Assembly: GCF_000422505.1 (NCBI RefSeq)
Contig: NZ_AULX01000006.1
Location: 62,001 to 126,000 of the forward strand
DNA: 64,000 nt
Direction: 5' to 3'
Source: Paenibacillus pinihumi DSM 23905 = JCM 16419
Lineage (GTDB): Bacteria > Bacillota > Bacilli > Paenibacillales > Paenibacillaceae
The notes under the pieces were generated by a model. It made no database searches and had not been told where the DNA came from. It was given only the letters and a program-made list of their open reading frames with translations. Each line of letters begins with the position of its first letter. Position 1 is the stretch's first letter. Made by a program: the position numbers and the translations under genes. Shown here piece after piece: positions 1 through 64,000 of this stretch.

Positions 1-3000
1 GAATCCCTTCATAGCGGCCGCTGGCGCTGTTCCAGTTGGGGGCAAGCTCTTCTGCCGTAAACAGCAGATCGCCAAAGCTCTCCACCTTCTCCAGCTTCCC
101 GTTCTTGCTTTGCAGAGCTTCAATCATGTAGCTTTGCTCAAAGCTGTCCTGTCCCGGCTTGCGTGCTCCGGGTTTGAAGGACAGAGCGAACAATCCGTTG
201 CCTGCCGGTTCGATTTCGACATCGCTCACCTTATTCGGAGCGAGCGGGTCGATGATGTCGAACTTCTCTGCCGAAGTCTTCGTGCCAAACGACGTGTGGG
301 ACTTGAGCTCCACTCTCAGGTAGTAGCTGCCCTGCTGCAGCAGACCGCGAATATCCTCCTGCGCCCCGAGAATCGATACCTTTGTGACATCAATGTCGGT
401 GCTGCCGCTTGTAACCTTGCCGCTCACAACGCCAAGATGGTCAACAGGGAGATCCTTGGCAATTAACATCCCAGGTTCGCCCGGCTCCAGCACTTCTTCC
501 CCGTTTGCCAGAACGGTCTTGTTCTGAGTCACGGCATCCTCAGTCAGATACAAATTAATGGTATCTCCCGGCTGCGCATTCTCAACCTGCCAGGACGCCT
601 TGAATTTGTTCAAATCATCGCTGTCCTTCGTCAGCTTCACATCCTGCAGCCCCGGTGCAACCGGCACATTCAGCAGGCGTGTCTCTACCGGTGTTACCGA
701 TGTGAGTGTCCACGTGCCGCCTGTGTTGACACGATCCGCAGGAAGGATGATGTATGCCTTTCTGGAATCAACGCCATCCGGTGACTGGGCAGCCAAAATT
801 TCCTGTGTGAACGCATTGGCTTGCGGGTTCGTATTCGTGTTGTCAAAGACAACCGGATACAGCTTGCCGTCGCGATCCTTCAAGGTAAAGCTTGGCATAT
901 CCTTCTGGTCATATTGCATCTCAATAATGGCGTTGCCCGAAATGCCGCTCATCGGGATTTCATGGATTCTGCCGCCGTTTTTCGTGATAATTCCGCCGAT
1001 TCCGGTATTCACTGCGCCATTCTCCAGCACGCTCACACCTTCAGCAATACTGCGGTATACGACCCCTTGCGAAGCCTGTTCGGCGTCAATCCATGAGGTT
1101 GCAACCGTCTCGACACCTTGGCCGATAACAAGCAGACGCGGCCCCTTCTCCGGATCATCGATGACAAGATGAATCATGCCATCCGGCAAATCTCCGCCGG
1201 AGGTGCCGAATTCAATGCCGCCGCCCCAGTAGTAGGTGATGCCCAGCGAAATGAACAGGATGCCTATGCTGCCCCATACTTTATCGTTGTTCAGACCGAA
1301 GAACACGCTCGACAGCGGCAGACCGCCAACAACCGGAACACTGCTCGGGATCTGAACCCTCGATCCGATATAGCCTTCGAAATCGATGCGGTTCTTCTCC
1401 AGATTTTGTCCGACGAAGATACCCGCCTTTCCGATGATGACATCCCAGCCGCCGATATCAACTTCCGCAGCCAGGCGCACAAACCATGGCGTCATCCATT
1501 GGGCTTCCAGCAGCGCATAGCTCAGCATCGGGATCAGATCATCCTTGCCTGCATTCGGATTCGCGGAGAAATCCATCTTCCCTTCCACTTTGAAGCCTGT
1601 GCGTTTCACAGTCAGATCCACTTTGCCGAAGAAATTGACAGGCGAAACCCCGAATTTCAAGTCCACCCCTGCCTGGACCACGAGCGGGAACGGGTCCTTG
1701 TCGCTGCCGCCTGCAATGGTGTCCGCCAGTTCACGGATCGCGCCGCGAATGGCGGTCAGGTAGGTCGCCCCGGTAATCATGACGCCCGGTTTTCCCAGTG
1801 TTGTGCCGAAAGCAACAACATCCGGCAGCACCCGGCCGTCCTTCACTTGTTTAAAGCCGAGTTCAACCTCGACTTCGACCGTATTTTTCAAATCCGCCTT
1901 GAATTTAATGCCGTACTGGTTATCAATATTTTTCACGGGCTGGACATAATGCACGACGTTCAGTTCCCCGCTGACGTCTCCGCCGTCATCTTTCTTGCCC
2001 TTCTTGTCCTTTTTGTCTTTCTTGGAGCCAAGCAGTCCAAGGTCCTGATTCAGCTCAAACTTCATGGATGCGTCTACACCTACGAAGCCCTTCTCGTTGA
2101 AGACGACATTTTTAACCTCGCCCTCGACGACCTTCAGCTTGAGCGTTCCGCCAAAGGAAATGCCGCCATCCCTTAGAATAAAATCATTAAAGGAGAAGCC
2201 AAAGCCGGAAACCGAGAAGCTCGGTGCTGCAAACAAGCTGTGCTTGTTGAAATACACCTTCTCAATCATGACCTGACGAAGCGGATTGATGCGGTCTCCA
2301 AGACCCCCGACGGCCCATTTCAGACTGCCGTTCAGACTGTCATCCTCCGGATTGTCTTCATTTCCTTTGTCCTTTTTGTCGTCTTCTTTTTCGTCTTCGT
2401 CTTCATCTTCATCCTCAACCAGACCGTCTCCAACCGTTTTGTTGAAGCCGTTATAGAAGTCGAGTGTCCACTCTCCGCGATGGAAGACAAAGCCGCTGCC
2501 CGCCACACTAAGCAGACCGTCGCCTTTTACAAATAAGGAATCGAAAAACGGCATCCGGTCATAGCCGTTTACCCTGTTCTTCACGCCGAAAATATCCAGC
2601 TTGCCGCGGACAAATACCATGTCCTTTCCTTTATAAGCAACGGATTCGTTAATAATTGCAGGCTCGGTACGGGTATCAACGACAGCCTGCAAATCTTTGC
2701 CCTCGCCTACTTCCCGGATCATGCCGCGGACAACAACGAGCTTCTCGCGCTTCCCGCCTTCCACGCTCTCCTCATCGAAGAAATCCTCCATATCCTTCTC
2801 GGACGAGAACAGCTTATAGTTGTAAGCCGGTACTTCCTCCAGAGAATCCTCACTCAGGAACTCATCGAGCTTGAACTTGGAATCAACCGCCTTGCTTGCA
2901 ATTCCGAACAGGGTCTTGGTCTGTCTGAAGGCCGCAATGGAAGTGTACAGGCTGGAAGCCTGCGTGAACGGCTCGCCAGGGAACAAGCTGTTCAGTTCAT

Positions 3001-5032
3001 CGAGCAGTTCCTTGCCCGGGGTGCCGCCTGTTGCCACCGATTTCAAATCGACAGTCTGCTTATAGAGCGCCATAATCTTTGCTTCTCTGATCCGCGACTT
3101 CGGATTGTCCGTGACCATGAAGGACTGGGTGGTCGTAATATCATACATGGCGGCAATGTCTGCATCTCCGCCAGTATCGCCCTTAAAGTCGATCTGCACC
3201 TGATACTCGCCCAGCGGCAGCTCCGGTCCGAGCCCGGCCTGAATAACATTTCCGGCTGCGTCGACCAGATCCCCTCCGCGGTATGCAATTCGCATATCGC
3301 CTGAGAAGCCGTCATCCGTTGGCTGAAGGATGACAGAATCCTTGACCGGCACCTTGTAGCGTTTGCCGGTTACTTTTTCCTTCAAGTACAAGTCAAAGTT
3401 CGGCGCCGCCGTATCATTGCCCGTATTGTAGGCTTCGATGTTGGACAGGTTGAGCGTTACGTACTTGATATCCTTGCTGTACAACTCCTTCGGCGACAAT
3501 GCATAGACGTAGGTCGGAACCGCGTTGCCGACCGCCGGAAGCAGGATGAAGTTCGCCTTGCTGGACTCGTACTGTGCTTTAATGCCTTCGTCCTGGATGC
3601 CCTCCAGCTTCGCCTGGGTTTCCGGGCTGCTGGCCTTGAGCATATATTCCCTTGTTACCGGCCATGGTCTGCCCTTGGCCTGCACCTTGAAGGAGACGGT
3701 TATGGTATCTCCCGGTTTATACTTTGGAATAATCCCCTGTGCTGCCTCCTCCGGGGTTGCCGGCTTCCGGAACTCAAGTGACTTGCTGCGGAAAGCCTCG
3801 GTTGCAACCTTCCCGTTTGCATCCCGTACAATCCGCCCCTGCTCATCCAGCTTGACGAAGTTCAGTCCGCTCTGGAGAGACAGCTCCACATTGATTGTGG
3901 ATTGCTCCATATTAAAGGAAGCGAGATTCTCAACCTCGGCGATAATGTCAAACACGCCTTCATTGGCGTAATCGCTGTTGTCCTGGAGTGTAGAAAGCTG
4001 CTGCACCGGATCGATATAGCGGATGGAAAATACTTTGTCCGGCTCGATAATTTCACCCAGTCCGTATACCGTCTCGAACGTCTGCATCGCCTTGTCGGCG
4101 AGCACTTTCGGCTGCCAATAGAAGGCCACTGCCGAGTCAGCCGTTCCATAGTCATTCGTATCACGGGTAAAATCGAGATTCGGATTCGGGGTATAATCCC
4201 ACTTGGTGTTCGCCAGGCCATTCCAATGGCCGACAATCATCTCGTCCACGAGATTGATATTGCCCTCGGCAAAATTGTTAAAGCCGTAGGCAACCACATT
4301 GGTAGCAAGCGGGTTCGTTAAATCCAGGGTGTCCCGCATAACCCAATAAGGAGGCAGCTTGTAGAATGCGACATCCTCATCGGGAATGCCCAGCTTCTTC
4401 GGATCATGGACCAGCTTGCGCTCTACCATCAGCGGCGCCCTGTAGGTCGTGCCGATCTGGAACTGCGGTCCGTCATTGCCGGCGACCATCGTATCGAGCA
4501 GAATCCGGCTTCCCAGCTCCACTTTCGCTCCGCTGCGGTTCAAAACCTCATAGCGGACGTTGACGTTACCGGCATTTTTCTTATCCGCACCGTTGGAGTA
4601 AAGCATCAAAATCTGTTTGATTTCCACGCCTTTAATTTTCCAAACCGTCTCAATTTGCCTCGTTCCATTTGGATTGCTCACAATTCGCGGAGTGGTGATT
4701 TCTGAGAACAGTCCGGAAGCGAACTTGTACGGATTTCCGAAAATATAGTCCGTTCCGTCGATTCTAAAGGTCGTAAAGGAAGTCTCCGGGTCATCGCCGC
4801 GGAACAGCATATCGACGTTCTGGTCCTTCTTGCGTATCGGCTGTCCTTCCACCGTACGGATACCGAAACGTCCAGTGCTGTTATCGACCGTTACCTTAAT
4901 AAACTCATTTTGCAGCACGGTCGTCTTGGGTGCCGTTACCGCCGCTGCCACCGCCTGCATGCCGCTAATATTGGAGGTCAAAATTAATATGAGGGCAAGG
5001 AAGAGGGCTAGCGTTTTTCTCATCAGCAGCAC
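1..5032 (-). CDS. Very large secreted protein, 3' end outside window
   Basis: An open frame of about 1677 codons reads leftward and leaves the window without a stop, so the C-terminus is missing. I chose the GTG at 5032 because an AGGAGG ends 7 bases before it; the ATG three codons later (5023) would be 16 bases away. The N-terminus is a classic Sec signal peptide: two basic residues, a Leu/Ile-rich core, then AVAAA before the mature part. The mature protein is soluble and beta-rich in character. It carries an acidic Asp/Glu run followed by Lys/Asp tracts near residues 850-880, and a second Lys/Asp-rich stretch near residue 1000. Near the left edge a fibronectin type III-like segment begins (DPLAPNKVSDVEIEPAG). 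I do not recognise a family or catalytic motif. It lies 145 bp downstream of another giant secreted protein in the same orientation, so the two are probably co-transcribed. Function unknown; a structural or adhesive extracellular role is inference. Confidence 0.75.
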   Translation of the reverse strand, partial: MLLMRKTLALFLALILILTSNISGMQAVAAAVTAPKTTVLQNEFIKVTVDNSTGRFGIRTVEGQPIRKKDQNVDMLFRGDDPETSFTTFRIDGTDYIFGNPYKFASGLFSEITTPRIVSNPNGTRQIETVWKIKGVEIKQILMLYSNGADKKNAGNVNVRYEVLNRSGAKVELGSRILLDTMVAGNDGPQFQIGTTYRAPLMVERKLVHDPKKLGIPDEDVAFYKLPPYWVMRDTLDLTNPLATNVVAYGFNNFAEGNINLVDEMIVGHWNGLANTKWDYTPNPNLDFTRDTNDYGTADSAVAFYWQPKVLADKAMQTFETVYGLGEIIEPDKVFSIRYIDPVQQLSTLQDNSDYANEGVFDIIAEVENLASFNMEQSTINVELSLQSGLNFVKLDEQGRIVRDANGKVATEAFRSKSLEFRKPATPEEAAQGIIPKYKPGDTITVSFKVQAKGRPWPVTREYMLKASSPETQAKLEGIQDEGIKAQYESSKANFILLPAVGNAVPTYVYALSPKELYSKDIKYVTLNLSNIEAYNTGNDTAAPNFDLYLKEKVTGKRYKVPVKDSVILQPTDDGFSGDMRIAYRGGDLVDAAGNVIQAGLGPELPLGEYQVQIDFKGDTGGDADIAAMYDITTTQSFMVTDNPKSRIREAKIMALYKQTVDLKSVATGGTPGKELLDELNSLFPGEPFTQASSLYTSIAAFRQTKTLFGIASKAVDSKFKLDEFLSEDSLEEVPAYNYKLFSSEKDMEDFFDEESVEGGKREKLVVVRGMIREVGEGKDLQAVVDTRTEPAIINESVAYKGKDMVFVRGKLDIFGVKNRVNGYDRMPFFDSLFVKGDGLLSVAGSGFVFHRGEWTLDFYNGFNKTVGDGLVEDEDEDEDEKEDDKKDKGNEDNPEDDSLNGSLKWAVGGLGDRINPLRQVMIEKVYFNKHSLFAAPSFSVSGFGFSFNDFILRDGGISFGGTLKLKVVEGEVKNVVFNEKGFVGVDASMKFELNQDLGLLGSKKDKKDKKGKKDDGGDVSGELNVVHYVQPVKNIDNQYGIKFKADLKNTVEVEVELGFKQVKDGRVLPDVVAFGTTLGKPGVMITGATYLTAIRGAIRELADTIAGGSDKDPFPLVVQAGVDLKFGVSPVNFFGKVDLTVKRTGFKVEGKMDFSANPNAGKDDLIPMLSYALLEAQWMTPWFVRLAAEVDIGGWDVIIGKAGIFVGQNLEKNRIDFEGYIGSRVQIPSSVPVVGGLPLSSVFFGLNNDKVWGSIGILFISLGITYYWGGGIEFGTSGGDLPDGMIHLVIDDPEKGPRLLVIGQGVETVATSWIDAEQASQGVVYRSIAEGVSVLENGAVNTGIGGIITKNGGRIHEIPMSGISGNAIIEMQYDQKDMPSFTLKDRDGKLYPVVFDNTNTNPQANAFTQEILAAQSPDGVDSRKAYIILPADRVNTGGTWTLTSVTPVETRLLNVPVAPGLQDVKLTKDSDDLNKFKASWQVENAQPGDTINLYLTEDAVTQNKTVLANGEEVLEPGEPGMLIAKDLPVDHLGVVSGKVTSGSTDIDVTKVSILGAQEDIRGLLQQGSYYLRVELKSHTSFGTKTSAEKFDIIDPLAPNKVSDVEIEPAGNGLFALSFKPGARKPGQDSFEQSYMIEALQSKNGKLEKVESFGDLLFTAEELAPNWNSASGRYEGI

Positions 5033-5177
5033 AACTGTACCTCCTGTCTATTGGTCACATAGATTCTGTTTGCTACTATTCGACGCAATTGACCGCACAG
5101 CAGCCGTCCGCCATCTCCTAAACAGAATGACGGACTTTTTTAATTGCAGCTGCGGCTTTGCGATTTTCACAAGTCTC
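5033..5177. other. Gap between the giant genes, with a plus-facing hairpin
   Basis: The 145 bp gap contains an imperfect inverted repeat (GTCCGCCAT and ATGACGGAC, about 5108-5138) followed by six T on the plus strand. As an intrinsic terminator it would work rightward, where no gene ends. On the minus strand, the direction of both neighbours, it has no T tract. Readthrough between the two minus-strand genes is therefore plausible. Confidence 0.35.
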
Positions 5178-8100
5178 TTAGGACTGCTTGATCTTGGAAA
5201 TGAAGAAGGTTGCGTATTCCCGCTCGCGTTCCTGATTGCGGACAATAATGGTGTACCAGCCCGCCTGAGGGAAGGTGACCGTAAATTTGCCGTTTGCCAG
5301 TTCCTCGTAAGTGAGCTTCTTGGCGATATATTTCATCTGGCCTTCACGGTACAAGCCGGATTGATAGATCAGCTCGTAGGTTCCGCGCTCATTGGCCTGT
5401 TGTTTGCCGCCGATGTCCATCAGGTTGTATCGGGAAATGCTGAACGTAACGGTATTCGTCTCGAACAGCACGGATTCACCCAGGCCTGCGGAAATAAGCG
5501 CTCCATTGCCGAAGATCAGCATGCCGTCTTCGCTAATGACGTATACGTCCTGAACAGCCGTCGACGTGTTGCCAACCTCATCCGTTGCGGTATAAGTGAC
5601 CTGTTGACGCCCGGTCTTGCCAAGGTCCAGACCGCTGATGGCCACCTTGATGTTCTCCGGCATGGATACATTATCCGTCACGGTAAACCCGCCCAGGTCG
5701 GTGCGGAAGTCAAATTTCTGCTTATTCTGCACAACTCCGGCTTGCGCCTGCTTGAGCACCAGCTCAGGCGCTTTATTATCGAGGCCCGTCACCGTTACCG
5801 GAATTTTGTTCACATTGCCGAGCAGATCGGAGATCGCGATCAAAGTCTGGCCTTCGGCAGCAAAAGTTCTGGAATACGAGAAGCTTCCATCCCCCTTGCT
5901 GATCTCATTGGTGTACGAGCCGTTCTCCTGAATTGGAGCCGTACCGGCAAATACCTTGTTCGGATCTGTGGTCTTCCCGGTAATCGTCACCTTCACACTG
6001 CCCTTCGCATACTGCTTGCCGCCAATGGTCACAATTTGGCCCGACGGTACCGGATTGCCTTTCTCATCAACAAACGCGTATGCAATGTCTTCAGCCGCTG
6101 GCGCATCCGATACAATGCTGCTGATCTCTTCCCGCAGCACCGTCGTATTGCCGGATAGATCTGCAACGACAAATTCCAGTGTTCCGTTCTTCTGTGCAGA
6201 GACAGCCGGCTTGCTGTTCAACACGATGAAGTCTTTGGCTTGCGCGTCCTGCTTCTGCACTTCAAGCGTAACGCCGGAGGACAACACCACATTTCCGTCT
6301 TGATCGCGAATGGTGCCAAAGGTCTGGCTGCCGTCCAAACCATAATTGTAGGAGCGCACAAGTTTCACTCGAGGTCCTTGCTTGTCGATGTTGGACACGG
6401 TCGCAACAGCAGTCCCGATATTCCCTGCCTCATCCTTGAATTCGAAGGTGAAAGAGCCATTTTCGGTAAAGGTGTACACATTGCGCCCCTGGTTGTTCGT
6501 AATTTGCACCGGCTTGGAAGTGCCCAGCTTGACCGTCACATTGCTGTTCGTCGGTCCGGTGACCGAATATTCGATGCTTCCCATTGGCGGAGTGCCGTCG
6601 ATGTTGTTCACGACAACATACAACGTCTCTTTCCGGTCAGGGTTCGCTGTGTCTGTCAGGTCGAAGGCATAATAACCGTTCGACTTCACCGTAAAGGTAT
6701 TGCCCTTGCGAATCAGTACATCCGGATTCACTGCGGACGGTATAATCTTGATGCCCAGCGGAGCGCCAACCTCAATATCCACCCCGCGGTTCGGATTCAC
6801 CGGTCTTGTCGTATGGAGCGTTGCAATGGCATATACCGGCTCCACCTGTGACAAGGTGCTGATTCTCAAGGCATGGGGCTCGCTCATTTTGCCTCCTGGT
6901 GTCCGGTATTTGACCATAATTTGCTGATCGGCAACCGTTCCTGCGGGAATCTTCAGGGAGGCAAAGTTGGAATACGGACGCCACTTGACCCAGCTGATAC
7001 CGTAATCCGGCGACAGGGAATATTCATAACCACGCTTGTCCACGGTATCCAGACTTAGCTTGAGAACTGCTGTATAGCCGTCCTGCTCATCCCCATAGAC
7101 ATAGATCAGATCCGACTGGGATGGCGCTGGCTCTGTATCGCTGCCTCCTGCCCTGGAGACCTTGAACGTATCGTTGGTGTGTGCCAGTGCACGGTTGCCA
7201 GCACCGTCTGTAGCCAGCACGTACAGGCGGAAGTCCGAGATTTCACCTGGTTGAAGGCGCGAACCGTCAATGACAGCAACACCGCTCTCGGGGAGCGATT
7301 CCCACAGTGGGGAATTCTCGTCCGGCTCCAGTTCTCCATCCCTCACCCACTGGTAGCGGATGGAAAGCCCATTCTTGCTGTATGGCTCGGTAGCTGTGAC
7401 CTTTACATCCTGCGAGTCCAGCGGATAGGCCACCCCATTTTTGCTGAAGGAAACAGCAGGCGGCTCGTTATCGAAATAATAGGCTTTGGAATAGTAGTAA
7501 TACCTTTCGCCTTCCTTGGCCATCAGGTGCAAATATTGAATTCCGCTGCGGCCGGGATCTGCCGGAATGAGATAGTTCTCCGGGTCAGCCGCAGAGATCG
7601 TCAAATCGGTATAGCTTCCTGCGGAAGGCCGGGCTGCAGTTGTGCTGTATGCATAAGCAACTCTGTCCGGCGCAATGCCGCTAATATAGAACCGTACGTC
7701 GTGACTCTTCACATAGTCCGGATTGGACTCTGTTATAAATTCTGCATGCACGGTCTGCTGTGAATTGACAGTAACCGGTGCTTCCAGCGTCGTAATGCTT
7801 TCGTTGCCCGCATGGTCAGAAGACTTGATGTACAGCCAGTACTGCCCGTCTTCAAATACGTTGTTCAGTGTCGCGAATCTGGCCTGATTGCCGGAGAGCA
7901 TCACAGGACGCCACTCCATATCGCTTGGCTGGCTGCCATCCTTCACCCATTGGTAGACTACCTGGTTGACTCCGCTGTGCTTATCTTCAATCGAAGCTTC
8001 TACCTGGACATTCATGCTCTGGTCACCCGTCACCTGGTTGAAGACTACACTTGGCGCTTTATTGTCCAGCTTCAGTGTTGTCACTGCATAACTCCAGTTG

Positions 8101-10406
8101 GAGTCCTCCTGCTTAAAGTCGGATAGCGGCCATACCGCTATATCCCCGTACTGGCCGACAGCCTGCATCGCCTTGTTATTGGCATAGAAAATCTGTTCTG
8201 CCTCGGAGGCATTCGGAAGCTCTGCCTTCCAAGCTTCATATTGGCCCGGATTGTCGCTTACATAGGTTTTCATCTTCGCATACTGCATCAGTTCCCTGGC
8301 TGAATCCCAGGTCATGTCCGCTGTCCATGAATGCAGGTACCACTCTCCGCTGCCATCAGTCGTCAAGGCTTCCGCAGGTGGCGCAATCAGGTTCGTCTTG
8401 TTGTTCGCGACCTGAAGCTGCACGTCCGCATATTCGCCCGGATACAGTTCATCGGACGGCTGCTTGGCGGACAGCGAGTAGCGCTTGAGCGCTGCGGACT
8501 GGTCAATCCCTTTGTCCGCAAAAGGATCATTCGGGCTTTGACTCCACCAGTAGTAGACGAGACCAACGGATGGCGAGGCTGGTCCGGTCATGTTGGAGGG
8601 CCGGTAAATTCCACGGCTAGGCCGTTCGCTTCCGCGCTGGCTTGTGTCCGGCTCGAGATGAGGGATTTTGACAGCCGGATCGTTGGCATCAATGGTCACT
8701 TTACCGTTTTTGCGGTATGTCTGGTCGTTCGCTCCTTCAGCCTCATAACGGAACCCGATGACCGGTTTCGTATTATCAATCGACAGCTTGGCCCAGTCAA
8801 TTGTCGAGTTCACCAGCGACTCGTCCTGGCCGTTCTCATCCCTATGCAGTCCCTGGTAATTGGCAGGCTGCATGAGCATGTTGCCCGCATAGTCCTGGAT
8901 GACATCCTTATCGGAGTCATTGCCTTTCTGGTCATTGCCGAGCGCGATGACCTTCAGCAGCGGCGCCTCCTGTTTCAATTCGTCCGTTACAAAGGCCCGG
9001 AACAGCCATTTGTCGGTATTTTCACCGGAGACGTAATAGGCCTTTATCCCGTTGTTAAAGAGCAGGAAGGTATTGGTCGCTTCATAGCCCTTTTTAACGA
9101 CCGCTTCTTCGGTCAGTTGCAGGCTGAAATCGATAATGTCATTGTTGTTCAGCGTCATCCCCGTCAGAATCTCCGGCTGGATGCCGTTGCCTGCCTTCGT
9201 ATATTTTGGTGCGACAGCATCGACAATGACTCTGAAGCCGCCATTGTTATAATCAAACGGATTGACGGTTTTGGACTTGAGGAAATCCAGGCTTGCCGTG
9301 CTGGCTTTGCCGGGAAAGTCTATCCTTGCCGCATTGCCCGCTGCATCCGTCAAATCGGCCTCCCTCAGCTTTTGCTCTATCGTATAGTCAATTGGCGCGC
9401 CTTCCGAGGTTCCCGTAATTTTAGGTTCAAGCGGAAGATTGCCGCTGTGATGGTATTTGGAGCCTACGTACTGGTATTCAATGCTGCTGTTCAAGTTTTT
9501 CAAGCTTGCTACGGACGTGTAGGTCCGGTTCTGCAAATATTGCTGCTCCCCTGCTGCCGGGAGCCCCGTTCCTGCCGGATTAACAAACAGCGGATGCTTG
9601 AGAAAATGCTCGAAGTAGCCGGAGTTCAAGGCTGTTGGCTTGACAGGTTCGCTGAACTGATAGGCAAGCGTAATCTTTTCATTCGCCTTGACATACAGTT
9701 CTTCTTCACCGGTATTCGGATTCGTGCGCTCCGCCCCATTGCCTGTGAAGGTGTACCCGGTCATGACCGGGGCTGTCTCATCCTTGAATCTGAAATAAAG
9801 CCCCCGGGCACCGGTCCTGCCGTCCGTGCTGTCGCGGATGCCTTTGACAGTGACCTTGATTTTTGTAGTTGGTTTCAAAACTTGGGTTGTGCTTCTTGAA
9901 CCGACACCACCATGGTAGGCTCTCTCATGAATCTCGTTGACACCGTCGATATCAATCCATGCCTCGGTACCTTGATAATCCTTGCTTACGCAGATGCCAA
10001 ATATGCTGCTTGTGCACTCCTCAACCCAGTGCAGATTGCTCCAGCCCACCTGAAACTGTGCATGGCCGCTGGCAGCCAGCTCCTGCAAGTAGCTGTTCTT
10101 GGATACATCAAGCTCGAATACGGCCGTTGAACCATTCGTCGAGAAAACATCCCCGCGGCCAAAATCAACTGTTACACTGCCTGGCTTGGAATAGATAAAG
10201 CCGTCTTTTTGCGAATTAAAATTGATAAAGGCGTTTGTCGCCGAATAGGTCCGGTTGCCGACACGGACTCCGTTACCGAAAAATACTTCTTTATCCCCTC
10301 CTGCCGCCTGAGCTACGCTGATGAAGAAGCCCTGCAGCGGCAACAGCAGCGTCGACAGGATCAGCAGCATGGCCAGCAGCCTATGCGTCTTGCGATTCCT
10401 AAGCAA
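5178..10406 (-). CDS. Giant secreted multidomain Ig-like protein
   Basis: The product is 1742 aa. The frame can be extended to an ATG at 10442, but the only good ribosome site (AGGGAGG, 8 bases) points to the TTG at 10406, which yields a clean signal peptide: basic start LLRNRKTHR, Leu-rich core, cleavage near VAQAAGG. The mature chain is a string of extracellular beta modules. Phrases typical of bacterial Ig-like repeats recur, such as 'D..APSV.F', 'D..SG.....YQWV.DG', 'DKQGPRVKL' and 'DNKAPELVL'. The first 250 residues look like a distinct head domain, and the last 120 resemble a carbohydrate-binding-like or bacterial Ig end domain (QAGWYTIIVRN). There is no LPXTG motif, S-layer homology domain or membrane anchor, so it is probably released or bound non-covalently. 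It is followed by a second giant secreted gene, suggesting a two-gene operon. Roles such as adhesion or polymer binding are inference. Confidence 0.8.
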   Translation of the reverse strand: MLRNRKTHRLLAMLLILSTLLLPLQGFFISVAQAAGGDKEVFFGNGVRVGNRTYSATNAFINFNSQKDGFIYSKPGSVTVDFGRGDVFSTNGSTAVFELDVSKNSYLQELAASGHAQFQVGWSNLHWVEECTSSIFGICVSKDYQGTEAWIDIDGVNEIHERAYHGGVGSRSTTQVLKPTTKIKVTVKGIRDSTDGRTGARGLYFRFKDETAPVMTGYTFTGNGAERTNPNTGEEELYVKANEKITLAYQFSEPVKPTALNSGYFEHFLKHPLFVNPAGTGLPAAGEQQYLQNRTYTSVASLKNLNSSIEYQYVGSKYHHSGNLPLEPKITGTSEGAPIDYTIEQKLREADLTDAAGNAARIDFPGKASTASLDFLKSKTVNPFDYNNGGFRVIVDAVAPKYTKAGNGIQPEILTGMTLNNNDIIDFSLQLTEEAVVKKGYEATNTFLLFNNGIKAYYVSGENTDKWLFRAFVTDELKQEAPLLKVIALGNDQKGNDSDKDVIQDYAGNMLMQPANYQGLHRDENGQDESLVNSTIDWAKLSIDNTKPVIGFRYEAEGANDQTYRKNGKVTIDANDPAVKIPHLEPDTSQRGSERPSRGIYRPSNMTGPASPSVGLVYYWWSQSPNDPFADKGIDQSAALKRYSLSAKQPSDELYPGEYADVQLQVANNKTNLIAPPAEALTTDGSGEWYLHSWTADMTWDSARELMQYAKMKTYVSDNPGQYEAWKAELPNASEAEQIFYANNKAMQAVGQYGDIAVWPLSDFKQEDSNWSYAVTTLKLDNKAPSVVFNQVTGDQSMNVQVEASIEDKHSGVNQVVYQWVKDGSQPSDMEWRPVMLSGNQARFATLNNVFEDGQYWLYIKSSDHAGNESITTLEAPVTVNSQQTVHAEFITESNPDYVKSHDVRFYISGIAPDRVAYAYSTTAARPSAGSYTDLTISAADPENYLIPADPGRSGIQYLHLMAKEGERYYYYSKAYYFDNEPPAVSFSKNGVAYPLDSQDVKVTATEPYSKNGLSIRYQWVRDGELEPDENSPLWESLPESGVAVIDGSRLQPGEISDFRLYVLATDGAGNRALAHTNDTFKVSRAGGSDTEPAPSQSDLIYVYGDEQDGYTAVLKLSLDTVDKRGYEYSLSPDYGISWVKWRPYSNFASLKIPAGTVADQQIMVKYRTPGGKMSEPHALRISTLSQVEPVYAIATLHTTRPVNPNRGVDIEVGAPLGIKIIPSAVNPDVLIRKGNTFTVKSNGYYAFDLTDTANPDRKETLYVVVNNIDGTPPMGSIEYSVTGPTNSNVTVKLGTSKPVQITNNQGRNVYTFTENGSFTFEFKDEAGNIGTAVATVSNIDKQGPRVKLVRSYNYGLDGSQTFGTIRDQDGNVVLSSGVTLEVQKQDAQAKDFIVLNSKPAVSAQKNGTLEFVVADLSGNTTVLREEISSIVSDAPAAEDIAYAFVDEKGNPVPSGQIVTIGGKQYAKGSVKVTITGKTTDPNKVFAGTAPIQENGSYTNEISKGDGSFSYSRTFAAEGQTLIAISDLLGNVNKIPVTVTGLDNKAPELVLKQAQAGVVQNKQKFDFRTDLGGFTVTDNVSMPENIKVAISGLDLGKTGRQQVTYTATDEVGNTSTAVQDVYVISEDGMLIFGNGALISAGLGESVLFETNTVTFSISRYNLMDIGGKQQANERGTYELIYQSGLYREGQMKYIAKKLTYEELANGKFTVTFPQAGWYTIIVRNQEREREYATFFISKIKQS

Positions 10407-10701
10407 TACTACAACCTCCCTTAAAGTGCTGAATGAATGCAATTATGGTGTAATCAATGAGTCTATGTAAGTTGAACAATTAGCTTCCGACAGGATAGCC
10501 GTGTGGAATGTGAAGCGGTTTGCTTCAGCGAAAGCATGGTATTCGTTTCACGGCGGCTTATCTTCCGGGGAGTTAACTTGCCTTATAGGTTTGTGGTTTC
10601 TATCAGCCTCCAATATAGGACTTTGCAGGATTCAATTCCGGCAAGAAACGACAATTATCCTTCTTTTGCACTACTTTTTCGACACTCGCCTAAGTATAGC
10701 A
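10407..10701 (-). promoter_or_regulatory. Long leader and candidate promoter of the giant-protein operon
   Basis: On the minus strand an extended -10 (TGCTATACT) sits at 10693-10701 without a recognisable -35. It would give a leader of about 285 nt before the TTG start at 10406. A second, weaker candidate lies closer to the gene (CATAAT preceded by TTACAT at 17 bp). The leader contains short hairpins, one GCTTT/GAAGC and one GAAGC/GCTTC. I could not match it to a known riboswitch class. Short plus-strand reading frames here (10501-10749) lack ribosome sites and are not called. Confidence 0.3.
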
Positions 10702-10834
10702 ACCAGCGCTGAACGAATTCTGAGCAGATTTCTGATCAAGATTGGTTAAGGGGGCGATGAGGATAGGGTGAGGATAGTGCTGAAGACTTAGTGAATGGAT
10801 GATTTTCCAAGTGATATAAAATTGAGGGGGATAG
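10702..10834. other. Intergenic DNA without recognised content
   Basis: No reading frame with a ribosome site, hairpin or promoter that I could support was found in this stretch. Confidence 0.4.
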
Positions 10835-11056
10835 TTCTGGGAAGATACATATTATGGCCTTAAAAGAGAAACGTGGTGGAATACAGCCAGTGGAGAAATA
10901 TTTACGTACGATACCGAATATAATGGTGTAAATCGCGTCCTTCGTTCAAAGTCAAACGATTATTGGAGCAGAGAAAATCTGCTAAAAACCAAAATGCAAC
11001 AACTCCTAGTCCTCCTGATGGATCACCTGTTTAAACTCAAATTAGAGATCATATAA
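10835..11056 (+). pseudogene. Remnant of a protein C-terminus (toxin-like?)
   Basis: A 73-codon open stretch has no start codon or ribosome site. The first 50 codons read like a real protein: aromatic and polar, with WWNTASGEIFTYDTEYNG followed by NRVLRSKSNDYWSREN. After about residue 50 the sense improves in another frame, which ends in TTPSPPDGSPV just before a stop, so a frameshift is likely. The W..T.GEIFTYD..Y.G pattern reminds me of C-terminal toxin domains of polymorphic toxins, but I cannot assign a family. A small membrane protein gene follows immediately, as is common for immunity genes. Call: decayed gene end, function unproven. Confidence 0.35.
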
Positions 11057-11099
11057 CTTTGCTCTTTTTAATACATTAAATCTCTGAATAGGATTTTTA

Positions 11100-11108
11100 T
11101 GCTATAAT
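11100..11108 (+). promoter_or_regulatory. Extended -10 promoter of the small membrane protein gene
   Basis: The sequence TGCTATAAT is a perfect extended -10 element. It lies 30 bases before the proposed TTG start at 11138. No convincing -35 is visible, which is tolerable with an extended -10. Confidence 0.55.
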
Positions 11109-11137
11109 TGATGTAGCCTACAATGGAGGTGACATCT

Positions 11138-11416
11138 TTGTATCAATACTTGAGCAAAGTACTCTACTTTCTTCATGCAGTACTGCTTTTTGTTTTTGGA
11201 ATTTTGTTTGTCCCGCAAAAAGAGATGTGGGGGCCGGAATCAGATAAAACGATATCGAACGTGATATATGCCCCTATCTGGAAACTTTATCGTAATGGAG
11301 ACATCAACGGGTATCTTCCTGTTTATGAACTAGACACATTAAGGTTATTAATAACTTTGTCTGTTATTACCCTAATACTCTATTCAGTCAACAAACTTAT
11401 AATACAAAAGACATGA
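11138..11416 (+). CDS. Small two-helix membrane protein
   Basis: The product is 92 aa. The frame opens at ATG 11123, but GGAGGTGA lies inside that extension and is correctly spaced for the TTG at 11138, so I use TTG. Two hydrophobic segments are visible: residues about 8-30 (VLYFLHAVLLFVFGILFV) and about 65-85 (LRLLITLSVITLILYSV). A polar loop rich in charged and aromatic residues separates them. There are no signal peptidase, lipobox or catalytic motifs. It has its own promoter and sits directly behind a decayed toxin-like fragment, which is the usual place for an immunity protein; that role is inference only. No family was recognised. Confidence 0.6.
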   Translation: MYQYLSKVLYFLHAVLLFVFGILFVPQKEMWGPESDKTISNVIYAPIWKLYRNGDINGYLPVYELDTLRLLITLSVITLILYSVNKLIIQKT

Positions 11417-11556
11417 TCCGGGTTAAGTAAGAAGTCGGACACTGATCTGGTGACCACCGGCTCCTCCGCTTATCGTGTGTATCGCTATGAAAACTGAATT
11501 GGAAGATTGAATCGGTGAGCGTTGTAAGAGAGATGGGAAATGCAGGGTCGTGATGA

Positions 11557-11592
11557 CAAAAAAAGACGACCTCCTCCTGCAGAAGTCGTCTT
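11557..11592 (-). terminator. Terminator of the lanFEG immunity operon
   Basis: The arms AAGACGAC and GTCGTCTT (11563-11570 and 11585-11592) are followed on the minus strand by a run of seven T. It sits 30 bases after the lanG stop. Confidence 0.85.
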
Positions 11593-11621
11593 CAATCTAA
11601 CTTTCATTTAAGTAAACCTGG

Positions 11622-12440
11622 TTATTCCTGATAATTCATCCGCGTCCAATAACTTGTTAATAGGAAGCTAGCCGCTAAGCTAAGGAGCAGCATTGCAATT
11701 AAGGCCATTATAGATTCACGTCCGGCGATAATATCATAAATCATTGTTAGTGCGCTAAACAAAAAATCCAGCAAGAATGGCGACAGGTACATCGCTGCAA
11801 TCAATAAGGCTACATCTGCAACGACAGCAACCGCCGTATTTTTGATCAATACAGATACAACAGCAAATACACAGGAAACTGCAGCGAATTTAATGGCGTA
11901 CAGCAAATAAAATAGACCATTAAATCCCCAGCTTTGTGCAGCGGATATGACTGTCTGATCCGGCACAAGAGTTGTTGATCCGATTTTAGGCATCAGCAGC
12001 ATTGAACAAATCTGACTCACAAAAAAAGTGCAGGCGATAATAAGAAGGTTGCTTAACATGAGGGTTATCAGCTTGCCAAGCATGATCGAACCGCCCTTGA
12101 ATGGCCTCGTCAGTACCATTCTCAGACTTCCTGCTGCCCGGTCATCTCCAATAATGATCGCCGTAAGTACAGGCAATACGATAAACACCAGCATCAAATC
12201 CAAATTGGATAGTACCGCATGCGGCAGTGTCAGCCGATCTGCATTTTGCAGGACCGGACCGTCAACAGACTGATAGTTAATTGCTGCCAGCATGGATTTG
12301 CCCAGCATAGATTCTGAACCATTGGCAGCGGCAAAGCCCAGAGACAACAACACGGTCATACAGATCGTAAATAACAGCAGTACATAAATGATTTTACGCT
12401 TAAACAGCCGATAGCACTCACTCCGAATGATGGCATACAT
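11622..12440 (-). CDS. lanG: Lantibiotic immunity ABC transporter permease LanG
   Basis: A 272-aa ABC-2 type permease with about six hydrophobic segments. The start is ATG behind GAGGAGG. The N-terminus (MYAIIRSECYRLFKRK) followed by a helix is typical of the LanE/LanG and BcrB class of short permeases. It is the last gene of a three-gene unit, F-E-G, in the same order as the nisin and subtilin immunity transporters. Known role of the family: it forms a transporter with LanF and LanE that expels the producer's own lantibiotic from the cytoplasmic membrane. A strong terminator follows. Assignment rests on topology and context; E and G cannot be told apart by motif alone, so the letters follow gene order. 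Confidence 0.8.
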   Translation of the reverse strand: MYAIIRSECYRLFKRKIIYVLLLFTICMTVLLSLGFAAANGSESMLGKSMLAAINYQSVDGPVLQNADRLTLPHAVLSNLDLMLVFIVLPVLTAIIIGDDRAAGSLRMVLTRPFKGGSIMLGKLITLMLSNLLIIACTFFVSQICSMLLMPKIGSTTLVPDQTVISAAQSWGFNGLFYLLYAIKFAAVSCVFAVVSVLIKNTAVAVVADVALLIAAMYLSPFLLDFLFSALTMIYDIIAGRESIMALIAMLLLSLAASFLLTSYWTRMNYQE

Positions 12441-12464
12441 ACTCTTCCTCCTCTTTCCTTCCTC

Positions 12465-13298
12465 TTAGTCCGTATAATCAACTTTACGTTCATGCCAGAG
12501 CGTGAGACTAATAAAAACCACAAGGTAAAGGAGAATCACCACCATAATATCCGCTCCCATGCCTTTAAGTCCCCCAAGAATTGAAGCAATTCCTGTGAAT
12601 TGCACCTGCACAATGGATGCATACAGCAAAGCATCTACTTTTAAAATTTCCAATTGATACAATACTGTAATGATCTGGGTGTACATCATGTTCAACAGGA
12701 CAAACCCGATCCCGATGCCGGCCGTCATAACCTTATTGCGGGCGATGACACTTACCCAAGCCATAAATGCCAGCATTCCAAGCATAGAGAGGTAAGCAAG
12801 AGCATAATAGCCAAATGTATACGCCCAAGCTGACCAGCCTTGAATCGGAAGATGGCTGAAAAAAGTATAAGCATAGCTCACCTTCGGCATCCATAGTTGC
12901 CCTGCCAGCCATGAAAGAATGAAACAGAGGAAAAACAGAACCAGAAAGATGCCGGAAAGCAGCATGAACTTAGCCAGCGCAATCCTCCATAGCGGATATC
13001 CTCTCATAATGATCTGCTTATAAATGCCGGACCTGCGCTCTTCGGTAATAAAGAGTGACGTATAAAATATGGCCAGCCCGTTGAAGACCAGCATAAGCTG
13101 CTCCTGAAGGACAAGATAAGGAAAGCTGATCTGCGAGGCAAAACTGGGATCATCAGGCGAAAGCCGGAAGACAAGCTGATTGTTTTTGGACAAATACAAA
13201 TAGGATAAGTAAATGAGGGCGGGTATAGTCAAAAATGAGAGCCAGAACACTTTTCTCCGGCTGAATTTAAACCATTCATGCTTTAATAGAATCAGCAC
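12465..13298 (-). CDS. lanE: Lantibiotic immunity ABC transporter permease LanE
   Basis: A 277-aa ABC-2 type integral membrane protein. The start is a GTG one base after the lanF stop, with a GGGGG ribosome site inside the end of lanF, so the two are translationally coupled. The N-terminus (LKHEWFKFSRRK) and six hydrophobic segments match the LanE/MutE/EpiE group. With LanG and LanF it should form the self-protection exporter acting at the outer face of the membrane. Gap to lanG is 24 bp. The name follows position in the operon. Confidence 0.8.
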   Translation of the reverse strand: MLILLKHEWFKFSRRKVFWLSFLTIPALIYLSYLYLSKNNQLVFRLSPDDPSFASQISFPYLVLQEQLMLVFNGLAIFYTSLFITEERRSGIYKQIIMRGYPLWRIALAKFMLLSGIFLVLFFLCFILSWLAGQLWMPKVSYAYTFFSHLPIQGWSAWAYTFGYYALAYLSMLGMLAFMAWVSVIARNKVMTAGIGIGFVLLNMMYTQIITVLYQLEILKVDALLYASIVQVQFTGIASILGGLKGMGADIMVVILLYLVVFISLTLWHERKVDYTD

Positions 13299-13299
13299 A

Positions 13300-14031
13300 C
13301 TATTCGCCCCCGGCCATTAAATGGAGAAATGCATCCTCTAAATGCCCAGTGCCACCGGCTGACAGTATGCTGTCCTTACTGCCCTGCTTCACAATCCTGC
13401 CGCGGGAGATAATGATAAAATCGTCACATAGTTTCTCGAGTTCACCGAGCAGATGGCTGGAAATAAGCATTGTAACTCCCCGCTCCCGGTTCAGTTTCAA
13501 TATAATATCCCGTATTTCTTTGGTTACAACCGGGTCCAGCCCATTCGTCGGCTCATCCAAAATGAGAATTTCAGGATTGTTCAGAAGGGCCTGGGCGATA
13601 CCGAGGCGCTGCTTCATTCCCAGTGAGTACCCCTTCACCTTATTGTGCTCCCTGCCTTGCAAACCTACTAGCGCAATGACCTCTCTAATTCTTGCGCGGC
13701 GGGTTCTCTGGTTCATTGTAGAATCCAATAATGCCAAGGCATACAGATTTTGATACCCGGTCATATAAGAGGAGAATACCGGCATTTCGACCATAGCCCC
13801 AACATTCTTGAGCGCCCTTGTCTTATCATGAATCGGAATTCCACTGAGCTTAACGGTCCCGCTACAGGAAATCAGTCCCGTCAAAATGCGGATCATAGTC
13901 GTCTTCCCGGCTCCGTTAGGCCCGATGAATCCAGTAATACTATTCTTTTTTACTGTGAAGCTTACATTATTCAATACTTGCCTTCTGGATAGTGTTTTGC
14001 TTACGTTCTCCACTTCAATGATTCGGCTCAT
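13300..14031 (-). CDS. lanF: Lantibiotic immunity ABC transporter ATPase LanF
   Basis: A 243-aa ABC ATPase. Walker A is GPNGAGKTT near residue 38, the signature is SLGMKQRLGIAQAL, Walker B is EILILDEPTNGLDP, and the switch His is in SSHLLGELE. At the Q-loop position it has Glu (GAMVEMPVF) instead of Gln. This 'E-loop' is the diagnostic feature described for LanF immunity ATPases and separates it from ordinary drug exporters such as BcrA. It starts the immunity unit and is cut off from lanK by a terminator at 14105-14132, so it probably has its own promoter. Function by family: energises expulsion of the mature lantibiotic. Confidence 0.88.
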   Translation of the reverse strand: MSRIIEVENVSKTLSRRQVLNNVSFTVKKNSITGFIGPNGAGKTTMIRILTGLISCSGTVKLSGIPIHDKTRALKNVGAMVEMPVFSSYMTGYQNLYALALLDSTMNQRTRRARIREVIALVGLQGREHNKVKGYSLGMKQRLGIAQALLNNPEILILDEPTNGLDPVVTKEIRDIILKLNRERGVTMLISSHLLGELEKLCDDFIIISRGRIVKQGSKDSILSAGGTGHLEDAFLHLMAGGE

Positions 14032-14055
14032 GGCAGCACTTCCTTTCCTTCAAAC

Positions 14056-14087
14056 ACTATAAAGGATAAGTATAAGGTATTCATAAG
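14056..14087 (-). promoter_or_regulatory. Candidate lanF promoter with CTTAT direct repeats
   Basis: On the minus strand a -10-like TATAGT (14056-14061) lies 25 bases before lanF. Upstream of it the pentamer CTTAT occurs three times (14066-14070, 14072-14076, 14083-14087); the last two are exactly 11 bp apart, one helical turn. No good -35 is present. Direct repeats at one-turn spacing in place of a -35 suit an OmpR-type activator such as LanR. This is inference; the lanA promoter does not show the same pentamer. Confidence 0.35.
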
Positions 14088-14104
14088 ATCGTTTTTGACT
14101 ATGC

Positions 14105-14132
14105 AAAAAACCGCTGGAGTCTACCCAGCGGC
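14105..14132 (-). terminator. Terminator after lanK
   Basis: The arms CCGCTGG (14111-14117) and CCAGCGG (14125-14131) are followed by six T on the minus strand. It separates the lanA-B-T-C-R-K transcript from lanFEG. Confidence 0.85.
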
Positions 14133-14155
14133 TGCGATATAAGCTTTACAATTCA

Positions 14156-15583
14156 TTAGACTTCCGGTGCAATGCCAGAATTATCAGACGGCTCGATAAT
14201 ATAAAAATCGACAACAGCCCCGCCATGAGGAGCATTCCATGCTTTTATTTCTCCGCCAAAGTTAGTCACAATCCTTTTGGCTATGTACAGCCCAAGTCCA
14301 AAATGATCTTTATAATAGGCCTCCTGGTACATTGCATCAAACAGGGCTGTTGTATCCTCCTGCTTAAAGCCTTCGCCTGTATCCGTGCAGCGGAAACAGA
14401 TTTTGGAGACGCTGCTGTTCAGAGGTTCATCATGCACCTCCAGCCTGATTTCTCCAGTTCGTGTAAATCGCAGACTGTTATAAAGCACATTATCCAGTAC
14501 CCGGACCAGCATAGATTCATCGAGCATAAATATAGGTTTGCTCAAGTGAATGCTGAACCGGATCGTCAAGCCCTTTAAATGAGCCATAGCCGTAAATTCT
14601 CTCTTTTTGTCTAACAGCATCTGTTCAAGTTTGACAGGCTCATCATGCAGTGCGAAGTCCACTTTCTCCACTTTATACAAAATGACCAGGTTATTCGTCA
14701 GATTAACCATCTTGTTGCAGCTGCTTTTAATGGTCTCAAAATGCTTTTTGATACACATTTTGGAGTCCAATAACTGTTCCATCAGCTCTACTTGCCCTTT
14801 AATAACGGTAATTGGGGTGCGGATATCATGCGCAATGGATTGAACCATCATGCTCCGCTCTTTTTCCATCATATGAAGATTTGTGATCGCCTCCTTTAGT
14901 GAGGTGACCATTGCATTGAAGGATTCACGTATTACGTTGAATTCCTTCCCGTTCATTTCAGCAAGGGCAACATTCAAATTCCCGGTCGCAATATCTTCCG
15001 CTCCTTGAAGAAACAAAGAGATATTTTGCGACATCCTCCGGTACAGCTGCTTGGTAAAGAGAACAAGATACACAATAAAGAAGAGAACTGGAGACAAGAT
15101 GAGAAATACGTATAGAGTCACAGACAAAGGATGATCCTTATAATTGTTTAAGACATAACCAAAAGGGGCCTTGAGCAAATATATTCCCTGCAGAGTCTTG
15201 TCCTGCATAATCGGAATATAACGGTAGACATAGCTGCTCCTGACAATCTCCTTGTTGAGGTTCTTCCATAAGTCAAACTCTGATCCGTTTATTATTATAT
15301 CTCCGTACAGGTGATTGCCGGAAAGGTCCAATACCTCGGCCTGAAGCTGATTGGACATAGAGCTTAAATCCGGCAGCCGGCCCCCCATAATCGCATCTCC
15401 TTGATCTCTTACCAATTTCTCAATCGTGTCAAAATATTTCGCATAGTAATCCGTAGACTTTGCTGTATCGCTGAAAATGAAGAGAATTAGGAGCACGTAG
15501 GCCACAACAGTAGAGAGGATTGTAAAGCCCACTACTTTGACAACAAGCAAATAAAAATCATGCTTGAGCGTCCGATGCTTCAT
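14156..15583 (-). CDS. lanK: Lantibiotic sensor histidine kinase LanK
   Basis: A 475-aa membrane kinase. I use the ATG at 15583, which overlaps the lanR stop as ATGA. Two membrane helices (about residues 15-37 and 140-165) bracket an extracytoplasmic sensor of about 100 aa, the NisK/SpaK layout. A HAMP-like linker follows, then the H-box SIAHDIRTPITVIKGQ with the phosphorylated His, the N-box RVLDNVLYNS, and G-boxes DTGEGF and GLGLYIAKRI. Known role of the class: it senses the mature lantibiotic outside the cell and phosphorylates LanR, making production self-inducing. It is the last gene before the terminator. Confidence 0.85.
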   Translation of the reverse strand: MKHRTLKHDFYLLVVKVVGFTILSTVVAYVLLILFIFSDTAKSTDYYAKYFDTIEKLVRDQGDAIMGGRLPDLSSMSNQLQAEVLDLSGNHLYGDIIINGSEFDLWKNLNKEIVRSSYVYRYIPIMQDKTLQGIYLLKAPFGYVLNNYKDHPLSVTLYVFLILSPVLFFIVYLVLFTKQLYRRMSQNISLFLQGAEDIATGNLNVALAEMNGKEFNVIRESFNAMVTSLKEAITNLHMMEKERSMMVQSIAHDIRTPITVIKGQVELMEQLLDSKMCIKKHFETIKSSCNKMVNLTNNLVILYKVEKVDFALHDEPVKLEQMLLDKKREFTAMAHLKGLTIRFSIHLSKPIFMLDESMLVRVLDNVLYNSLRFTRTGEIRLEVHDEPLNSSVSKICFRCTDTGEGFKQEDTTALFDAMYQEAYYKDHFGLGLYIAKRIVTNFGGEIKAWNAPHGGAVVDFYIIEPSDNSGIAPEV

Positions 15584-16269
15584 ACCGGGTTTTCCCACCT
15601 GTAGCCCAGTCCATACAGTGTTTTAATATAATTATGGTTCGGATCACATTTTTTAATTTTTTTACGAATATTTTTAATGACTTCTGTGACGGATTCATAG
15701 CAGCTTGTAGAATCATTTCCCCAAATACGTTCGAACAGATCCTCTTTGGTAAATGTCCTTCCCTTATGCGACACTAAAAACTTAATGACCTGAAATTCCT
15801 TTTTGGTCAAATATAGCGAGCCTGTTGGAGTTAGTAATATCTTCTCTTCCAAATCGATAGCAAGCCGTCCGGCAACCAGTCTTGACGATATCTCGCTTCC
15901 CTTCATTCGTTTGTCGCGGCGGATATGGCTTTCAATTCTTGCCTTCAGCTCGGCAAGACTGAACGGCTTTGTTATATAATCGTCCCCACCAATGGACAGC
16001 GCCTTTATTTTATCCTCTTCCAAAGATTTTGCGCTTAAAAAAAGAATCGGACTTTGCACCTGATCCCGAATCCGGCTGCACAGCCCCAATCCATCGAGGT
16101 CCGGCATCATGACATCCAAAATAATCAAGTCATAAGTCGTTGCCGGCAGCACACGAAGCGCATGGTTGCCGCTATTAACCGTGACAACCTCATATTGATA
16201 AATTTCAAGATATTGCTGAATCATGGTACAAATATCCTCGTCATCATCTACCACAAGCACCCGATTCAT
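15580..16269 (-). CDS. lanR: Lantibiotic response regulator LanR (OmpR family)
   Basis: A 229-aa protein with a receiver domain (acidic pocket VDDDED, phospho-Asp in LIILDVMMPD near residue 52, conserved Lys in DYITKPF) and an OmpR/PhoB winged helix at the C-terminus (LTKKEFQVIKFLVSHKGR, GLGYRWENP). Its ribosome site GGAGGTG is the last codons of lanC, so translation is coupled. It should activate lanA and probably lanF. Candidate sites are the palindrome at 22939-22953 and the repeats at 14066-14087. Confidence 0.88.
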   Translation of the reverse strand: MNRVLVVDDDEDICTMIQQYLEIYQYEVVTVNSGNHALRVLPATTYDLIILDVMMPDLDGLGLCSRIRDQVQSPILFLSAKSLEEDKIKALSIGGDDYITKPFSLAELKARIESHIRRDKRMKGSEISSRLVAGRLAIDLEEKILLTPTGSLYLTKKEFQVIKFLVSHKGRTFTKEDLFERIWGNDSTSCYESVTEVIKNIRKKIKKCDPNHNYIKTLYGLGYRWENPV

Positions 16270-16272
16270 TGT

Positions 16273-17586
16273 TTAACACCTCCGTAGCAAAAAGGCAGCA
16301 TCCCATGGCGTCTTTTTCCCTTTGTATATAGCAAGCAGGGCAAGCACTGCCCCGGCTGCGCCGTCGATAAGCCCGACATTATGGTATTGCTTCATGTCCT
16401 CCTGATTCCTCTCTAATGTCTCAAAACCAAAGGGCGTATCTTCCCTGTACATGGATATGACCTGTTCGCCAAGAAGAAAACTCAGCTGCAAAAACTCCTC
16501 ATCATCAGTCTCTTCATAAAAGCGGTGCACGATATAAGCGAGGCCTGATAATCCATGGCAAAATGTGGGGCAGTATATTTCTTTTTGACGGCGGGCCGCC
16601 TGCTTCATTGCACGAGTAGCCAATAGAATATAATGCTCTTCTTCCATAAGCTTTCCTGCTATTAGCAAAGAATAAGCGACCCCGGGAGAACCATAGCACC
16701 ATGCATCTCTGGTATACCTGCCTGTTAGGTTGCCACTATTATATTCTTGCAGAGAAATGTGTGAACCCCAAAATATTTCATCCTCAGATTCGATCCGATG
16801 CTCCACCAAAAATTGTGCAAGTTTGCGGATGCATTCATTCTGGCCCGGCTCGTTAATTCCCACGCTGTGCGCTTGGCACAACGTAATTAAGAGAGAAGGG
16901 ACGCCGTGGGATAATCCGATATTAAAGCAGCCCTCAGGCCAGCGCTGTGCATCCCGCGGTGAGAATTGTTTCTCTGAGGAAATGTACCAGCCGGGAATTG
17001 CCTCGCTGTTTAATTGTTTGTCCCGGCATACGTAAAGAAGGCACTGGATAATCTTCCGGCTTGCTTCGTACATAGCAGGGTCCTGGTGAAATAGCAGCGT
17101 ATACGCGGTAATCCCTGTGATGCCGGAGATCGGATCGTAATCCCCCATGCTAATATCGTCTTGCCCGCGAATATGCTCCAGATGCTCATCAATGCGTTCC
17201 GTGATAATTGCATTCAAATTAGCGATGAAGGAGCCGTAACGCTGTCCTTGCCTGGAGACACAGACCGAAGCAAGAGCGACACCGGCAGCCCCGCTGAACA
17301 TGGAGAGCGAATGAATGCCTTCCTCCTGTAAATGCCGGCCAATCCGCTGCATGTATTGATGGGCGATACGATCCCAATCCCGATCCGGGTAATGTTCGTT
17401 CATCTCCCCATATAGCATACAGATTGCAGGCAGACCGTGGCTTAATGCTAATTCGTGAAAGGGGTTGACCAATCCTTCTCCCGTGTCTATAAAATTCCCT
17501 TTTTCATTCACAACTTCTAATATGTTCTCGTAATTTTGAAGCTTGTCTGCAACACTAGCAACAATCTGATCTACAGCTTCATGCAT
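16273..17586 (-). CDS. lanC: Lanthionine cyclase LanC
   Basis: A 437-aa LanC cyclase. The zinc ligands are visible as Cys297 (WCYGSPG) and Cys343-His344 (FCHGLSG), separated by the same 46 residues as in NisC. His227 (LSHGVP) and Asp151 match the catalytic His and Asp positions of that enzyme. The (alpha/alpha)6-barrel Gly-rich repeats (SGAAGVALA, SGITGITAY, SPGVAYSLL, GAAGAVLALL) are present. Reaction: addition of Cys thiols to Dha/Dhb residues of LanA to form (methyl)lanthionine rings, likely in a membrane complex with LanB and LanT. The start ATG overlaps the end of lanT by 8 bp and uses AGGAGG within lanT. Confidence 0.93.
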   Translation of the reverse strand: MHEAVDQIVASVADKLQNYENILEVVNEKGNFIDTGEGLVNPFHELALSHGLPAICMLYGEMNEHYPDRDWDRIAHQYMQRIGRHLQEEGIHSLSMFSGAAGVALASVCVSRQGQRYGSFIANLNAIITERIDEHLEHIRGQDDISMGDYDPISGITGITAYTLLFHQDPAMYEASRKIIQCLLYVCRDKQLNSEAIPGWYISSEKQFSPRDAQRWPEGCFNIGLSHGVPSLLITLCQAHSVGINEPGQNECIRKLAQFLVEHRIESEDEIFWGSHISLQEYNSGNLTGRYTRDAWCYGSPGVAYSLLIAGKLMEEEHYILLATRAMKQAARRQKEIYCPTFCHGLSGLAYIVHRFYEETDDEEFLQLSFLLGEQVISMYREDTPFGFETLERNQEDMKQYHNVGLIDGAAGAVLALLAIYKGKKTPWDAAFLLRRC

Positions 17587-19414
17587 CCATGAACTCCTCC
17601 TGCTTGTAACCGGTTATTTTGGCCCGCTCCAACTCATGCATTTCCTTGTACAAAGATACAGATTCCAACAACTGCTCGTGTGTGCCTTCCCCGATGATTT
17701 CTCCCTGATCCATGACAATGATCCGATCGGCTAGCATAGCTGTAGATAGACGATGGGAAATAAAAATGCCGATTTTATCCTTAGTCATTTGCAGGAACAT
17801 GTCAATAATCTGTTTTTCTGCTACAGGGTCGAGCGCTGAGCTGGGCTCATCGAGGATGTACAGCGAAGCGTCCCGGAAGAAAGAGCGCGCTATCGCTACT
17901 TTTTGCCATTGACCGCCTGAGAATTGCTTGCCTTCATTAAACCATAGTCCCATTTGGGTATCGGGGTCACTCACAAAATCAACGCGTGCCTTCGATAACG
18001 CACTCCGAATTTTAGCTTCGTCATTCATTGAATCAATCTGGCCAAAGGCTACATTTTCCCGTAAGGTTAATTCATACTTTACAAAATCCTGAAACAACGC
18101 CGCGACACACGCTTGAAGTTGCTTCGTATCATAATCGTTAATCGAATGGCGATTGTAATGAATCATGCCATCGTTGACCTCATACATTTTTAAGAGCAAT
18201 TTTACGAGTGTGCTTTTACCTGAACCATTCGTGCCTACAATTGCAATTCGCTCTCCCTTTCGAAAGCTCAGATTAATATTTTTAAGAACCTGTGTATTGG
18301 AGGAAGGGTAAACAAAGGACAAATCATAGATATCAATTTGCTCAATGTCTTTAATAGAATGCAATCCGGGTTGCTCCGGCTTGTTCTCCTCCATAGATAA
18401 AAAATCGAAAAGCTGGCTCATATATAAATGATTCTGATATAGGGTGTAAATGGAAGTGATAATCGACTTGGAGTTGCTCTGAATCAGACCAAGCGCCTTA
18501 ATATAGCCCACCACAGTCCCGATAAGAATCTCTCCGAGATACGCGGAGTATATAATGATAAACAATACAATACCCGAGCAAACTTGTTCGATGAATTCAA
18601 ACAAGGCGGTAAACAGCGTCCTCCGCTTCAATAAAGTGATATCCTGCTTGATAATCGTTCGATTGATACGCTCAAACTTCTTCAAGACATAGCTGGAGAT
18701 GCCGTACAGCTTGATCTCCTTGAAGGTAATATCTTTGGTAAGCAAATAGGTAAGATACCAGCTCTTTCTTCTCTCAGACGTACGCTGCAATTCCACAAGG
18801 TACTCCCGCTGCCCGATCCGAAAAAAATAAGTGGAAAACATGAGCGGGATCAGAAGCAGAATTAGGAGTGTCCAGGGTTTCCAGTTAAACAGAATGACAG
18901 CCGAAGACACAAGTGTAATCGCTGCCGTGATGAGTGCAATGATCATCTGGAATATCTGATAGGGCCGATAGGCGACTTCACTTTGCACCCTCTGCAGCTT
19001 GTCATAGATTTGAGCATCTTCGAAATGTTTTAGAGACAGCCTGCTGCATTTTTCCATAATGCTGAAATTAATTTTGAACTGGAGAATCGGCTCGAATTTC
19101 CCTTCCACATAACTCTTGATATTGGCAATCACATCACTATACAGATGAAGTCCCATATAGATACCGAAAGCCCATATAATAGCATGGAAAGAACCGGATA
19201 TAATCATATTCAACAAATACTGTGACCCCAACAAAGTCAAAATCGGAGAGAAACCTGCCAGCAAGCTGAGCAATATGATCAAATAAAAATTCCGCTTATT
19301 GGAAGAAGCGACCAGCTTCAATGTTTTGGGAAGAAGCCGCATCGTCTCCCGAATATCCTTCCAGGTTACACGATCGTTTACCATTCCCGTGTCTTGGGTT
19401 GAATTTTCGCTCAT
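17579..19414 (-). CDS. lanT: Lantibiotic exporter LanT (ABC transporter)
   Basis: The product is 611 aa from the ATG at 19414, 29 bases after the lanB stop; the frame could extend to 19498 inside lanB but without a better ribosome site. Six membrane helices lie in residues about 40-320. The ATPase has Walker A GTNGSGKSTL, signature FSGGQWQKVAIAR, Walker B LYILDEPSSALD and switch His ISHRLST. There is no N-terminal C39 peptidase, so this is a class I exporter like NisT: it moves the modified precursor out with the leader still attached. Removal of the leader must be done outside by another protease, since no lanP gene is present here. Confidence 0.9.
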   Translation of the reverse strand: MSENSTQDTGMVNDRVTWKDIRETMRLLPKTLKLVASSNKRNFYLIILLSLLAGFSPILTLLGSQYLLNMIISGSFHAIIWAFGIYMGLHLYSDVIANIKSYVEGKFEPILQFKINFSIMEKCSRLSLKHFEDAQIYDKLQRVQSEVAYRPYQIFQMIIALITAAITLVSSAVILFNWKPWTLLILLLIPLMFSTYFFRIGQREYLVELQRTSERRKSWYLTYLLTKDITFKEIKLYGISSYVLKKFERINRTIIKQDITLLKRRTLFTALFEFIEQVCSGIVLFIIIYSAYLGEILIGTVVGYIKALGLIQSNSKSIITSIYTLYQNHLYMSQLFDFLSMEENKPEQPGLHSIKDIEQIDIYDLSFVYPSSNTQVLKNINLSFRKGERIAIVGTNGSGKSTLVKLLLKMYEVNDGMIHYNRHSINDYDTKQLQACVAALFQDFVKYELTLRENVAFGQIDSMNDEAKIRSALSKARVDFVSDPDTQMGLWFNEGKQFSGGQWQKVAIARSFFRDASLYILDEPSSALDPVAEKQIIDMFLQMTKDKIGIFISHRLSTAMLADRIIVMDQGEIIGEGTHEQLLESVSLYKEMHELERAKITGYKQEEFMDA

Positions 19415-19443
19415 AAGGCTTCCCGCTTTCTCAAGCTTTTTGG

Positions 19444-22400
19444 TTAAGCGCGGACCAAATGCTGATAATATTTTTGCAGCGCATACAGCGTATGACATGC
19501 CAGTGCCCGTAGCTTATCCTCCAGTTTCCGGTCAATACCAAACAACCGGTTACAATGCATATGAAGCAAACTATCTACGATTGCCCACGGGTGCGTGGAC
19601 AATTGCTCCGTATTGTTATGGATCAGGCGGCTATAGCTTTGTACAGCCATTGTTCTCTCATCCAATATTTCCAGCATCAGTTCCCCTTGGGACAACTGCC
19701 TCATTTCCTTCCAGTTATCGATCGGATTGCATAACTTCATAAGTTCGGAACGATGGGCCTTGAACGAATCCCTGTAGTCGCCCTGATCGACCTGGGCGGA
19801 CAAAAATTCGAGCATCATCGCACTATCCCACCCCCACTGCTCCATAAACCGGATGAGTACGGCCGTACCCATGACTTCATTGGACCAGTCGATATGATGC
19901 TTGCGTGCTTGAATGAGCTTCTCCGCAACAACACTATCCTGACAAAAGACATGTTCGGCAGCGTCTATGAAATCCGCTCCCCCATAACGTTCGAGCTCCC
20001 GATCATAGCAGTCGATGACAAAATGACTGATAAGCCCTTTATCCATCAAGGAGCGCAGCCAATTCCGGATAACCGGAAAAGCCTCCTGCAACCGGCCGGA
20101 CTGCCCCCGGAGCCTCAGACGGATATGAGGCTTCGGGTCCGCATAACGAATATAAAAGTGCTCTTCTACAAGTCCCCGCTCTGTCAAGCCCTGCATAGCC
20201 TCTTGAAACTGGTACCCGATTAATTCCTCTTCTCTGGACCTCGCCCCGTAAAGTTTAAGGTAGAGCCACTGCTCAAAAGGAAGCTGGAGCCGCTCAGGCG
20301 ACCGGCTTGAAATCTCTTGCAGGCGATAATCAGACAGGACAGGTGCCGGTTTTTGCATTCGTGGCTGATGCACCTTTACCATCGGAATAATAATCTCCCG
20401 GACATAACGCTCTCCGGATATGTTATGCCTGTCATCCAATAGCGGCTCACAGGCGGTCAGACTCACACCCGTTTGCTGGTTTGTAAATTCATGATAGAGA
20501 ATGCGCAGACTTTTATCGTCTTCTAAATGAATAAGCACACGATTATCACCAGATGTAATATACACAAGCCGAGGTACACGAAACTTGGTACGGTAGCCTG
20601 AAAAAGCTTCCTTAAAATGCTCAAAGCTGCTTGTCTTGCCAATAGGTATAAAAAGAGAGTGAAGAAGCCACCTCTCTGGGGCAAGGATAAAACGGCCATA
20701 TTTAATGCCTGGAGTATAGGGAACATTCTGAAAAACGATTTCCCAAGGAATATTATACCATTTCCGTTCTCCTTCCAGGCCAATATCATGCAAAAAACGA
20801 ACAGAATTAGGTGCAATTTGAGGATTTAACATATTATGAAAGTAAAAAGCAACTTTTTTGTTCAGACGTTTGCTTTTGGCATAAAAAACAGAACCTTCCA
20901 CTCCAATCACAATATCATCCAGCGACAATGCATGAACACTATCTCTCGAATTATTTGTAAATAGCGCCATCTCATAATCGTTCCCATGTATATTCCGCGT
21001 TACATTGGCATGACGCAGCTCATTAGGCAAATAGGAGACTTCACAGCTAACATATTCATCCCGATCCGTAACCAAATGATATCTTTCTTTCAGCGTTTCG
21101 AAGAAAGCTTCAGGAGTATTCATAATATGTGAGAACCGTCCAAAGCTCTTCCCTGCTTTAGTTGCTCCAACATTTGGTCCCAGACAATACTGATATTCAC
21201 CTGAATGATTCTTCATAACCATCAAGTTAATATCCAATGATTGTGGAAGTTCTTGATAGGGGCAACCCGATAGTCCAAGGGAATCAATCTCATTATCTTT
21301 AAGCTCAATATAAGGATCCCGTTGAAGGAGTGCCTCTGCATACTTGTTCCAGAGATAGGCCTGCACCTTGTCATCCAGTATCCGTTTAACTCCGCTTTCA
21401 GTCCTTAAGCTGGGCGGATTTGTATATGTAAGCGGAGCGCCAATCCCTAAATCCTCATCGATCATTTCCAGAAGCGGGATCTCACGGCCTTCTCCGTACT
21501 TTTCAATGAAATCTTGACGATAACTATTCATTGGAGTACTTGCCTCTTCTGCGGGTGGAGACAGCTTCAGCAACATCTCTATTAAATGACTGACATCCTT
21601 GGAGACCGCAGCATCGAGTTGAATTTGCTCTCCTTGCAGTGCCAAATCTACCTGCAATGGCGTTGCGGATAATGCAACTTCATTCATCATTTGATATAAG
21701 TCCAGATAACTCTGCTCGCCAGAGCCAAGGGGCGTGCGGTTGTATGCCTCAATCTGCCGTGCAATCATTTTCAGCTGTTCTACAATATCTTCCTCTCCAA
21801 CAGTTGACTGCAGCTGCCGAATAAGGTAGTCGAATTGATTCAATACAGTGAGCGGCGGCCTAATATTGGATATCAGATATTCTTTCTCGATGAGCTCAAG
21901 CAAAAAGGAATGCATTTTCTCTTCGGTAATACCAGCATAATGTTCCATTAAAAGCTGTTCGAGCTGCTGGAATGGCACAGGCTGCCCGGCAGCCTCAAAA
22001 ATCAGCAAACAAGCCTTCGTCGCCCGGATATTGACTTCCTGAACTTGCTTAATTTCTTCCTTCAGTGTAGAGTGCGGCAGAACTACACGGTCGCCTTTTA
22101 TAAAAATGCTTGAATTCCTCGAATATTGAAGATGGGATGCGTAATCCAGTTCAATTTGCTTGACTACTTTCATCAGCCATTGCAGATCAGGCCTTGCTTT
22201 TTTTGCATAGGAAGCATGTGCCGGCCAAAGTGAGTTACCCTCTGCCATGCGTCCAAATCCTACACCGGAGAAAAGTCCGAATGGAGTTGGGCGGGTACTC
22301 ATGCGAATGACATACTTATATAGTGAATTGAGAAATTGTTCTTTCTTTTTAATTGTTTTACCTTCAGCAAAGCTATTCATCGTCTCATACAGATTCTTGC

Positions 22401-22572
22401 TGGCAACAAGGATGCTCTCCCGAATAACCTGATCCCTGCACCACCCCTGAATAACATGAGCTGCGTCTGCGCCCGTCACATTCGGATCAAAAAAATTAGC
22501 ATGCACCGAGAAGGGCAATATAGCGGACCGAAGCATGAACGTCCCGGTGTCCTGAAACAAAGTATCACCCAT
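19444..22572 (-). CDS. lanB: Lantibiotic dehydratase LanB
   Basis: The 1042-aa full-length class I dehydratase, close to NisB in size. Residues 90-101 read RMSTRPTPFGLF, and Arg90, Arg94 and Thr96 have the spacing of NisB glutamylation residues Arg83, Arg87 and Thr89. The C-terminal elimination domain (about residues 750-1035, SpaB_C type) carries the conserved FYIRYADPKPHIRLRLRG segment. Reaction: Ser/Thr of LanA are glutamylated using glutamyl-tRNA(Glu), and glutamate is then eliminated to give Dha/Dhb. The start ATG has an AGGGGG site 7 bases upstream. It lies 155 bp after lanA, behind a stem-loop that may limit readthrough. Confidence 0.93.
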   Translation of the reverse strand: MGDTLFQDTGTFMLRSAILPFSVHANFFDPNVTGADAAHVIQGWCRDQVIRESILVASKNLYETMNSFAEGKTIKKKEQFLNSLYKYVIRMSTRPTPFGLFSGVGFGRMAEGNSLWPAHASYAKKARPDLQWLMKVVKQIELDYASHLQYSRNSSIFIKGDRVVLPHSTLKEEIKQVQEVNIRATKACLLIFEAAGQPVPFQQLEQLLMEHYAGITEEKMHSFLLELIEKEYLISNIRPPLTVLNQFDYLIRQLQSTVGEEDIVEQLKMIARQIEAYNRTPLGSGEQSYLDLYQMMNEVALSATPLQVDLALQGEQIQLDAAVSKDVSHLIEMLLKLSPPAEEASTPMNSYRQDFIEKYGEGREIPLLEMIDEDLGIGAPLTYTNPPSLRTESGVKRILDDKVQAYLWNKYAEALLQRDPYIELKDNEIDSLGLSGCPYQELPQSLDINLMVMKNHSGEYQYCLGPNVGATKAGKSFGRFSHIMNTPEAFFETLKERYHLVTDRDEYVSCEVSYLPNELRHANVTRNIHGNDYEMALFTNNSRDSVHALSLDDIVIGVEGSVFYAKSKRLNKKVAFYFHNMLNPQIAPNSVRFLHDIGLEGERKWYNIPWEIVFQNVPYTPGIKYGRFILAPERWLLHSLFIPIGKTSSFEHFKEAFSGYRTKFRVPRLVYITSGDNRVLIHLEDDKSLRILYHEFTNQQTGVSLTACEPLLDDRHNISGERYVREIIIPMVKVHQPRMQKPAPVLSDYRLQEISSRSPERLQLPFEQWLYLKLYGARSREEELIGYQFQEAMQGLTERGLVEEHFYIRYADPKPHIRLRLRGQSGRLQEAFPVIRNWLRSLMDKGLISHFVIDCYDRELERYGGADFIDAAEHVFCQDSVVAEKLIQARKHHIDWSNEVMGTAVLIRFMEQWGWDSAMMLEFLSAQVDQGDYRDSFKAHRSELMKLCNPIDNWKEMRQLSQGELMLEILDERTMAVQSYSRLIHNNTEQLSTHPWAIVDSLLHMHCNRLFGIDRKLEDKLRALACHTLYALQKYYQHLVRA

Positions 22573-22642
22573 TTACGATCCCCCTCTATTATTGCGTATT
22601 GATTAACCTTTGCATGACTGCTTCTTTTTCTCGTATAACTTT

Positions 22643-22688
22643 AGAAGGTACAAAGACATCCGGTTAATGGATACTCTTCGTACCTTCT
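22643..22688 (-). promoter_or_regulatory. Stem-loop between lanA and lanB
   Basis: The minus-strand RNA can form a stem of nearly 20 bp: AGAAGGTAC pairs with GTACCTTCT and pairing continues inward with G-U and mismatches. There is no T tract, so it is not a full terminator. Similar structures after lanA in other lantibiotic operons give high lanA and low lanBTC expression by partial termination or RNA processing; that role here is inferred from position. Confidence 0.6.
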
Positions 22689-22726
22689 ATTGTCGATTAC
22701 GCTATGTGTTTATAAGACCTTAAAAA

Positions 22727-22894
22727 TTAACACTTAATACAGGAATGGGAAATTTCACAACCCTTGGTAAAACACATGAGAACACCTGTGATACAGCCAG
22801 GGGTACAAAGGCTTTTGCTCGTAATTTTCGGTTCAATCTTACCTGCGGAAGTCTTAATTTGCACATCCAATTCGAAATCATCCAAGTTTGCCAT
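22727..22894 (-). CDS. lanA: Class I lantibiotic precursor peptide LanA (nisin/geobacillin-like)
   Basis: A 55-aa precursor directly upstream of lanB. It starts at ATG 22894 behind GAGGAG. The 23-residue leader contains the class I recognition box FELDV (residues 7-11) and ends in EPK. The core of 32 residues starts ITSKSLCTPGC, the hallmark of the nisin group, and has six Cys (core 7, 11, 18, 23, 29, 32) and eight Ser/Thr. By nisin spacing rings A (Ser3-Cys7), B (Thr8-Cys11) and C (Thr13-Cys18) are expected, with Thr2 and Ser5 left as dehydro residues. Pairs Thr20-Cys23, Ser26-Cys29 and Ser28-Cys32 would use all remaining Cys. Rings A/B form the lipid II pyrophosphate cage in nisin, so the product is expected to target lipid II. 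Core 12-18 (ITGVLMC) matches geobacillin I as I remember it; the C-terminal half differs from peptides I know. Confidence 0.95.
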   Translation of the reverse strand: MANLDDFELDVQIKTSAGKIEPKITSKSLCTPGCITGVLMCFTKGCEISHSCIKC

Positions 22895-23222
22895 TTGTAT
22901 CAATCTCCTCTACAAAATGATTTATATAATCATTGAATAAATCTGATAGATTTGCCCATTATCAGCCACTCAATGAGTATACACAAAAATACTATAATTT
23001 CCATTAGAACCAATTAAATTACTTTATAACAAAATAATAGTTTGTAAATCTAAGGAATTTATAATATTCGGGTATTTTTATATAAAAAGTACATAAGTTT
23101 AAATCTTTATTTTGCCGATACAATAACTAGGGATTAGAAATATGAAATTTATTTTCGGATGTAATTATGGAATTATATAATAAATATGAAAGCAGGATCA
23201 TAAGGTTTAGAGGATATTTTGG
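22895..23222 (-). promoter_or_regulatory. lanA promoter region with palindromic operator
   Basis: This very AT-rich 328 bp holds no gene. On the minus strand a -10 TATAAA (22921-22926) lies about 27 bases before lanA. The -35 position is not a sigma-A hexamer; instead a perfect palindrome AAATCT-GAT-AGATTT covers it (22939-22953). Promoters of nisA and spaS also lack a -35 and carry the LanR box there, so this is the likely LanR target. The rest, 22954-23222, shows nothing I can name. Confidence 0.5.
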
Positions 23223-23259
23223 AAAAAAAGAGCCTTTAGAATTGATTCTAAGGCTCTTT
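23223..23259 (-). terminator. Terminator of the mocR-ddl-aminotransferase operon
   Basis: An AAAGAGCCTTAGAAT arm pairs with TTCTAAAGGCTCTTT on the minus strand, followed by seven T. It lies about 75 bp after the aminotransferase stop and isolates the lantibiotic locus from it. Confidence 0.88.
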
Positions 23260-23336
23260 CCGAGGTTGGAGGAACATTATATATCGCCTAAAGCGACCGG
23301 ATTTTTGGGGTTTTGACTAGTCAGAATCGGATTCTA

Positions 23337-24515
23337 TCACACAGCATCAATTGTATACGCACTCTGCTTTCTCACAAATCGCTCCATCCGCTCCAGCGCC
23401 TTATCGAGTTGCTCCGGCGCCACCGAATAGGAGCAGCGGATAAAGCCTGCACCGCCTTCACCGAAAACGGTACCCGGTACGACACCCACTCCCATTTCCT
23501 GCATGAGCTCTATTGCAAACTGTTCAGATGTAAGTCCGGTACCCGTGATGGAAGGAAAAACATAAAACGCCCCCTCTGGCAAATGGCAAGGCAGTCCGAT
23601 ATCGCGCAGTCCTTGAACGAAGCTGTTTCTGCGTTGCTCATAAGCAGCAATCATCCGGTCCTTTGCCTCAATGCCGTTGCGCAGCGATTCCAAGGCTGCA
23701 ATCTGCCCGATCGCCGGTGCGCACATGGCCGTGTACTGATGAATTTTGAGCATGGCTCCGATCAGTTCGCCTTGTCCGCAAGCATAGCCGATCCGCCAGC
23801 CTGTCATCGCGAATGCCTTTGAGAAGCCGTTGATGACAATCGTCCGCTCCATCATCCCAGGCAGCGATGCAATACTGACATGCTTGCGTCCGTACGTAAG
23901 CTCACAGTACACTTCATCAGACAGCACGATCAGATCGTGCTCTTTGATCACTTCAATTACCGGAAGCCAGTCCTCATGCGTCATGACAGCTCCTGTCGGA
24001 TTATTCGGGTAATTGAGCATTATGATTCTCGAACGCGGCGTCAATTGCGCCTTCAATGCTTCTGCCGTAAGCTTGAATTGCCGGTCAGCCGATGTCGGAA
24101 CCGGGACCGTCTTTCCTCCATTAATCGAGACAATCGGGGAGTACGCAATATAGCTTGGTACAGGAATCAACACCTCATCTCCCGGGCGGATAAAGGTCCG
24201 CAGCGCCAAGTCCACAGCCTCACTCGTCCCCACTGTAACCAGCACCTCGCTGCCCGGCTCATAGCGAAGCCCCCAGCTTTGCTGCAAGTAGCGCGCGATC
24301 TCCTCACGCAGCTCCACAATACCGGCATTAGAGGTATACTTGGTAAAGCCCTCATTCAAGGCACGAATACAGGCATCCCGGACATGCTCGGGCGTTACAA
24401 AATCCGGCTCTCCTACGCCAAGTGAAATCGTGTCCTCGCCTTTCAGATCAAAAAAAGCGCGTATTCCTGATGGCGGTATATCCCGTACAAGCGGTGTAAT
24501 CCATTCGTTAGCCAT
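23337..24515 (-). CDS. PLP-dependent aminotransferase, class I/II (PatA-like)
   Basis: A 392-aa fold-type I aminotransferase. Visible motifs are NYPNNPTGAV (substrate/PLP binding), VLSDEVYCELTY (Asp to the pyridine N), and NGFSKAFAMTGWRIGYACG with the Schiff-base Lys; RCSYSVA carries the carboxylate-binding Arg. The N-terminal SLGVGEPDF is typical of the PatA/YugH branch, which acts on aromatic or aspartate-type amino acids. It starts inside the end of ddl (8 bp overlap), so translation is coupled. Linkage to a D-Ala ligase and a MocR regulator suggests a role around alanine or cell-wall amino acid supply; that is inference. Confidence 0.85.
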   Translation of the reverse strand: MANEWITPLVRDIPPSGIRAFFDLKGEDTISLGVGEPDFVTPEHVRDACIRALNEGFTKYTSNAGIVELREEIARYLQQSWGLRYEPGSEVLVTVGTSEAVDLALRTFIRPGDEVLIPVPSYIAYSPIVSINGGKTVPVPTSADRQFKLTAEALKAQLTPRSRIIMLNYPNNPTGAVMTHEDWLPVIEVIKEHDLIVLSDEVYCELTYGRKHVSIASLPGMMERTIVINGFSKAFAMTGWRIGYACGQGELIGAMLKIHQYTAMCAPAIGQIAALESLRNGIEAKDRMIAAYEQRRNSFVQGLRDIGLPCHLPEGAFYVFPSITGTGLTSEQFAIELMQEMGVGVVPGTVFGEGGAGFIRCSYSVAPEQLDKALERMERFVRKQSAYTIDAV

Positions 24516-25503
24516 GACTCAGCACTCCCTGATTCTCGTTAGACTTGCCGTTGCCAGCTGTCTTTTCTGTATTCGTATCTTCCACTGAATCTGCGGCTTT
24601 TTGAACTTTGTCCAGAGATAATTGAATAATCCGGTCAAGCAGACTGCTGTAAGTCATACCGGCCGCTTCTGCACTTTTAGGCAGCAGACTTGTTTTCGTC
24701 ATTCCCGGAAGCGTGTTCACTTCAAGCACATAAGGAATTCCGTTTCTTAGCATCATATCCACACGGGCGTAGACACTGCATTTCAACGCACGATAGCTGC
24801 CCAGCGCCGCGGAATGTACCCGTTCATGAACCTCAGCTGGCAATTGGACAACTTCTTCCAATGCTCCGCCTTCCTCATACTTGGCTGAAAAATCGAACCA
24901 GTCCGAGCCATTCGCCTGAATGCGAATAATCGGCAGCAGCTCCCCGTCTATAACGGCACAGGTGATCTCTTCACCCTGAATAAATTGTTCAATCATGACC
25001 TCTGTATCCCAGCGGAAAGCGTCCTCGACCGCTGCCCGCAATGCTTCGCGATTTCTCACAATATGGGTTCCAATGCTGGAACCGCCGGAATTCGGCTTAA
25101 CCACGACAGGGTAGCCCAGTCTCTCGACCGCTTCAGCAGAATAATCGCTTATGCTGCTCCAGCACAGCCAGTCGGCAGTGGAAATGCCTTCGACGCGAAG
25201 CAGCTTTTTCGACAAGTCCTTGTTCATGCAAATACTGCTGGACAATACGCCGCTGCCTGTATACGGGATGCCCATTGTTTCCAGGGTGCCTTGAACGGTG
25301 CCATCCTCTCCGTAGGAGCCGTGCAGGGCCAGCAGAGCCAGATCAAGACCTTTTGCTTTCTCGGTCAGCTCTTCGCGGCTCGTGATGTCGATGGGAATCA
25401 CTTCATACTTGCTTCGGTCCAGATTCGCCAAAATTCCTTTGCCCGATTGAAGCGATACCTCACGCTCTGATGATACCCCGCCCATAATAACTCCGATCTT
25501 CAT
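24508..25503 (-). CDS. ddl: D-alanine-D-alanine ligase
   Basis: A 331-aa ATP-grasp ligase. I use ATG 25503, which has AGAGGTG 6 bases upstream; the GTG at 25512 lies inside that site. Motifs are GGVSSEREVSL at the N-terminus, LHGSYGEDGTVQG, KPNSGGSSIG in the ATP loop, EEITCAVI, and the metal/substrate region EVNTLPGMTKTSLLPKSA. The omega-loop Tyr of AKYEEGG is kept, consistent with D-Ala rather than D-lactate specificity. The C-terminal tail of about 30 residues is polar and probably disordered. It makes the D-Ala-D-Ala end of peptidoglycan precursors. It is the second gene of a three-gene unit, 12 bases after the regulator. Confidence 0.92.
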   Translation of the reverse strand: MKIGVIMGGVSSEREVSLQSGKGILANLDRSKYEVIPIDITSREELTEKAKGLDLALLALHGSYGEDGTVQGTLETMGIPYTGSGVLSSSICMNKDLSKKLLRVEGISTADWLCWSSISDYSAEAVERLGYPVVVKPNSGGSSIGTHIVRNREALRAAVEDAFRWDTEVMIEQFIQGEEITCAVIDGELLPIIRIQANGSDWFDFSAKYEEGGALEEVVQLPAEVHERVHSAALGSYRALKCSVYARVDMMLRNGIPYVLEVNTLPGMTKTSLLPKSAEAAGMTYSSLLDRIIQLSLDKVQKAADSVEDTNTEKTAGNGKSNENQGVLSHG

Positions 25504-25515
25504 GTTAAGCACCTC

Positions 25516-26964
25516 TTATCCCAGTAATGTTTTGGCGATTTCGCCGATCATCTTGATTCCTTTGACAATATCCTCATCCGTTACGCGGGAGAAGCCCAGC
25601 CGCATGGTGTTCTTGCCCCGTCCATCCGTGAAAAATATATCCCCCGGTGTAAAAATGACCCCCTGCTCCGAGCATGCATCCAGCAGCTTCCGGGTACTGA
25701 AACCTTCCTCAAACGTCACGAACAAATGCAGGCCGCCATGGCCAGAAACCTCTGCGAACGGAATATATTCCTTGCAGCTTTGCATCGTTAATTCATATTT
25801 GCGCTTATATTCCGCGCGCGCGCGCTTTAAATATTTCTCCAAATTCCCGTTGTGCAAGTATTGAAACAATATAGACTGATCCAATGTGGAGGTATGAATC
25901 GTACGCGCTCTTTTCATGCTTTCCAAGTACCCGATCAATTCCGAGTCCGCGAGTACCCAGCCGACCCGCAGGCCCGGGAATAATACCTTGGAGAAGCTCC
26001 CCAAATAAATAACGTTGTTGCCGCTGCCCGCCGCGGCCATGATCGGCGCTACATGAGCCCCGCTGTAACGAAGCTCCTCATTGAAGCCGTCTTCAATGAC
26101 CGGAATCCGGTATTCGTTCATCAGGCGCATCACTTCCTGGCGCTTCTCGGGCGACATGACAATCCCCGTCGGATTGTGGTAAGAAGGCACCAGATAGGCG
26201 CAATCATAGGCTTTTGTAGACAATGCCCGTTCCAGCTCTCCAATATGGATGCCATCATTCTCCATTGGAATGCCGGTAATCGCGAAGCCATGCAGCTTCA
26301 GATTCTTGATCGCTGTATTATGGGTCGGATTCTCACACAGCACTCTGCCGCTTCGTCTGCCCAGCGCTGACAGCACGATATCGATCCCTTCCGTAAACCC
26401 GTTGGTGATCAGAATATCCTTGCCCTTCAAATCGACACCCTTGTGCTCCATATAGTTAAGCAAATAATCGATCAGCGGCTTGTAGCCTTTGGCATAGCCG
26501 TAGTTGAGCAGGATATCCCCTTCTACGGACATCCTGTCCATGAATGCCCGCTTCACATTGCCAAGGTCAAACAGTTTCTCATCCGGTGCAATACTTGTAA
26601 AAGAAATCGCCCCTCTGTGGGCGCTTATACCGTGCTTCATCAGGTCCAGCTTCTCAGCCAAGCGGGCATGATCGCTAATACGGTCCTTCCAATCAATCCG
26701 CAGCGACTGGGCGGCCGTTCCGCCGGAAGCGGCTGCAACAAAGCTGCCCTTCCCCTGAATCACATAAGTAAATCCGTCATCCTCCAGCTCGGCGTAAGCG
26801 GAAATGACCGTATTGCGGCTTACCTTCAACAGCCCGCTCAGCTCGCGGGTGGAAGGCAGTTTCTGGTAGGGCTGCAGAGCCCCTTTTATAATTAAACGTT
26901 TGACGTAATCTTTCACTTGTATATAAACCGGCCGATCGTCTACCGGCTTAAAGTCATTAAACAT
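25516..26964 (-). CDS. MocR-family regulator (GntR wHTH plus aminotransferase fold)
   Basis: A 482-aa protein. Residues 1-75 form a GntR winged helix (VKRLIIKGALQPYQKLPSTRELSG, SRNTVISAYAELE). The remaining 400 residues are a class I aminotransferase-like domain with SYHNPTG and the PLP-Lys motif GSFSKVLFPGLRVGWV. MocR regulators sense PLP and an amino acid ligand. A MocR-type regulator called DdlR controls ddl in Brevibacillus, so control of the downstream ddl is a sensible reading here. Unlike the usual divergent arrangement, the regulator is the first gene of the same operon. A terminator-like hairpin stands just upstream of it. Confidence 0.88.
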   Translation of the reverse strand: MFNDFKPVDDRPVYIQVKDYVKRLIIKGALQPYQKLPSTRELSGLLKVSRNTVISAYAELEDDGFTYVIQGKGSFVAAASGGTAAQSLRIDWKDRISDHARLAEKLDLMKHGISAHRGAISFTSIAPDEKLFDLGNVKRAFMDRMSVEGDILLNYGYAKGYKPLIDYLLNYMEHKGVDLKGKDILITNGFTEGIDIVLSALGRRSGRVLCENPTHNTAIKNLKLHGFAITGIPMENDGIHIGELERALSTKAYDCAYLVPSYHNPTGIVMSPEKRQEVMRLMNEYRIPVIEDGFNEELRYSGAHVAPIMAAAGSGNNVIYLGSFSKVLFPGLRVGWVLADSELIGYLESMKRARTIHTSTLDQSILFQYLHNGNLEKYLKRARAEYKRKYELTMQSCKEYIPFAEVSGHGGLHLFVTFEEGFSTRKLLDACSEQGVIFTPGDIFFTDGRGKNTMRLGFSRVTDEDIVKGIKMIGEIAKTLLG

Positions 26965-27007
26965 CCGAACATCGCCCCCATAGCTATAATGTCACACAAT
27001 GCGTTAT

Positions 27008-27052
27008 AAAAAAAGAACCACCTGGCTGGATTTTTTATCCGGCTGTGGTTCT
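27008..27052 (-). promoter_or_regulatory. Terminator-like hairpin in the mocR leader
   Basis: The arms AGAACCAC and GTGGTTCT extend inward through GC pairs, then comes a run of T on the minus strand (27007-27014). It lies only about 44 bases upstream of the mocR start, and no minus-strand gene ends nearby except the antisense RNA at 27411, which has its own terminator. It may be a leader attenuator for the mocR-ddl operon or simply an insulator. No T-box sequence was seen. Confidence 0.5.
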
Positions 27053-27200
27053 AGGGAGATTAAGCTATAAAATGCAAGACTCATGTATTTTTAGTATTTC
27101 AATATTCTGGAATAACCCACACGTAAACTATTCCGAATCAAGCATGAAAGTATTTCAGATGCTGGTTATATTCATAACCTATTAAAATTAAAACTATCAG
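27053..27200. other. Upstream region of mocR
   Basis: AT-rich DNA expected to hold the mocR promoter. I found only weak matches to sigma-A hexamers and no repeat that I could defend as a MocR operator. Confidence 0.3.
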
Positions 27201-27229
27201 TTAATATCAACCGGAATATATGCTATAAT
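27201..27229 (+). promoter_or_regulatory. Promoter of the small toxin gene
   Basis: An extended -10 TGCTATAAT (27221-27229) lies 17 bp after TTAATA. It sits about 70 bases before the toxin start, giving a short structured leader. Confidence 0.6.
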
Positions 27230-27298
27230 TTACCTTATGGACTGAATAGTGGTGGATATTCAGACCACGGCGCAGCGTCCCGGAAGGGGGTGACGCCG

Positions 27299-27433
27299 AT
27301 GGTCATGCTTGTGGCATTCTATGATGTGCTGCGTTGGATCGTGACGATACTGAGCCTAGCGTTTAGTATTCGTAAGCTCTATCGCTGGACTTCTCGTAAA
27401 GTGCGCAACAAGCGAAAAACCACCGCTAAATAG
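27299..27433 (+). CDS. Putative type I toxin, 44-aa membrane peptide
   Basis: A small gene starting at ATG with a strong AAGGGGGTGA site 5 bases upstream. The peptide begins MVMLVAFYDVLRWIVTILSL, one hydrophobic helix of about 20 residues, followed by a highly basic tail (RKLYRW, RKVRNKRK). One membrane helix plus a positive tail is the form of type I toxins such as Fst, TxpA and BsrG. Its 3' end lies inside a hairpin shared with a convergent transcript from 27606. This is the standard layout of a toxin mRNA repressed by an antisense RNA. No sequence family can be named with certainty. The last 12 codons recur at 29005-29027 in a second, toxin-less copy of the locus. Confidence 0.7.
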   Translation: MVMLVAFYDVLRWIVTILSLAFSIRKLYRWTSRKVRNKRKTTAK

Positions 27434-27459
27434 GTTGACCGCCTACGGTGGTTTTCGCT
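27411..27459. terminator. Shared bidirectional terminator of toxin mRNA and antisense RNA
   Basis: GCGAAAAACCACCG pairs with CGGTGGTTTTCGC around a 20-nt loop. T-rich ends exist on both strands. The toxin stop codon is in the loop, so the two RNAs overlap through the end of the coding region. Confidence 0.75.
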
Positions 27460-27599
27460 TGATCTAAGTTTTTAGACTCACGCGCGCCGTGGTGATCCAC
27501 AGCCTTTCATGTTCCTGGAAGGAGTCTTTACCGTTCGCAGCGGTGAAGGCTCTTTTTAGTATATGGCAACTTCAGCCACAACTATACAATTGAATAGCT
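27411..27599 (-). ncRNA. Antisense antitoxin RNA, copy 1
   Basis: A strong minus-strand promoter at 27606-27635 would start an RNA near 27599 that ends at the hairpin 27411-27459, about 190 nt. It holds no convincing reading frame. It is complementary to the last 20 or so codons' region and 3' end of the toxin mRNA, as for Fst/RNAII and TxpA/RatA pairs. A homologous RNA gene lies at 29003-29193 with blocks such as GCCGTGGTGATCC conserved. Confidence 0.65.
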
Positions 27600-27605
27600 A
27601 TCTGT

Positions 27606-27635
27606 AGTATAGCATAGTTCCTGGAAAAAGTTCAA
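27606..27635 (-). promoter_or_regulatory. Promoter of antisense RNA copy 1
   Basis: TTGAAC and TATACT are separated by 18 bp, and TG precedes the -10 (TGCTATACT). An imperfect inverted repeat of about 65 bp (27631-27695, arms containing TTCAGT and AAACGCT) overlaps its upstream side. Confidence 0.7.
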
Positions 27636-27787
27636 TTCAGTTAAACGCTGCTCCTGCACGGTGGTTGTAGCGTTTTAAGACTGAATTCAAAAAAGTTCAA
27701 AAGGAGTTTATATGATAACCATGTGCTCATTTGGCAAAAATGATAAAATAGATATACTCATACGACAGCAAAAAGGAGCGTAATGCA

Positions 27788-28081
27788 ATGGCAGCTTCCA
27801 AAAAACAATTAAAAACATGCAGCAAAGGACATCAATTTTATAAAACCAGCGATTGTCCCGCATGCCCGGTCTGTGAGCAGGAAAACAAACCTGATAGCGG
27901 ATTTCTGTCCTTGCTTTCTGCCCCGGCAAGGCGGGCATTGGAGCACAACGGAATCACGACACTGCAGCAGCTTGCCACATACAGTGAAAAAGAAATTTTG
28001 CAATTCCATGGCATGGGTCCCGCCTCATTGCCAAAACTCCGAACAGCTTTGGCAGAAAGCGGACTGGCCTTTAAAAGCTAA
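27788..28081 (+). CDS. Small zinc-knuckle plus helix-hairpin-helix protein
   Basis: A 97-aa protein. The N-terminal 35 residues contain Cys/His pairs (CSKGHQFYKTSDCPACPVC) that could bind zinc. The C-terminal 60 residues (LSAPARRALEHNGI, TLQQLATYSEKEILQFHGMGPASLPKLRTAL) form the helix-hairpin-helix fold of the RNA polymerase alpha C-terminal domain, including the GMGP turn that contacts DNA in that family. The start has AAAGGAG upstream and a promoter-like TTGGCA/TATACT pair at about 27728-27757. It interrupts the array of toxin/antisense and phosphoesterase units. A DNA-binding role is inferred; the exact role is not known to me. Confidence 0.75.
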   Translation: MAASKKQLKTCSKGHQFYKTSDCPACPVCEQENKPDSGFLSLLSAPARRALEHNGITTLQQLATYSEKEILQFHGMGPASLPKLRTALAESGLAFKS

Positions 28082-28127
28082 GGTGTTATAATTTCCGGCT
28101 TATTCGTCCAGCTACATGTCTGGTCCA

Positions 28128-28940
28128 TCAAACCGAAATAATCTGCATGCAATTCCGAATTTCCTGAACGGCTGAAGGCTGGCGCCATTCTCTCCGGTAA
28201 CCCAAACAGGCACAGATTAGCTCTATTCCATGGTAGTCCAGCTTTTTTCTGTAATGCACATGGCCCATGATGCCATACCTCACCTCGTATTTCCTGTAAA
28301 GCTCCGCATATTCCGTGCTGCCGAGGAAAGCGTTGAAATATTCCCAGACCGGATGAGGCGTCGGAACTTTGAAATGGGAATGTGACAGCATGTGCGTCAC
28401 CATAATAACCGGCTTGCCGCGGTATGCTTCCAGCTCGTTCTCCAAACGCTCCTTAAAATACTGGTGCACATCGCGATTGCTCATTCCCCAGTTGACCCAA
28501 TGGCCGTCATGCCACATCCTGTCCATTGCCTGCATTTGATCAAATTGCTCCGTGCTATACTTGCTGTCCCCCATTGTGTAGTCGTACCAACCTGAGCTCC
28601 CAATGACAACCCAGCCGTTATCCAGTTCAAATGGACGCTCGCACAAATTCCCTTCATACGTCTGAAACTGCTTGTACACCTGCCATGTATCTTTAATGCC
28701 ATTAACCTTGCTCCAATAATCATGATTGCCCGGAACAAACAGTACAGGTATTCCGGATTGAGCCTTAAGCGAAGAAAGGACCGCAAGGCTGCGATTGACA
28801 TCATTGGAGATATCTCCGGCAATAATTAAAGCGTCAAGCTTGTTCTCATTCGAAACCTCAAGCAATGCTTCTTCTATTGAAGGTCCGTCAGCCGCTTCAT
28901 TTATATCTACGTGCAAATCCGAAATCACACCAATGTTCAT
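28128..28940 (-). CDS. Calcineurin-like metallophosphoesterase, copy 1
   Basis: A 270-aa enzyme of the calcineurin-like superfamily. I use ATG 28940, placed 6 bases after GGAGAGGA; an upstream in-frame ATG overlaps that site. The metal-binding motifs are all present: SDLHVD, IAGDISND, PGNHDYW, VTHMLSH and MGHVHYR. No signal peptide is seen, so it is cytoplasmic. Substrate unknown; relatives hydrolyse phosphoesters of nucleotides or lipids. It is closely similar to the gene at 29286-30107, and each copy has an antisense-RNA locus on the same side, which points to a tandem duplication. Confidence 0.85.
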   Translation of the reverse strand: MNIGVISDLHVDINEAADGPSIEEALLEVSNENKLDALIIAGDISNDVNRSLAVLSSLKAQSGIPVLFVPGNHDYWSKVNGIKDTWQVYKQFQTYEGNLCERPFELDNGWVVIGSSGWYDYTMGDSKYSTEQFDQMQAMDRMWHDGHWVNWGMSNRDVHQYFKERLENELEAYRGKPVIMVTHMLSHSHFKVPTPHPVWEYFNAFLGSTEYAELYRKYEVRYGIMGHVHYRKKLDYHGIELICACLGYRREWRQPSAVQEIRNCMQIISV

Positions 28941-29002
28941 GGCATATCCTCTCCCCATCTTCTTGCCTGAATGATTTCCGGCCCGCCCGTAAGTTTCACA
29001 GC

Positions 29003-29193
29003 AAACGAAAAACCACCGCTAAATAGGTTTCAGAGGCCTACGGTGGTTTCTCGCTAGTAATAACTTTTAGTTTGCTGGCACGCCGTGGTGATCCTTAGCC
29101 TGTCAATCCTGAGAGGTCTTAACCACTCGCAGCGGAGGAAGACTCCCTTTTCGTATCCGGCCTCTATGTCCAACTTCATATAATTGAATATTT
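29003..29193 (-). ncRNA. Orphan antisense RNA, copy 2
   Basis: Homologous to the RNA at 27411-27599. Shared blocks include the ACCACCGCTAAATAGG segment, the CCTACGGTGGTTT arm and GCCGTGGTGATCC. Its terminator hairpin is at 29005-29053. The toxin gene on the opposite strand is missing except for its last codons, so this RNA has no local target and could act only on the copy 1 mRNA. Confidence 0.55.
29005..29027 (+). pseudogene. Residual 3' end of a second toxin gene
   Basis: The codons for KRKTTAK and the TAG stop are identical to the end of the toxin at 27299-27433. Upstream the similarity stops abruptly next to the start of the phosphoesterase at 28940; no start codon or hydrophobic segment remains. 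Confidence 0.6.
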
Positions 29194-29199
29194 CTCGAT

Positions 29200-29229
29200 A
29201 GTATATCACATTTTCTGGAAGCCTTCCAA
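29200..29229 (-). promoter_or_regulatory. Promoter of antisense RNA copy 2
   Basis: TTGGAA and TATACT are 18 bp apart, the same spacing as in copy 1, with TG one base before the -10 (TGATATACT). The promoter is better conserved than the surrounding DNA, so the RNA is probably still made. Confidence 0.6.
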
Positions 29230-29285
29230 TTGAGTAAAGACACCATGATGAACGATTGCCATAAAACTCACTGCGTCTGCCGGAG

Positions 29286-30107
29286 CTAGATTGTAATGAT
29301 CTGGATGCAATCGCGAATTTCCTGAACCGCCGATTCCTGACGCCATTCCTTGCGGTAGCCGAGACAAGCACAAATCAGCTCTGTACCTTCAAAATTATGC
29401 GTTTTCCTGTAGTGGACATGGCCCATAATTCCATATTTGACCCCGTACCGCTGATAGAGCTCCGCATAATCCGTGCTGCCGAGAAAGGCATTGAAATAGG
29501 ACCATTGCGGATGAGGCATCGGCACTTTAAAAAACGGATGCGTCAGCATATGGGTAACCATAATAACCGGCTTCCCGCTATGCTGCTCCAGCTCCTTCTC
29601 CAGCCGCTCATAAAAATAGCGGTGAATGTTCGGATTGCTCATTCTCCAATCCACATACAGGCTATCCTGCCACGTCCGGTCCATCGCATGCATCTGCTCG
29701 AACTGCTCGATGGAATATCCCGGCTCACCCATCGTGTAGTCATACCAGCCGGAATTACCGATGACGATCCAGCCGTTATCCAGCGCATACGGTCGCTCAA
29801 CCAGACAGCCCTCATAGGTCTGAAACTGCTTGTAAATCTCCCAAGTGTCCTTAATGCCGTTGTCTTTGCTCCAATAATCGTGATTGCCGGGAATGAATAA
29901 TACCGGAATGCCGCTATGCTCCCTGAGCCACTTGAGCACCGCGATACTGCGAATCGCATCATTGGAGATATCCCCGGCGATGATCAAGGTATCCAGCTTG
30001 CGCTCCAACACGACCTGAAGCAGCGCTTCTTCAATGGATGGTTCATCCGGCTGCTCATTAAGATCAACATGCAAATCTGATATAACGCCAATATTCACAG
30101 CATTCAT
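29286..30107 (-). CDS. Calcineurin-like metallophosphoesterase, copy 2
   Basis: A 273-aa paralogue of the gene at 28128-28940, with identical motifs SDLHVD, IAGDISND, PGNHDYW, VTHMLTH and MGHVHYR. The ATG overlaps the stop of the preceding transporter ATPase gene (ATGA), so this copy is translationally coupled to the peptide transporter operon, while copy 1 stands alone. That coupling suggests it works on something brought in by the transporter; the substrate is unknown. Confidence 0.87.
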   Translation of the reverse strand: MNAVNIGVISDLHVDLNEQPDEPSIEEALLQVVLERKLDTLIIAGDISNDAIRSIAVLKWLREHSGIPVLFIPGNHDYWSKDNGIKDTWEIYKQFQTYEGCLVERPYALDNGWIVIGNSGWYDYTMGEPGYSIEQFEQMHAMDRTWQDSLYVDWRMSNPNIHRYFYERLEKELEQHSGKPVIMVTHMLTHPFFKVPMPHPQWSYFNAFLGSTDYAELYQRYGVKYGIMGHVHYRKTHNFEGTELICACLGYRKEWRQESAVQEIRDCIQIITI

Positions 30108-31075
30108 TCCCCTTCTGCATAAATGTGACAGCTAACCTCATGCCCGGAACCCACTTTCCTTAATTGCGGCACTTCACTTCGGCATATATCCATGACTGCG
30201 GGACATCTGGGATGGAAGGCACAGCCGCCCGGAGGCTCAATGGGATTGGGCACATCGCCTTGAAGCACAGCATGCTCCTTGCGTTTATGAACATCAGGGA
30301 CAGCGGAAAATAACGCCCGAGTATACGGATGAAGCGGTCCCTTATCCGCAACCCCGGCTTCAAAGATCTCCACGATTTTCCCCAGGTACATGACGCCAAT
30401 GCGGTCGCTAATATACTCCACCACATTCAGATCATGGGAAATGAACAAATAGGTCAAACCGCGCTTTTCCTGCAACTCCTTTAACAAATTCAGAATTTGC
30501 GACTGGACGGAAACGTCGAGCGCGGATACTGCTTCATCAATGACAATAAACTTTGGCTCAAGAACTAATGCGGCGGCAATGCCGACACGCTGCTTTTGCC
30601 CGCCGCTTAGTTCATGCGGGTACCGGTCCATATAACTGGCATCCAGCCCGACCTGCTCAAGCGTCTCCGAAACGATCTTTCTTCTCTGCAGCTTGTCTCC
30701 AATCCGGTGAATGATGAGCGGCTCCTCAAGCGTCCAGCCAATCGTCTTCTTCGGGTTCAGGGAGGAGTAGGGGTCCTGGAACACGATTTGAATGTCCCGC
30801 CGCAGCGCCTTCATCCGGCTTTCCGATAGTCCCGAGACCGGTTCTCCTTGAAAATACAGCTCTCCTTCTGTCTGCTTGACGAGTTGCACAAGCATCTGTC
30901 CTGTCGTTGATTTGCCGCAGCCGCTCTCGCCAACCAGTCCGAAGATTTCCCCTTCCCGGATACGGAATGAGATTCCGTCGACTGCTCGTACAACCTGCTT
31001 TTTTTCCATTAGCCCTTGCCGGGGCAATGGATAATGCTTCGTCAGCCCGCTCACCTTCAGTAATTCACGATTCAT
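30104..31075 (-). CDS. Peptide ABC transporter ATP-binding protein (OppF/DppF-like)
   Basis: The product is 323 aa from ATG 31075, which has TAGGAGG 6 bases upstream; the frame extends further into the previous gene. Walker A is [11 protein letters not shown], the signature LSGGQKQRVGIAAAL, and Walker B FIVIDEAVSALD. The C-terminal oligopeptide-transporter region with CAFHPRCPAVMDICR is typical of OppD/DppF-type ATPases and can hold an iron-sulfur cluster in some members. It is the second ATPase of the importer encoded by 30104-35480. Confidence 0.9.
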   Translation of the reverse strand: MNRELLKVSGLTKHYPLPRQGLMEKKQVVRAVDGISFRIREGEIFGLVGESGCGKSTTGQMLVQLVKQTEGELYFQGEPVSGLSESRMKALRRDIQIVFQDPYSSLNPKKTIGWTLEEPLIIHRIGDKLQRRKIVSETLEQVGLDASYMDRYPHELSGGQKQRVGIAAALVLEPKFIVIDEAVSALDVSVQSQILNLLKELQEKRGLTYLFISHDLNVVEYISDRIGVMYLGKIVEIFEAGVADKGPLHPYTRALFSAVPDVHKRKEHAVLQGDVPNPIEPPGGCAFHPRCPAVMDICRSEVPQLRKVGSGHEVSCHIYAEGE

Positions 31076-31085
31076 CACATGCCTC

Positions 31086-32054
31086 CTAACCCGCAACGAG
31101 ATGACAGCGGACAAGATGCTGCTCTCCGGCCTTCTTCATTTGCGGAACCTCTGCTGCGCATATAGCCGTTGCACTCGGGCAACGTCCGGCGAAAGGACAT
31201 CCCGTCCTTCTCCCTGTAAGCGGAGGGACACGGCCCGGAATCGTATACAGGATGCGCCCGCGCTTGTCTGCGCCCGGCAATGACTGCAAAAGTCCGGCGG
31301 TGTACGGATGCCGCGGGTGATCCAGCAATTCTTCTACCGGAGCTTCTTCCACCATATAGCCCGCATACATGACGATAACACGGTCACATACTTCGCGAAT
31401 TACACCAAGATCATGGGAAATAAACAACATAGCCGTACCTGTCGAATGGTTCATATCCCGCAGCAGATTGAGAATTTGCGCCTGAATCGTAACATCCAGC
31501 GCAGTCGTCGGCTCATCCGCGATCAGCAGCTTGGGCTGGCAGATCAGAGCCATGGCAATCATAATCCGTTGCATCATGCCGCCGGAGAGTTGATGCGGGT
31601 AGTCCCCGTAGAGCCTGTCCACACGGGATAAACCGACCTTCGCCATCATATCGAGTGCAAGCTGCCTGGCCTCTTTCCTGGACACGCCCAGATGCAATAG
31701 AGCCATTTCAGCAATCTGCTTCCCTACAGGCATCAACGGATTAAGAGCCGTCATCGGGTCCTGGAAGATCATCGTGATATCCTTGCCCCTGACCCCGCTC
31801 CATTGCTGCGCCGATGATGTCACCAATGATTTGCCGTCCAGCCTGATTTCGCCTTTTGTTATTTTGGCCGTTCCGGGCAGCAGTCCCATTATAGATAATG
31901 AAGTGAGACTTTTCCCGCAGCCGGATTCCCCGACGATACCGACTGTCTCCTTCTCGCCAATCTGAAAGGTCATCTGCTGCAGCGCCGGATAATCCTGTTT
32001 CCCCAGCGTAAATGCCACTTCCAAATCCCGCATTTCCAGCAGCGAGTTCGTCAT
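31086..32054 (-). CDS. Peptide ABC transporter ATP-binding protein (OppD/DppD-like)
   Basis: A 322-aa ATPase. It contains [19 protein letters not shown], signature [15 protein letters not shown], Walker [13 protein letters not shown] and the four-Cys C-terminal region [14 protein letters not shown]. It pairs with the neighbouring OppF-like ATPase to drive the DppB/DppC permease. Ribosome site AAGGGGG lies 8 bases before the ATG. Confidence 0.92.
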
Positions 32055-32070
32055 GCAGCCGTCCCCCTTC

Positions 32071-32898
32071 CTAGCTCTTGTTGTCGTACACGTCCCTTAT
32101 GCCGTCTCCCAGCAAATTGAAGCCGAGCACCATCACCGTAATGACGCTGCCTGTAATCAGCACATACCACGGCGCATTGACAATGAAGGGCTGCGCCTCG
32201 CTCAGCATTCTGCCCCAGCTTGGATCAGGCGGCTGTACCCCCAGCCCCAGATAGCTCAGGCCTGCCTCCGCCAGAATAGATCCGGAAAATCGCAATGAAG
32301 CAGCCACGATAATCGGTGACGCGATATTCGGGAGGATGTGGTGCACAATAATACGAGTGGCCCCTGCCCCTCTCGCCACAGCTGCTTTCACAAAGTTGAA
32401 TTCCTTATATTGAATAAATCCGCTGCGCGCAATCCTTGCGAATGCCGGAATACTCATTAAGCCAAGCGCGACAATCGTATTGCCAAGGCCAGGGCCAAAT
32501 ACGGAGACAAGCATAATCGCCAGCAAAATGCCGGGAAAAGCAAGCTTCGCATCCATCAGCCTCATTAATACTTCATCTGTCCAGCCGCCCCGATAGCCAG
32601 CAATAGCGCCGATGAACAAGCCAAAGAACAAGCCGATCGCCACCGATGATACGCCAATAAGAAAGGCCGTCTGTGTCCCTTCGACAATCCGGCTGAAGAT
32701 ATCCCGCCCGAAGTTGTCCGTCCCCCACCAGTGGGACGGCTGGGGATGGGCCAGGCGCATCGCCGTATTCATTTCATTGGGACCATACGGCGTGTAGAAC
32801 AGGCTCATGACCATAAGCATCAGCAGCAGTCCGATCAGACTGGCACCGATGACAAACGGCTTGTTGCGTACTAGCTGCTTCCATTTCATCTCGTTCAC
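32071..32898 (-). CDS. Peptide ABC transporter permease (DppC-like)
   Basis: A 275-aa permease with six membrane helices. The N-terminus has the WGTDNFGRDIFSRIVEGT motif typical of OppC/DppC, and the cytoplasmic EAA loop is AAVARGAGATRIIVHHILPN. It overlaps dppB-like by 4 bp (ATGA), so the two permease subunits are made together. Confidence 0.92.
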   Translation of the reverse strand: MNEMKWKQLVRNKPFVIGASLIGLLLMLMVMSLFYTPYGPNEMNTAMRLAHPQPSHWWGTDNFGRDIFSRIVEGTQTAFLIGVSSVAIGLFFGLFIGAIAGYRGGWTDEVLMRLMDAKLAFPGILLAIMLVSVFGPGLGNTIVALGLMSIPAFARIARSGFIQYKEFNFVKAAVARGAGATRIIVHHILPNIASPIIVAASLRFSGSILAEAGLSYLGLGVQPPDPSWGRMLSEAQPFIVNAPWYVLITGSVITVMVLGFNLLGDGIRDVYDNKS

Positions 32899-33839
32899 CT
32901 TTTCAACCGAATACGCGGATCAATGATTTTATAGAGCATATCAACGATAAAATTGATACAGACGACGATAAACGCAATGTACAGCACAAGTGTTTGCAGC
33001 AGCGGCAGATCCCGTGTCCCGATGGACGTAATGAGCAGGTTGCCAAGCCCCGGCAGCGCAAATACATTTTCAACTACGATGCTGCCGCCCAGTGTGTCTG
33101 CAATGAGCAGACCGACAATTGTCAGCACCGGAATTAAAGAATTCCGCAGCATGTGACGGTACATGATGCTTCGCTCGCGCAACCCCTTGCTCCGGGCCGT
33201 ACGGACATAGTCCATGCGGGACTGGTCCAGCAGCGTATTGCGCAAATACCGGATGACCACAGCAATACCTGGGATTGCAAGCGCAAGCGCGGGCAAAAAC
33301 AACGATTTAAGGGCGCCTAAGGGACTTTCATGCCAGGGAACATAACCGTATGTCGGAAAAAGCCTGAAAGTAACAGAAAAAATCAGGATCAGCAGAAATG
33401 CCAGCCAGAACGAAGGAACCGCAACGCCAAGCTGTGTCAGAACGGACAAGAACAGCGCTGAAATTTTGCCGTCTCTTCTCGCAATGTAAATGCCGAGGGG
33501 CAGACCGATAATCAAGGTCAGCCCCAACGACAGAATGGCGAGCGAGATGGTCACTGGCAATCTCTCCTGCAATATATCCGCTACAGGCCGCTGGTAACGA
33601 AGCGAGGTGCCCAATTCCCCGGTCGATGTATCCTTGATCCATGACAGGTACCGCTCTGCCGCAGGACGTTCAAGTCCCATCGTCTTGCGCAGCTCGGCCA
33701 GCTGATGTGCATCGGCATCGACACCAAGCACAATCTGGGCCGGATCGCCCGGCAGTACCTGAAAGACCAGGAAAGTAATAACGGATACCAGCAGGACAGT
33801 CAAAAAGAGAGCAGCCAATTTCCGGATATAAAATCTCAC
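32895..33839 (-). CDS. Peptide ABC transporter permease (DppB-like)
   Basis: A 314-aa permease with a GTG start behind GGAGG. The N-terminal FLVFQVLPGDPAQIVLG and LGLERPAAERY segments, and the EAA loop RTARSKGLRERSIMYRHMLRNS, are characteristic of OppB/DppB. It forms the membrane channel with the DppC-like protein and lies 15 bp after the binding-protein gene. Confidence 0.92.
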   Translation of the reverse strand: MRFYIRKLAALFLTVLLVSVITFLVFQVLPGDPAQIVLGVDADAHQLAELRKTMGLERPAAERYLSWIKDTSTGELGTSLRYQRPVADILQERLPVTISLAILSLGLTLIIGLPLGIYIARRDGKISALFLSVLTQLGVAVPSFWLAFLLILIFSVTFRLFPTYGYVPWHESPLGALKSLFLPALALAIPGIAVVIRYLRNTLLDQSRMDYVRTARSKGLRERSIMYRHMLRNSLIPVLTIVGLLIADTLGGSIVVENVFALPGLGNLLITSIGTRDLPLLQTLVLYIAFIVVCINFIVDMLYKIIDPRIRLKR

Positions 33840-33854
33840 GCGGCCCGCCTCCGG

Positions 33855-35480
33855 TTACTTTCCTTCATAATACATGGCGGCAAAATCATATTTTTGAACC
33901 GGGTACATCTTGAAGCCCTTCAGCGTATTTTTCATCGCAACGGAGCGGCTAGGGTCCATGATATAAACAGCAGCGGCCTGATCGGTAAGCAGAGTCTGCG
34001 CCTGCTTGTACAGCTCAGCACGTTTGTTGACGTCGATCTCCTGGCGTGCTTGTCCGATAAGCGCATCAAATTCGCTGTTGCTGAACTTGAAGAAGTTTTT
34101 CGCATACTTCGTCTCATAGCGGCCCAGCACCTCCTGCGGGTCCAGCTTGCCTGTAAGTCCGATGATTGTCGCCTCATACTTGGCATTTGTATAGACGTCT
34201 TCCAGCCAGCTGCTCCACTCAATCTGCTTAATTGTGGCCTGGATACCTACAGCCTTTAATTGCTCAGCAATGACCTGGGCTGTATCAACATGGAACGGAT
34301 AGTTGGACGGCACAGTGATGGTCAGCTTGAAGCCATTTTCATAGCCGGCTTCCTTCAGCAGCTTTTTAGCTTCCTCCACATTATGCTCGTACCGCTTTTC
34401 CAGCCCTTCCTGATAGTACATCTTCATGGCGGGGCTCATGTTGGAGCCGAGCTTGACGCCGTTGCCTTCCGCTACCGTCTGGATAATGACATCTTTATCT
34501 ACCGCATAGTTGATTGCCTGGCGGACTTTAACATCATTAAGCGGCTTGACTGTGTTATTCAGCGCCATTAGCTGAACCATGTTCTGCGGGCCGGATACGA
34601 TATCGAAGCCGTCTCCAAGTTGAAGCGCTCCCTGGGAAGAGATGCCCGGAACCATATCGATGTCCCCGGATTTCAGGGCCAGCACAGCCGAGTTCGGGTC
34701 CGGCATGATTTTGAATTCTACACGGTCAATGGTTGGAGCCTTATCCTTGTCGTAAAAATCATCGTTCTTCTCCAGAACCAGCTGCTGGCCCGGTGTATAC
34801 GACGCAAACTTGAACGGCCCTGCGCCAATCGGCTTCACGCTCTGTTCCTCATAGTCCTTCGGCACGATCGCAATAATGTTGGCAGCCAGGAAAGCGGCGT
34901 CCTTCTCTTTCAGCTTAATGACAACTGTATAATCATCCGGCGTCTCGATCTTCTCAACCGCGGCAAATTTGGAAGATAGCGGTTCTTTCCCGTTCAACCC
35001 GGCCAGCTTGGCATAGGAATAGTCAACATCCTTCGACGTCAGCCCGGAGCCGTTGTGGAATTTGACCCCTTGTCTCAATTTGAAGGTATAGGCCAGCCCA
35101 TCCTCGGATACCTGATACGACTCGGCCAGCGCAGGCACAAGTTCACTATTCTCGCCTGCTTCGAACAGACCGTCGAACACGTTGTCCATCATGGAGCCTG
35201 TATCGGTCGCCGCAGATAAGTACGGGTCCAGATTATCCGGTTCTGTTGCCATGGCAACCCGAATCGTGCCGCCTGCCTGCTTGCCGCTGCTAGCTCCCGT
35301 GTCCTGAGGCTTCGCATTTCCGGTATTTCCGGCATTACCTTTACTTCCGGTTGTTGGTGCAGCAGAATTCCCTCCAGAGCTATTGCCGCCAGTTCCATTC
35401 GTTCCGCAGCCGGAGAGCACAAGCGATGTAATCATCAAAGCAGCCAATACCGTGACAAATGAATTCCTTAACTTCAACAA
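33855..35480 (-). CDS. Peptide-binding lipoprotein of ABC transporter (SBP family 5)
   Basis: The product is 541 aa with a TTG start. The signal peptide ends in the lipobox LVLSGC, so it is anchored to the outer face of the membrane by its Cys. A flexible Gly/Ser/Asn/Thr linker follows (residues 25-75), then the family 5 solute-binding domain with the NLDPYLSAATDTGSMMDNVFDGLFE opening seen in Dpp/Opp/Nik proteins. It defines substrate choice of the importer: peptides are the family default, but the operon's MurR/RpiR regulator and phosphatases would also fit a muropeptide-like ligand. Confidence 0.9.
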   Translation of the reverse strand: MLKLRNSFVTVLAALMITSLVLSGCGTNGTGGNSSGGNSAAPTTGSKGNAGNTGNAKPQDTGASSGKQAGGTIRVAMATEPDNLDPYLSAATDTGSMMDNVFDGLFEAGENSELVPALAESYQVSEDGLAYTFKLRQGVKFHNGSGLTSKDVDYSYAKLAGLNGKEPLSSKFAAVEKIETPDDYTVVIKLKEKDAAFLAANIIAIVPKDYEEQSVKPIGAGPFKFASYTPGQQLVLEKNDDFYDKDKAPTIDRVEFKIMPDPNSAVLALKSGDIDMVPGISSQGALQLGDGFDIVSGPQNMVQLMALNNTVKPLNDVKVRQAINYAVDKDVIIQTVAEGNGVKLGSNMSPAMKMYYQEGLEKRYEHNVEEAKKLLKEAGYENGFKLTITVPSNYPFHVDTAQVIAEQLKAVGIQATIKQIEWSSWLEDVYTNAKYEATIIGLTGKLDPQEVLGRYETKYAKNFFKFSNSEFDALIGQARQEIDVNKRAELYKQAQTLLTDQAAAVYIMDPSRSVAMKNTLKGFKMYPVQKYDFAAMYYEGK

Positions 35481-35501
35481 GAGAAAAACCCCTTCCCAGG
35501 T

Positions 35502-36236
35502 TCAAATGATGAGTTTCATGCCGCCATAAGCCAATTGAATCTGTCCTTGGTAGTTCCTTGATGCTTCTTCAAGCAGCTGGTTCAGCTCCCCGTAATGGGG
35601 AAAATGCGTCAGGACAACTTGCTTTGCCCCTGCCAAAGCTGCGATCTCCCCGGCTTCGCCGGCAGTCAGATGCCCGCTCATAATCCCCTTCTGCCAGTCA
35701 TAAAAGCTGCTTTCAAGGAGCAGCAGATCGGCTGAACGTGAAATGTCAATAATCGACTGGCACCATCCGGTATCGCCGCTGTAGACAAAGGTCTTGCCGT
35801 CCGGGGAAGTCATTCTGACTGCACAGCAAGGCGTTTCATGCACGGTCTCGGCGACTTCGAGTCTGACCTGCCCGACCGTAAACGCCTCCCCGATTTGTAC
35901 CCGGTGCACCCGGACAAAGTCCGGAAAGCGAAATGGCAGCCCGGATAAATCCTCCTCATACACATACACATCAAGCGGCTTCAATCGCTTGCCGGTCTGC
36001 ATCAGAATCAGTGTGGCAAATTCGAGACTGTATATATCCGCGATATGGTCTGCATCAGTATGAGTAATCACGACCGCATCCAACTTCTCGAGCGGACAAT
36101 GATTTTGCAGACGGGACAAGACGCCGCTGCCGCAATCCAGCAAAATCGTGCTGTCCCCGCATTCGACCAAATAGCCTGAGGTGGCTTCATTTTTCTCGGG
36201 ATAGGCTCCCCAGCAGCCGATAACGGTTATTTCCAT
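35502..36236 (-). CDS. MBL-fold metallohydrolase (YhfI-like)
   Basis: A 244-aa metallo-beta-lactamase-fold protein. The opening VIGCWGAYPEKNEATSGYLVE resembles Bacillus YhfI and RNase Z/phosphodiesterase-type members. The metal motif, normally HxHxDH, reads HTDADH here, so the second His is Asp. The other ligands are visible: GDTGW and LTHFPHYGE near the C-terminus. Asp may replace His as a ligand, or activity may be changed. It sits between the RpiR regulator and the peptide transporter genes and is likely part of the same catabolic operon. Substrate unknown. Confidence 0.82.
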   Translation of the reverse strand: MEITVIGCWGAYPEKNEATSGYLVECGDSTILLDCGSGVLSRLQNHCPLEKLDAVVITHTDADHIADIYSLEFATLILMQTGKRLKPLDVYVYEEDLSGLPFRFPDFVRVHRVQIGEAFTVGQVRLEVAETVHETPCCAVRMTSPDGKTFVYSGDTGWCQSIIDISRSADLLLLESSFYDWQKGIMSGHLTAGEAGEIAALAGAKQVVLTHFPHYGELNQLLEEASRNYQGQIQLAYGGMKLII

Positions 36237-36273
36237 TGCTAAATCCTTTCCGGCGAAAGCCTGTTTGGGTGGT

Positions 36274-37116
36274 TCACCATTCGAAGTTGTCCTGAAACGT
36301 CTTGAACATCATTTCCATCTTCTCGATATTCACCTTCACCCTGTCCTTCTCCAGATAGGAGATTTCATTAATAAGGGCGTTAACTACCGACAGTGAAGCT
36401 GTATAGGAATCGAGGAATCCGGTTGATTTGCCCGCAGCGAAGAGTGTCAGGTCAGCCAGCTTGGTGAACGGTGACAGTCCCGAATCGGTGAGAGCGATGA
36501 CCTTGGCCCCCTGTTCTTTCGCCAGTGCAGACAGCTTGAGCGTACGTGAGCAATACCGGGGAAATCCACAGGCAAAAACCACATCGCCCGGCTTAATGTA
36601 AGACGCGTATTCCGCAACACCTCCTTGAGGAATCAACTCGCAATTGCCGAGCATGTATTTCATGACAAAGCTGAAAAACGAAGTGACCGCAAGCCCCATC
36701 CGCCAGCCGGCTACCCAGATATGCCCTGCATCCAGCAGCATCCGTGCGGCCTGGTTCATGTCGGATTTATTTGCCATTGCCATCGTTTCTCGCAGATTGT
36801 CCAGCTCCTGTACAAAATGCTGCTCCAACCAGGAATCCTCATGCTGGCTTGTCGAGTGCATCAGGTTCCGGACCGCACGCTGGTCCTTGAGCACCTCCTT
36901 GCGCATGTCCTGGAGCATGCCGGAGAAGCCCGGATAGGCTAGTGCCTGGGCCAGACGGTGGACGGTCGCCTCACTGACACCCGACCTCTCGGCGATCTTC
37001 TGCGCCGATAGCAATACCGCCTCCTCGGTGTTGGTTTGTATATAATGCGCAACTTTTTTTTGCCCGGCGCTCAGCTGGTCGAATTGCTCCTGAATTTTTT
37101 CTGTAATTGTGGACAT
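36274..37116 (-). CDS. MurR/RpiR-family transcriptional regulator
   Basis: A 280-aa protein with an N-terminal RpiR helix-turn-helix (residues 1-75, LSAQKIAERSGVSEATVHRLAQAL) and a C-terminal SIS sugar-phosphate-binding domain (residues 110-270, AGHIWVAGWRMG, KPGDVVFACGFPRY, VIALTDSG). Such regulators sense phosphorylated sugars, for example MurNAc-6-P for MurR. It is the second gene of the transporter operon, 18 bases after the HAD gene. A palindrome at 37885-37897 upstream of the operon is a possible operator. Confidence 0.88.
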   Translation of the reverse strand: MSTITEKIQEQFDQLSAGQKKVAHYIQTNTEEAVLLSAQKIAERSGVSEATVHRLAQALAYPGFSGMLQDMRKEVLKDQRAVRNLMHSTSQHEDSWLEQHFVQELDNLRETMAMANKSDMNQAARMLLDAGHIWVAGWRMGLAVTSFFSFVMKYMLGNCELIPQGGVAEYASYIKPGDVVFACGFPRYCSRTLKLSALAKEQGAKVIALTDSGLSPFTKLADLTLFAAGKSTGFLDSYTASLSVVNALINEISYLEKDRVKVNIEKMEMMFKTFQDNFEW

Positions 37117-37134
37117 ACGGCTAAATCTCCTTAT

Positions 37135-37875
37135 CTATTTCATTACGGGACGGCCCAGGCAAGACACCACTTCATGGATTCCGGAAATGACCGGCGTATG
37201 CGCCAGTTCCTCGATACCGCAGGTTCCATATGGATTGATCAATAGACAGCCCATGCCGATCTGGCGGCTCCCTACGACATCATCATAGTAATTGTCACCC
37301 ACATACAGGCACTGGTCTGCGGTGACACCCGCTCTGGATAAGGCAAGCCGGAAAATATCGGGGTCAGGCTTCTCCATCCCCACCTCCGAAGAAATGATGA
37401 TGTCGTCCAGCTCCTCATCCAGCCGGTTGCGGGCCAGCACCTCGCGGGCGGACGTGTCCCAATTCGAGATCAGTCCAATCCGGTAGCCCAGGCTTCGCAA
37501 TTGATGCAATGTTGGCTTCGTATGCTCGAAGGCACTCCACTCCAGCGGCTGCTCTCTGACGATCGAACGCTGAACCTGCATTACATCATCAATGGGCAGC
37601 GCCAGCTGCAGGTTATAATTCAGGGTCCCGATATACCAAGGCATAAAGGTACGGCTGTTTTTCCCAAGAACGCCCTGGAACTGCCGCATAAACAGCTTGT
37701 CTGTCTGATGGTAAGCCAGCGTAATTTCATCCATGCTCCGGCTTGCGCCGAGCTGCTTGAGTACCTGCCCATACACGGCTTCCCGGTTCGTCCGCACCAG
37801 CGTATAACCGAGATCGAACCATAAATAGCGAATCATGCTGTCATTCACATCTCCCGAATGTAGGATTTTCTTCAT
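37135..37875 (-). CDS. HAD-family hydrolase
   Basis: Up to 246 aa; the start may instead be the ATG at 37836 (MIRYLWFDLG), which is the usual distance before motif I. Motif I is FDLGYTLV, with the second Asp replaced by Gly as in several HAD-IA phosphatase-like groups. Motif II is SNWDTS, motif III EKPDPDIF, and motif IV YVGDNYYDDVVG. The helical cap lies between residues 30 and 100. Cytoplasmic phosphatase, substrate unknown. It is the first gene of the operon. Confidence 0.85.
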   Translation of the reverse strand: MKKILHSGDVNDSMIRYLWFDLGYTLVRTNREAVYGQVLKQLGASRSMDEITLAYHQTDKLFMRQFQGVLGKNSRTFMPWYIGTLNYNLQLALPIDDVMQVQRSIVREQPLEWSAFEHTKPTLHQLRSLGYRIGLISNWDTSAREVLARNRLDEELDDIIISSEVGMEKPDPDIFRLALSRAGVTADQCLYVGDNYYDDVVGSRQIGMGCLLINPYGTCGIEELAHTPVISGIHEVVSCLGRPVMK

Positions 37876-38166
37876 CCTCTATTAAAATGTTTCATTTCCT
37901 TCATGACTATCATAGAAAGATAGTGTTCGTGCAGCATTAATTAAAATGACAGGTTTGGTAAAGGGAAATTTTATGGGATTAACAATGGATGCCTTGCAGA
38001 AAACAGGAGTATCCCAGCGTAATAGATGCCGGACAAACAGAAAATAGAAGAGTTTTTGTGAGGATACACAAGAGAGATCAGGAACAGGCATTTACAAAAT
38101 GGTAACTTGGCGGTGCAGATTATTGTAAGAACATTGACCAGTCAGATCAGCGCGCGGCTTCAAAAG
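37876..38166 (-). promoter_or_regulatory. Upstream region of the HAD-RpiR-transporter operon
   Basis: A small palindrome AAATG-TTT-CATTT (37885-37897) lies just before the HAD gene and is a possible RpiR operator. A clear promoter was not found. The rest is AT-rich without a supported gene. Confidence 0.35.
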
Positions 38167-38199
38167 CAAAAAGAACCCGGTCCTCGGGACCGGGTTCTG
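38167..38199 (-). terminator. Terminator of htpG
   Basis: AGAACCCGGTCC pairs with GGACCGGGTTCT across a three-base loop, followed by T5 on the minus strand, 44 bases after the htpG stop. Confidence 0.92.
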
Positions 38200-38242
38200 A
38201 ATATTGAAACATAAATTTACTATAATTACAGCCAAAATCTGT

Positions 38243-40120
38243 TTATGCCATAATTTTGCACACATCGTTGGTGAATGCAACAGGGTCCTGCAGCGGCAGG
38301 CCTTCGATCAGCAATGCCTGGCTATACAGTAGGTTCGTGTACAGAGCGAGCTTTTCCTGATCGCTGCCATGGGCATTTTTCAAGGACTGGTACACATCAT
38401 GGTTGACGTTGATCTCCAGCACTTTGTCCGCCTTCACTTCCTGGCTGTTCGGCATGGCGTTCAGAACCTTCTCCATCTCAATGGTTACATCACCCTCAGT
38501 GGAGAGACAGACCGGATGGGTTTTCAGGCGCTTGGATGCTTTGACATCCTTTACTTTGCCGCCAAGCAGTTCCTTCATTGCTTCGAACAGCTCTTTGTTC
38601 GCGTCCTGCTCCTGCTCGTCCTTGTCATTCTCATCCGCTTCGATACCCAGGTCGCCGCTGGATACGGACTTGAATTCCTTCTCCTTGTAGGATTGGATCA
38701 TCTTGACCGCGAACTCGTCAATGTCGTCAGTGAAGTAGAGAATCTCATAGCCTTTATCCAATACGATCTCTGTCTGCGGCAGCTTCTCGATCCGCTCGAT
38801 CGATTCACCGGAAGCATAGTAGATATACTTCTGATCCTCAGGCATTCTGGATACATACTCGTCCAGGCTGACCAGCTTCTTCTCCTTGGAGGAGTAGAAC
38901 AGCAACAGGTCCTGCAGCACATCCTTGTTCGCGCCGTAGTCGCTGTATACGCCGTATTTGAGCTGACGGCCAAAGGATTGGTAGAACTTCTCGTAGGACT
39001 CTCTCTCATCCTTCAGCAAGCTTTGCAGCTGGCTCTTGATCTTGCTCTTAATATTTTTGGCAATCAGCTTGAGCTGGCGGTCATGCTGCAGCAGCTCGCG
39101 GGAAATATTCAGGGACAGATCCTCGGAATCGACCATCCCTTTCACAAAGCTGAAATAATCCGGGAGCAGGTCGGCGCATTTGTTCATGATAAGCACGCCA
39201 TTGGAGTACAGTTCCAGACCCTTCTCATATTCCTTGGTGTAGTAATCAAACGGCGTATTTTCCGGAATGAACAGGATCGCGTTGTAAACAACCGCTCCGT
39301 CTGCGCTAATATGAACATGCTTCAGCGGCTTGTCGAAGCCATAACGTTTTTCCATGTAGAAATTATGGTAGTCTTCGTCCGTCAGCTCGCTCTTGTTCTT
39401 GCGCCAGATTGGAACCATGCTGTTAACTGTCTGTTCTTCTTCGTACTCCTCGAACTCGTTTTCACCGTCTTCTTTTGGACGCTGCCCTTTGAAGTCCATT
39501 TTGATCGGGTAGCGAATGAAATCCGAGTATTTCTTGATGATAGCTTTCAGACGGTACTGCTCCAGGAATTCATCATAGTTGTCGTCTTCGGTGTTGTCTT
39601 TGATGGTCAGAACAATTTCCGTACCTACGGAATCCTTCTCAGCCGCAGCAATGGTATACCCGTCTGCACCCGCAGATTCCCATTTGAAGGCTTCGTCGCT
39701 TCCGAGCGCTTTACTGGTTACGGTCACTTTGTCCGCGACCATGAATGCCGAGTAGAAGCCTACCCCGAACTGACCGATGATGTTATGCCCGTCCTTCGCC
39801 TCGTTCTCCTTCTTGAAGGCAAGCGAGCCGCTCTTGGCAATAACTCCGAGATTGTTCTCCAGCTCTTCCTTGGTCATCCCGATTCCCGTATCCGACAGTG
39901 TCAGCGTACGCTTGTCCTTGTCAGCGGTTACTTTAACATAGTAGTCTTCTTTGTTGAAAACGAGATTGTCGTCGCTCAATGCTTTATAGTAAATCTTATC
40001 GATAGCGTCACTGGAGTTGGAAATCAGCTCTCTTAAGAAAATCTCCCGTTGCGTGTAAATGGAGTTGATCATCATTTCCAAAAGACGCTTGGATTCAGCT
40101 TTAAACTGCTTTTTTGCCAT
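38243..40120 (-). CDS. htpG: HSP90 chaperone HtpG
   Basis: A 625-aa bacterial Hsp90. The N-terminal GHKL ATPase has [15 protein letters not shown] (Mg/ATP Asn), [12 protein letters not shown], and the lid segment [16 protein letters not shown]. The middle domain has the catalytic-loop pattern [13 protein letters not shown]. The C-terminal dimer domain ends without MEEVD, as in bacteria. It is a monocistronic heat-shock gene with its own promoter, CIRCE operator and terminator. In B. subtilis htpG is not under HrcA, so the regulation here is different. Confidence 0.97.
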
Positions 40121-40181
40121 GAATGGTGCTCCCTTCGAAATTAAAATAGTTATAAAAATCAGACTTGATTAATCGATGATG

Positions 40182-40208
40182 TTAGCACTCGGAACATACG
40201 AGTGCTAA
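40182..40208. promoter_or_regulatory. CIRCE operator (HrcA binding site)
   Basis: TTAGCACTC-N9-GAGTGCTAA is a perfect match to the CIRCE consensus on both arms. It lies 62 bp before htpG and directly downstream of its -10, the usual position for HrcA repression. Confidence 0.97.
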
Positions 40209-40219
40209 AGGCTAACTTT

Positions 40220-40249
40220 TTTATAACATATCCCAATTTTTGATGTCAA
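40220..40249 (-). promoter_or_regulatory. Sigma-A promoter of htpG
   Basis: A perfect -35 TTGACA (40244-40249), 18 bp spacer and -10 TATAAA with a TG extension (40220-40225). The transcript would start within or at the edge of the CIRCE element. Confidence 0.88.
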
Positions 40250-40343
40250 GGTTAAGCTGATAAAAATGTAAATTTTTTGCCGAAAACATCTGAATGTGTC
40301 ATCGGAATATGTGATCTCATTCAAATGAGAGCCTTCTATATAG

Positions 40344-40370
40344 AAAAAAAGAGGGCTCATCGCCCTCTTT
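40344..40370 (-). terminator. Terminator of the yqkE-like gene
   Basis: AAAGAGGGC and GCCCTCTTT arms around a five-base loop with a run of T on the minus strand. Confidence 0.9.
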
Positions 40371-40391
40371 GCCTGAATCGGCTGCCGCCCG

Positions 40392-40655
40392 TTATTTAAA
40401 TTTCTTCCAGTCCATGCTGCTGTTCTCCAGCAAATATTCAAAGTTCCCTTCCAGCCGCTTTTGCTCGGCCTTCTTGGCTTCTTCTGCCTGTTTGCGTTCC
40501 TCTTCTTTTTGCCTGGCCTCGGCCGCCTTCATTTCGTTGGCCTGCGCCTTTAACTTATCCAGCACCTCAGGATTGAGCAAATCCTTCAAAGTAGCCGGCT
40601 TGGCCTCTGCAGAGGCGGATGACGAAGCGGGCGCCGCTTTCTTTTTCTTAGCCAA
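40392..40655 (-). CDS. YqkE/DUF3886-like small charged protein
   Basis: An 87-aa protein starting at TTG 40655 (AAGGGGTGA five bases upstream); the longer frame upstream has no ribosome site. The N-terminus AKKKKAAPASSSASAEA is basic and Ala/Ser-rich. Then comes LKDLLNPEVLDKLKAQA followed by a long Glu/Lys/Ala helix that is likely a coiled coil, and the end FEYLLENSSMDWKKFK is typical of the YqkE family. Function is unknown in the family. A promoter TTGACA-N17-TACCAT stands about 80 bases upstream. Confidence 0.8.
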   Translation of the reverse strand: MAKKKKAAPASSSASAEAKPATLKDLLNPEVLDKLKAQANEMKAAEARQKEEERKQAEEAKKAEQKRLEGNFEYLLENSSMDWKKFK

Positions 40656-40778
40656 TACACTCACCCCTTCCGAATGACTCTTGCTTTCATCGCTTAAGCA
40701 GTATTCTAAAGGTATGGTACTGTGCGCAGAGAATAATGTCAATTGGCGCCCAAAACCGGGGCACAACAGCAATGAGAA

Positions 40779-40836
40779 TCACACGGCGCGGCCCTACTCG
40801 ATGAATGCCCCGCAAGGTCACCGTGTGAAAGATCTT
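40779..40836 (-). terminator. Possible terminator of the sugar-uptake operon
   Basis: TCACACGG pairs with CCGTGTGA across a GC-rich loop, followed by a short T-rich stretch on the minus strand. It overlaps the last bases before the binding-protein stop at 40841. Weaker than the other terminators here. Confidence 0.4.
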
Positions 40837-40840
40837 TCAG

Positions 40841-42486
40841 TTATTTGCCCACATCGTATGCTTTCTGGTAGATTGCCAGATAACGATCTGTCTGCAATGT
40901 TTTAAAGCCGTTGATGTACGTATCCCATTCTGTGTTGATATCCTTGGAGCCTGTTGCAAACTGAACCATGTTTTCCTCAATATATTTGTTGATGTTGATT
41001 CGAAGCAGGGACACTTCTTCCGCATCGGCAGGGTCTACCCAGGCTGCTTCCGAGATGAATTGTTCCTTTGGCTCAAATCCATCATATTTCCTGGTCGCGT
41101 TGTAGAGCCTCCGTTCATAGCCATCCGGTGTCCAGGGATCGACAGCGGTTCCGAAGGAATCCCGGAATTCCCGGGTCATCAGGAGCGGGCCGCGCTCCCC
41201 CCAACCGTAGTGAACCTTGTCTTCGGGTTTGACCTGGGGGTCCTGGGGAATCATCACATACTTCGCAGGTTGCCCGGTCAGATCAATATCGTCTGCTCCT
41301 CCTTTCTTCCAGTGAACGCCTTCCTTCCCTTTTGTCGAAAGCAATGTTCCTTCTTCCGAGTACAGGTAGTCCGCCAGTTTGATGAGCGCTTCCGCCTTTT
41401 TCCCCGTTGCTTTGTTGGTAATCGCAAATGCGAAATTGTTGGCATTGCCGTAATTGGTTGATGTAAACTGCGCACCCTGCGGTCCCTTCAATGGGGGCAC
41501 AACATCGTAATCTTTGGACTTATCCGAGTTCAGATCCACAAAGATGGCAGAATGGCTGGCTGCTGCGCTGCCGAGCTTTGCCACGCCCTGAGGCGTGCCG
41601 AGCTGCTTGAAGGCATCCGGATTTTGTGTAAAGGTACCCGGATCGATCAGCCCTTCCTTGAACAGAGAGGCTATATATTTCAGGCCTTCCTTCCATTCCG
41701 GCTGCATCGGGGCGAGCGAGAGCTTGCCACTGTCCACGTTAATATAATCTTTCCCGTTGTTCGGGATGAAGGCGCTCATCAAAAATTGAATCGGGTTGTC
41801 CCCGACAAGCGTGCTTTCGCCGCTAAGCGGAATTTCGTCCTTTTGACCGTTTCCATTCGGATCATTGTTCTTGAACGCTTCCAGTACCTGCTTGTACTCC
41901 TCTGTAGTGGCCGGCATATTCAGCTTCAGCTTGCCCAGCCAATCCGTATTGATCCACATCTTGCCATAGACCGAACAGTGGTAGCATTCGCTCACCAGAG
42001 GCAGGCCATAAATATTGCCGTCGGGTGCTGTAACACTGTTTTCCAAATAAGGGATGTCTTTGATCGCTTTTTGAATATTTGGCGCATACTGCTGAATCAG
42101 ATCATTGAGCGGGAGAAATACACCTTCCTTGCCATATTTCTGCGCGTCCACCTTCGAAATATTGTCCAGCCAGGTGACGAGGAAATAAGCATCCGGATAA
42201 TCGCCGCTGGCCAGGGACAGCTGCCGTTTTGCTTTGGCCGCATCCTGATTGGCGTAGATCCAATTGATTTTCATATTGAATTTTTTTCGACGAGCTTGGT
42301 AAATTCGTTCTCGCTATACTCCCCGTCATTGGGGAATTTGGGCGTAAATATGTTGACCGTCACCGGTCCTCCATCAGCATCATTGCCCGAAACATTGTCC
42401 GGCTTGCTCTTGGCGGGCACACAGCCCGCAATGAATACCAATACGGATAATAAGACTGCCAAACTGATACGTGAACTTTTCTTCAT
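40841..42486 (-). pseudogene. LplA-like sugar-binding lipoprotein gene with a -1 frameshift
   Basis: Two overlapping frames together encode one 548-aa family 1 solute-binding lipoprotein. The first frame (42271-42486) has the signal peptide and lipobox FIAGC and ends shortly after FTKLVEK. The second frame (to 40841) continues with FNMKINWIYANQDAAKAK and the rest of the protein. The break is at a run of seven A in the mRNA (plus strand T7, 42281-42287). An eighth A restores KKFNMK exactly. Either the strain has lost the gene, the base call is wrong, or transcriptional slippage on A7 restores some product. The remainder is intact over 477 codons, which argues for a recent event, an error or slippage. 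Its partners are the LplB/YtcP-like permeases upstream. Confidence 0.85.
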
Positions 42487-42532
42487 GCCAAACAGCCCCC
42501 TCTAAAATAGGTTTTACATGCCGCCAGCTGAT

Positions 42533-43429
42533 TTAACCCTTTACCGATCCGATCAGCATACCCTTTACAAAGTGCTTCTGAACGAACGGGTAGAGCACCA
42601 GAACCGGCAGACTCGAAATGACAATCAAGGAATACTTCATGAGTTCCTTCAACCCTTGCAGGCGCAGTGTCTCCTGGATATTGGCCGAGCTGTCCACGTT
42701 CAGAATCAGAATGCTGCGCAAAATAATCTGCAACGGAAACAGTTCTTCCGATTTCAAGTAAATCAGCGCATCGAAATACATATTCCATTTCATCACCGCA
42801 TACATCAGCACGAGTACGGCAATGATCGGCTTGGCTAGCGGCAGCACAATGCTGAATATAAATCTCATATCGCTGCAGCCATCGATTTCGCTTGCTTCCG
42901 CCAATTCTTCCGGAATACTCGTGGTGAAGAATGCGCAGGCAATCATGGCCTGGAATACGGCCAAAGCCTGGGGCAGCAGAAGTGCCCAGATCGTATCGAT
43001 CAATTGCAGGTTTTTAACGACAAGATACAGCGGAATGAGACCGCCATCGAAAATCATCGTAAACACCAGCAGCATCATAATAAAACGGCGTCCGTAAAAG
43101 GACTTTCGCGATAACGGGTAGGCCAGCATGATCGTAATGCATACGCTGATGAAGGTGCCCACGCCCGTATAGAACAATGAGTTTGAGAATCCCCGGATAA
43201 TGTCCGGATTTTTGAATACTGTCGTATAGCCCATGAGTGTGGGTTCGACAGGCAACAGCCATACACGGCCCGCCGTCACGGCTGCCGGGCTGCTAAATGA
43301 AGCGCTAACAATATAAATCAGCGGATAAACGACAGCGAGCAAAACCATCATCAGGAAGATATATATCGCGCCGATAAATATCCGGTCTGCCATCGATTCC
43401 CGTATTTTTGCATTCATACTTGCTTCCAT
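42533..43429 (-). CDS. Sugar ABC transporter permease (YtcP/LplC-like)
   Basis: About 298 aa from ATG 43429; an in-frame ATG at 43444 overlaps the previous gene. Six membrane helices, with the EAA loop in ASEIDGCSDMRFIFSIVLPLAKP. The N-terminal ADRIFIGAIYIFLMMVLLAVVYPLIYIVSASFSSP is a signature of the carbohydrate-uptake CUT1 permeases of the LplC/YtcP type. No ATPase gene is in the operon; such systems usually share a housekeeping MsmX-type ATPase. Confidence 0.9.
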   Translation of the reverse strand: MEASMNAKIRESMADRIFIGAIYIFLMMVLLAVVYPLIYIVSASFSSPAAVTAGRVWLLPVEPTLMGYTTVFKNPDIIRGFSNSLFYTGVGTFISVCITIMLAYPLSRKSFYGRRFIMMLLVFTMIFDGGLIPLYLVVKNLQLIDTIWALLLPQALAVFQAMIACAFFTTSIPEELAEASEIDGCSDMRFIFSIVLPLAKPIIAVLVLMYAVMKWNMYFDALIYLKSEELFPLQIILRSILILNVDSSANIQETLRLQGLKELMKYSLIVISSLPVLVLYPFVQKHFVKGMLIGSVKG

Positions 43430-43437
43430 ATCTCCAC

Positions 43438-44364
43438 CTACCATAAGCTCGACGACGAAAATCGTTTTGAGAGCGTATTCGCTGAAATGATCAGGATGAA
43501 ATTGACGACTGAATTGAACAGACCGACAGCCGCAGCGAAGCTGAAGTTGGCTCCAAGCAGCCCGACTTTGTATACATAGGTCGCAATAATTTCCGACGAG
43601 TTGATATTGAGCTGATTCTGCAGAAGAAATACTTTCTCGAACCCGATCGACATCATATTGCCGATGTTCAGAATGAGCAGCACAACAATAATTGGCATGA
43701 TGCCCGGAATGTCAACATTCCATATTTTCTGAAAGCGGCTCGCTCCGTCCACTTTAGCCGCTTCATATAACTGGGGGTCTACCCCTGACAAGGCAGCCAA
43801 ATATACGATTGCGCCATAACCCGTATTTTGCCAAACATCCGACCAGACATACAGCGATTTGAAATAACCCGGCTCCCCGAGAAAATTCACCGCATCTGCA
43901 CCGAACAGACCCATAATTTTGTTAATGAGTCCTTCGGAAGGAGACAGAAACAGAATCATGATCGACACCATAATAACGGTAGAAATAAAATACGGAGCAT
44001 ACGTAACAGTCTGGACCCATTTTTTGAAACGGGCATTCCGAATTTCATTCAGGGCCAGCGCCAAAACGATCGGGCATATCGTCCCGGCAATCAGCCCGTA
44101 TATGCTCAGGCCGATCGTGTTCTTCAGCAGCAAAGCAAAGTTGGGACTGTCAAAGAAATATTGGAAATACTTCAGACCTGCCCACTCACTGCCATAGATT
44201 CCCTTTACAACGCTGTAATCCTTAAAAGCAATAATCACGCCCGCCATTGGAACATACTTAAACGTAATTAAAAAGACTAACGGTATCGCAACTAAAAAAT
44301 ATAGCTGCCAATGCTTTCTGATCCTCTTCCTTACAGCAGAATGGAAAATTGATTTCGCTTCCAT
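43438..44364 (-). CDS. Sugar ABC transporter permease (LplB-like)
   Basis: About 308 aa from ATG 44364, behind a GGGGG site. Six membrane helices; the N-terminal HWQLYFLVAIPLVFLITFKY and PMAGVIIAFKDYS are typical of LplB. The EAA loop reads AAKVDGASRFQKIWNVDIPG. It pairs with the YtcP-like permease 8 bases downstream to import an oligosaccharide or glycoside of unknown nature. Confidence 0.92.
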   Translation of the reverse strand: MEAKSIFHSAVRKRIRKHWQLYFLVAIPLVFLITFKYVPMAGVIIAFKDYSVVKGIYGSEWAGLKYFQYFFDSPNFALLLKNTIGLSIYGLIAGTICPIVLALALNEIRNARFKKWVQTVTYAPYFISTVIMVSIMILFLSPSEGLINKIMGLFGADAVNFLGEPGYFKSLYVWSDVWQNTGYGAIVYLAALSGVDPQLYEAAKVDGASRFQKIWNVDIPGIMPIIVVLLILNIGNMMSIGFEKVFLLQNQLNINSSEIIATYVYKVGLLGANFSFAAAVGLFNSVVNFILIISANTLSKRFSSSSLW

Positions 44365-44452
44365 ATGACCCCCCATTTGATGTACTTACCTGGTGATACC
44401 GCTATCATAAGGGGCCATCAGCCTGAATTGAAAGATACAGTTCTGGTGGATG

Positions 44453-44533
44453 GTACACCCGGAGAACCCTTTAAAATCAAGGGTTTTCATGGTGTCTATC
44501 TACAAAAGCGTACACTTTTTCCGGAAGGTACAC
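44453..44533 (-). promoter_or_regulatory. GTGTAC repeats upstream of the permease genes
   Basis: On the minus strand GTGTAC occurs at 44528-44533, 44510-44515 (18 bp apart, each followed by C/G-rich sequence) and 44453-44458. Direct repeats with about 18-bp spacing suit a dimeric AraC-type activator, whose gene is directly upstream. A stem-loop (AACCCTT/AAGGGTT, 44466-44487) lies between the second and third copies. Confidence 0.4.
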
Positions 44534-44555
44534 CTTTATGGAAACAATGAAAAGA

Positions 44556-46865
44556 CTATAAATTCCTCATCATTTTTTGAAATTCAGACGGCGATGACCC
44601 GGTATTCCGTTTGAATGCCCGCCGGAAGGAATGCGCGCTGTTATAGCCGGATTGCAGTGCAATGTCCTCGATGGTAGCTTCGGAACGGATCAGCATGGAC
44701 TTCGCGAAGTTGATTCGGGTGTCCTCGATATAATCGGAGATATTGACGCCTACATGCTCTTTGAAGATTAACGGCACCATCTTCTCCGGCAAGTCAACGG
44801 CTTCGGACAACTGATGCAGTGTCAGATCAGGCTCATGGAAATTGTGCTTGATCCATTCCTTCATTTGCGTGATGACCATTTTTCCTGCGATGAATTTACG
44901 CTCATGAATAGAACGCGTCATAGCCAGAAATCGCTCCTGTATCTGATTCATGCCGTGCAGGAGATCTATTTTTCCAGTCATCATTTCTTCCATAGCGCCA
45001 GCAATTCCGTCTGTGACTACCGGGCTCAGCTCCGTTGTTTTCGATACAATTCTGAGTATCGTGCCTTGCAGTGCGGCAAGCAACTGCTGAGCGGCCTGAT
45101 AGGAGAGCACTTTATTTTCGGCATTCTCTCTATAGACGGTGCTCAGCATATCGCTTACTTCCTCACTCTCTCCGTTGGTAACGGCGTGAATGAGACGGAG
45201 CTCCAGCTCGATCGGATAATAATAATTGATATTTTCGTCCCGCAAGGAATCCTTGTATTTGTAAAAGGAGGGGCGGGCGTTTAACGATAGATCAAAGAGC
45301 AGTGCTGACACAGCCTGATCATAGGATCGGGGAATATCTTCAATGCGGTCGAAGGCCCGTCCAAGACCAATATTCACCTTCAAACTGTATTGCTCTTCCA
45401 ACCTTCTGATTAAGGAAGCGAGGTTTTCTTCCAGAGCTTGCTCCTCTTGCCGGGAGAACCGTGTCGCACAGGTTAACAAAAAAGCGACCTGATCCGCATC
45501 CACATTACAATAGAGCACGCCATCAAAGAATGCAGCTGTCAGCTCATTGTGAATCATAAGCTGCGCCACATTCATTTCATCCATCATGTCCTTTTCCATG
45601 GCCTGCAGCGGGTGCAATATCTTCACCATTCCTGCATAGCCGAAGGCTCCCTGCAGCGGCAGATTCGCCTGCTCAATCTGCTTCATTGCCTCCTTGGAAG
45701 AAGACAGCCCTCCAAACAACAATTTGCGGATGACCGTATCCTGTAAAATCGGCAGCTGATTTTGCAGTTGATTTTGGAGACGGTCGTTGCTGGATATGAT
45801 TTCCTCGACATTGCTGCTAAGAAAAGCATACGGATCAGCCGGCTTCCTCAAATCCGGAAACTTCATAATTCCCAGCAGCCGGTTTAACGGGATACTATGC
45901 CTGTAAGCGAAGAGGACAGCAATGGCGAGTCCCACCAGTATCGTCACGAGGGAAAGTAAAAAGTTGAAGGTTTGAATATAATTGACGTCCTTATACAACT
46001 TCTTTTTTGATAGGGCAGCCACATAGGTCCAGCCATTAGCGCTTGAATTTGCTTCAATATATATGAAGTCATGATTCTGATTGCGGGAGGAAAACCAGCC
46101 GGCTGTCCCGTCGTACCGGGATTCGCTCTTCCCTGTATCTGTATCTGTACCCGTTCCGCTCGATAAAATCAGTTGATGCTGATTGTCAAATACAGAGACA
46201 GAGCCGCCATATTGGGAAGAGATTCGGCCCATTAACGACGCGATTTCCTTCTGGTCGATCATGACGACGACATTCGCTTTTGGAGTTGAGGTACTGCCGG
46301 GCGGAATGGACTGGACATACGTAATGACCGCTTCTTTGCGCTTTCCCGTATTCGCCAGCATAGAGGGAAAATAGTGACGGGAAAGGTACGTTTGGTTGAT
46401 CTTCTTATTCCATTCCTCATAATCTACACCCTCGTAGGAATGGCCCCGATAATAGTCCTCAGGGCGCACGTAAGCAGCTTCAGGCGTAACAATCGTATCG
46501 ATTTGATTAAAATATAAATAGAAATTGCGAAAATAGGTCGACCAGTACGGATAGATGCTGTTCTTCACTTTATATAAATTGTAGGCAAAGTCTTTGTCGC
46601 TCCGTGAGCTCAGAAGCATCAGCCCGTGCACCTCCGGATGGAGTGACAACTGATACGTGAAGCTTTCGATATCATCCAGTTTCTTATCAACAAGGCTAAT
46701 GGCCTGATTAAGCAGTTCCCTGCCGTTCTCGGACGCATAATCCATGATTCGGTGAATGCTGGCCTGGTACACGATAAATCCGGCTATCAGCGGCATAACG
46801 AGAATTAAAATATAGGACAGCAAAAATTTTCTGAACATCTGTACATTTGCAAAGTATCCAAACAT
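44556..46865 (-). CDS. Membrane sensor AraC-family regulator (two helices, YesN/LplR type)
   Basis: The product is 769 aa from ATG 46865 behind AAGGAG; the frame extends further upstream without support. One helix at residues 12-32 and another near 265-290 bracket a 230-residue extracellular sensor of Cache character. The cytoplasmic part ends in an AraC/XylS double helix-turn-helix (about residues 670-765: LTLHQLSEAVDLPEKMV, TIEDIALQSGYNSAHSFRRAFKRNTG). Such proteins activate adjacent LplABC-type sugar uptake genes when a glycan is sensed outside. It is placed between the dehydrogenases and the permeases. Confidence 0.9.
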   Translation of the reverse strand: MFGYFANVQMFRKFLLSYILILVMPLIAGFIVYQASIHRIMDYASENGRELLNQAISLVDKKLDDIESFTYQLSLHPEVHGLMLLSSRSDKDFAYNLYKVKNSIYPYWSTYFRNFYLYFNQIDTIVTPEAAYVRPEDYYRGHSYEGVDYEEWNKKINQTYLSRHYFPSMLANTGKRKEAVITYVQSIPPGSTSTPKANVVVMIDQKEIASLMGRISSQYGGSVSVFDNQHQLILSSGTGTDTDTGKSESRYDGTAGWFSSRNQNHDFIYIEANSSANGWTYVAALSKKKLYKDVNYIQTFNFLLSLVTILVGLAIAVLFAYRHSIPLNRLLGIMKFPDLRKPADPYAFLSSNVEEIISSNDRLQNQLQNQLPILQDTVIRKLLFGGLSSSKEAMKQIEQANLPLQGAFGYAGMVKILHPLQAMEKDMMDEMNVAQLMIHNELTAAFFDGVLYCNVDADQVAFLLTCATRFSRQEEQALEENLASLIRRLEEQYSLKVNIGLGRAFDRIEDIPRSYDQAVSALLFDLSLNARPSFYKYKDSLRDENINYYYPIELELRLIHAVTNGESEEVSDMLSTVYRENAENKVLSYQAAQQLLAALQGTILRIVSKTTELSPVVTDGIAGAMEEMMTGKIDLLHGMNQIQERFLAMTRSIHERKFIAGKMVITQMKEWIKHNFHEPDLTLHQLSEAVDLPEKMVPLIFKEHVGVNISDYIEDTRINFAKSMLIRSEATIEDIALQSGYNSAHSFRRAFKRNTGSSPSEFQKMMRNL

Positions 46866-46992
46866 GCGCACAATGCTCCTTCCCGCCGGATCGCTCATCC
46901 ATGCCGTCTTCGGTCTGGCTGCGGTCATGCCGCCTAATCTTGCCAATTGCGGAAGGAGAGGTGAGCCGGCCGGCCCCCTCCCCTCTTCTGAT

Positions 46993-47976
46993 TTATAAGC
47001 CTACAGGTTGTCCCAGCTTGGAGGACTCGTAAGCGGCCAGCGCAACAGCAGCGGACTTCATGCCATCCTCGCCTGTAATTGGAACCGGCCTGCCTTCCAA
47101 AAGCGCACGGACAAAATCCTGAATCATCAGCTCGTCCATATTGTCGCCCCAATAGCTCCAGCTTGCCTGTTTATCGATGTCGCTATACACTTCATTCTTC
47201 TGGGCAAAACCGTCCACTGAGATGACGCCCTTCGTGCCGACAATCTCCATAGTCACATCCCCCCAGGTCGGGAACGACCGGGGACGGGACCAGCTCGTAT
47301 CGATGACGCCAAAGACACCGCCCGGGAATTTCACATGCACGAGCCCCGCATCATCGATCTCCGCATCGCCAAACCGGGTGCCCGTATATGCGTACACTTC
47401 CTGCGGCGCGGAGCCAAGCATCCAGTTCATCAAATCCATGACGTGCACCGTATGATCCAGGACCGCCCCGCCGCCGGACAGCTTCCGGTCGGTAAACCAG
47501 CCTCCGGGATTGGTCCCGTGATTGGTTCCCTTGATCGCGACAATATCGCCGATATCTCCGCGGTCAATGGCGGCCTTGGCGTCGGCAACGGCAGGCAGGT
47601 ACCGGCAGGGAAACGCTGTCATGAGCTGCACGCCATTGTCCCGGCACGCTGCAATCATGGCTTCCATTTCATCAGCTGTAATGCCAAGCGGCTTCTCGCA
47701 AAGCACATGCTTCTTCGCCTTGGCCGCTTCAATCGTCAACTTGGCATGATGTACATTTTCGGAACAGATGACGACCGCGTCGGCATCTGTTGCAAGCAGT
47801 TGTTTGTAGTCGGCAAAGTATGGCAGGCCGGACTGTGCGATTATCCCTTCTACACGGCTGCGGTTTTCATCGGCAATCCCTACAATTTCAACCTCCGGCA
47901 TTTTGCAGAGACTTTCGTAATAGCTGTTGGCATGGCTATGGGCGAAGCTGATCAGGCCCACTTTCAGTTTGTTCAT
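46993..47976 (-). CDS. Gfo/Idh/MocA-family oxidoreductase (second)
   Basis: The product is 327 aa from ATG 47976, with GAGGAGG 8 bases upstream. The Rossmann fold starts VGLISFAHSHANSYYESL, where the usual GxGxxG is replaced by ISFAHSH, a variant seen in some members. CEKPLGITADE carries the catalytic-site EKP Lys, and GGAVLDHTVHVMDLMNWML the GG..D...H motif. It is probably an NAD(P)-dependent sugar or inositol dehydrogenase acting on the imported sugar. Confidence 0.88.
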   Translation of the reverse strand: MNKLKVGLISFAHSHANSYYESLCKMPEVEIVGIADENRSRVEGIIAQSGLPYFADYKQLLATDADAVVICSENVHHAKLTIEAAKAKKHVLCEKPLGITADEMEAMIAACRDNGVQLMTAFPCRYLPAVADAKAAIDRGDIGDIVAIKGTNHGTNPGGWFTDRKLSGGGAVLDHTVHVMDLMNWMLGSAPQEVYAYTGTRFGDAEIDDAGLVHVKFPGGVFGVIDTSWSRPRSFPTWGDVTMEIVGTKGVISVDGFAQKNEVYSDIDKQASWSYWGDNMDELMIQDFVRALLEGRPVPITGEDGMKSAAVALAAYESSKLGQPVGL

Positions 47977-47995
47977 AGCTGCTTCCTCCTCAGTT

Positions 47996-48973
47996 CTATA
48001 GATAAATGACTTTCCCTGTCCGGATGGACTCCAGTGCAGCGAGCGAGATTCGCAGTGCTTCCCGGGCATCCTGAACCGTCACACGCGGCTCTTCGCCCTC
48101 ACGAATGCAGGTTAGAAAGTGGGACAGTTCCAATTCGAACGGGCTCCTGGTACCGGGACTTTGAGGAATTTCGGCAAACTGGCGCTCTTCCCGGGTGCGG
48201 ACTTTGGCGCGTGTATGAAGCGAAGCGGAGGTGCTGCTGTCCAGACGGATCAGCCCCTTCGAGCCAGCCAGCTCGGCTGAATAACTGAATGAGCCGGGAT
48301 ATCCCCAGAACGCTTCCAAATTGGCGGCAGCCCCATTTTGGAATTGCAGCGTGACGAGTGCATAATCCATCTCGTTGTCCACCTTGTTCATCGCAAACAC
48401 AGACTTGACCTCTCCGAACGCCCAGCGCATAAAATCGATATCATGAATCATCATATCGACAATTACGCCTCCGCTCTTCGTCTCGTCCTTGAACCACTGC
48501 TTCGCTTCGCCCGGATGGCCGCCGACCCTTTTCGCATGGGCAACCCCCGGCTCGCCGATGACACCGGAATCGACCTGGCGCTTCAGCTGCTCATATTCCG
48601 GGAAGAAGCGGAGCACATGACCAATAAACAGCCGGACCCCGTTCAGCTCACAAGCCGCAATGATCTCGTCGGTATCCTCCAGTGTCAAGGACACCGGCTT
48701 CTCACAGATGACATGCCTTCCAGCCGCAGCGGCCTTCAACACCGCTTCCTTGTGCAAATAGCTCGGCAGGGCGATGCTGATCACTTCGGGGTCAACCGCT
48801 TCCAGCATTTCCTCGAACGAGGTGAATGCGCGTGTCCCCGCCTTCTTCGCCAATTCCCCGGCAAGCTCCGCATCAAGATCGCATACGCCGACGAGCTCCG
48901 CGTCCCGCATTTTGGCATAGCTTTGCGCATGGACATGCCCCATGCCTCCACAACCAACAACCCCAACTTTCAT
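47996..48973 (-). CDS. Gfo/Idh/MocA-family oxidoreductase (first)
   Basis: The product is 325 aa from ATG 48973. NAD-binding motif VGVVGCGGMGHVHAQSY, catalytic CEKPVSLTLEDTDE, and SGGVIVDMMIHDIDFMRWAF. It is the first gene of the sugar operon and overlaps none of the following gene when proper starts are used (gap 19 bp). A pair of Gfo/Idh/MocA enzymes in one operon often carries out oxidation/reduction steps on one sugar. Confidence 0.9.
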   Translation of the reverse strand: MKVGVVGCGGMGHVHAQSYAKMRDAELVGVCDLDAELAGELAKKAGTRAFTSFEEMLEAVDPEVISIALPSYLHKEAVLKAAAAGRHVICEKPVSLTLEDTDEIIAACELNGVRLFIGHVLRFFPEYEQLKRQVDSGVIGEPGVAHAKRVGGHPGEAKQWFKDETKSGGVIVDMMIHDIDFMRWAFGEVKSVFAMNKVDNEMDYALVTLQFQNGAAANLEAFWGYPGSFSYSAELAGSKGLIRLDSSTSASLHTRAKVRTREERQFAEIPQSPGTRSPFELELSHFLTCIREGEEPRVTVQDAREALRISLAALESIRTGKVIYL

Positions 48974-49091
48974 ATTTGGTATCTCTCCTCCACCTGTTAT
49001 ATACTGCTTATGAGCCATCATATTACGATGTATCCGGGGCAACAATGACGATTTTTTGCCGTTTTGTATTCAAAATGGTGCGGGGAGGACG

Positions 49092-49976
49092 ATGATTGCG
49101 ATGGATCAATTCCAAGAGCCGATTCATTACCAGAATGACCGGCTTTGCATCAAGGTGTGGCAGTTCACCGACGAATCACTGCCCGGTCCGCCGGGACACT
49201 GCTGGCACTATCATAAGGAAGTCGAGCTGATTGTTGTCCATGAAGGCAGCATGAATGTACAGACACCAAGCTACACCCACAAACTCGCTCCCGGAGATGT
49301 CGCCATCATCGGATCTTCACAGCTCCATCTGAGCCATAAGCCTGCAGGCGGGACACTTGTGTATACCGTGCTGCATGTCGACCTTCAGCGCTATTTTGAT
49401 CCGGCCATGATGATGTATTACCGGCATTTTTCGGAGCTGGTTCGTCCGCTGGATGAGTTGAACTATATTTTTCAAGAATATGTGGAGGCCAGAAAAGAGA
49501 CGGCGGACATGATTTCAAGCATTCACGATGAAATCATGGGCAAGCGGAAAGGCTACGAAATTGCTGCCAGCATGCACATCAAGCATCTGCTGCTGACGCT
49601 GTTGCGATACGACCGGCGCGAGCTGCTGCAAAGCTACGATTTCGTCGACGACTCTGTGATGCGCCCAATTCTGGACTATGTGAACAATCATTTGGCAGAG
49701 CGCATCGACATGGACGAGGTGAGCAAAATTGCCCGAATGAATTACAGCTCCTTTTCCAAGTATTTCAAAAAGTCAATCGGTGTTTCATTTGTAGATTATG
49801 TGAACCGCCAACGTATCCGAAAAGCAGAGTATGAACTTATAACGGGGTCCGCCAGCGTTTCCGAAATTGCTGCACGTGTCGGCATTGGCAATATGGCGCA
49901 TTTTTACGAGCTGTTCCGGCGCTACAACGATTGCACGCCAAAAGAATACAAGCACAAGCTGCTCAGCAACCATTAA
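49092..49976 (+). CDS. AraC-family regulator (cupin sensor)
   Basis: The product is 294 aa from ATG 49092; ATG 49101 is an equal alternative (GGGGAGG is 3 or 12 bases away). The N-terminal cupin has HCWHYHKEVELIVVHEGS and YTHKLAPGDVAIIGSSQLH. The C-terminal AraC domain has MDEVSKIARMNYSSFSKYFKKSIGVSF and SVSEIAARVGIGNMAHFYELFRRY. It is transcribed divergently from the Gfo/MocA operon and probably controls it in response to a sugar. Confidence 0.9.
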   Translation: MIAMDQFQEPIHYQNDRLCIKVWQFTDESLPGPPGHCWHYHKEVELIVVHEGSMNVQTPSYTHKLAPGDVAIIGSSQLHLSHKPAGGTLVYTVLHVDLQRYFDPAMMMYYRHFSELVRPLDELNYIFQEYVEARKETADMISSIHDEIMGKRKGYEIAASMHIKHLLLTLLRYDRRELLQSYDFVDDSVMRPILDYVNNHLAERIDMDEVSKIARMNYSSFSKYFKKSIGVSFVDYVNRQRIRKAEYELITGSASVSEIAARVGIGNMAHFYELFRRYNDCTPKEYKHKLLSNH

Positions 49977-50020
49977 GCTTGCATATCCTTCAAGCAATTA
50001 TTGGTTCTCCCCGTGGAATA

Positions 50021-50033
50021 TGTTATAATCACG
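50021..50033 (+). promoter_or_regulatory. Promoter of the 50065 gene
   Basis: An extended -10 (TGTTATAAT) preceded at 17 bp by TTGGTT. It lies about 35 bases before the TTG start. Confidence 0.65.
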
Positions 50034-50064
50034 GCACACTATTACAGAAGCTGGAGGCTGTGCC

Positions 50065-50559
50065 TTGCTTACCTTTGAACAAAAACTTGAGATTATTGAA
50101 GCTTTCCCTGAACTGACGCGGAAGGATGTTTCGCTGAAGCGGGTCAATTTTCACTATGAAGACAGTATTTACGATAAGAAAAACGTGGTGTACCACCTGC
50201 ACCCCAACGGGAATGGCTACGTTTACGCCGAGCTGATTCTCGGCTATCCGATTGATGACAAAGGATTCGTGAACATCCGGGATTTTACGGCGGACGAACT
50301 GCGGGCAGTCGTGGAAAAATCGATCTGGTCCTTGTCGGGGAAGCCCAAGACAGAATCGAAAGTGCAGGCAACGCCTGCTGTTGACGAGCCGGTTACGGAG
50401 ATTTGGAGCAATGAAGAGGGTCATACCCTCCAGTTGAAGCAAGCGGAGGATTTGTGGTACGTATATGCCGGAGATGTACTGGACATGGCATTCGAATCGC
50501 GTGAGGAAGCAGAGGAATATCTGACTGAGGAAGGTTTTTCGCTTCAGCAGCAAGCTTGA
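50065..50559 (+). CDS. Conserved hypothetical protein, 164 aa
   Basis: TTG start with GGAGG 7 bases upstream. The protein is soluble and acidic. The first 95 residues (LTFEQKLEIIEAFPELTRKDVSLKRVNF onwards) form an alpha/beta unit, then comes a Lys/Glu/Thr-rich linker, and a C-terminal part with YVYAGDVLDMAFESREEAEEYL. I do not recognise a domain. It has its own promoter and stands alone, facing the transporter at 50876. Confidence 0.7.
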   Translation: MLTFEQKLEIIEAFPELTRKDVSLKRVNFHYEDSIYDKKNVVYHLHPNGNGYVYAELILGYPIDDKGFVNIRDFTADELRAVVEKSIWSLSGKPKTESKVQATPAVDEPVTEIWSNEEGHTLQLKQAEDLWYVYAGDVLDMAFESREEAEEYLTEEGFSLQQQA

Positions 50560-50587
50560 CCCCCTTCATTCCTTTTAAGTTCCCGAT

Positions 50588-50853
50588 AAAAAAGAAACCA
50601 TTTCTTTTTCGGCTCAATCTAAGAATCAGTGGCTGACCTGTAAGTAGCTTGAGCGGAGAGAAAGAGGGAGGCTGAAGAAGCGAAGCGTTCGCCTTTGTTC
50701 TCAGATTTCAACCACGTACAGGGAGGAATACAGGAAAACTGGGAACAACAGCGATCGGAAGTCCCCTCTTTCTCGCAGCGTTGCTTCAGCGTTCCGTGTC
50801 AACCACTGATTTCGATTTTGAGCCTCTTTTTCAGAAGAGATGGTTTCTTTTTA
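50588..50853. repeat. 266-nt long imperfect hairpin element
   Basis: The outer arms are GAAACCAT...TCGGCTCAAT...AATCAGTGGCTGAC (50594-50636) and their inverted match GTCAACCACTGATT...GAGCC...ATGGTTTC (about 50799-50847). An inner pair GAGAAAGAGGG/CCCTCTTTCTC and a weaker pair GCGTTCGCCTTTGTTCTC/GGGAACAACAGCGATCG follow. Both ends carry T runs for outward RNAs, so it can act as a bidirectional terminator for its convergent neighbours. Its length and layered symmetry exceed a terminator and suggest a MITE-like or structured repeat. No reading frame inside is credible. Confidence 0.65.
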
Positions 50854-50875
50854 TTAATTCCCCTTCTACATCGCC

Positions 50876-52252
50876 TCAGCCGTAAAGCCACTGCACCCAT
50901 ACAGCCAGAACCGCCAAAGTGAAAATAACCGTAGGCGGAATGACAATCGCCGTTACTTTCACATAGTCATCCCAGGATACCTTCACATGGTTTTGTTTCA
51001 GAATATGGAGCCATATCAAGGAGGCCAAGGTCCCGATTGGAAGAAACAGAGAACCGATGTCGCTTCCGATGACACTTGACAGATAAGCTATTTTTAAGGT
51101 TAAAGGCTCCAGATCCATCTGGGTCAGCGTCAGCGTCCCCACCATCAGGGCAGGATGATTATTGAAGAAGGTCGACAGGAAAGACATAAGGCCACCCATC
51201 AGCAGACTGGCATGAAGCGGATCATCTTCAACGATCGGTTTGACCACCGTGACCAGCAAATGGGTCATCCCTATATTATGCAGTCCATAAATGAGCACAT
51301 ACATGCTGAAAGCGAAAATAAGGATGTGCCAAGGTATTTTTTTGATCATATCAGTGGGAGGAATCTTCAGGTAACCCCATCGCCACCCAAGCAGAATCAC
51401 TGAGCCTAATAAAGCTACCAGTTCTACGGGAATATTTAAATAGGAAGCGATAAACAGACTGATTCGAATTGAGAAAACAAACCAAAGGATATTCATCATG
51501 AATCTGGACTGCTGCTTTTTCAAATCCGGTCTCGCACTTGCTTGTTCCATTAACGGATGATGGCGTTTTGCACGATGATGCAAAGGATTGTTGATGCTCC
51601 CATGGAGCAGCGGGGGCAGCTTCTTGGGCAATTGACGATAAAAACATAGAAACAGCAATCCCGATAACAGAAGCAGGCCAAGTGTGGCCGGAACAAACAT
51701 CATTAAGGTGTGTGTGTACAAATCCATGTCGACGATCTTGAGCGCAATCATATTGACCAGATTGCTCACCCCAATAGGCGCACTGGAAGCGGTAGCAATT
51801 AAAGCGCCGGACAGCAGGTAGGGTATCTTCTGATGATTTTTCAACCCGAATTCGCGCAGCAGCAATAGTAAAATCGGGGTCGTAATCAGGATGCTGCCAT
51901 CGTTGTTAAAAAATAAGGTCATCAGGAAGCAAAGAATGTTCACGTACCAGTAGAGCCGGATTCCCGATCCCCTGGCACGGTAGGCAAGTCCCTCTGCCGC
52001 CCAGGTGAAAAATCCGAAACTTTCCAGCACAATCGCCATTACAATGGTTGCCATAATCGTAATGGCAGCGCCGCTTATCGTATCTATGATAATAGACAGG
52101 TCGGATAAGGATACAGCGCCGATTCCCAATACGAACAGGGCTCCCCCCGTAGCCGGTATGGCCTCATTGAGCCCTTTGGGCCGCCACAGGATCAAAATCA
52201 TACTTAATACAAAAGCCGTAATCGTCAAGGTAATCAGGGTCGGGTCTGACAT
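50876..52252 (-). CDS. ArsB/NhaD-family membrane transporter
   Basis: A 458-aa protein with about eleven membrane helices. Conserved stretches of the ion-transporter superfamily include FNNDGSILITTPILLLLLREF and, in the second half, FLSTFFNNHPALMVGTLTL; both halves show the NND/NNHP hairpin pair. ASSAPIGVSNLVNMIAL is ArsB-like. Known members export arsenite/antimonite or exchange Na+/H+. No ars regulator or reductase is nearby, so the substrate is uncertain. Confidence 0.82.
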   Translation of the reverse strand: MSDPTLITLTITAFVLSMILILWRPKGLNEAIPATGGALFVLGIGAVSLSDLSIIIDTISGAAITIMATIVMAIVLESFGFFTWAAEGLAYRARGSGIRLYWYVNILCFLMTLFFNNDGSILITTPILLLLLREFGLKNHQKIPYLLSGALIATASSAPIGVSNLVNMIALKIVDMDLYTHTLMMFVPATLGLLLLSGLLFLCFYRQLPKKLPPLLHGSINNPLHHRAKRHHPLMEQASARPDLKKQQSRFMMNILWFVFSIRISLFIASYLNIPVELVALLGSVILLGWRWGYLKIPPTDMIKKIPWHILIFAFSMYVLIYGLHNIGMTHLLVTVVKPIVEDDPLHASLLMGGLMSFLSTFFNNHPALMVGTLTLTQMDLEPLTLKIAYLSSVIGSDIGSLFLPIGTLASLIWLHILKQNHVKVSWDDYVKVTAIVIPPTVIFTLAVLAVWVQWLYG

Positions 52253-52292
52253 GATCCTACCTCCATTTCCAATTTCTCAGGCTGCAAATCGC

Positions 52293-52445
52293 TTAGTAAT
52301 TGGAAATTCGGACGAGGGTATCCCGATCTTCCTGCGATATTTTCTCCGGAGTGGAATCCATATAGCTGCTTGGTTCGTCTTGTGGGTGATTCAGCATGAC
52401 ATACAGCCCCCAGCCAGTGAGGACGATGATCAAAATGATAGCCAT
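52293..52445 (-). CDS. 50-aa single-helix membrane protein
   Basis: ATG 52445 with a near-perfect AAAGGAGGT site upstream. The first 17 residues are hydrophobic (AIILIIVLTGWGLYVML), followed by a polar tail rich in Asp, Glu and Ser. It is located 40 bp upstream of the ArsB-like gene in the same direction and may be co-transcribed. No family recognised. Confidence 0.65.
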   Translation of the reverse strand: MAIILIIVLTGWGLYVMLNHPQDEPSSYMDSTPEKISQEDRDTLVRISNY

Positions 52446-52487
52446 CGTGTTACCTCCTTTTTGTTGTCCTTCTTCTGGCCAAATTAG

Positions 52488-52517
52488 CAGCCCGTCCACT
52501 CTTCCAGAAGGGCTGCC
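52488..52517 (-). terminator. Terminator of the coat-protein operon
   Basis: GCAGCCC and GGGCTGC arms around a 16-base loop, followed by TAATTT on the minus strand. Confidence 0.6.
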
Positions 52518-52540
52518 GGACTCGTTGAATTTGGAAGCGA

Positions 52541-53209
52541 TCAAGGGTTATGCGCTGACTTAATATGGCATACATTCCATGTAATTGGCCTGCCTTCTGC
52601 TGTAAGGAGTGTTAGCATGCCCTGGTCTACAGACTGGACAAGCCCGATTTTGTCCGGTGCATCCCCCAGGTCCAGGACAACCATACGACCTTCCATCTTT
52701 TTGAGCTGCTGCTCGAATGAACGGGCTAACGTCATTGCGGAAGGCTTGACTGTAATCTGTTCTTTCTCTACGGAATAAGGCACCGTATCCAGCGGATAAG
52801 GCATGATGCATTTCAGATGATCCAGAGAGACATATACGGTATGAAACACAGAAGAGTAGAAAACGAGGTAATCATTCATAATACTTGTCGTATATCCCGA
52901 CAGGGAATACGTACCCGTCACATAGAGCTCCACGAACAGCCCTCTGGCGTTCATCAGGATTTTCCGGTAGGAATTGCGTTCACCATTAACCGGATCCATC
53001 GGATTTTCAGTTGGTGATGCTATGACACTCTCATCGTACAGGACAGACTTTACATGATGAAGGTGCTTGACAGGCACATAATAGAAGCGGTTGTCTATGG
53101 TAAATACAAGAATATCGTCTCCAACATCAATTAATGTCCCTATACAGGGCTGAGGCTTTCCGGACACTACAAGTTCAACTTTTTGACCGACCCACGAGTT
53201 AAGAGACAA
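52541..53209 (-). CDS. CotB-module protein with three repeats (spore coat candidate)
   Basis: A 222-aa protein; TTG start behind AGGGG. Three Sm-like modules follow one pattern: 'hxGxxVxLxxxG..xxxGxLxxVxxDxLxhxxxxxxxYVPxxHLKxI', at residues about 4-55, 85-140 and 170-220. The same module is the N-terminal building block of Bacillus CotB, where it reads NRGGPE...HIKSIS. It has no low-complexity tail. It lies downstream of the CotB-like gene, separated by a hairpin at 53235-53265. Role: probably a spore-coat component; inferred from module and neighbours. Confidence 0.65.
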   Translation of the reverse strand: MSLNSWVGQKVELVVSGKPQPCIGTLIDVGDDILVFTIDNRFYYVPVKHLHHVKSVLYDESVIASPTENPMDPVNGERNSYRKILMNARGLFVELYVTGTYSLSGYTTSIMNDYLVFYSSVFHTVYVSLDHLKCIMPYPLDTVPYSVEKEQITVKPSAMTLARSFEQQLKKMEGRMVVLDLGDAPDKIGLVQSVDQGMLTLLTAEGRPITWNVCHIKSAHNP

Positions 53210-53234
53210 GAGCTTCCCCTCCCTTCAAAGTTAT

Positions 53235-53265
53235 GATAAGGCGACGCCACTGGCGACGCCTTATC
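53235..53265 (-). terminator. Strong stem-loop after the CotB-like gene
   Basis: GATAAGGCG and CGCCTTATC arms with a nested GCC/GGC stem; only a weak T stretch follows. It may reduce transcription into the next gene. Confidence 0.5.
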
Positions 53266-53273
53266 CGGACTGA

Positions 53274-54149
53274 CTATTTTACCGGGAACGGATCCCAATT
53301 CCGTCTGACTGTTTTGGTTTTGTAATTCTTCCTTCCTGCTGCCCCCGTACGGCGCCCACCTGTACCGCCTCTGCCCGTGCCCCCTGTATGGCGTCCGCCG
53401 GTGCCTCCTGTGCGGTTGCCTCCTGTACGGTGGCCGCCCGTACCCGTTCCTCCTGTACGATGACCGCCTGTACCTGTGCCTCCTGTATGGCGTCCACCGG
53501 TGCCTCCTGTACGGTTGCCTCCTGTACGACGTCCGCCTGTACCGCCTGTCCGACGGCCTCCTGTGCCTCCAGTACGACGACCGCCTGTACGGTTCTGGTT
53601 CCCACGGCTGCTGTTTTGACCGCCACTTCTGTTGCTGCTTTTATTTCCACTGCTTTTATTTCCACTGCTTTTATTCCCGCTGCTGCTTCCGCCGCCCGAT
53701 GATACCGTAACGCTCTTAATATGAACAATCAGGATACGGATCAGGTCTTTCTTAGCCACAACCAGGATGAAATCCGGATTAACATCCACGAGCACACCCT
53801 CTACTTTTTCAGGGCCCCCACGATTGATTTTAACGAGGTGATTTTTCAAATGATGCAAGACTTGTTCAAAGCTGCCTGCATTGGCATAAGGGGTATGATG
53901 CCTTCCATGGGAACGGTGTCCGTGGCTTCCGCCAGATTTGCCGCCAGAGAAACCCAGCTTGATAGAGATGCTCTTGACGTGAGTGAGTGGAATATACACA
54001 ACCCCGTCTTTGGCCAGAACAACCAGATAGCCATTGTTGGCTGAGAAAAGAATACCTTCGACAGAGTCAGGACCTCCACGATTCACCTTAACCGTCTTGC
54101 CTCTCAAATTGTCATAGTTGCCTTGAGATGGATAGTTCACAAAAGACAT
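53274..54149 (-). CDS. CotB-like spore coat protein with RTGG-repeat tail
   Basis: The product is 291 aa from ATG 54149 (AAAGGGG upstream). Two CotB modules are clear: VKVNRGGPDSVEGILFSA...THVKSIS (residues about 10-55) and VKINRGGPEKVEGVLVDVN...HIKSVTV (about 95-140). NRGGPE-EGILVD and HIKSIS are near identical to B. subtilis CotB. A Gly/His linker separates them. From residue 145 on the protein is a low-complexity tail, first SSGNK repeats, then about a dozen RTGG, RHTGG and TGTGGH units. B. subtilis CotB has a Ser/Lys/Arg tail that CotH phosphorylates; here the tail is Thr/Arg/Gly-rich, and a CotH gene is divergent at 54874. Probably an outer coat protein. Confidence 0.82.
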   Translation of the reverse strand: MSFVNYPSQGNYDNLRGKTVKVNRGGPDSVEGILFSANNGYLVVLAKDGVVYIPLTHVKSISIKLGFSGGKSGGSHGHRSHGRHHTPYANAGSFEQVLHHLKNHLVKINRGGPEKVEGVLVDVNPDFILVVAKKDLIRILIVHIKSVTVSSGGGSSSGNKSSGNKSSGNKSSNRSGGQNSSRGNQNRTGGRRTGGTGGRRTGGTGGRRTGGNRTGGTGGRHTGGTGTGGHRTGGTGTGGHRTGGNRTGGTGGRHTGGTGRGGTGGRRTGAAGRKNYKTKTVRRNWDPFPVK

Positions 54150-54168
54150 CTTGTATTGCCCCTTTCGT

Positions 54169-54597
54169 TTATGAAGTTGAACTTGCGACATACCGGATCT
54201 TCCCAAGCGGCAGGTTAACGACCTTCCCGTCACTGACAATAGTCAACTCGCTTGGTGTCACATTGACAACCATTCCGACGTGTTGCTCCGGCCCACTATG
54301 GTCAATAGTAAGGATGCGTCTACGGAAGCTGCAAAGAATTTGCACGAAGCTGTATGCCAGTACGACCCGAATGTTAATCTTGTATCCTCTGGGAGACCGT
54401 TTTCTGCGAAATTCAGAGAAATGAATAATAGTTTCAAGCCGATAGTACACCACACTGTTGTCTTTTCTCTGTATAGTCAGATAGTCATTCTGTACACTGA
54501 TGAGCTTCCCCAGACAAGCACCCGGCTTGCTCCGGTTGACCGCAACTTCCTTCCCTATGAGATACATTAGCTGGCTGAATGATTGGTAGTAGGCCAA
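54169..54597 (-). CDS. Short CotB-module protein with two repeats
   Basis: The product is 142 aa from TTG 54597, with AAGGAGG 8 bases upstream. Two diverged CotB modules: IGKEVAVNRSKPGACLGKLI...YYRLETIIHFSE and ILTIDHSGPEQHVGMVVNV...LPLGKIRYVAS. The middle is basic. It is the first gene of the coat operon and has a sigma-K-like promoter upstream. Probably a coat or coat-assembly protein. Confidence 0.65.
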   Translation of the reverse strand: MAYYQSFSQLMYLIGKEVAVNRSKPGACLGKLISVQNDYLTIQRKDNSVVYYRLETIIHFSEFRRKRSPRGYKINIRVVLAYSFVQILCSFRRRILTIDHSGPEQHVGMVVNVTPSELTIVSDGKVVNLPLGKIRYVASSTS

Positions 54598-54640
54598 CTC
54601 TATCACCTCCTTATGCCCTCTCCCCTTTTGGAAGATAATG

Positions 54641-54669
54641 TATTCTATGAACCTGGGGTTGCCTTTGTA
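54641..54669 (-). promoter_or_regulatory. Candidate sigma-K promoter of the coat operon
   Basis: On the minus strand CATAGAATA (54641-54649) matches the sigma-K -10 consensus CATAnnnTA, and ACA stands 16 bp upstream, as expected for the short sigma-K -35. It would give a leader of about 45 nt. This supports mother-cell expression late in sporulation. Confidence 0.5.
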
Positions 54670-54873
54670 CTAGCCTTATATCTAAACCCTATCAATTTCC
54701 ATACCTATACCAGGTTCGATTACCTAGATTCATATAGTAAATCTGCAAGGGAGCTTAAGATGTCCGGGCGCAAATAGCACTGGGATGGGCTCCTGATAAA
54801 GGGCTGCTGCATATGCTGTTGTATAGGCTGCATAAAGAAAATGGCAGGCTTTTTGTATAGATGAGGTGACAGA

Positions 54874-55923
54874 GTGAACATTCCTACACGCATAATTTAT
54901 CTGGACCGTGCTGAAGAGTCACGCCTGAAGAGCTACGGACCTGATGAGTTTGTACGTGCTACGCTTATAGCGGACCATGCAGAGCATAATGTCAAAATCC
55001 GGTACCGCGGAGGCCATACCCGCTATTATCCAAAGAAATCTTATGAGCTGCGCATTGGCAACCGAAGTATTCACTATAATGCGGAGCTGGATGACCCAAC
55101 GATGATGAGAAATGCACTCTCATTTGCTTTTTTTGAGCAGTTGGGCGTCCCAAGTCCAAGAACAAGACATGTCAAACTCAGAATTAATGGGGTTGACCGG
55201 GGATTATATTTGGAAATTGAAGGCGTGGACCGTTCTTTTTTCTCCAAACGAAGGGTAAAGGCAAATTCTTTGCTGTATGCGGTCAATAACAATGCCAACT
55301 TCCGCTTGGAAAATGAGTATAAAAAGAAGAAAAGGTCCCTGTCTTCCGGGTATGAGCTGGTCATTGGAGGAGCAAAGGAATTTCGGGATATCGGATTGTT
55401 TGTGAGAAAGGTGCAGACGTTGAAACGTTCAGGCCGGTTGGCGTATTTGAAGTCTCGACTTCATATTCCTCAATATTTACGGTGGCTTGCCGGGGCCGTG
55501 TTTACAGGAAACTACGATGGATTTGACCAGAATTATGCGTTGTACCGGACTGCAGGAAGCGTCAAATATCATATTAGCCCCTGGGATTACGAAGGAACCT
55601 GGGGACGGGATTGTTACGGGGGGATTGTGAGCAGCGGAACCTTGCGAATTGAGGGATACAATGGCCTGACAGAGAAACTTTTGTCGTATCCCTCCATCCG
55701 GGAGAGCTACCGAAAGACGCTTCAGAGCATTATGAAGAAGCAATTTACAATCGAGGCCCTGGAACCGAAAATTCGCATGCTGCATGCAAAGCTGCTTCCT
55801 GAACTGGTGAACGACCGGACACGGCGGCATTCTCCTTATGAAATTCGGTCTGACCTGAATGTATTTCTGCGCTACATCCCCGAGCGCAGAGCTTTCATAT
55901 CAAAGGAACTCTCCAAGCTATAA
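54874..55923 (+). CDS. cotH: CotH-family spore coat protein kinase
   Basis: A 349-aa protein; GTG start after GAGGTGA. CotH-family segments are evident: KIRYRGGHTRYYPKKSYELRI, RNALSFAFFEQLGVPSPRTRHVKLRINGVDRGLYLEIE, NYDGFDQNYALYR (catalytic-loop-like) and HISPWDYEGTWGRD (metal-binding Asp). CotH is an atypical protein kinase that phosphorylates Ser residues of CotB and CotG tails and controls outer coat assembly. The adjacent CotB-like gene with a repeat tail is the obvious substrate. Divergent transcription shares the 54598-54873 region, where a CATATAGTA at 54731 may be a weak sigma-K -10. Confidence 0.9.
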   Translation: MNIPTRIIYLDRAEESRLKSYGPDEFVRATLIADHAEHNVKIRYRGGHTRYYPKKSYELRIGNRSIHYNAELDDPTMMRNALSFAFFEQLGVPSPRTRHVKLRINGVDRGLYLEIEGVDRSFFSKRRVKANSLLYAVNNNANFRLENEYKKKKRSLSSGYELVIGGAKEFRDIGLFVRKVQTLKRSGRLAYLKSRLHIPQYLRWLAGAVFTGNYDGFDQNYALYRTAGSVKYHISPWDYEGTWGRDCYGGIVSSGTLRIEGYNGLTEKLLSYPSIRESYRKTLQSIMKKQFTIEALEPKIRMLHAKLLPELVNDRTRRHSPYEIRSDLNVFLRYIPERRAFISKELSKL

Positions 55924-56041
55924 GATTAAAAGTAAACGGCAGTGTCCCGGCGCCGGAACTCTGTTCCATAAGAGAGTCACAGTTCCGACAGCCCGGGTCG
56001 GCTGTAGAAATGACCCTGCTCCACGTTCAAAAACAATTTAC

Positions 56042-56091
56042 AAAAGCACAAAAGGTCCTTGCGATCGTTCGCAAGGACCTTTTGTGCTTTG
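56042..56091. terminator. Bidirectional terminator between cotH and the GNAT gene
   Basis: A perfect 19-bp stem (GCACAAAAGGTCCTTGCGA and its complement, 56046-56064 and 56069-56087) with a four-base loop; A/T flanks give T tails in both directions. It serves the convergent genes on each side. Confidence 0.88.
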
Positions 56092-56140
56092 TAAAAACTA
56101 TTGCTATTGAAACGATACAGCGGCTACTACACGCTGCCAA

Positions 56141-57319
56141 TCAGAAAAAGTCCATTAAATAAGACAAACGCTCTGGAATACGACTTTCCAGCAGCCTGAT
56201 CCTGTCCTCCGGACCGTTAATTCGGCCAGTCTCCCGCAGGAACGAAGGCTTTCGGCCCCCGGCCAGGATTGCTGTTAATGCCTGAATATCACATTTAATT
56301 GCCTGTTCGTGCTCGGCAGCTTCTTCATTGCGCTCCAGCTTCCCTGCTCCTTCCGCACTCCAGCTCAGGTTATAGGTACCGTTATTCCATGGCGCATGCT
56401 CATCGGACAGGGTCAGCAGCACTGACGCCCCGGTTTCTGCCGCGGCCCATGGATACTGGCTCACGAACGCTTCTGCATCCACGATACGAGACATGAAATA
56501 CGGGATGACCTCCTGCTTGATCCGCGGATTGGACAACAGGAACGGCAGCTGATCATCCGTCGGCACGATGAGCGACACTTCGGATATCATTGAATCATGG
56601 TTCGCGATGTACGTCCATAAGGCCACCCGTGAAGTCTCATTCGTGCTTGCATATTCATGGATCGTCATGATCTGCTTCTCAATGTGGTAGAACACGTAGC
56701 CTTCCGCTTCGTTCTGCTCATTGTAATACACCGCCAGACGGCCGTTCCGGTCAAGTATCCGGTCCTTCCACCATTCTTCTGTACGGACGACGTTTCCGCT
56801 GTAGCGGGAGGCAAATCTTTCATAAACCGCATTCAAAATTTCAATATTCGGATCCGGCATACGCTTGACCTGCCCCGGAGTCTCCACCCGCTTGGGCAAA
56901 AGGCTGGTCTCAATCGTATACTTCTTGCGCTCGATTGTCAGCTCATAGCCATATTTACGGTAAAAAGCAAATGCAAACGGATGAAGCATGCTCAGCGATT
57001 GCCCGCTCTGCTTCATCGTCTCCAGAGCTTGAACAAGCAGCTTGCTTACACATCCCTGCCGTCTTGCCTCAGGCCAAGTCGCAACACCTGCAATGCCGCC
57101 CATAGGGAACTTCTTGCCCTGTATCCAAGCCTCCAGCGGAATCAGCATAAGCGCTGATTGCAAGTTTCCCTGCTCATCAAATACGCCCCAATCCTGCTCA
57201 TGCTTGTACGTTAACTTGCCCGACTCCAAATCCTCCGGACTGATCTGAAATTGGAAGGCAAACTGTGAAAGCTCCATTCTGCTATCATATTCATTGGCGC
57301 GAAGCTGCCTGATTTCCAT
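56141..57319 (-). CDS. GNAT acetyltransferase (Eis-like, three-domain)
   Basis: A 392-aa protein. The first GNAT domain has the acetyl-CoA motif GIAGVATWPEARRQGCVSKLL (residues about 73-95) and the PFAFAFYRKYGYE end of the Eis family. A second GNAT-like domain (residues 150-270) and a C-terminal sterol-carrier-like domain (290-392) complete the Eis layout. Eis enzymes acetylate amines such as aminoglycosides or protein lysines; the substrate here is unknown. Single gene, own orientation. Confidence 0.85.
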   Translation of the reverse strand: MEIRQLRANEYDSRMELSQFAFQFQISPEDLESGKLTYKHEQDWGVFDEQGNLQSALMLIPLEAWIQGKKFPMGGIAGVATWPEARRQGCVSKLLVQALETMKQSGQSLSMLHPFAFAFYRKYGYELTIERKKYTIETSLLPKRVETPGQVKRMPDPNIEILNAVYERFASRYSGNVVRTEEWWKDRILDRNGRLAVYYNEQNEAEGYVFYHIEKQIMTIHEYASTNETSRVALWTYIANHDSMISEVSLIVPTDDQLPFLLSNPRIKQEVIPYFMSRIVDAEAFVSQYPWAAAETGASVLLTLSDEHAPWNNGTYNLSWSAEGAGKLERNEEAAEHEQAIKCDIQALTAILAGGRKPSFLRETGRINGPEDRIRLLESRIPERLSYLMDFF

Positions 57320-57368
57320 ATTTTCAACGCTCCATTCCTGTAATTGAATGCTATCTCTATCCTATCAA

Positions 57369-57399
57369 AGATCGTTCCCGGAAGTAAAAGGAAACGATC
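57369..57399 (-). terminator. Weak terminator after the ypsA-like gene
   Basis: Arms GATCGTTTCC and GGGAACGATC on the minus strand followed only by TTTGAT. Position after the stop at 57418 fits; T tract is poor. Confidence 0.35.
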
Positions 57400-57417
57400 A
57401 ATATAGCTGTTTTCTGC

Positions 57418-57984
57418 TCAGGCATAATCATCGGCAGCTTCATAGGCCTCTTCATTCGCTATGTTTTGAATATCCTCGGCGCTGATGCCGATGTAGACAT
57501 AGCCGTCCTCGGCATTTTTGCGAAGCGCCTGCTCCTTGATGAATTTGGGACTGCCTTCTCCCGCATCCTCGTCATAAACGAGCAAAATCCCGTCCGTCTT
57601 GCGAAAAAGCAGCTCGTCTCTTGCCCGGAACTGCCAAATACCCGTGTAAGGCTGATTGCTTACAGAGCCATAGTAATCTGCCTGCAGAATCAAATCCTCA
57701 TAATATTCCTTCCGCTCTTCCTTCCAGTTTTCCTCCTGATTGGCGAATGCCGTAATAATCGCCAGCTGCAAATGTGGATACTGCTCCCTCAGCGCAAAGA
57801 CAGCCTCGCATGCCCACAGATCTACTCCGTATTGGCCCGGTGTAATCACCCACTCCAGTCCATCCTCTACCAGAGGAAGCAGACGCGAGAGGATTGCTTT
57901 TTGAATATAGGCAATGCCTTTATGCTTTTGATTATAAATGCCAAGCTCATGGGCACGATAGCCCGTTATTAACAGATTTTTCAT
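57418..57984 (-). CDS. ypsA: YpsA-like SLOG-fold protein (DUF1273)
   Basis: The product is 188 aa from ATG 57984. It matches the YpsA family: MKNLLITGYRAHELGIYNQKH at the start, WVITPGQYGVDLWACEAVFAL (SLOG glycine and acid residues), AIITAFANQEENWKEERKEYY and a DGILLVYDEDAGEGSPKF loop. Bacillus and Staphylococcus YpsA proteins affect cell division and stress; the nucleotide-type ligand is unknown. A small reading frame (57992-58108) ends 7 bases upstream. Confidence 0.88.
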   Translation of the reverse strand: MKNLLITGYRAHELGIYNQKHKGIAYIQKAILSRLLPLVEDGLEWVITPGQYGVDLWACEAVFALREQYPHLQLAIITAFANQEENWKEERKEYYEDLILQADYYGSVSNQPYTGIWQFRARDELLFRKTDGILLVYDEDAGEGSPKFIKEQALRKNAEDGYVYIGISAEDIQNIANEEAYEAADDYA

Positions 57985-57991
57985 CTTGTAA

Positions 57992-58108
57992 TCACACTTC
58001 ACCCATTCGCCATTTTTGCAGCCAAAGAGCCGCTAACCGTTTCCATAACCAGACAAGCCGTCCTTGTACATGCAGTTTCCTGAAATCCTTATGTAAGTAT
58101 CTTAACAC
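57992..58108 (-). CDS. Possible 38-aa basic peptide upstream of ypsA
   Basis: GTG start with GGGGAGG 8 bases upstream. The peptide is rich in Leu, Trp, Arg and Lys (LRYLHKDFRKLH, LVWLWKRLAALWLQKWR), so it could form a cationic amphipathic helix. It ends just before the ypsA start, as a leader or coupled gene would. There is no homology evidence; it may be non-coding. Confidence 0.35.
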   Translation of the reverse strand: MLRYLHKDFRKLHVQGRLVWLWKRLAALWLQKWRMGEV

Positions 58109-58175
58109 TGCTATCGCCTCCCCGAAACGAAACATACGCTCGCCCCGCAGATTTGCTATACTACTAAGTATGTAA

Positions 58176-58194
58176 TTGAAAATCATTATCAAAA
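58176..58194 (+). promoter_or_regulatory. Fur box upstream of the Btr-like gene
   Basis: TGAAAAT-C-ATTATCA (58177-58191) fits the 7-1-7 Fur operator with one mismatch between arms. It lies 16 bases before the start codon, so iron should repress this gene. Confidence 0.8.
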
Positions 58195-58209
58195 TACAGG
58201 AGAAATACG

Positions 58210-59811
58210 ATGCCGACTACTGAGTCCGTTGATGTCTTATCCGTTCATTCCCATACCTTTTATATTCCCGTTCGCATCATGGAACTGAACAGCAGCAGCT
58301 TATTGAACATAAATGCAGAAACACCCTCTCTGGCGAGAATCCTTGTTATCCGAAGCGGACACGGCCTGCTCCATCTGGGCGGGCACCACTATTCACTGAC
58401 GCGCGGCAGTGCAGCCATGTGCAATGTGTCACCCAATCTTGAATGGCAGGTTGAATTCCTTACGCCTCTGCAAGGGGTAATGATTGAATATCGCGCACTG
58501 ACAACAGACGGATCAAAGCCGCGGGCGCTGGATACTATGATTCCGCCTCTAAGCTGCCCGGGCAAAACCGTGCGGCTCGCCGCAGAGCTGCTAAGGCTCT
58601 GGAAAGCCCCCGGCCATCACGATTCCTTTCGTATTCAGCAATCGTTCACAGAACTGCTCGCAGATCTCCATCAGGAGATGACCTTGGGCAGCAAGCCCGC
58701 CAGTTTATGGATGGATCAGGTACTCTCCTATATGGAGACCCATTACGATGAAGATTTGTCGAGAGAGCAGGTAGCTGGAATTGCCGGAGTAAGCAACGAG
58801 CATTTCTCCCGTGCCTTCCACAGACATACCGGACAAACCTTCAATGCCTATCTGGCTATGCTCCGAATTCGCAGTGCCCAGCAGCGCCTGCTGACAGGGT
58901 CACCTCATGTGAATACTCTGGCAATCGATGTCGGGTATAAAGAAGCCACTTATTTCAGCCGTAAATTCAAGCAGCTGGTCGGACTGTCTCCCACTGCTTA
59001 TCAGCATAAGAACAAACAGGTAGCCGCCCTGAATTTCAACCATACGGCTATCCTGCTGGCCCTCGGGATCACTCCGGTGCTGGGTGTGTATAACCCCTGG
59101 CTGGAGAATGTGAAACCTGTCAGCTCTGAGAAGAAGCTCCGCCCGCATGATGAAATTGATGACGCTGCCTTGTACAAGGCCGTTGCTGCCACTCATCCGG
59201 ATGTGATTATTAATTATAGCAGCGCACAGGCAAATAAAGCCTTGCGGTCTATTGCTCCAGTGCTTGAACTGCCCGTCATGAGCATGGACTGGCGGGAACA
59301 GTTCCGTTTCATTGCCGATATTGTAGCGCGCAAGCAGCAGGCAGAAAGCTGGCTAAAGCGCTACGATGAGCTGGCTGCAGCAATCAACAGACAGCTGGAC
59401 CAGCGTCCACGATCGCGCGGGACGGCTGTCGTGTGGGAAATCGGTCCAAATGAGGCCTACTGCTTCAGCAGCCATTACGGCAGAGGCTGCCAGATTCTAT
59501 ATGACGACCTTGGCTTCAGCCCTCCAGATGAACTGCTCGAACAAGACCTGATGGGACGCGGTTATGTCCAGCTGGATATTGAGGAAATGCCGTCCTGTCC
59601 TGCCGATCATATTTTTATCACCGCACTCCCCACCCGCATTGACGCCAGAAGCCGGGTGAGCCAGCTATTTCGTTCCCCGGCATGGCTTGCCATGGAAGCT
59701 GTCCGGCGGAAGCAGGTCTACCTGCTCAATCAGCCTGGACTGTTTTTTGGCTATGACCCGCTATCCACGCAGGCACAGCTGCTGGAGCTCCAAAGAGTGC
59801 TGTTACGCTGA
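58210..59811 (+). CDS. Btr-like AraC regulator with siderophore-binding domain
   Basis: A 533-aa protein. Residues 1-150 form a cupin-like N-terminal part. An AraC helix-turn-helix pair follows (about 165-265: LSREQVAGIAGVSNEHFSRAFHRHTG, VNTLAIDVGYKEATYFSRKFKQLVG), then a type III periplasmic-binding-like domain (about 275-533, IFITALPTRI, VYLLNQPGLFFGYDPLSTQAQL). This fusion is the layout of Bacillus Btr, which activates the feu uptake genes on binding Fe-bacillibactin. A Fur box precedes it, and the next gene is a siderophore-binding lipoprotein, so it probably activates that gene. Confidence 0.88.
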   Translation: MPTTESVDVLSVHSHTFYIPVRIMELNSSSLLNINAETPSLARILVIRSGHGLLHLGGHHYSLTRGSAAMCNVSPNLEWQVEFLTPLQGVMIEYRALTTDGSKPRALDTMIPPLSCPGKTVRLAAELLRLWKAPGHHDSFRIQQSFTELLADLHQEMTLGSKPASLWMDQVLSYMETHYDEDLSREQVAGIAGVSNEHFSRAFHRHTGQTFNAYLAMLRIRSAQQRLLTGSPHVNTLAIDVGYKEATYFSRKFKQLVGLSPTAYQHKNKQVAALNFNHTAILLALGITPVLGVYNPWLENVKPVSSEKKLRPHDEIDDAALYKAVAATHPDVIINYSSAQANKALRSIAPVLELPVMSMDWREQFRFIADIVARKQQAESWLKRYDELAAAINRQLDQRPRSRGTAVVWEIGPNEAYCFSSHYGRGCQILYDDLGFSPPDELLEQDLMGRGYVQLDIEEMPSCPADHIFITALPTRIDARSRVSQLFRSPAWLAMEAVRRKQVYLLNQPGLFFGYDPLSTQAQLLELQRVLLR

Positions 59812-59883
59812 CATCATAAATATACAGGGGGACAGATCACTTCCGGGCATAGTCATTTGCCATGACACCCTGTAAAGTATCAA

Positions 59884-59898
59884 TGAGAATGGTTATCA
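59884..59898 (+). promoter_or_regulatory. Fur box upstream of the siderophore-binding protein
   Basis: TGAGAAT-G-GTTATCA matches the 7-1-7 Fur operator. It lies 22 bases before the start codon at 59920. Confidence 0.82.
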
Positions 59899-59919
59899 TT
59901 TTTATGAGGAGGATTCATA

Positions 59920-60951
59920 TTGCTTTCACAACAGGCTTTCAACTGGGCAGCCAAGCTGCGCTTTATCTTGCCTTGCCTGATATTTCTCTCTGTCATCGTT
60001 TCCGCTTGCGGCTCGGCAGCACCGTCTCCTGATCAGACAGTGCAGCCCTCAGGGAATCAGGCAGCCCCTGGTTCCAGCGCAAATTCGCAGTCCGGGGAGG
60101 ATCAGAACGACGCATCCCAGGCGGAGCAGACCGCCACAAAAAAGGTGCAGACGGTTAAAGGGGAAATTGAAATTCCCGTCCGCCCGCAGCGCATTGTCGC
60201 AGAGGAATACCTGGGAAGCCTTATCGCACTTGGGGTTATACCTGTAGGGGCTCCCGGTCTGACGATTAAAAATTATTATTATAAGGACGCCCTCTCGAAA
60301 GTGGCGGATACGGGCGTATATGGCAAACCCTCCGCAGAGAACATGGTCGGTCTGAACCCGGATCTGATCATTACCGGCAACGGGGACAGCTACGAGCTGC
60401 TTAGCAAGATTGCCCCTACTCTCTTCATTCCTTACGGGGACTTGAAAAATGTCCATGAAGAGCTGACATACTTCGGTGAACTGCTCGGGAAAGAAACAGA
60501 AGCCAAAGCCTGGCTGGAAAACTATGATCAGCGCATCGCTGATGCAAAAGCCAAGGTAGACGCCGTAATTCCGGCTGATGCTACCTTCTCGATTATGGAG
60601 GACGGAGAAAAGACAACCTGGGTATACGGAGATAACTTTGGCCGCGGCGGCCAGCCTGTCTATCAGGCATTGGGACGCAAGCCCCCGGATAAAGTTGCTG
60701 CACAAATTATGGAGAAGCAATGGGCCGAGCTGTCACCGGAGCTGCTGGAGAATTTTGCAGGAGACTATGTCATCATGACCTCAAACAAACGTACAATTGA
60801 GGATTTCAAGGCCGATCCGATCTGGAGCAATCTTCCTGCGGTGAAAAATGGACATTTCTATATATGGCCTGAAGAGCGTTCCTGGTACTATGATCCGCTG
60901 GCCGTTCTTGCTCAAACAGAGGAACTGACAGAATGGCTCACCAAGCCGTAA
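59920..60951 (+). CDS. Iron-siderophore-binding lipoprotein (FeuA/FhuD-like)
   Basis: The product is 343 aa with a TTG start and AGGAGG upstream. Signal peptide with lipobox VSAC, then a disordered Ser/Gln/Ala linker of about 45 residues. The type III binding fold follows: PQRIVAEEYLGSLIALGVIPVGAP, NMVGLNPDLIITGN, and the end AVLAQTEELTEWL. It binds Fe-siderophore outside the membrane. No permease or ATPase genes are beside it, so it must use a transporter encoded elsewhere. Controlled by Fur and probably by the Btr-like protein. Confidence 0.9.
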   Translation: MLSQQAFNWAAKLRFILPCLIFLSVIVSACGSAAPSPDQTVQPSGNQAAPGSSANSQSGEDQNDASQAEQTATKKVQTVKGEIEIPVRPQRIVAEEYLGSLIALGVIPVGAPGLTIKNYYYKDALSKVADTGVYGKPSAENMVGLNPDLIITGNGDSYELLSKIAPTLFIPYGDLKNVHEELTYFGELLGKETEAKAWLENYDQRIADAKAKVDAVIPADATFSIMEDGEKTTWVYGDNFGRGGQPVYQALGRKPPDKVAAQIMEKQWAELSPELLENFAGDYVIMTSNKRTIEDFKADPIWSNLPAVKNGHFYIWPEERSWYYDPLAVLAQTEELTEWLTKP

Positions 60952-61141
60952 ACACTGCTTGAGCCCGACTGCCCCACCTTCATCCCGGATGGTATCAGCC
61001 AGCATGATTACGGCAGCACAGGTTTACGGAGCTGGAATTTAGGGTAAACAGGAATTGTTGGCCGGACATCCGGCTGTGAATGACAACAGAGTGGTACAAG
61101 CCTGATTCACCCTAAACTTTCAGGAAAGCGAGGCGTTCATA

Positions 61142-61555
61142 ATGGGAGCATTATATACGACAACAGTAACCGTGGAAGGTGGAAGAAGCGGCAGAGCTAC
61201 TTCAGTAGATGGAAATTTCAACCAGGTGCTGACAATCCCCAAAGAACTGGGCGGGGACGGTGCTGCCGGTACGAATCCGGAGCAGCTGTTTGCGGCAGGC
61301 TATGCCGCCTGCTTCGAAAGCGCGCTGCGTCTGATTGCACGCCAGCAGAAAATCTCGGTCGACGGCACTACGGTCACGGCTAGCGTTTCCCTGCATAAAG
61401 ACGGGGACGGCTACAAGCTGTCCGCTGGTCTTAAAGTCAATATCCCTGGTGTGGAAAAGGGAGAGGCGGAAAAGCTTGCGGAAGCGGCCCACCAGTTTTG
61501 CCCTTACTCCAAAGCGACCCGCGGCAATATTGAAGTGACCCTGTCGGCGGAATAA
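61142..61555 (+). CDS. ohr: Organic hydroperoxide resistance protein Ohr
   Basis: A 137-aa OsmC/Ohr-family protein. The two redox Cys are in AACFESALRLIA (near residue 60) and HQFCPYSKATRGN (near residue 122), and GTNPEQLFAAGYAACF is typical of Ohr. It reduces organic hydroperoxides with lipoyl or thiol partners in the cytoplasm. No OhrR gene is visible in the window. A strong terminator follows. Confidence 0.93.
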   Translation: MGALYTTTVTVEGGRSGRATSVDGNFNQVLTIPKELGGDGAAGTNPEQLFAAGYAACFESALRLIARQQKISVDGTTVTASVSLHKDGDGYKLSAGLKVNIPGVEKGEAEKLAEAAHQFCPYSKATRGNIEVTLSAE

Positions 61556-61598
61556 CGGGCAGCATCATTAGGAGACGGCGTAATTCTGCTAAATGATC

Positions 61599-61645
61599 AA
61601 ATCCGGCCGGAATTCGCAACCTGCGATTTCCAGCCGGATTTTTTT
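61599..61645 (+). terminator. Terminator of ohr
   Basis: AAATCCGGC and GCCGGATTT arms, with an additional inner pairing, followed by a run of T on the plus strand. Confidence 0.85.
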
Positions 61646-61785
61646 CGTGATCAGTTCCCGTGCCGGAAACTGTTCCTTCCACTGGCTGCCCGCCCCTCCG
61701 TCCGGGCGGCGGACTCATGTCCGGCCTGTGGACGGTAATCCTTACCTAATCCTCAGCCTCGTTCAACTCTCCAGGCTTCCGGCCT

Positions 61786-64000
61786 CTAACGGCACAGCAA
61801 TGTCTGTGTCACAATATCCGAGTAGATTTCCATGCCGTCTGTCCGGGCAATATGAATGACATCGGCGAATGCTTCGCTCTGGGGCAGAATAGCCGCAAGC
61901 TGGTTTTCCCTGTCCAAGACCTGCCCGGGATGAAAACCAACACCCTCATTCCCGTCGAAAATTGCCGCGTAGAAAATACCTGTTTCCACAAGATCCTGGA
62001 AAAAGTGGCTTCCGTACGAAAGCTCCGGCATGAATCCAGCTTCACCGAACGCTACCTCACAAATGACGGACATATGGCACAGCTCCGAGAAATGCACGGG
62101 CACGCCCAGCGAAGGCGTCGTTGTCCCCCAGCGGCCCGGTCCGACCAGCATCGCATTTTTCCCCTTCAGCTCCCGGTTAATCTTCCCGATCTGTCTGGCT
62201 ACCGCATATTTGTCCTGCTCTGTCCGCTCCAGATACGGCTGCGGATGCACATACACAACATAGTCAATCGGCAGCCGCACATTCCCGCCCATAAATCCGC
62301 CTTTGGCATGGAAAAAGCACTTCTCTCCATTCTCCAGAGCCGGCATTGCCACAGGCTGTCCGAGCCCTCTCGTCTGCAGGGGACGGCATTGGAGCAGATT
62401 GATTTTGAACCGGTTATCCGGCGTAAAATTCGCAGTAAACTCGATGTCTACCGGATATTCATAGATCTTGGAGAGCAGTGCCAGCATATCCTTCATAACA
62501 ACCGGAAAATCCGTGCCTGCGAGCAGCTTGTTAAAATCCAGAATGTAGGGTGTTGGCCTGTCCGTATAACCAAGCTCATGAAGACGGTCGGCGGTCCTGT
62601 AATCAATCGAGGCAAATAATGTCCTGTCAGCGCGTAAAGAGCGGCCCAGCATCTGGTCCGCATTGCGGCTCGTCAATACATTCTCCTTCAGGCAGAGAAT
62701 ATCTACGTTATGCTGGGAATATTTCCGCTGGTCCCCGGCATGCATCGGCGTCATCCGCAGCGGATTGTCGAGCCCGACTATTTTGACATAATCGCCTACT
62801 GTCCGGTCTACAGCGCGCGTCCCGAGTCCAAATACGAGCCTCAGCATCCCCGCATCCATATCGACGTTCTGATCCCACACGTACAGATTAGAAGAGTTCC
62901 CTACCCCGGCAATATGGGGAAAATAGGCGTCATGATGATGATCCCCGGACACCCGCTGCACGAGCAGTGCCATCTGCTCATCCTGCTCCACCAGTCCCCG
63001 GTTCAACCGGTAGCTGAGCGCGTCCTCACTCATCATACTGGCATAGACTAACCGCACGGCCTGCTCGAATGCTTCATAGCGTTCCTCCGGCGTCCCCTGA
63101 TTGACACAGAACACACTCTCATATTTCCCGGCAAAGGCATTGCCGAAATTATCCTCCAGCAAGGAACTGGAGCGGACAATAATCGGAGACTGTCCGAAAT
63201 ATTCGAGCATTTCTATAAACCGCCTGCGGATGCCTTCCGAGAACTTGCCGTGCATCAGCTTGTCCTGAAGCTCCGGGGCATACTTGAAATAACCTTCACT
63301 TGTCTTCTGCTTCGCGCGCAGCTTCCACCAGCCGTTCTGCACGATATACGTATAGAACACATCAGACCCGATATAGTACGAATCATGCGGCTCCAGATAT
63401 GGAATGAATCGTTCCGCGCCTTCATGCTCCAAAATTTTGCGGGCGAGCAGCATGCCTACGCTTTTGCCGCCAATGAAGCCTGTCCCTACCTCCCTTGAAG
63501 CCAGCATGATCAGATCCTCCAGCATGAAGAAGCGCTCGCACAGCTTGAGCATCCGCGACTCTGAACCAACAAGCAGGGACAGCAGCAGCTTCTTGTATGC
63601 CTCCTGCTCTGCTGATCCGGATGCTCCCATCGTAATGGTTTCTCTTGCACGGTTCACCACCGTATCCCAATAGTCAAGCCGTTCCTCGCCGCGGTGAATG
63701 GCAGAGAACAATTCGGCTGCCTGGGTGCTTGCTGTAATGCAAACGGCTTCCTGCCCGTCAATAAGATGCGGGAAAAACATCGTTGGAGAATACCGGTTCC
63801 ATACCTTGAGCGGATGAATGTAAAAATGCCCGTTCACCTGGTATAGGTCAAGCAGCAATTGTGTTGTCTCCCGGATGCTGGCAATTGTGCTGTATGTATG
63901 GGCATTGCGGATGATGGAAAAATAAGCAATCGTATCAAGCTCATAGAGAAACGGGCAGGACACGTTAAAGAAGTTGCTGATCATCGCATCGGAATACCAG
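61786..64000 (-). CDS. PEP synthase/PPDK N-terminal-like protein, 5' end outside window
   Basis: At least 737 codons. An ATG at 63984 exists, but the frame stays open to the right edge (WYSDA precedes it) and reads as coding, so the start is beyond the window. The ATP-grasp part of the PEP/pyruvate-binding family is clear: FIGGKSVGMLLARKIL, SPIIVRSSSLLEDNFGNAFAGKYESV and the later ADRTLFASIDYRT, with RPLQTRGLG. The C-terminal 180 residues have an N-terminal-PPDK-unlike end and there is no phospho-His or PEP-binding barrel domain. Known as a stand-alone PEP/pyruvate-binding protein in Paenibacillus-like genomes; its true reaction is unknown to me. Confidence 0.82.
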   Translation of the reverse strand, partial: WYSDAMISNFFNVSCPFLYELDTIAYFSIIRNAHTYSTIASIRETTQLLLDLYQVNGHFYIHPLKVWNRYSPTMFFPHLIDGQEAVCITASTQAAELFSAIHRGEERLDYWDTVVNRARETITMGASGSAEQEAYKKLLLSLLVGSESRMLKLCERFFMLEDLIMLASREVGTGFIGGKSVGMLLARKILEHEGAERFIPYLEPHDSYYIGSDVFYTYIVQNGWWKLRAKQKTSEGYFKYAPELQDKLMHGKFSEGIRRRFIEMLEYFGQSPIIVRSSSLLEDNFGNAFAGKYESVFCVNQGTPEERYEAFEQAVRLVYASMMSEDALSYRLNRGLVEQDEQMALLVQRVSGDHHHDAYFPHIAGVGNSSNLYVWDQNVDMDAGMLRLVFGLGTRAVDRTVGDYVKIVGLDNPLRMTPMHAGDQRKYSQHNVDILCLKENVLTSRNADQMLGRSLRADRTLFASIDYRTADRLHELGYTDRPTPYILDFNKLLAGTDFPVVMKDMLALLSKIYEYPVDIEFTANFTPDNRFKINLLQCRPLQTRGLGQPVAMPALENGEKCFFHAKGGFMGGNVRLPIDYVVYVHPQPYLERTEQDKYAVARQIGKINRELKGKNAMLVGPGRWGTTTPSLGVPVHFSELCHMSVICEVAFGEAGFMPELSYGSHFFQDLVETGIFYAAIFDGNEGVGFHPGQVLDRENQLAAILPQSEAFADVIHIARTDGMEIYSDIVTQTLLCR

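Follow-up and report, generated by a model that had tools for sequence, protein, structure and literature searches.

Introduction

Nisin, a point of reference for the peptide described here, has five rings, with ring C formed by T13 and C19. It ends in a crossed pair of rings, contains a three-residue hinge and is produced by lanBTC, RK and FEG type genes together with NisI and NisP (PMC10257480, PMC9889658). Geobacillin I has seven cysteines and seven rings, four of which are interlocked at the C-terminus (PMC6165006, PMC9889658, PMC11251773); it is described as an active antibiotic (PMC6165006) and, according to a review, does form pores (PMC8868475). Maddinglicin also has seven cysteines, with four rings predicted to be intertwined. 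Its ring C is shorter than that of nisin, its cluster is described as lacking LanI, and it has been argued that without hinge and LanI the peptide probably does not form pores (PMC9889658). In the maddinglicin dehydratase MadB nine residues are essential, six for glutamylation and three for elimination, and R161 and R182 contact the leader in the MadB complex (PMC12241602); the zinc and acid/base residues of the cyclase MadC number five (PMC9889658). A survey of NCBI (June 2018) with the pattern SxSLCTPGCxTG gave the 18 candidates of Table 1 in PMC7507342, where three geobacillin-type cores (RL3, RL5 and RL9), carried by the nisin leader and supplied to the nisin machinery, gave no detected dehydration and no activity.

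Here we analyze a 64,000-nucleotide stretch of the Paenibacillus pinihumi genome, referred to throughout as the window, in which an initial annotation had pointed to an undescribed-looking lantibiotic precursor. The locus is real, intact and under selection, and judged from its sequence it is likely to be a working class I system, of geobacillin I/maddinglicin descent and with a predicted six-ring product.

Materials and Methods

Rings were predicted with the rule of PMC11251773, by which, starting from the C-terminus, each Cys is joined to the nearest free Ser/Thr at least 3 residues before it; its authors count 92 correct predictions among 100 known peptides, and it misassigned one multiply crossed peptide. 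Before the trees of LanB and LanC (29 rows each) and LanF (27 rows) were built, matches covering less than 70% of the query were excluded. One of 30 rows was dropped for LanB (L013, truncated; L and G handles are ours), two of 31 for LanC (L014, the same record as L010, and the distant L020) and nine of 36 for LanF, namely L008, L010, L011 and L017, because the match was the LanT ATPase, L012 and L013, near copies of L009, and the distant L015, L020 and L057. The LanF of geobacillin I itself is not in its locus and is absent from the tree. In the family search for lanA up to 16 candidates were scored per genome, and 31 of the 32 places found were examined (one had no locus). Selection was evaluated over the 55 sense codons of lanA, window against its nearest relative, L003 (Paenibacillus bouchesdurhonensis Marseille-P3071).

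Results and Discussion

The Gene Cluster

Features of the cluster are collected in Table 1. The genes follow the order A-B-T-C-R-K-F-E-G on one strand, every one of them open and with the expected Pfam domains, so that the complete lanBTCRK and lanFEG set headed by lanA in the initial annotation is borne out, as are, by translation, the leader with its FELD box (residues 7-10, the FxLD-type box of the gallidermin/nisin class I family) and its EPK end. The 55-residue product itself is a class I lantibiotic precursor, matching NCBIfam TIGR03731 (gallidermin/nisin) with E 2.1e-15 and 56.5 bits (cut-off 29.3) and exceeding the cut-offs of NF038155 (20) with 23 and of Pfam Gallidermin (21) with 28.8. 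A DNA pattern for the leader box was tried and abandoned, its 4 matches in the window not exceeding the chance level (mean 2.57) and lanA not being among them.

Table 1. Features of the lantibiotic cluster in window coordinates
Feature	Position	Strand	Remarks
lanA, precursor gene	22727..22894	minus	55 aa + stop (TAA); translation and profile matches
Leader peptide MANLDDFELDVQIKTSAGKIEPK	22826..22894	minus	23 codons; FELD box, EPK end; cleavage site placed by aligning relatives
Core peptide ITSKSLCTPGCITGVLMCFTKGCEISHSCIKC	22730..22825	minus	32 codons; 8 Ser/Thr and 6 Cys
AGAGGAGA, likely lanA ribosome-binding site	22904..22911	minus	read off the sequence
Strong hairpin between lanA and lanB	22642..22689	minus	whole stretch -31.8 kcal/mol, z -5.9
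lanB, dehydratase	19444..22572	minus	1042 aa; catalytic residues intact
lanT, exporter	17579..19498	minus	Pfam matches; true start probably internal, about 19414 (comparison with L003)
lanC, cyclase	16273..17586	minus	zinc ligands intact
lanR, response regulator	15580..16269	minus	profile matches
lanK, sensor kinase	14156..15598	minus	profile matches
lanF, immunity ABC ATPase	13300..14031	minus	best NCBIfam match TIGR03740
lanE, immunity permease	12465..13298	minus	ABC2_membrane_4; role by position and L003
lanG, immunity permease	11622..12440	minus	ABC2_membrane_4; role by position and L003

The match of LanF to TIGR03740 reaches 202.8 bits, under the curated cut-off of 309.75. A C39 peptidase domain is absent among the Pfam matches of LanT, and lanP is absent from the cluster; a genome search with Peptidase_S8 gave 8 matches, 0 of them on the contig of the window, so that removal of the leader probably falls to a secreted protease encoded elsewhere. 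With LANC_like the genome gave a single match, the lanC of the window. No lanI was recognised in the cluster with the profiles used, which included none for LanI. A 92-aa TTG-started frame beside lanG (11138-11416, plus strand) was considered for this role and rejected, since no lipobox was seen by eye and there is no Pfam match. This small membrane protein has relatives in 30 of 394 family genomes, its own included, and among the 30 only its own recurs in the list of 26 genomes with lanA; with relatives so scattered and one lanA genome among them, we judge that the protein is not tied to lantibiotics.

The hairpin between lanA and lanB is probably an attenuator or processing signal; such hairpins often set the lanA:lanB transcript ratio. 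Its stem, AAGGTAC(G/A)AAG...CTTTGTACCTT, is common to the window and L003, where the hairpin has -29.0 kcal/mol and z -5.0, and the same region in L007 and L011 folds better than shuffles (z -3.5 and -3.7). Upstream of lanA we found no clear common 9-mer to suggest a shared regulator box, beyond AT-rich and ribosome-binding words.

The Core Peptide and Its Predicted Rings

The annotated match of core residues 12-18 to geobacillin I (L011) proves to be part of a wider identity that covers residues 2-18, and with maddinglicin (L006/L007) residues 1-18 are identical, the order A, B, T, C, R, K being common to both clusters. Geobacillin I also has the same ring C size and belongs to the same LanB/LanC group, and its core is one residue longer than that of the window. 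Applied to geobacillin I, the bridging rule returns SCSCSCSSCSCSCC, equal to the published code, with three crossings. For the window core the rule predicts six rings, S3-C7, T8-C11, T13-C18, T20-C23, S26-C29 and S28-C32, and thus the code SCSCSCSCSSCC with one crossing; this code was not found in the main text of PMC11251773. It had been claimed that residues 3-18 follow the nisin ring A/B/C spacing, and for rings A (S3-C7) and B (T8-C11) they do. Ring C, predicted as T13-C18, does not: L017 and L022 have the nisin-type T13-C19, which spans one residue more, and the shorter length is that found in geobacillin I and maddinglicin. With six Cys and this ring C the core falls outside nisin proper; rings A and B, the predicted crossed C-terminal pair and the lanBTC, RK and FEG genes are nisin-like, the longer ring C, five rings, hinge, NisI and NisP being nisin's own. 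Loss of up to eight waters, as anticipated, is the correct upper limit for a core with 8 Ser/Thr and 6 Cys, and with eight dehydrations the monoisotopic mass computed from the core is about 3218.5 Da.

The change in the tail is best seen against the 32-residue cores of Pallidibacillus pasinlerensis and a Bacillus coagulans MAG (L004, L005), which have the T20-C23 spacing and, except for C26, the Cys positions of the window. These cores retain S22-C26 and S25-C29 and hence have seven rings by the rule, compared with six for the window. Relative to the equally long Pallidibacillus core, S22 is replaced by G, S25 by I and C26 by S, so that the donor (S22) and the acceptor (C26) of ring E are both missing, and the new S26 can, by the rule, take over from S25 as donor for C29. 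All geobacillin-type cores compared have seven Cys; the window core has six and one Ser/Thr fewer. Because five other core types of the group have seven Cys, we infer a loss in the branch of the window. A hinge may be formed by E24-I25, the linker that separates ring D from the crossed rings.

To a more far-reaching reading we give about even odds: a Paenibacillaceae branch of the geobacillin lineage would have lost one of the four interlocked C-terminal rings in a coordinated manner, with Ser22 changed to Gly, Cys26 to Ser and the new Ser serving as donor for the next Cys. What was a rigid block would then consist of an isolated ring, a linker of two residues and a crossed pair like that of nisin, giving a natural topology of six rings, intermediate between geobacillin and nisin, in which a new hinge lies further along the chain.

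Lineage of the Modification and Immunity Proteins

The closest solved structures come from maddinglicin biosynthesis, MadB (9g04/9g05) for LanB with E 4.4e-293 and MadC (8byk) for LanC with E 5.4e-150. By alignment LanB keeps 9 of 9 essential MadB residues and both leader-contacting arginines, R161 and R182 in MadB numbering, and LanC keeps 5 of 5 zinc and acid/base residues of MadC. The β-hairpin of MadC (391-402) aligns to LanC without a gap, most of its residues being different; the MadC authors suggest that this hairpin is linked to interlocked rings, yet state in the same discussion that no firm connection is possible (PMC9889658).

The biosynthetic enzymes are of the geobacillin I/maddinglicin lineage. 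In both the LanB and the LanC tree the window pairs with P. bouchesdurhonensis (100/100). The LanB pair lies inside the geobacillin/maddinglicin group (97/99, 11 rows including two other family genomes), and so does the LanC pair (94/97, just below 95, 9 rows), there nested in an 11-row group (95/92). Two family genomes, L058 and L060, have long-branched LanB and LanC placed within or next to the geobacillin group, and their precursor tails differ. LanF branches elsewhere. The maddinglicin, Parageobacillus and Pallidibacillus proteins lie in a 13-row clade (99/98) that excludes LanF of the window and L003; these two group, with weak support (82/70), with the LanF proteins of five other family genomes, and the immunity genes may thus have been exchanged. 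The locus thus shares with the geobacillin I/maddinglicin group rings A and B, the shorter ring C and the LanB/LanC clade, and departs from it in having neither seven Cys with four interlocked rings nor a LanF of the same clade.

Relatives and Distribution

Eighteen related loci were found in a scan in which each species was represented by a single genome. The nearest, L003, has a precursor 89% identical to that of the window and a core that differs by I30V alone; it is followed by the precursors of Pallidibacillus and the Bacillus coagulans MAG and by those of maddinglicin type (L006, L007) and geobacillin type (L008-L014). Residues 19-32 had been called unlike any known nisin-group peptide, which holds against the characterised peptides compared and fails for P. 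bouchesdurhonensis. The leader is identical to two family leaders at 13 of 23 positions, to that of maddinglicin at 11 of 23 and to that of geobacillin at 9 of 23; a mismatch in ancestry between leader and core was considered and set aside, the leader being too short to press the point.

In the genus 1 of 7 genomes matched lanA, the source's own, and in the family 26 of 394 (E <=0.001, 32 places). Among the 31 places examined the window core is present only in the source and in P. bouchesdurhonensis (G047, whose coordinates are those of L003); by eye, two of the others are subtilin-like and the rest of other class I types. An order-level sample gave matches in 25 of 392 genomes, overlapping the family search and adding four genomes with other cores, and in the sampled class 5 of 398 genomes matched at 1e-10. 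Of 41 genomes in the family to which one geobacillin carrier belongs, 6 matched, at 12 places; 9 of these are full-length, each a geobacillin-type precursor with seven Cys, and 3 are partial. With LanC, 8 of 148 sampled family genomes matched at E <=1e-60, including the source; none of the others exceeds 36% identity, and P. bouchesdurhonensis is not among the matches listed. A plasmid collection gave 35 matching records, in none of which a single place covered 80% of the precursor. The best-ranked row has 54.8% identity over 73% of it, and 12 records lie at 60-80% identity, none of them among the best 20 of the 35. In IMG/VR viral contigs 23 stretches fit a pattern, with 0 relatives of lanA. 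Extra geobacillin-type lanA copies, some identical and some frame-split or partial, occur in geobacillin-group genomes (L009, L013, L111/L113, L124), and a class-level relative has four lanA-like tandem matches, evenly spaced by about 185 bp (G671:C21:45211-45860; L109, L112, L114, L115).

Within the searchable literature the peptide is, as suspected, undescribed. A full-text search with four core fragments found the new tail in no paper, bearing in mind that strings split by spaces in tables, as in Table 1 of PMC7507342, can escape, and matched only PMC7507342, for the shared SKSLCTPGCITG part; the window core is absent from the 18 candidates and from bagelicin in Table 1 of that paper. Searches over the main text of mostly open-access papers brought up no description of the core or of its P. 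bouchesdurhonensis twin, and we regard the novelty of the core as provisional. As read from the sequences, the tail, the predicted number of rings and, probably, the topology set the peptide apart within the known geobacillin/maddinglicin group, and one other species carries a near twin.

Selection on the Core

The P. bouchesdurhonensis cluster has the same A, B, T, C, R, K, F, E, G set in the order F-E-G-A-B-T-C-R-K, with FEG upstream of lanA where the window has it downstream of lanK, and its neighbours differ from those of the window (by eye, a signal recognition/RimM/TrmD-like stretch). Outside lanA the proteins are 57-75% identical: LanB 57%, LanC 58%, LanG 59%, LanE 63%, LanR 64%, LanK 66%, LanT 72% and LanF 75%. 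Between the two lanA genes 36 of 55 codons differ, 30 synonymously and 6 with an amino-acid change, distributed as 20 and 1 over the 32 codons of the core and 10 and 5 in the leader. The core has a dN of 0.013, dS not being computable with 20 of 32 codons silently changed. With a 20:1 ratio of silent to replacement changes where LanB and LanC are only 57-58% identical, strong purifying selection acts on the new tail, and the core (31 of 32 residues identical), the most conserved part of the cluster, argues for a product that is used.

Proposed Pathway and Alternative Explanations

From these data a pathway may be proposed in which LanB would use glutamyl-tRNA to dehydrate as many as eight Ser/Thr, LanC would close six thioether rings and LanT would export the peptide with the leader still attached, an unlinked secreted protease then cleaving after EPK. 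The mature peptide would be sensed by LanRK and the producer protected by LanFEG. The product would carry rings A (S3-C7), B (T8-C11), C (T13-C18) and D (T20-C23), followed by crossed rings E (S26-C29) and F (S28-C32). As in nisin, the first two rings would recognise the pyrophosphate of lipid II; the membrane would be the site of action of the crossed pair, which E24-I25 separates from the other rings.

The alternative that deserves most attention is the same lantibiotic with another C-terminal connectivity or incomplete modification, for example S26-C32, or S28 or T20 left undehydrated with one Cys free or in a disulfide. The ring pattern is a prediction and the rule fails on some crossed peptides, so this carries some weight, but C29 lies one residue past S28, leaving S26 as the sole near donor given the small rings of class I peptides and S28 for C32, and L003 retains every donor and every Cys despite the 20 silent core changes; we consider such a departure unlikely. 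Still less probable is that the peptide serves mainly as a signal for LanRK. The presence of LanRK within the operon would fit, as would the fact that no lanI was recognised, yet lanFEG-type transporter genes are present, and the SKSLCTPGC segment is identical in geobacillin I, an active antibiotic (PMC6165006).

That the gene is decaying, its product no longer useful after loss of a ring, might be read from one Cys and one Ser/Thr fewer than in geobacillin-type cores; the low core dN and silent divergence between clusters whose LanB proteins share just over half their residues, the open gene set and the intact catalytic residues make it very improbable. A chance open reading frame, for which only the length of 55 codons would speak, is refuted by the family match, the position and the 89% identical homologue in a like cluster, and we give it practically no credence. 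For the favored reading, a working six-ring lantibiotic, the failure of RL3, RL5 and RL9 with the nisin enzymes means that activity should not be taken for granted. If it holds, the locus would represent a natural experiment in which the ring number of a class I lantibiotic has changed without breaking it, through paired loss of donor and acceptor and reuse of a donor. Near relatives of the peptide have solved LanB and LanC structures, and comparison with geobacillin I and maddinglicin would test the role of interlocked C-terminal rings in stability and pore formation and whether the MadC β-hairpin bears on interlocking.

Genomic Setting

Two matches in the genus relative G006, one to the aminotransferase gene on one flank of the cluster (75% identical) and one to the gene for a 1754-aa protein on the other (69%; one internal stop), lie 407 bp apart. 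This is an empty site, and the cluster was therefore either gained in the source or lost in G006. Among the 6 other genus genomes G006 alone has it; the remaining 5, with a flank missing, matches on different contigs or likely paralogues, do not decide. The cluster has a GC content of 44.5%, compared with 49.3% for the window.

Adjoining the cluster, an aminotransferase, a D-Ala-D-Ala ligase and a GntR/aminotransferase regulator stand in a row (23337-26964, minus strand) that resembles a D-alanine supply module; copies of the aminotransferase are 83% (G005) and 75% (G006) identical, neither genome having a lanA match. The 1754-aa protein of the other flank (5178-10442, minus strand) has no Pfam match at 1e-5 and is found in 5 of 7 genus genomes, its own included. 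Two adjoining similar genes at 28128-30107 (minus strand) appear to be a tandem duplication, the first a metallophosphoesterase by Pfam and the second by eye.
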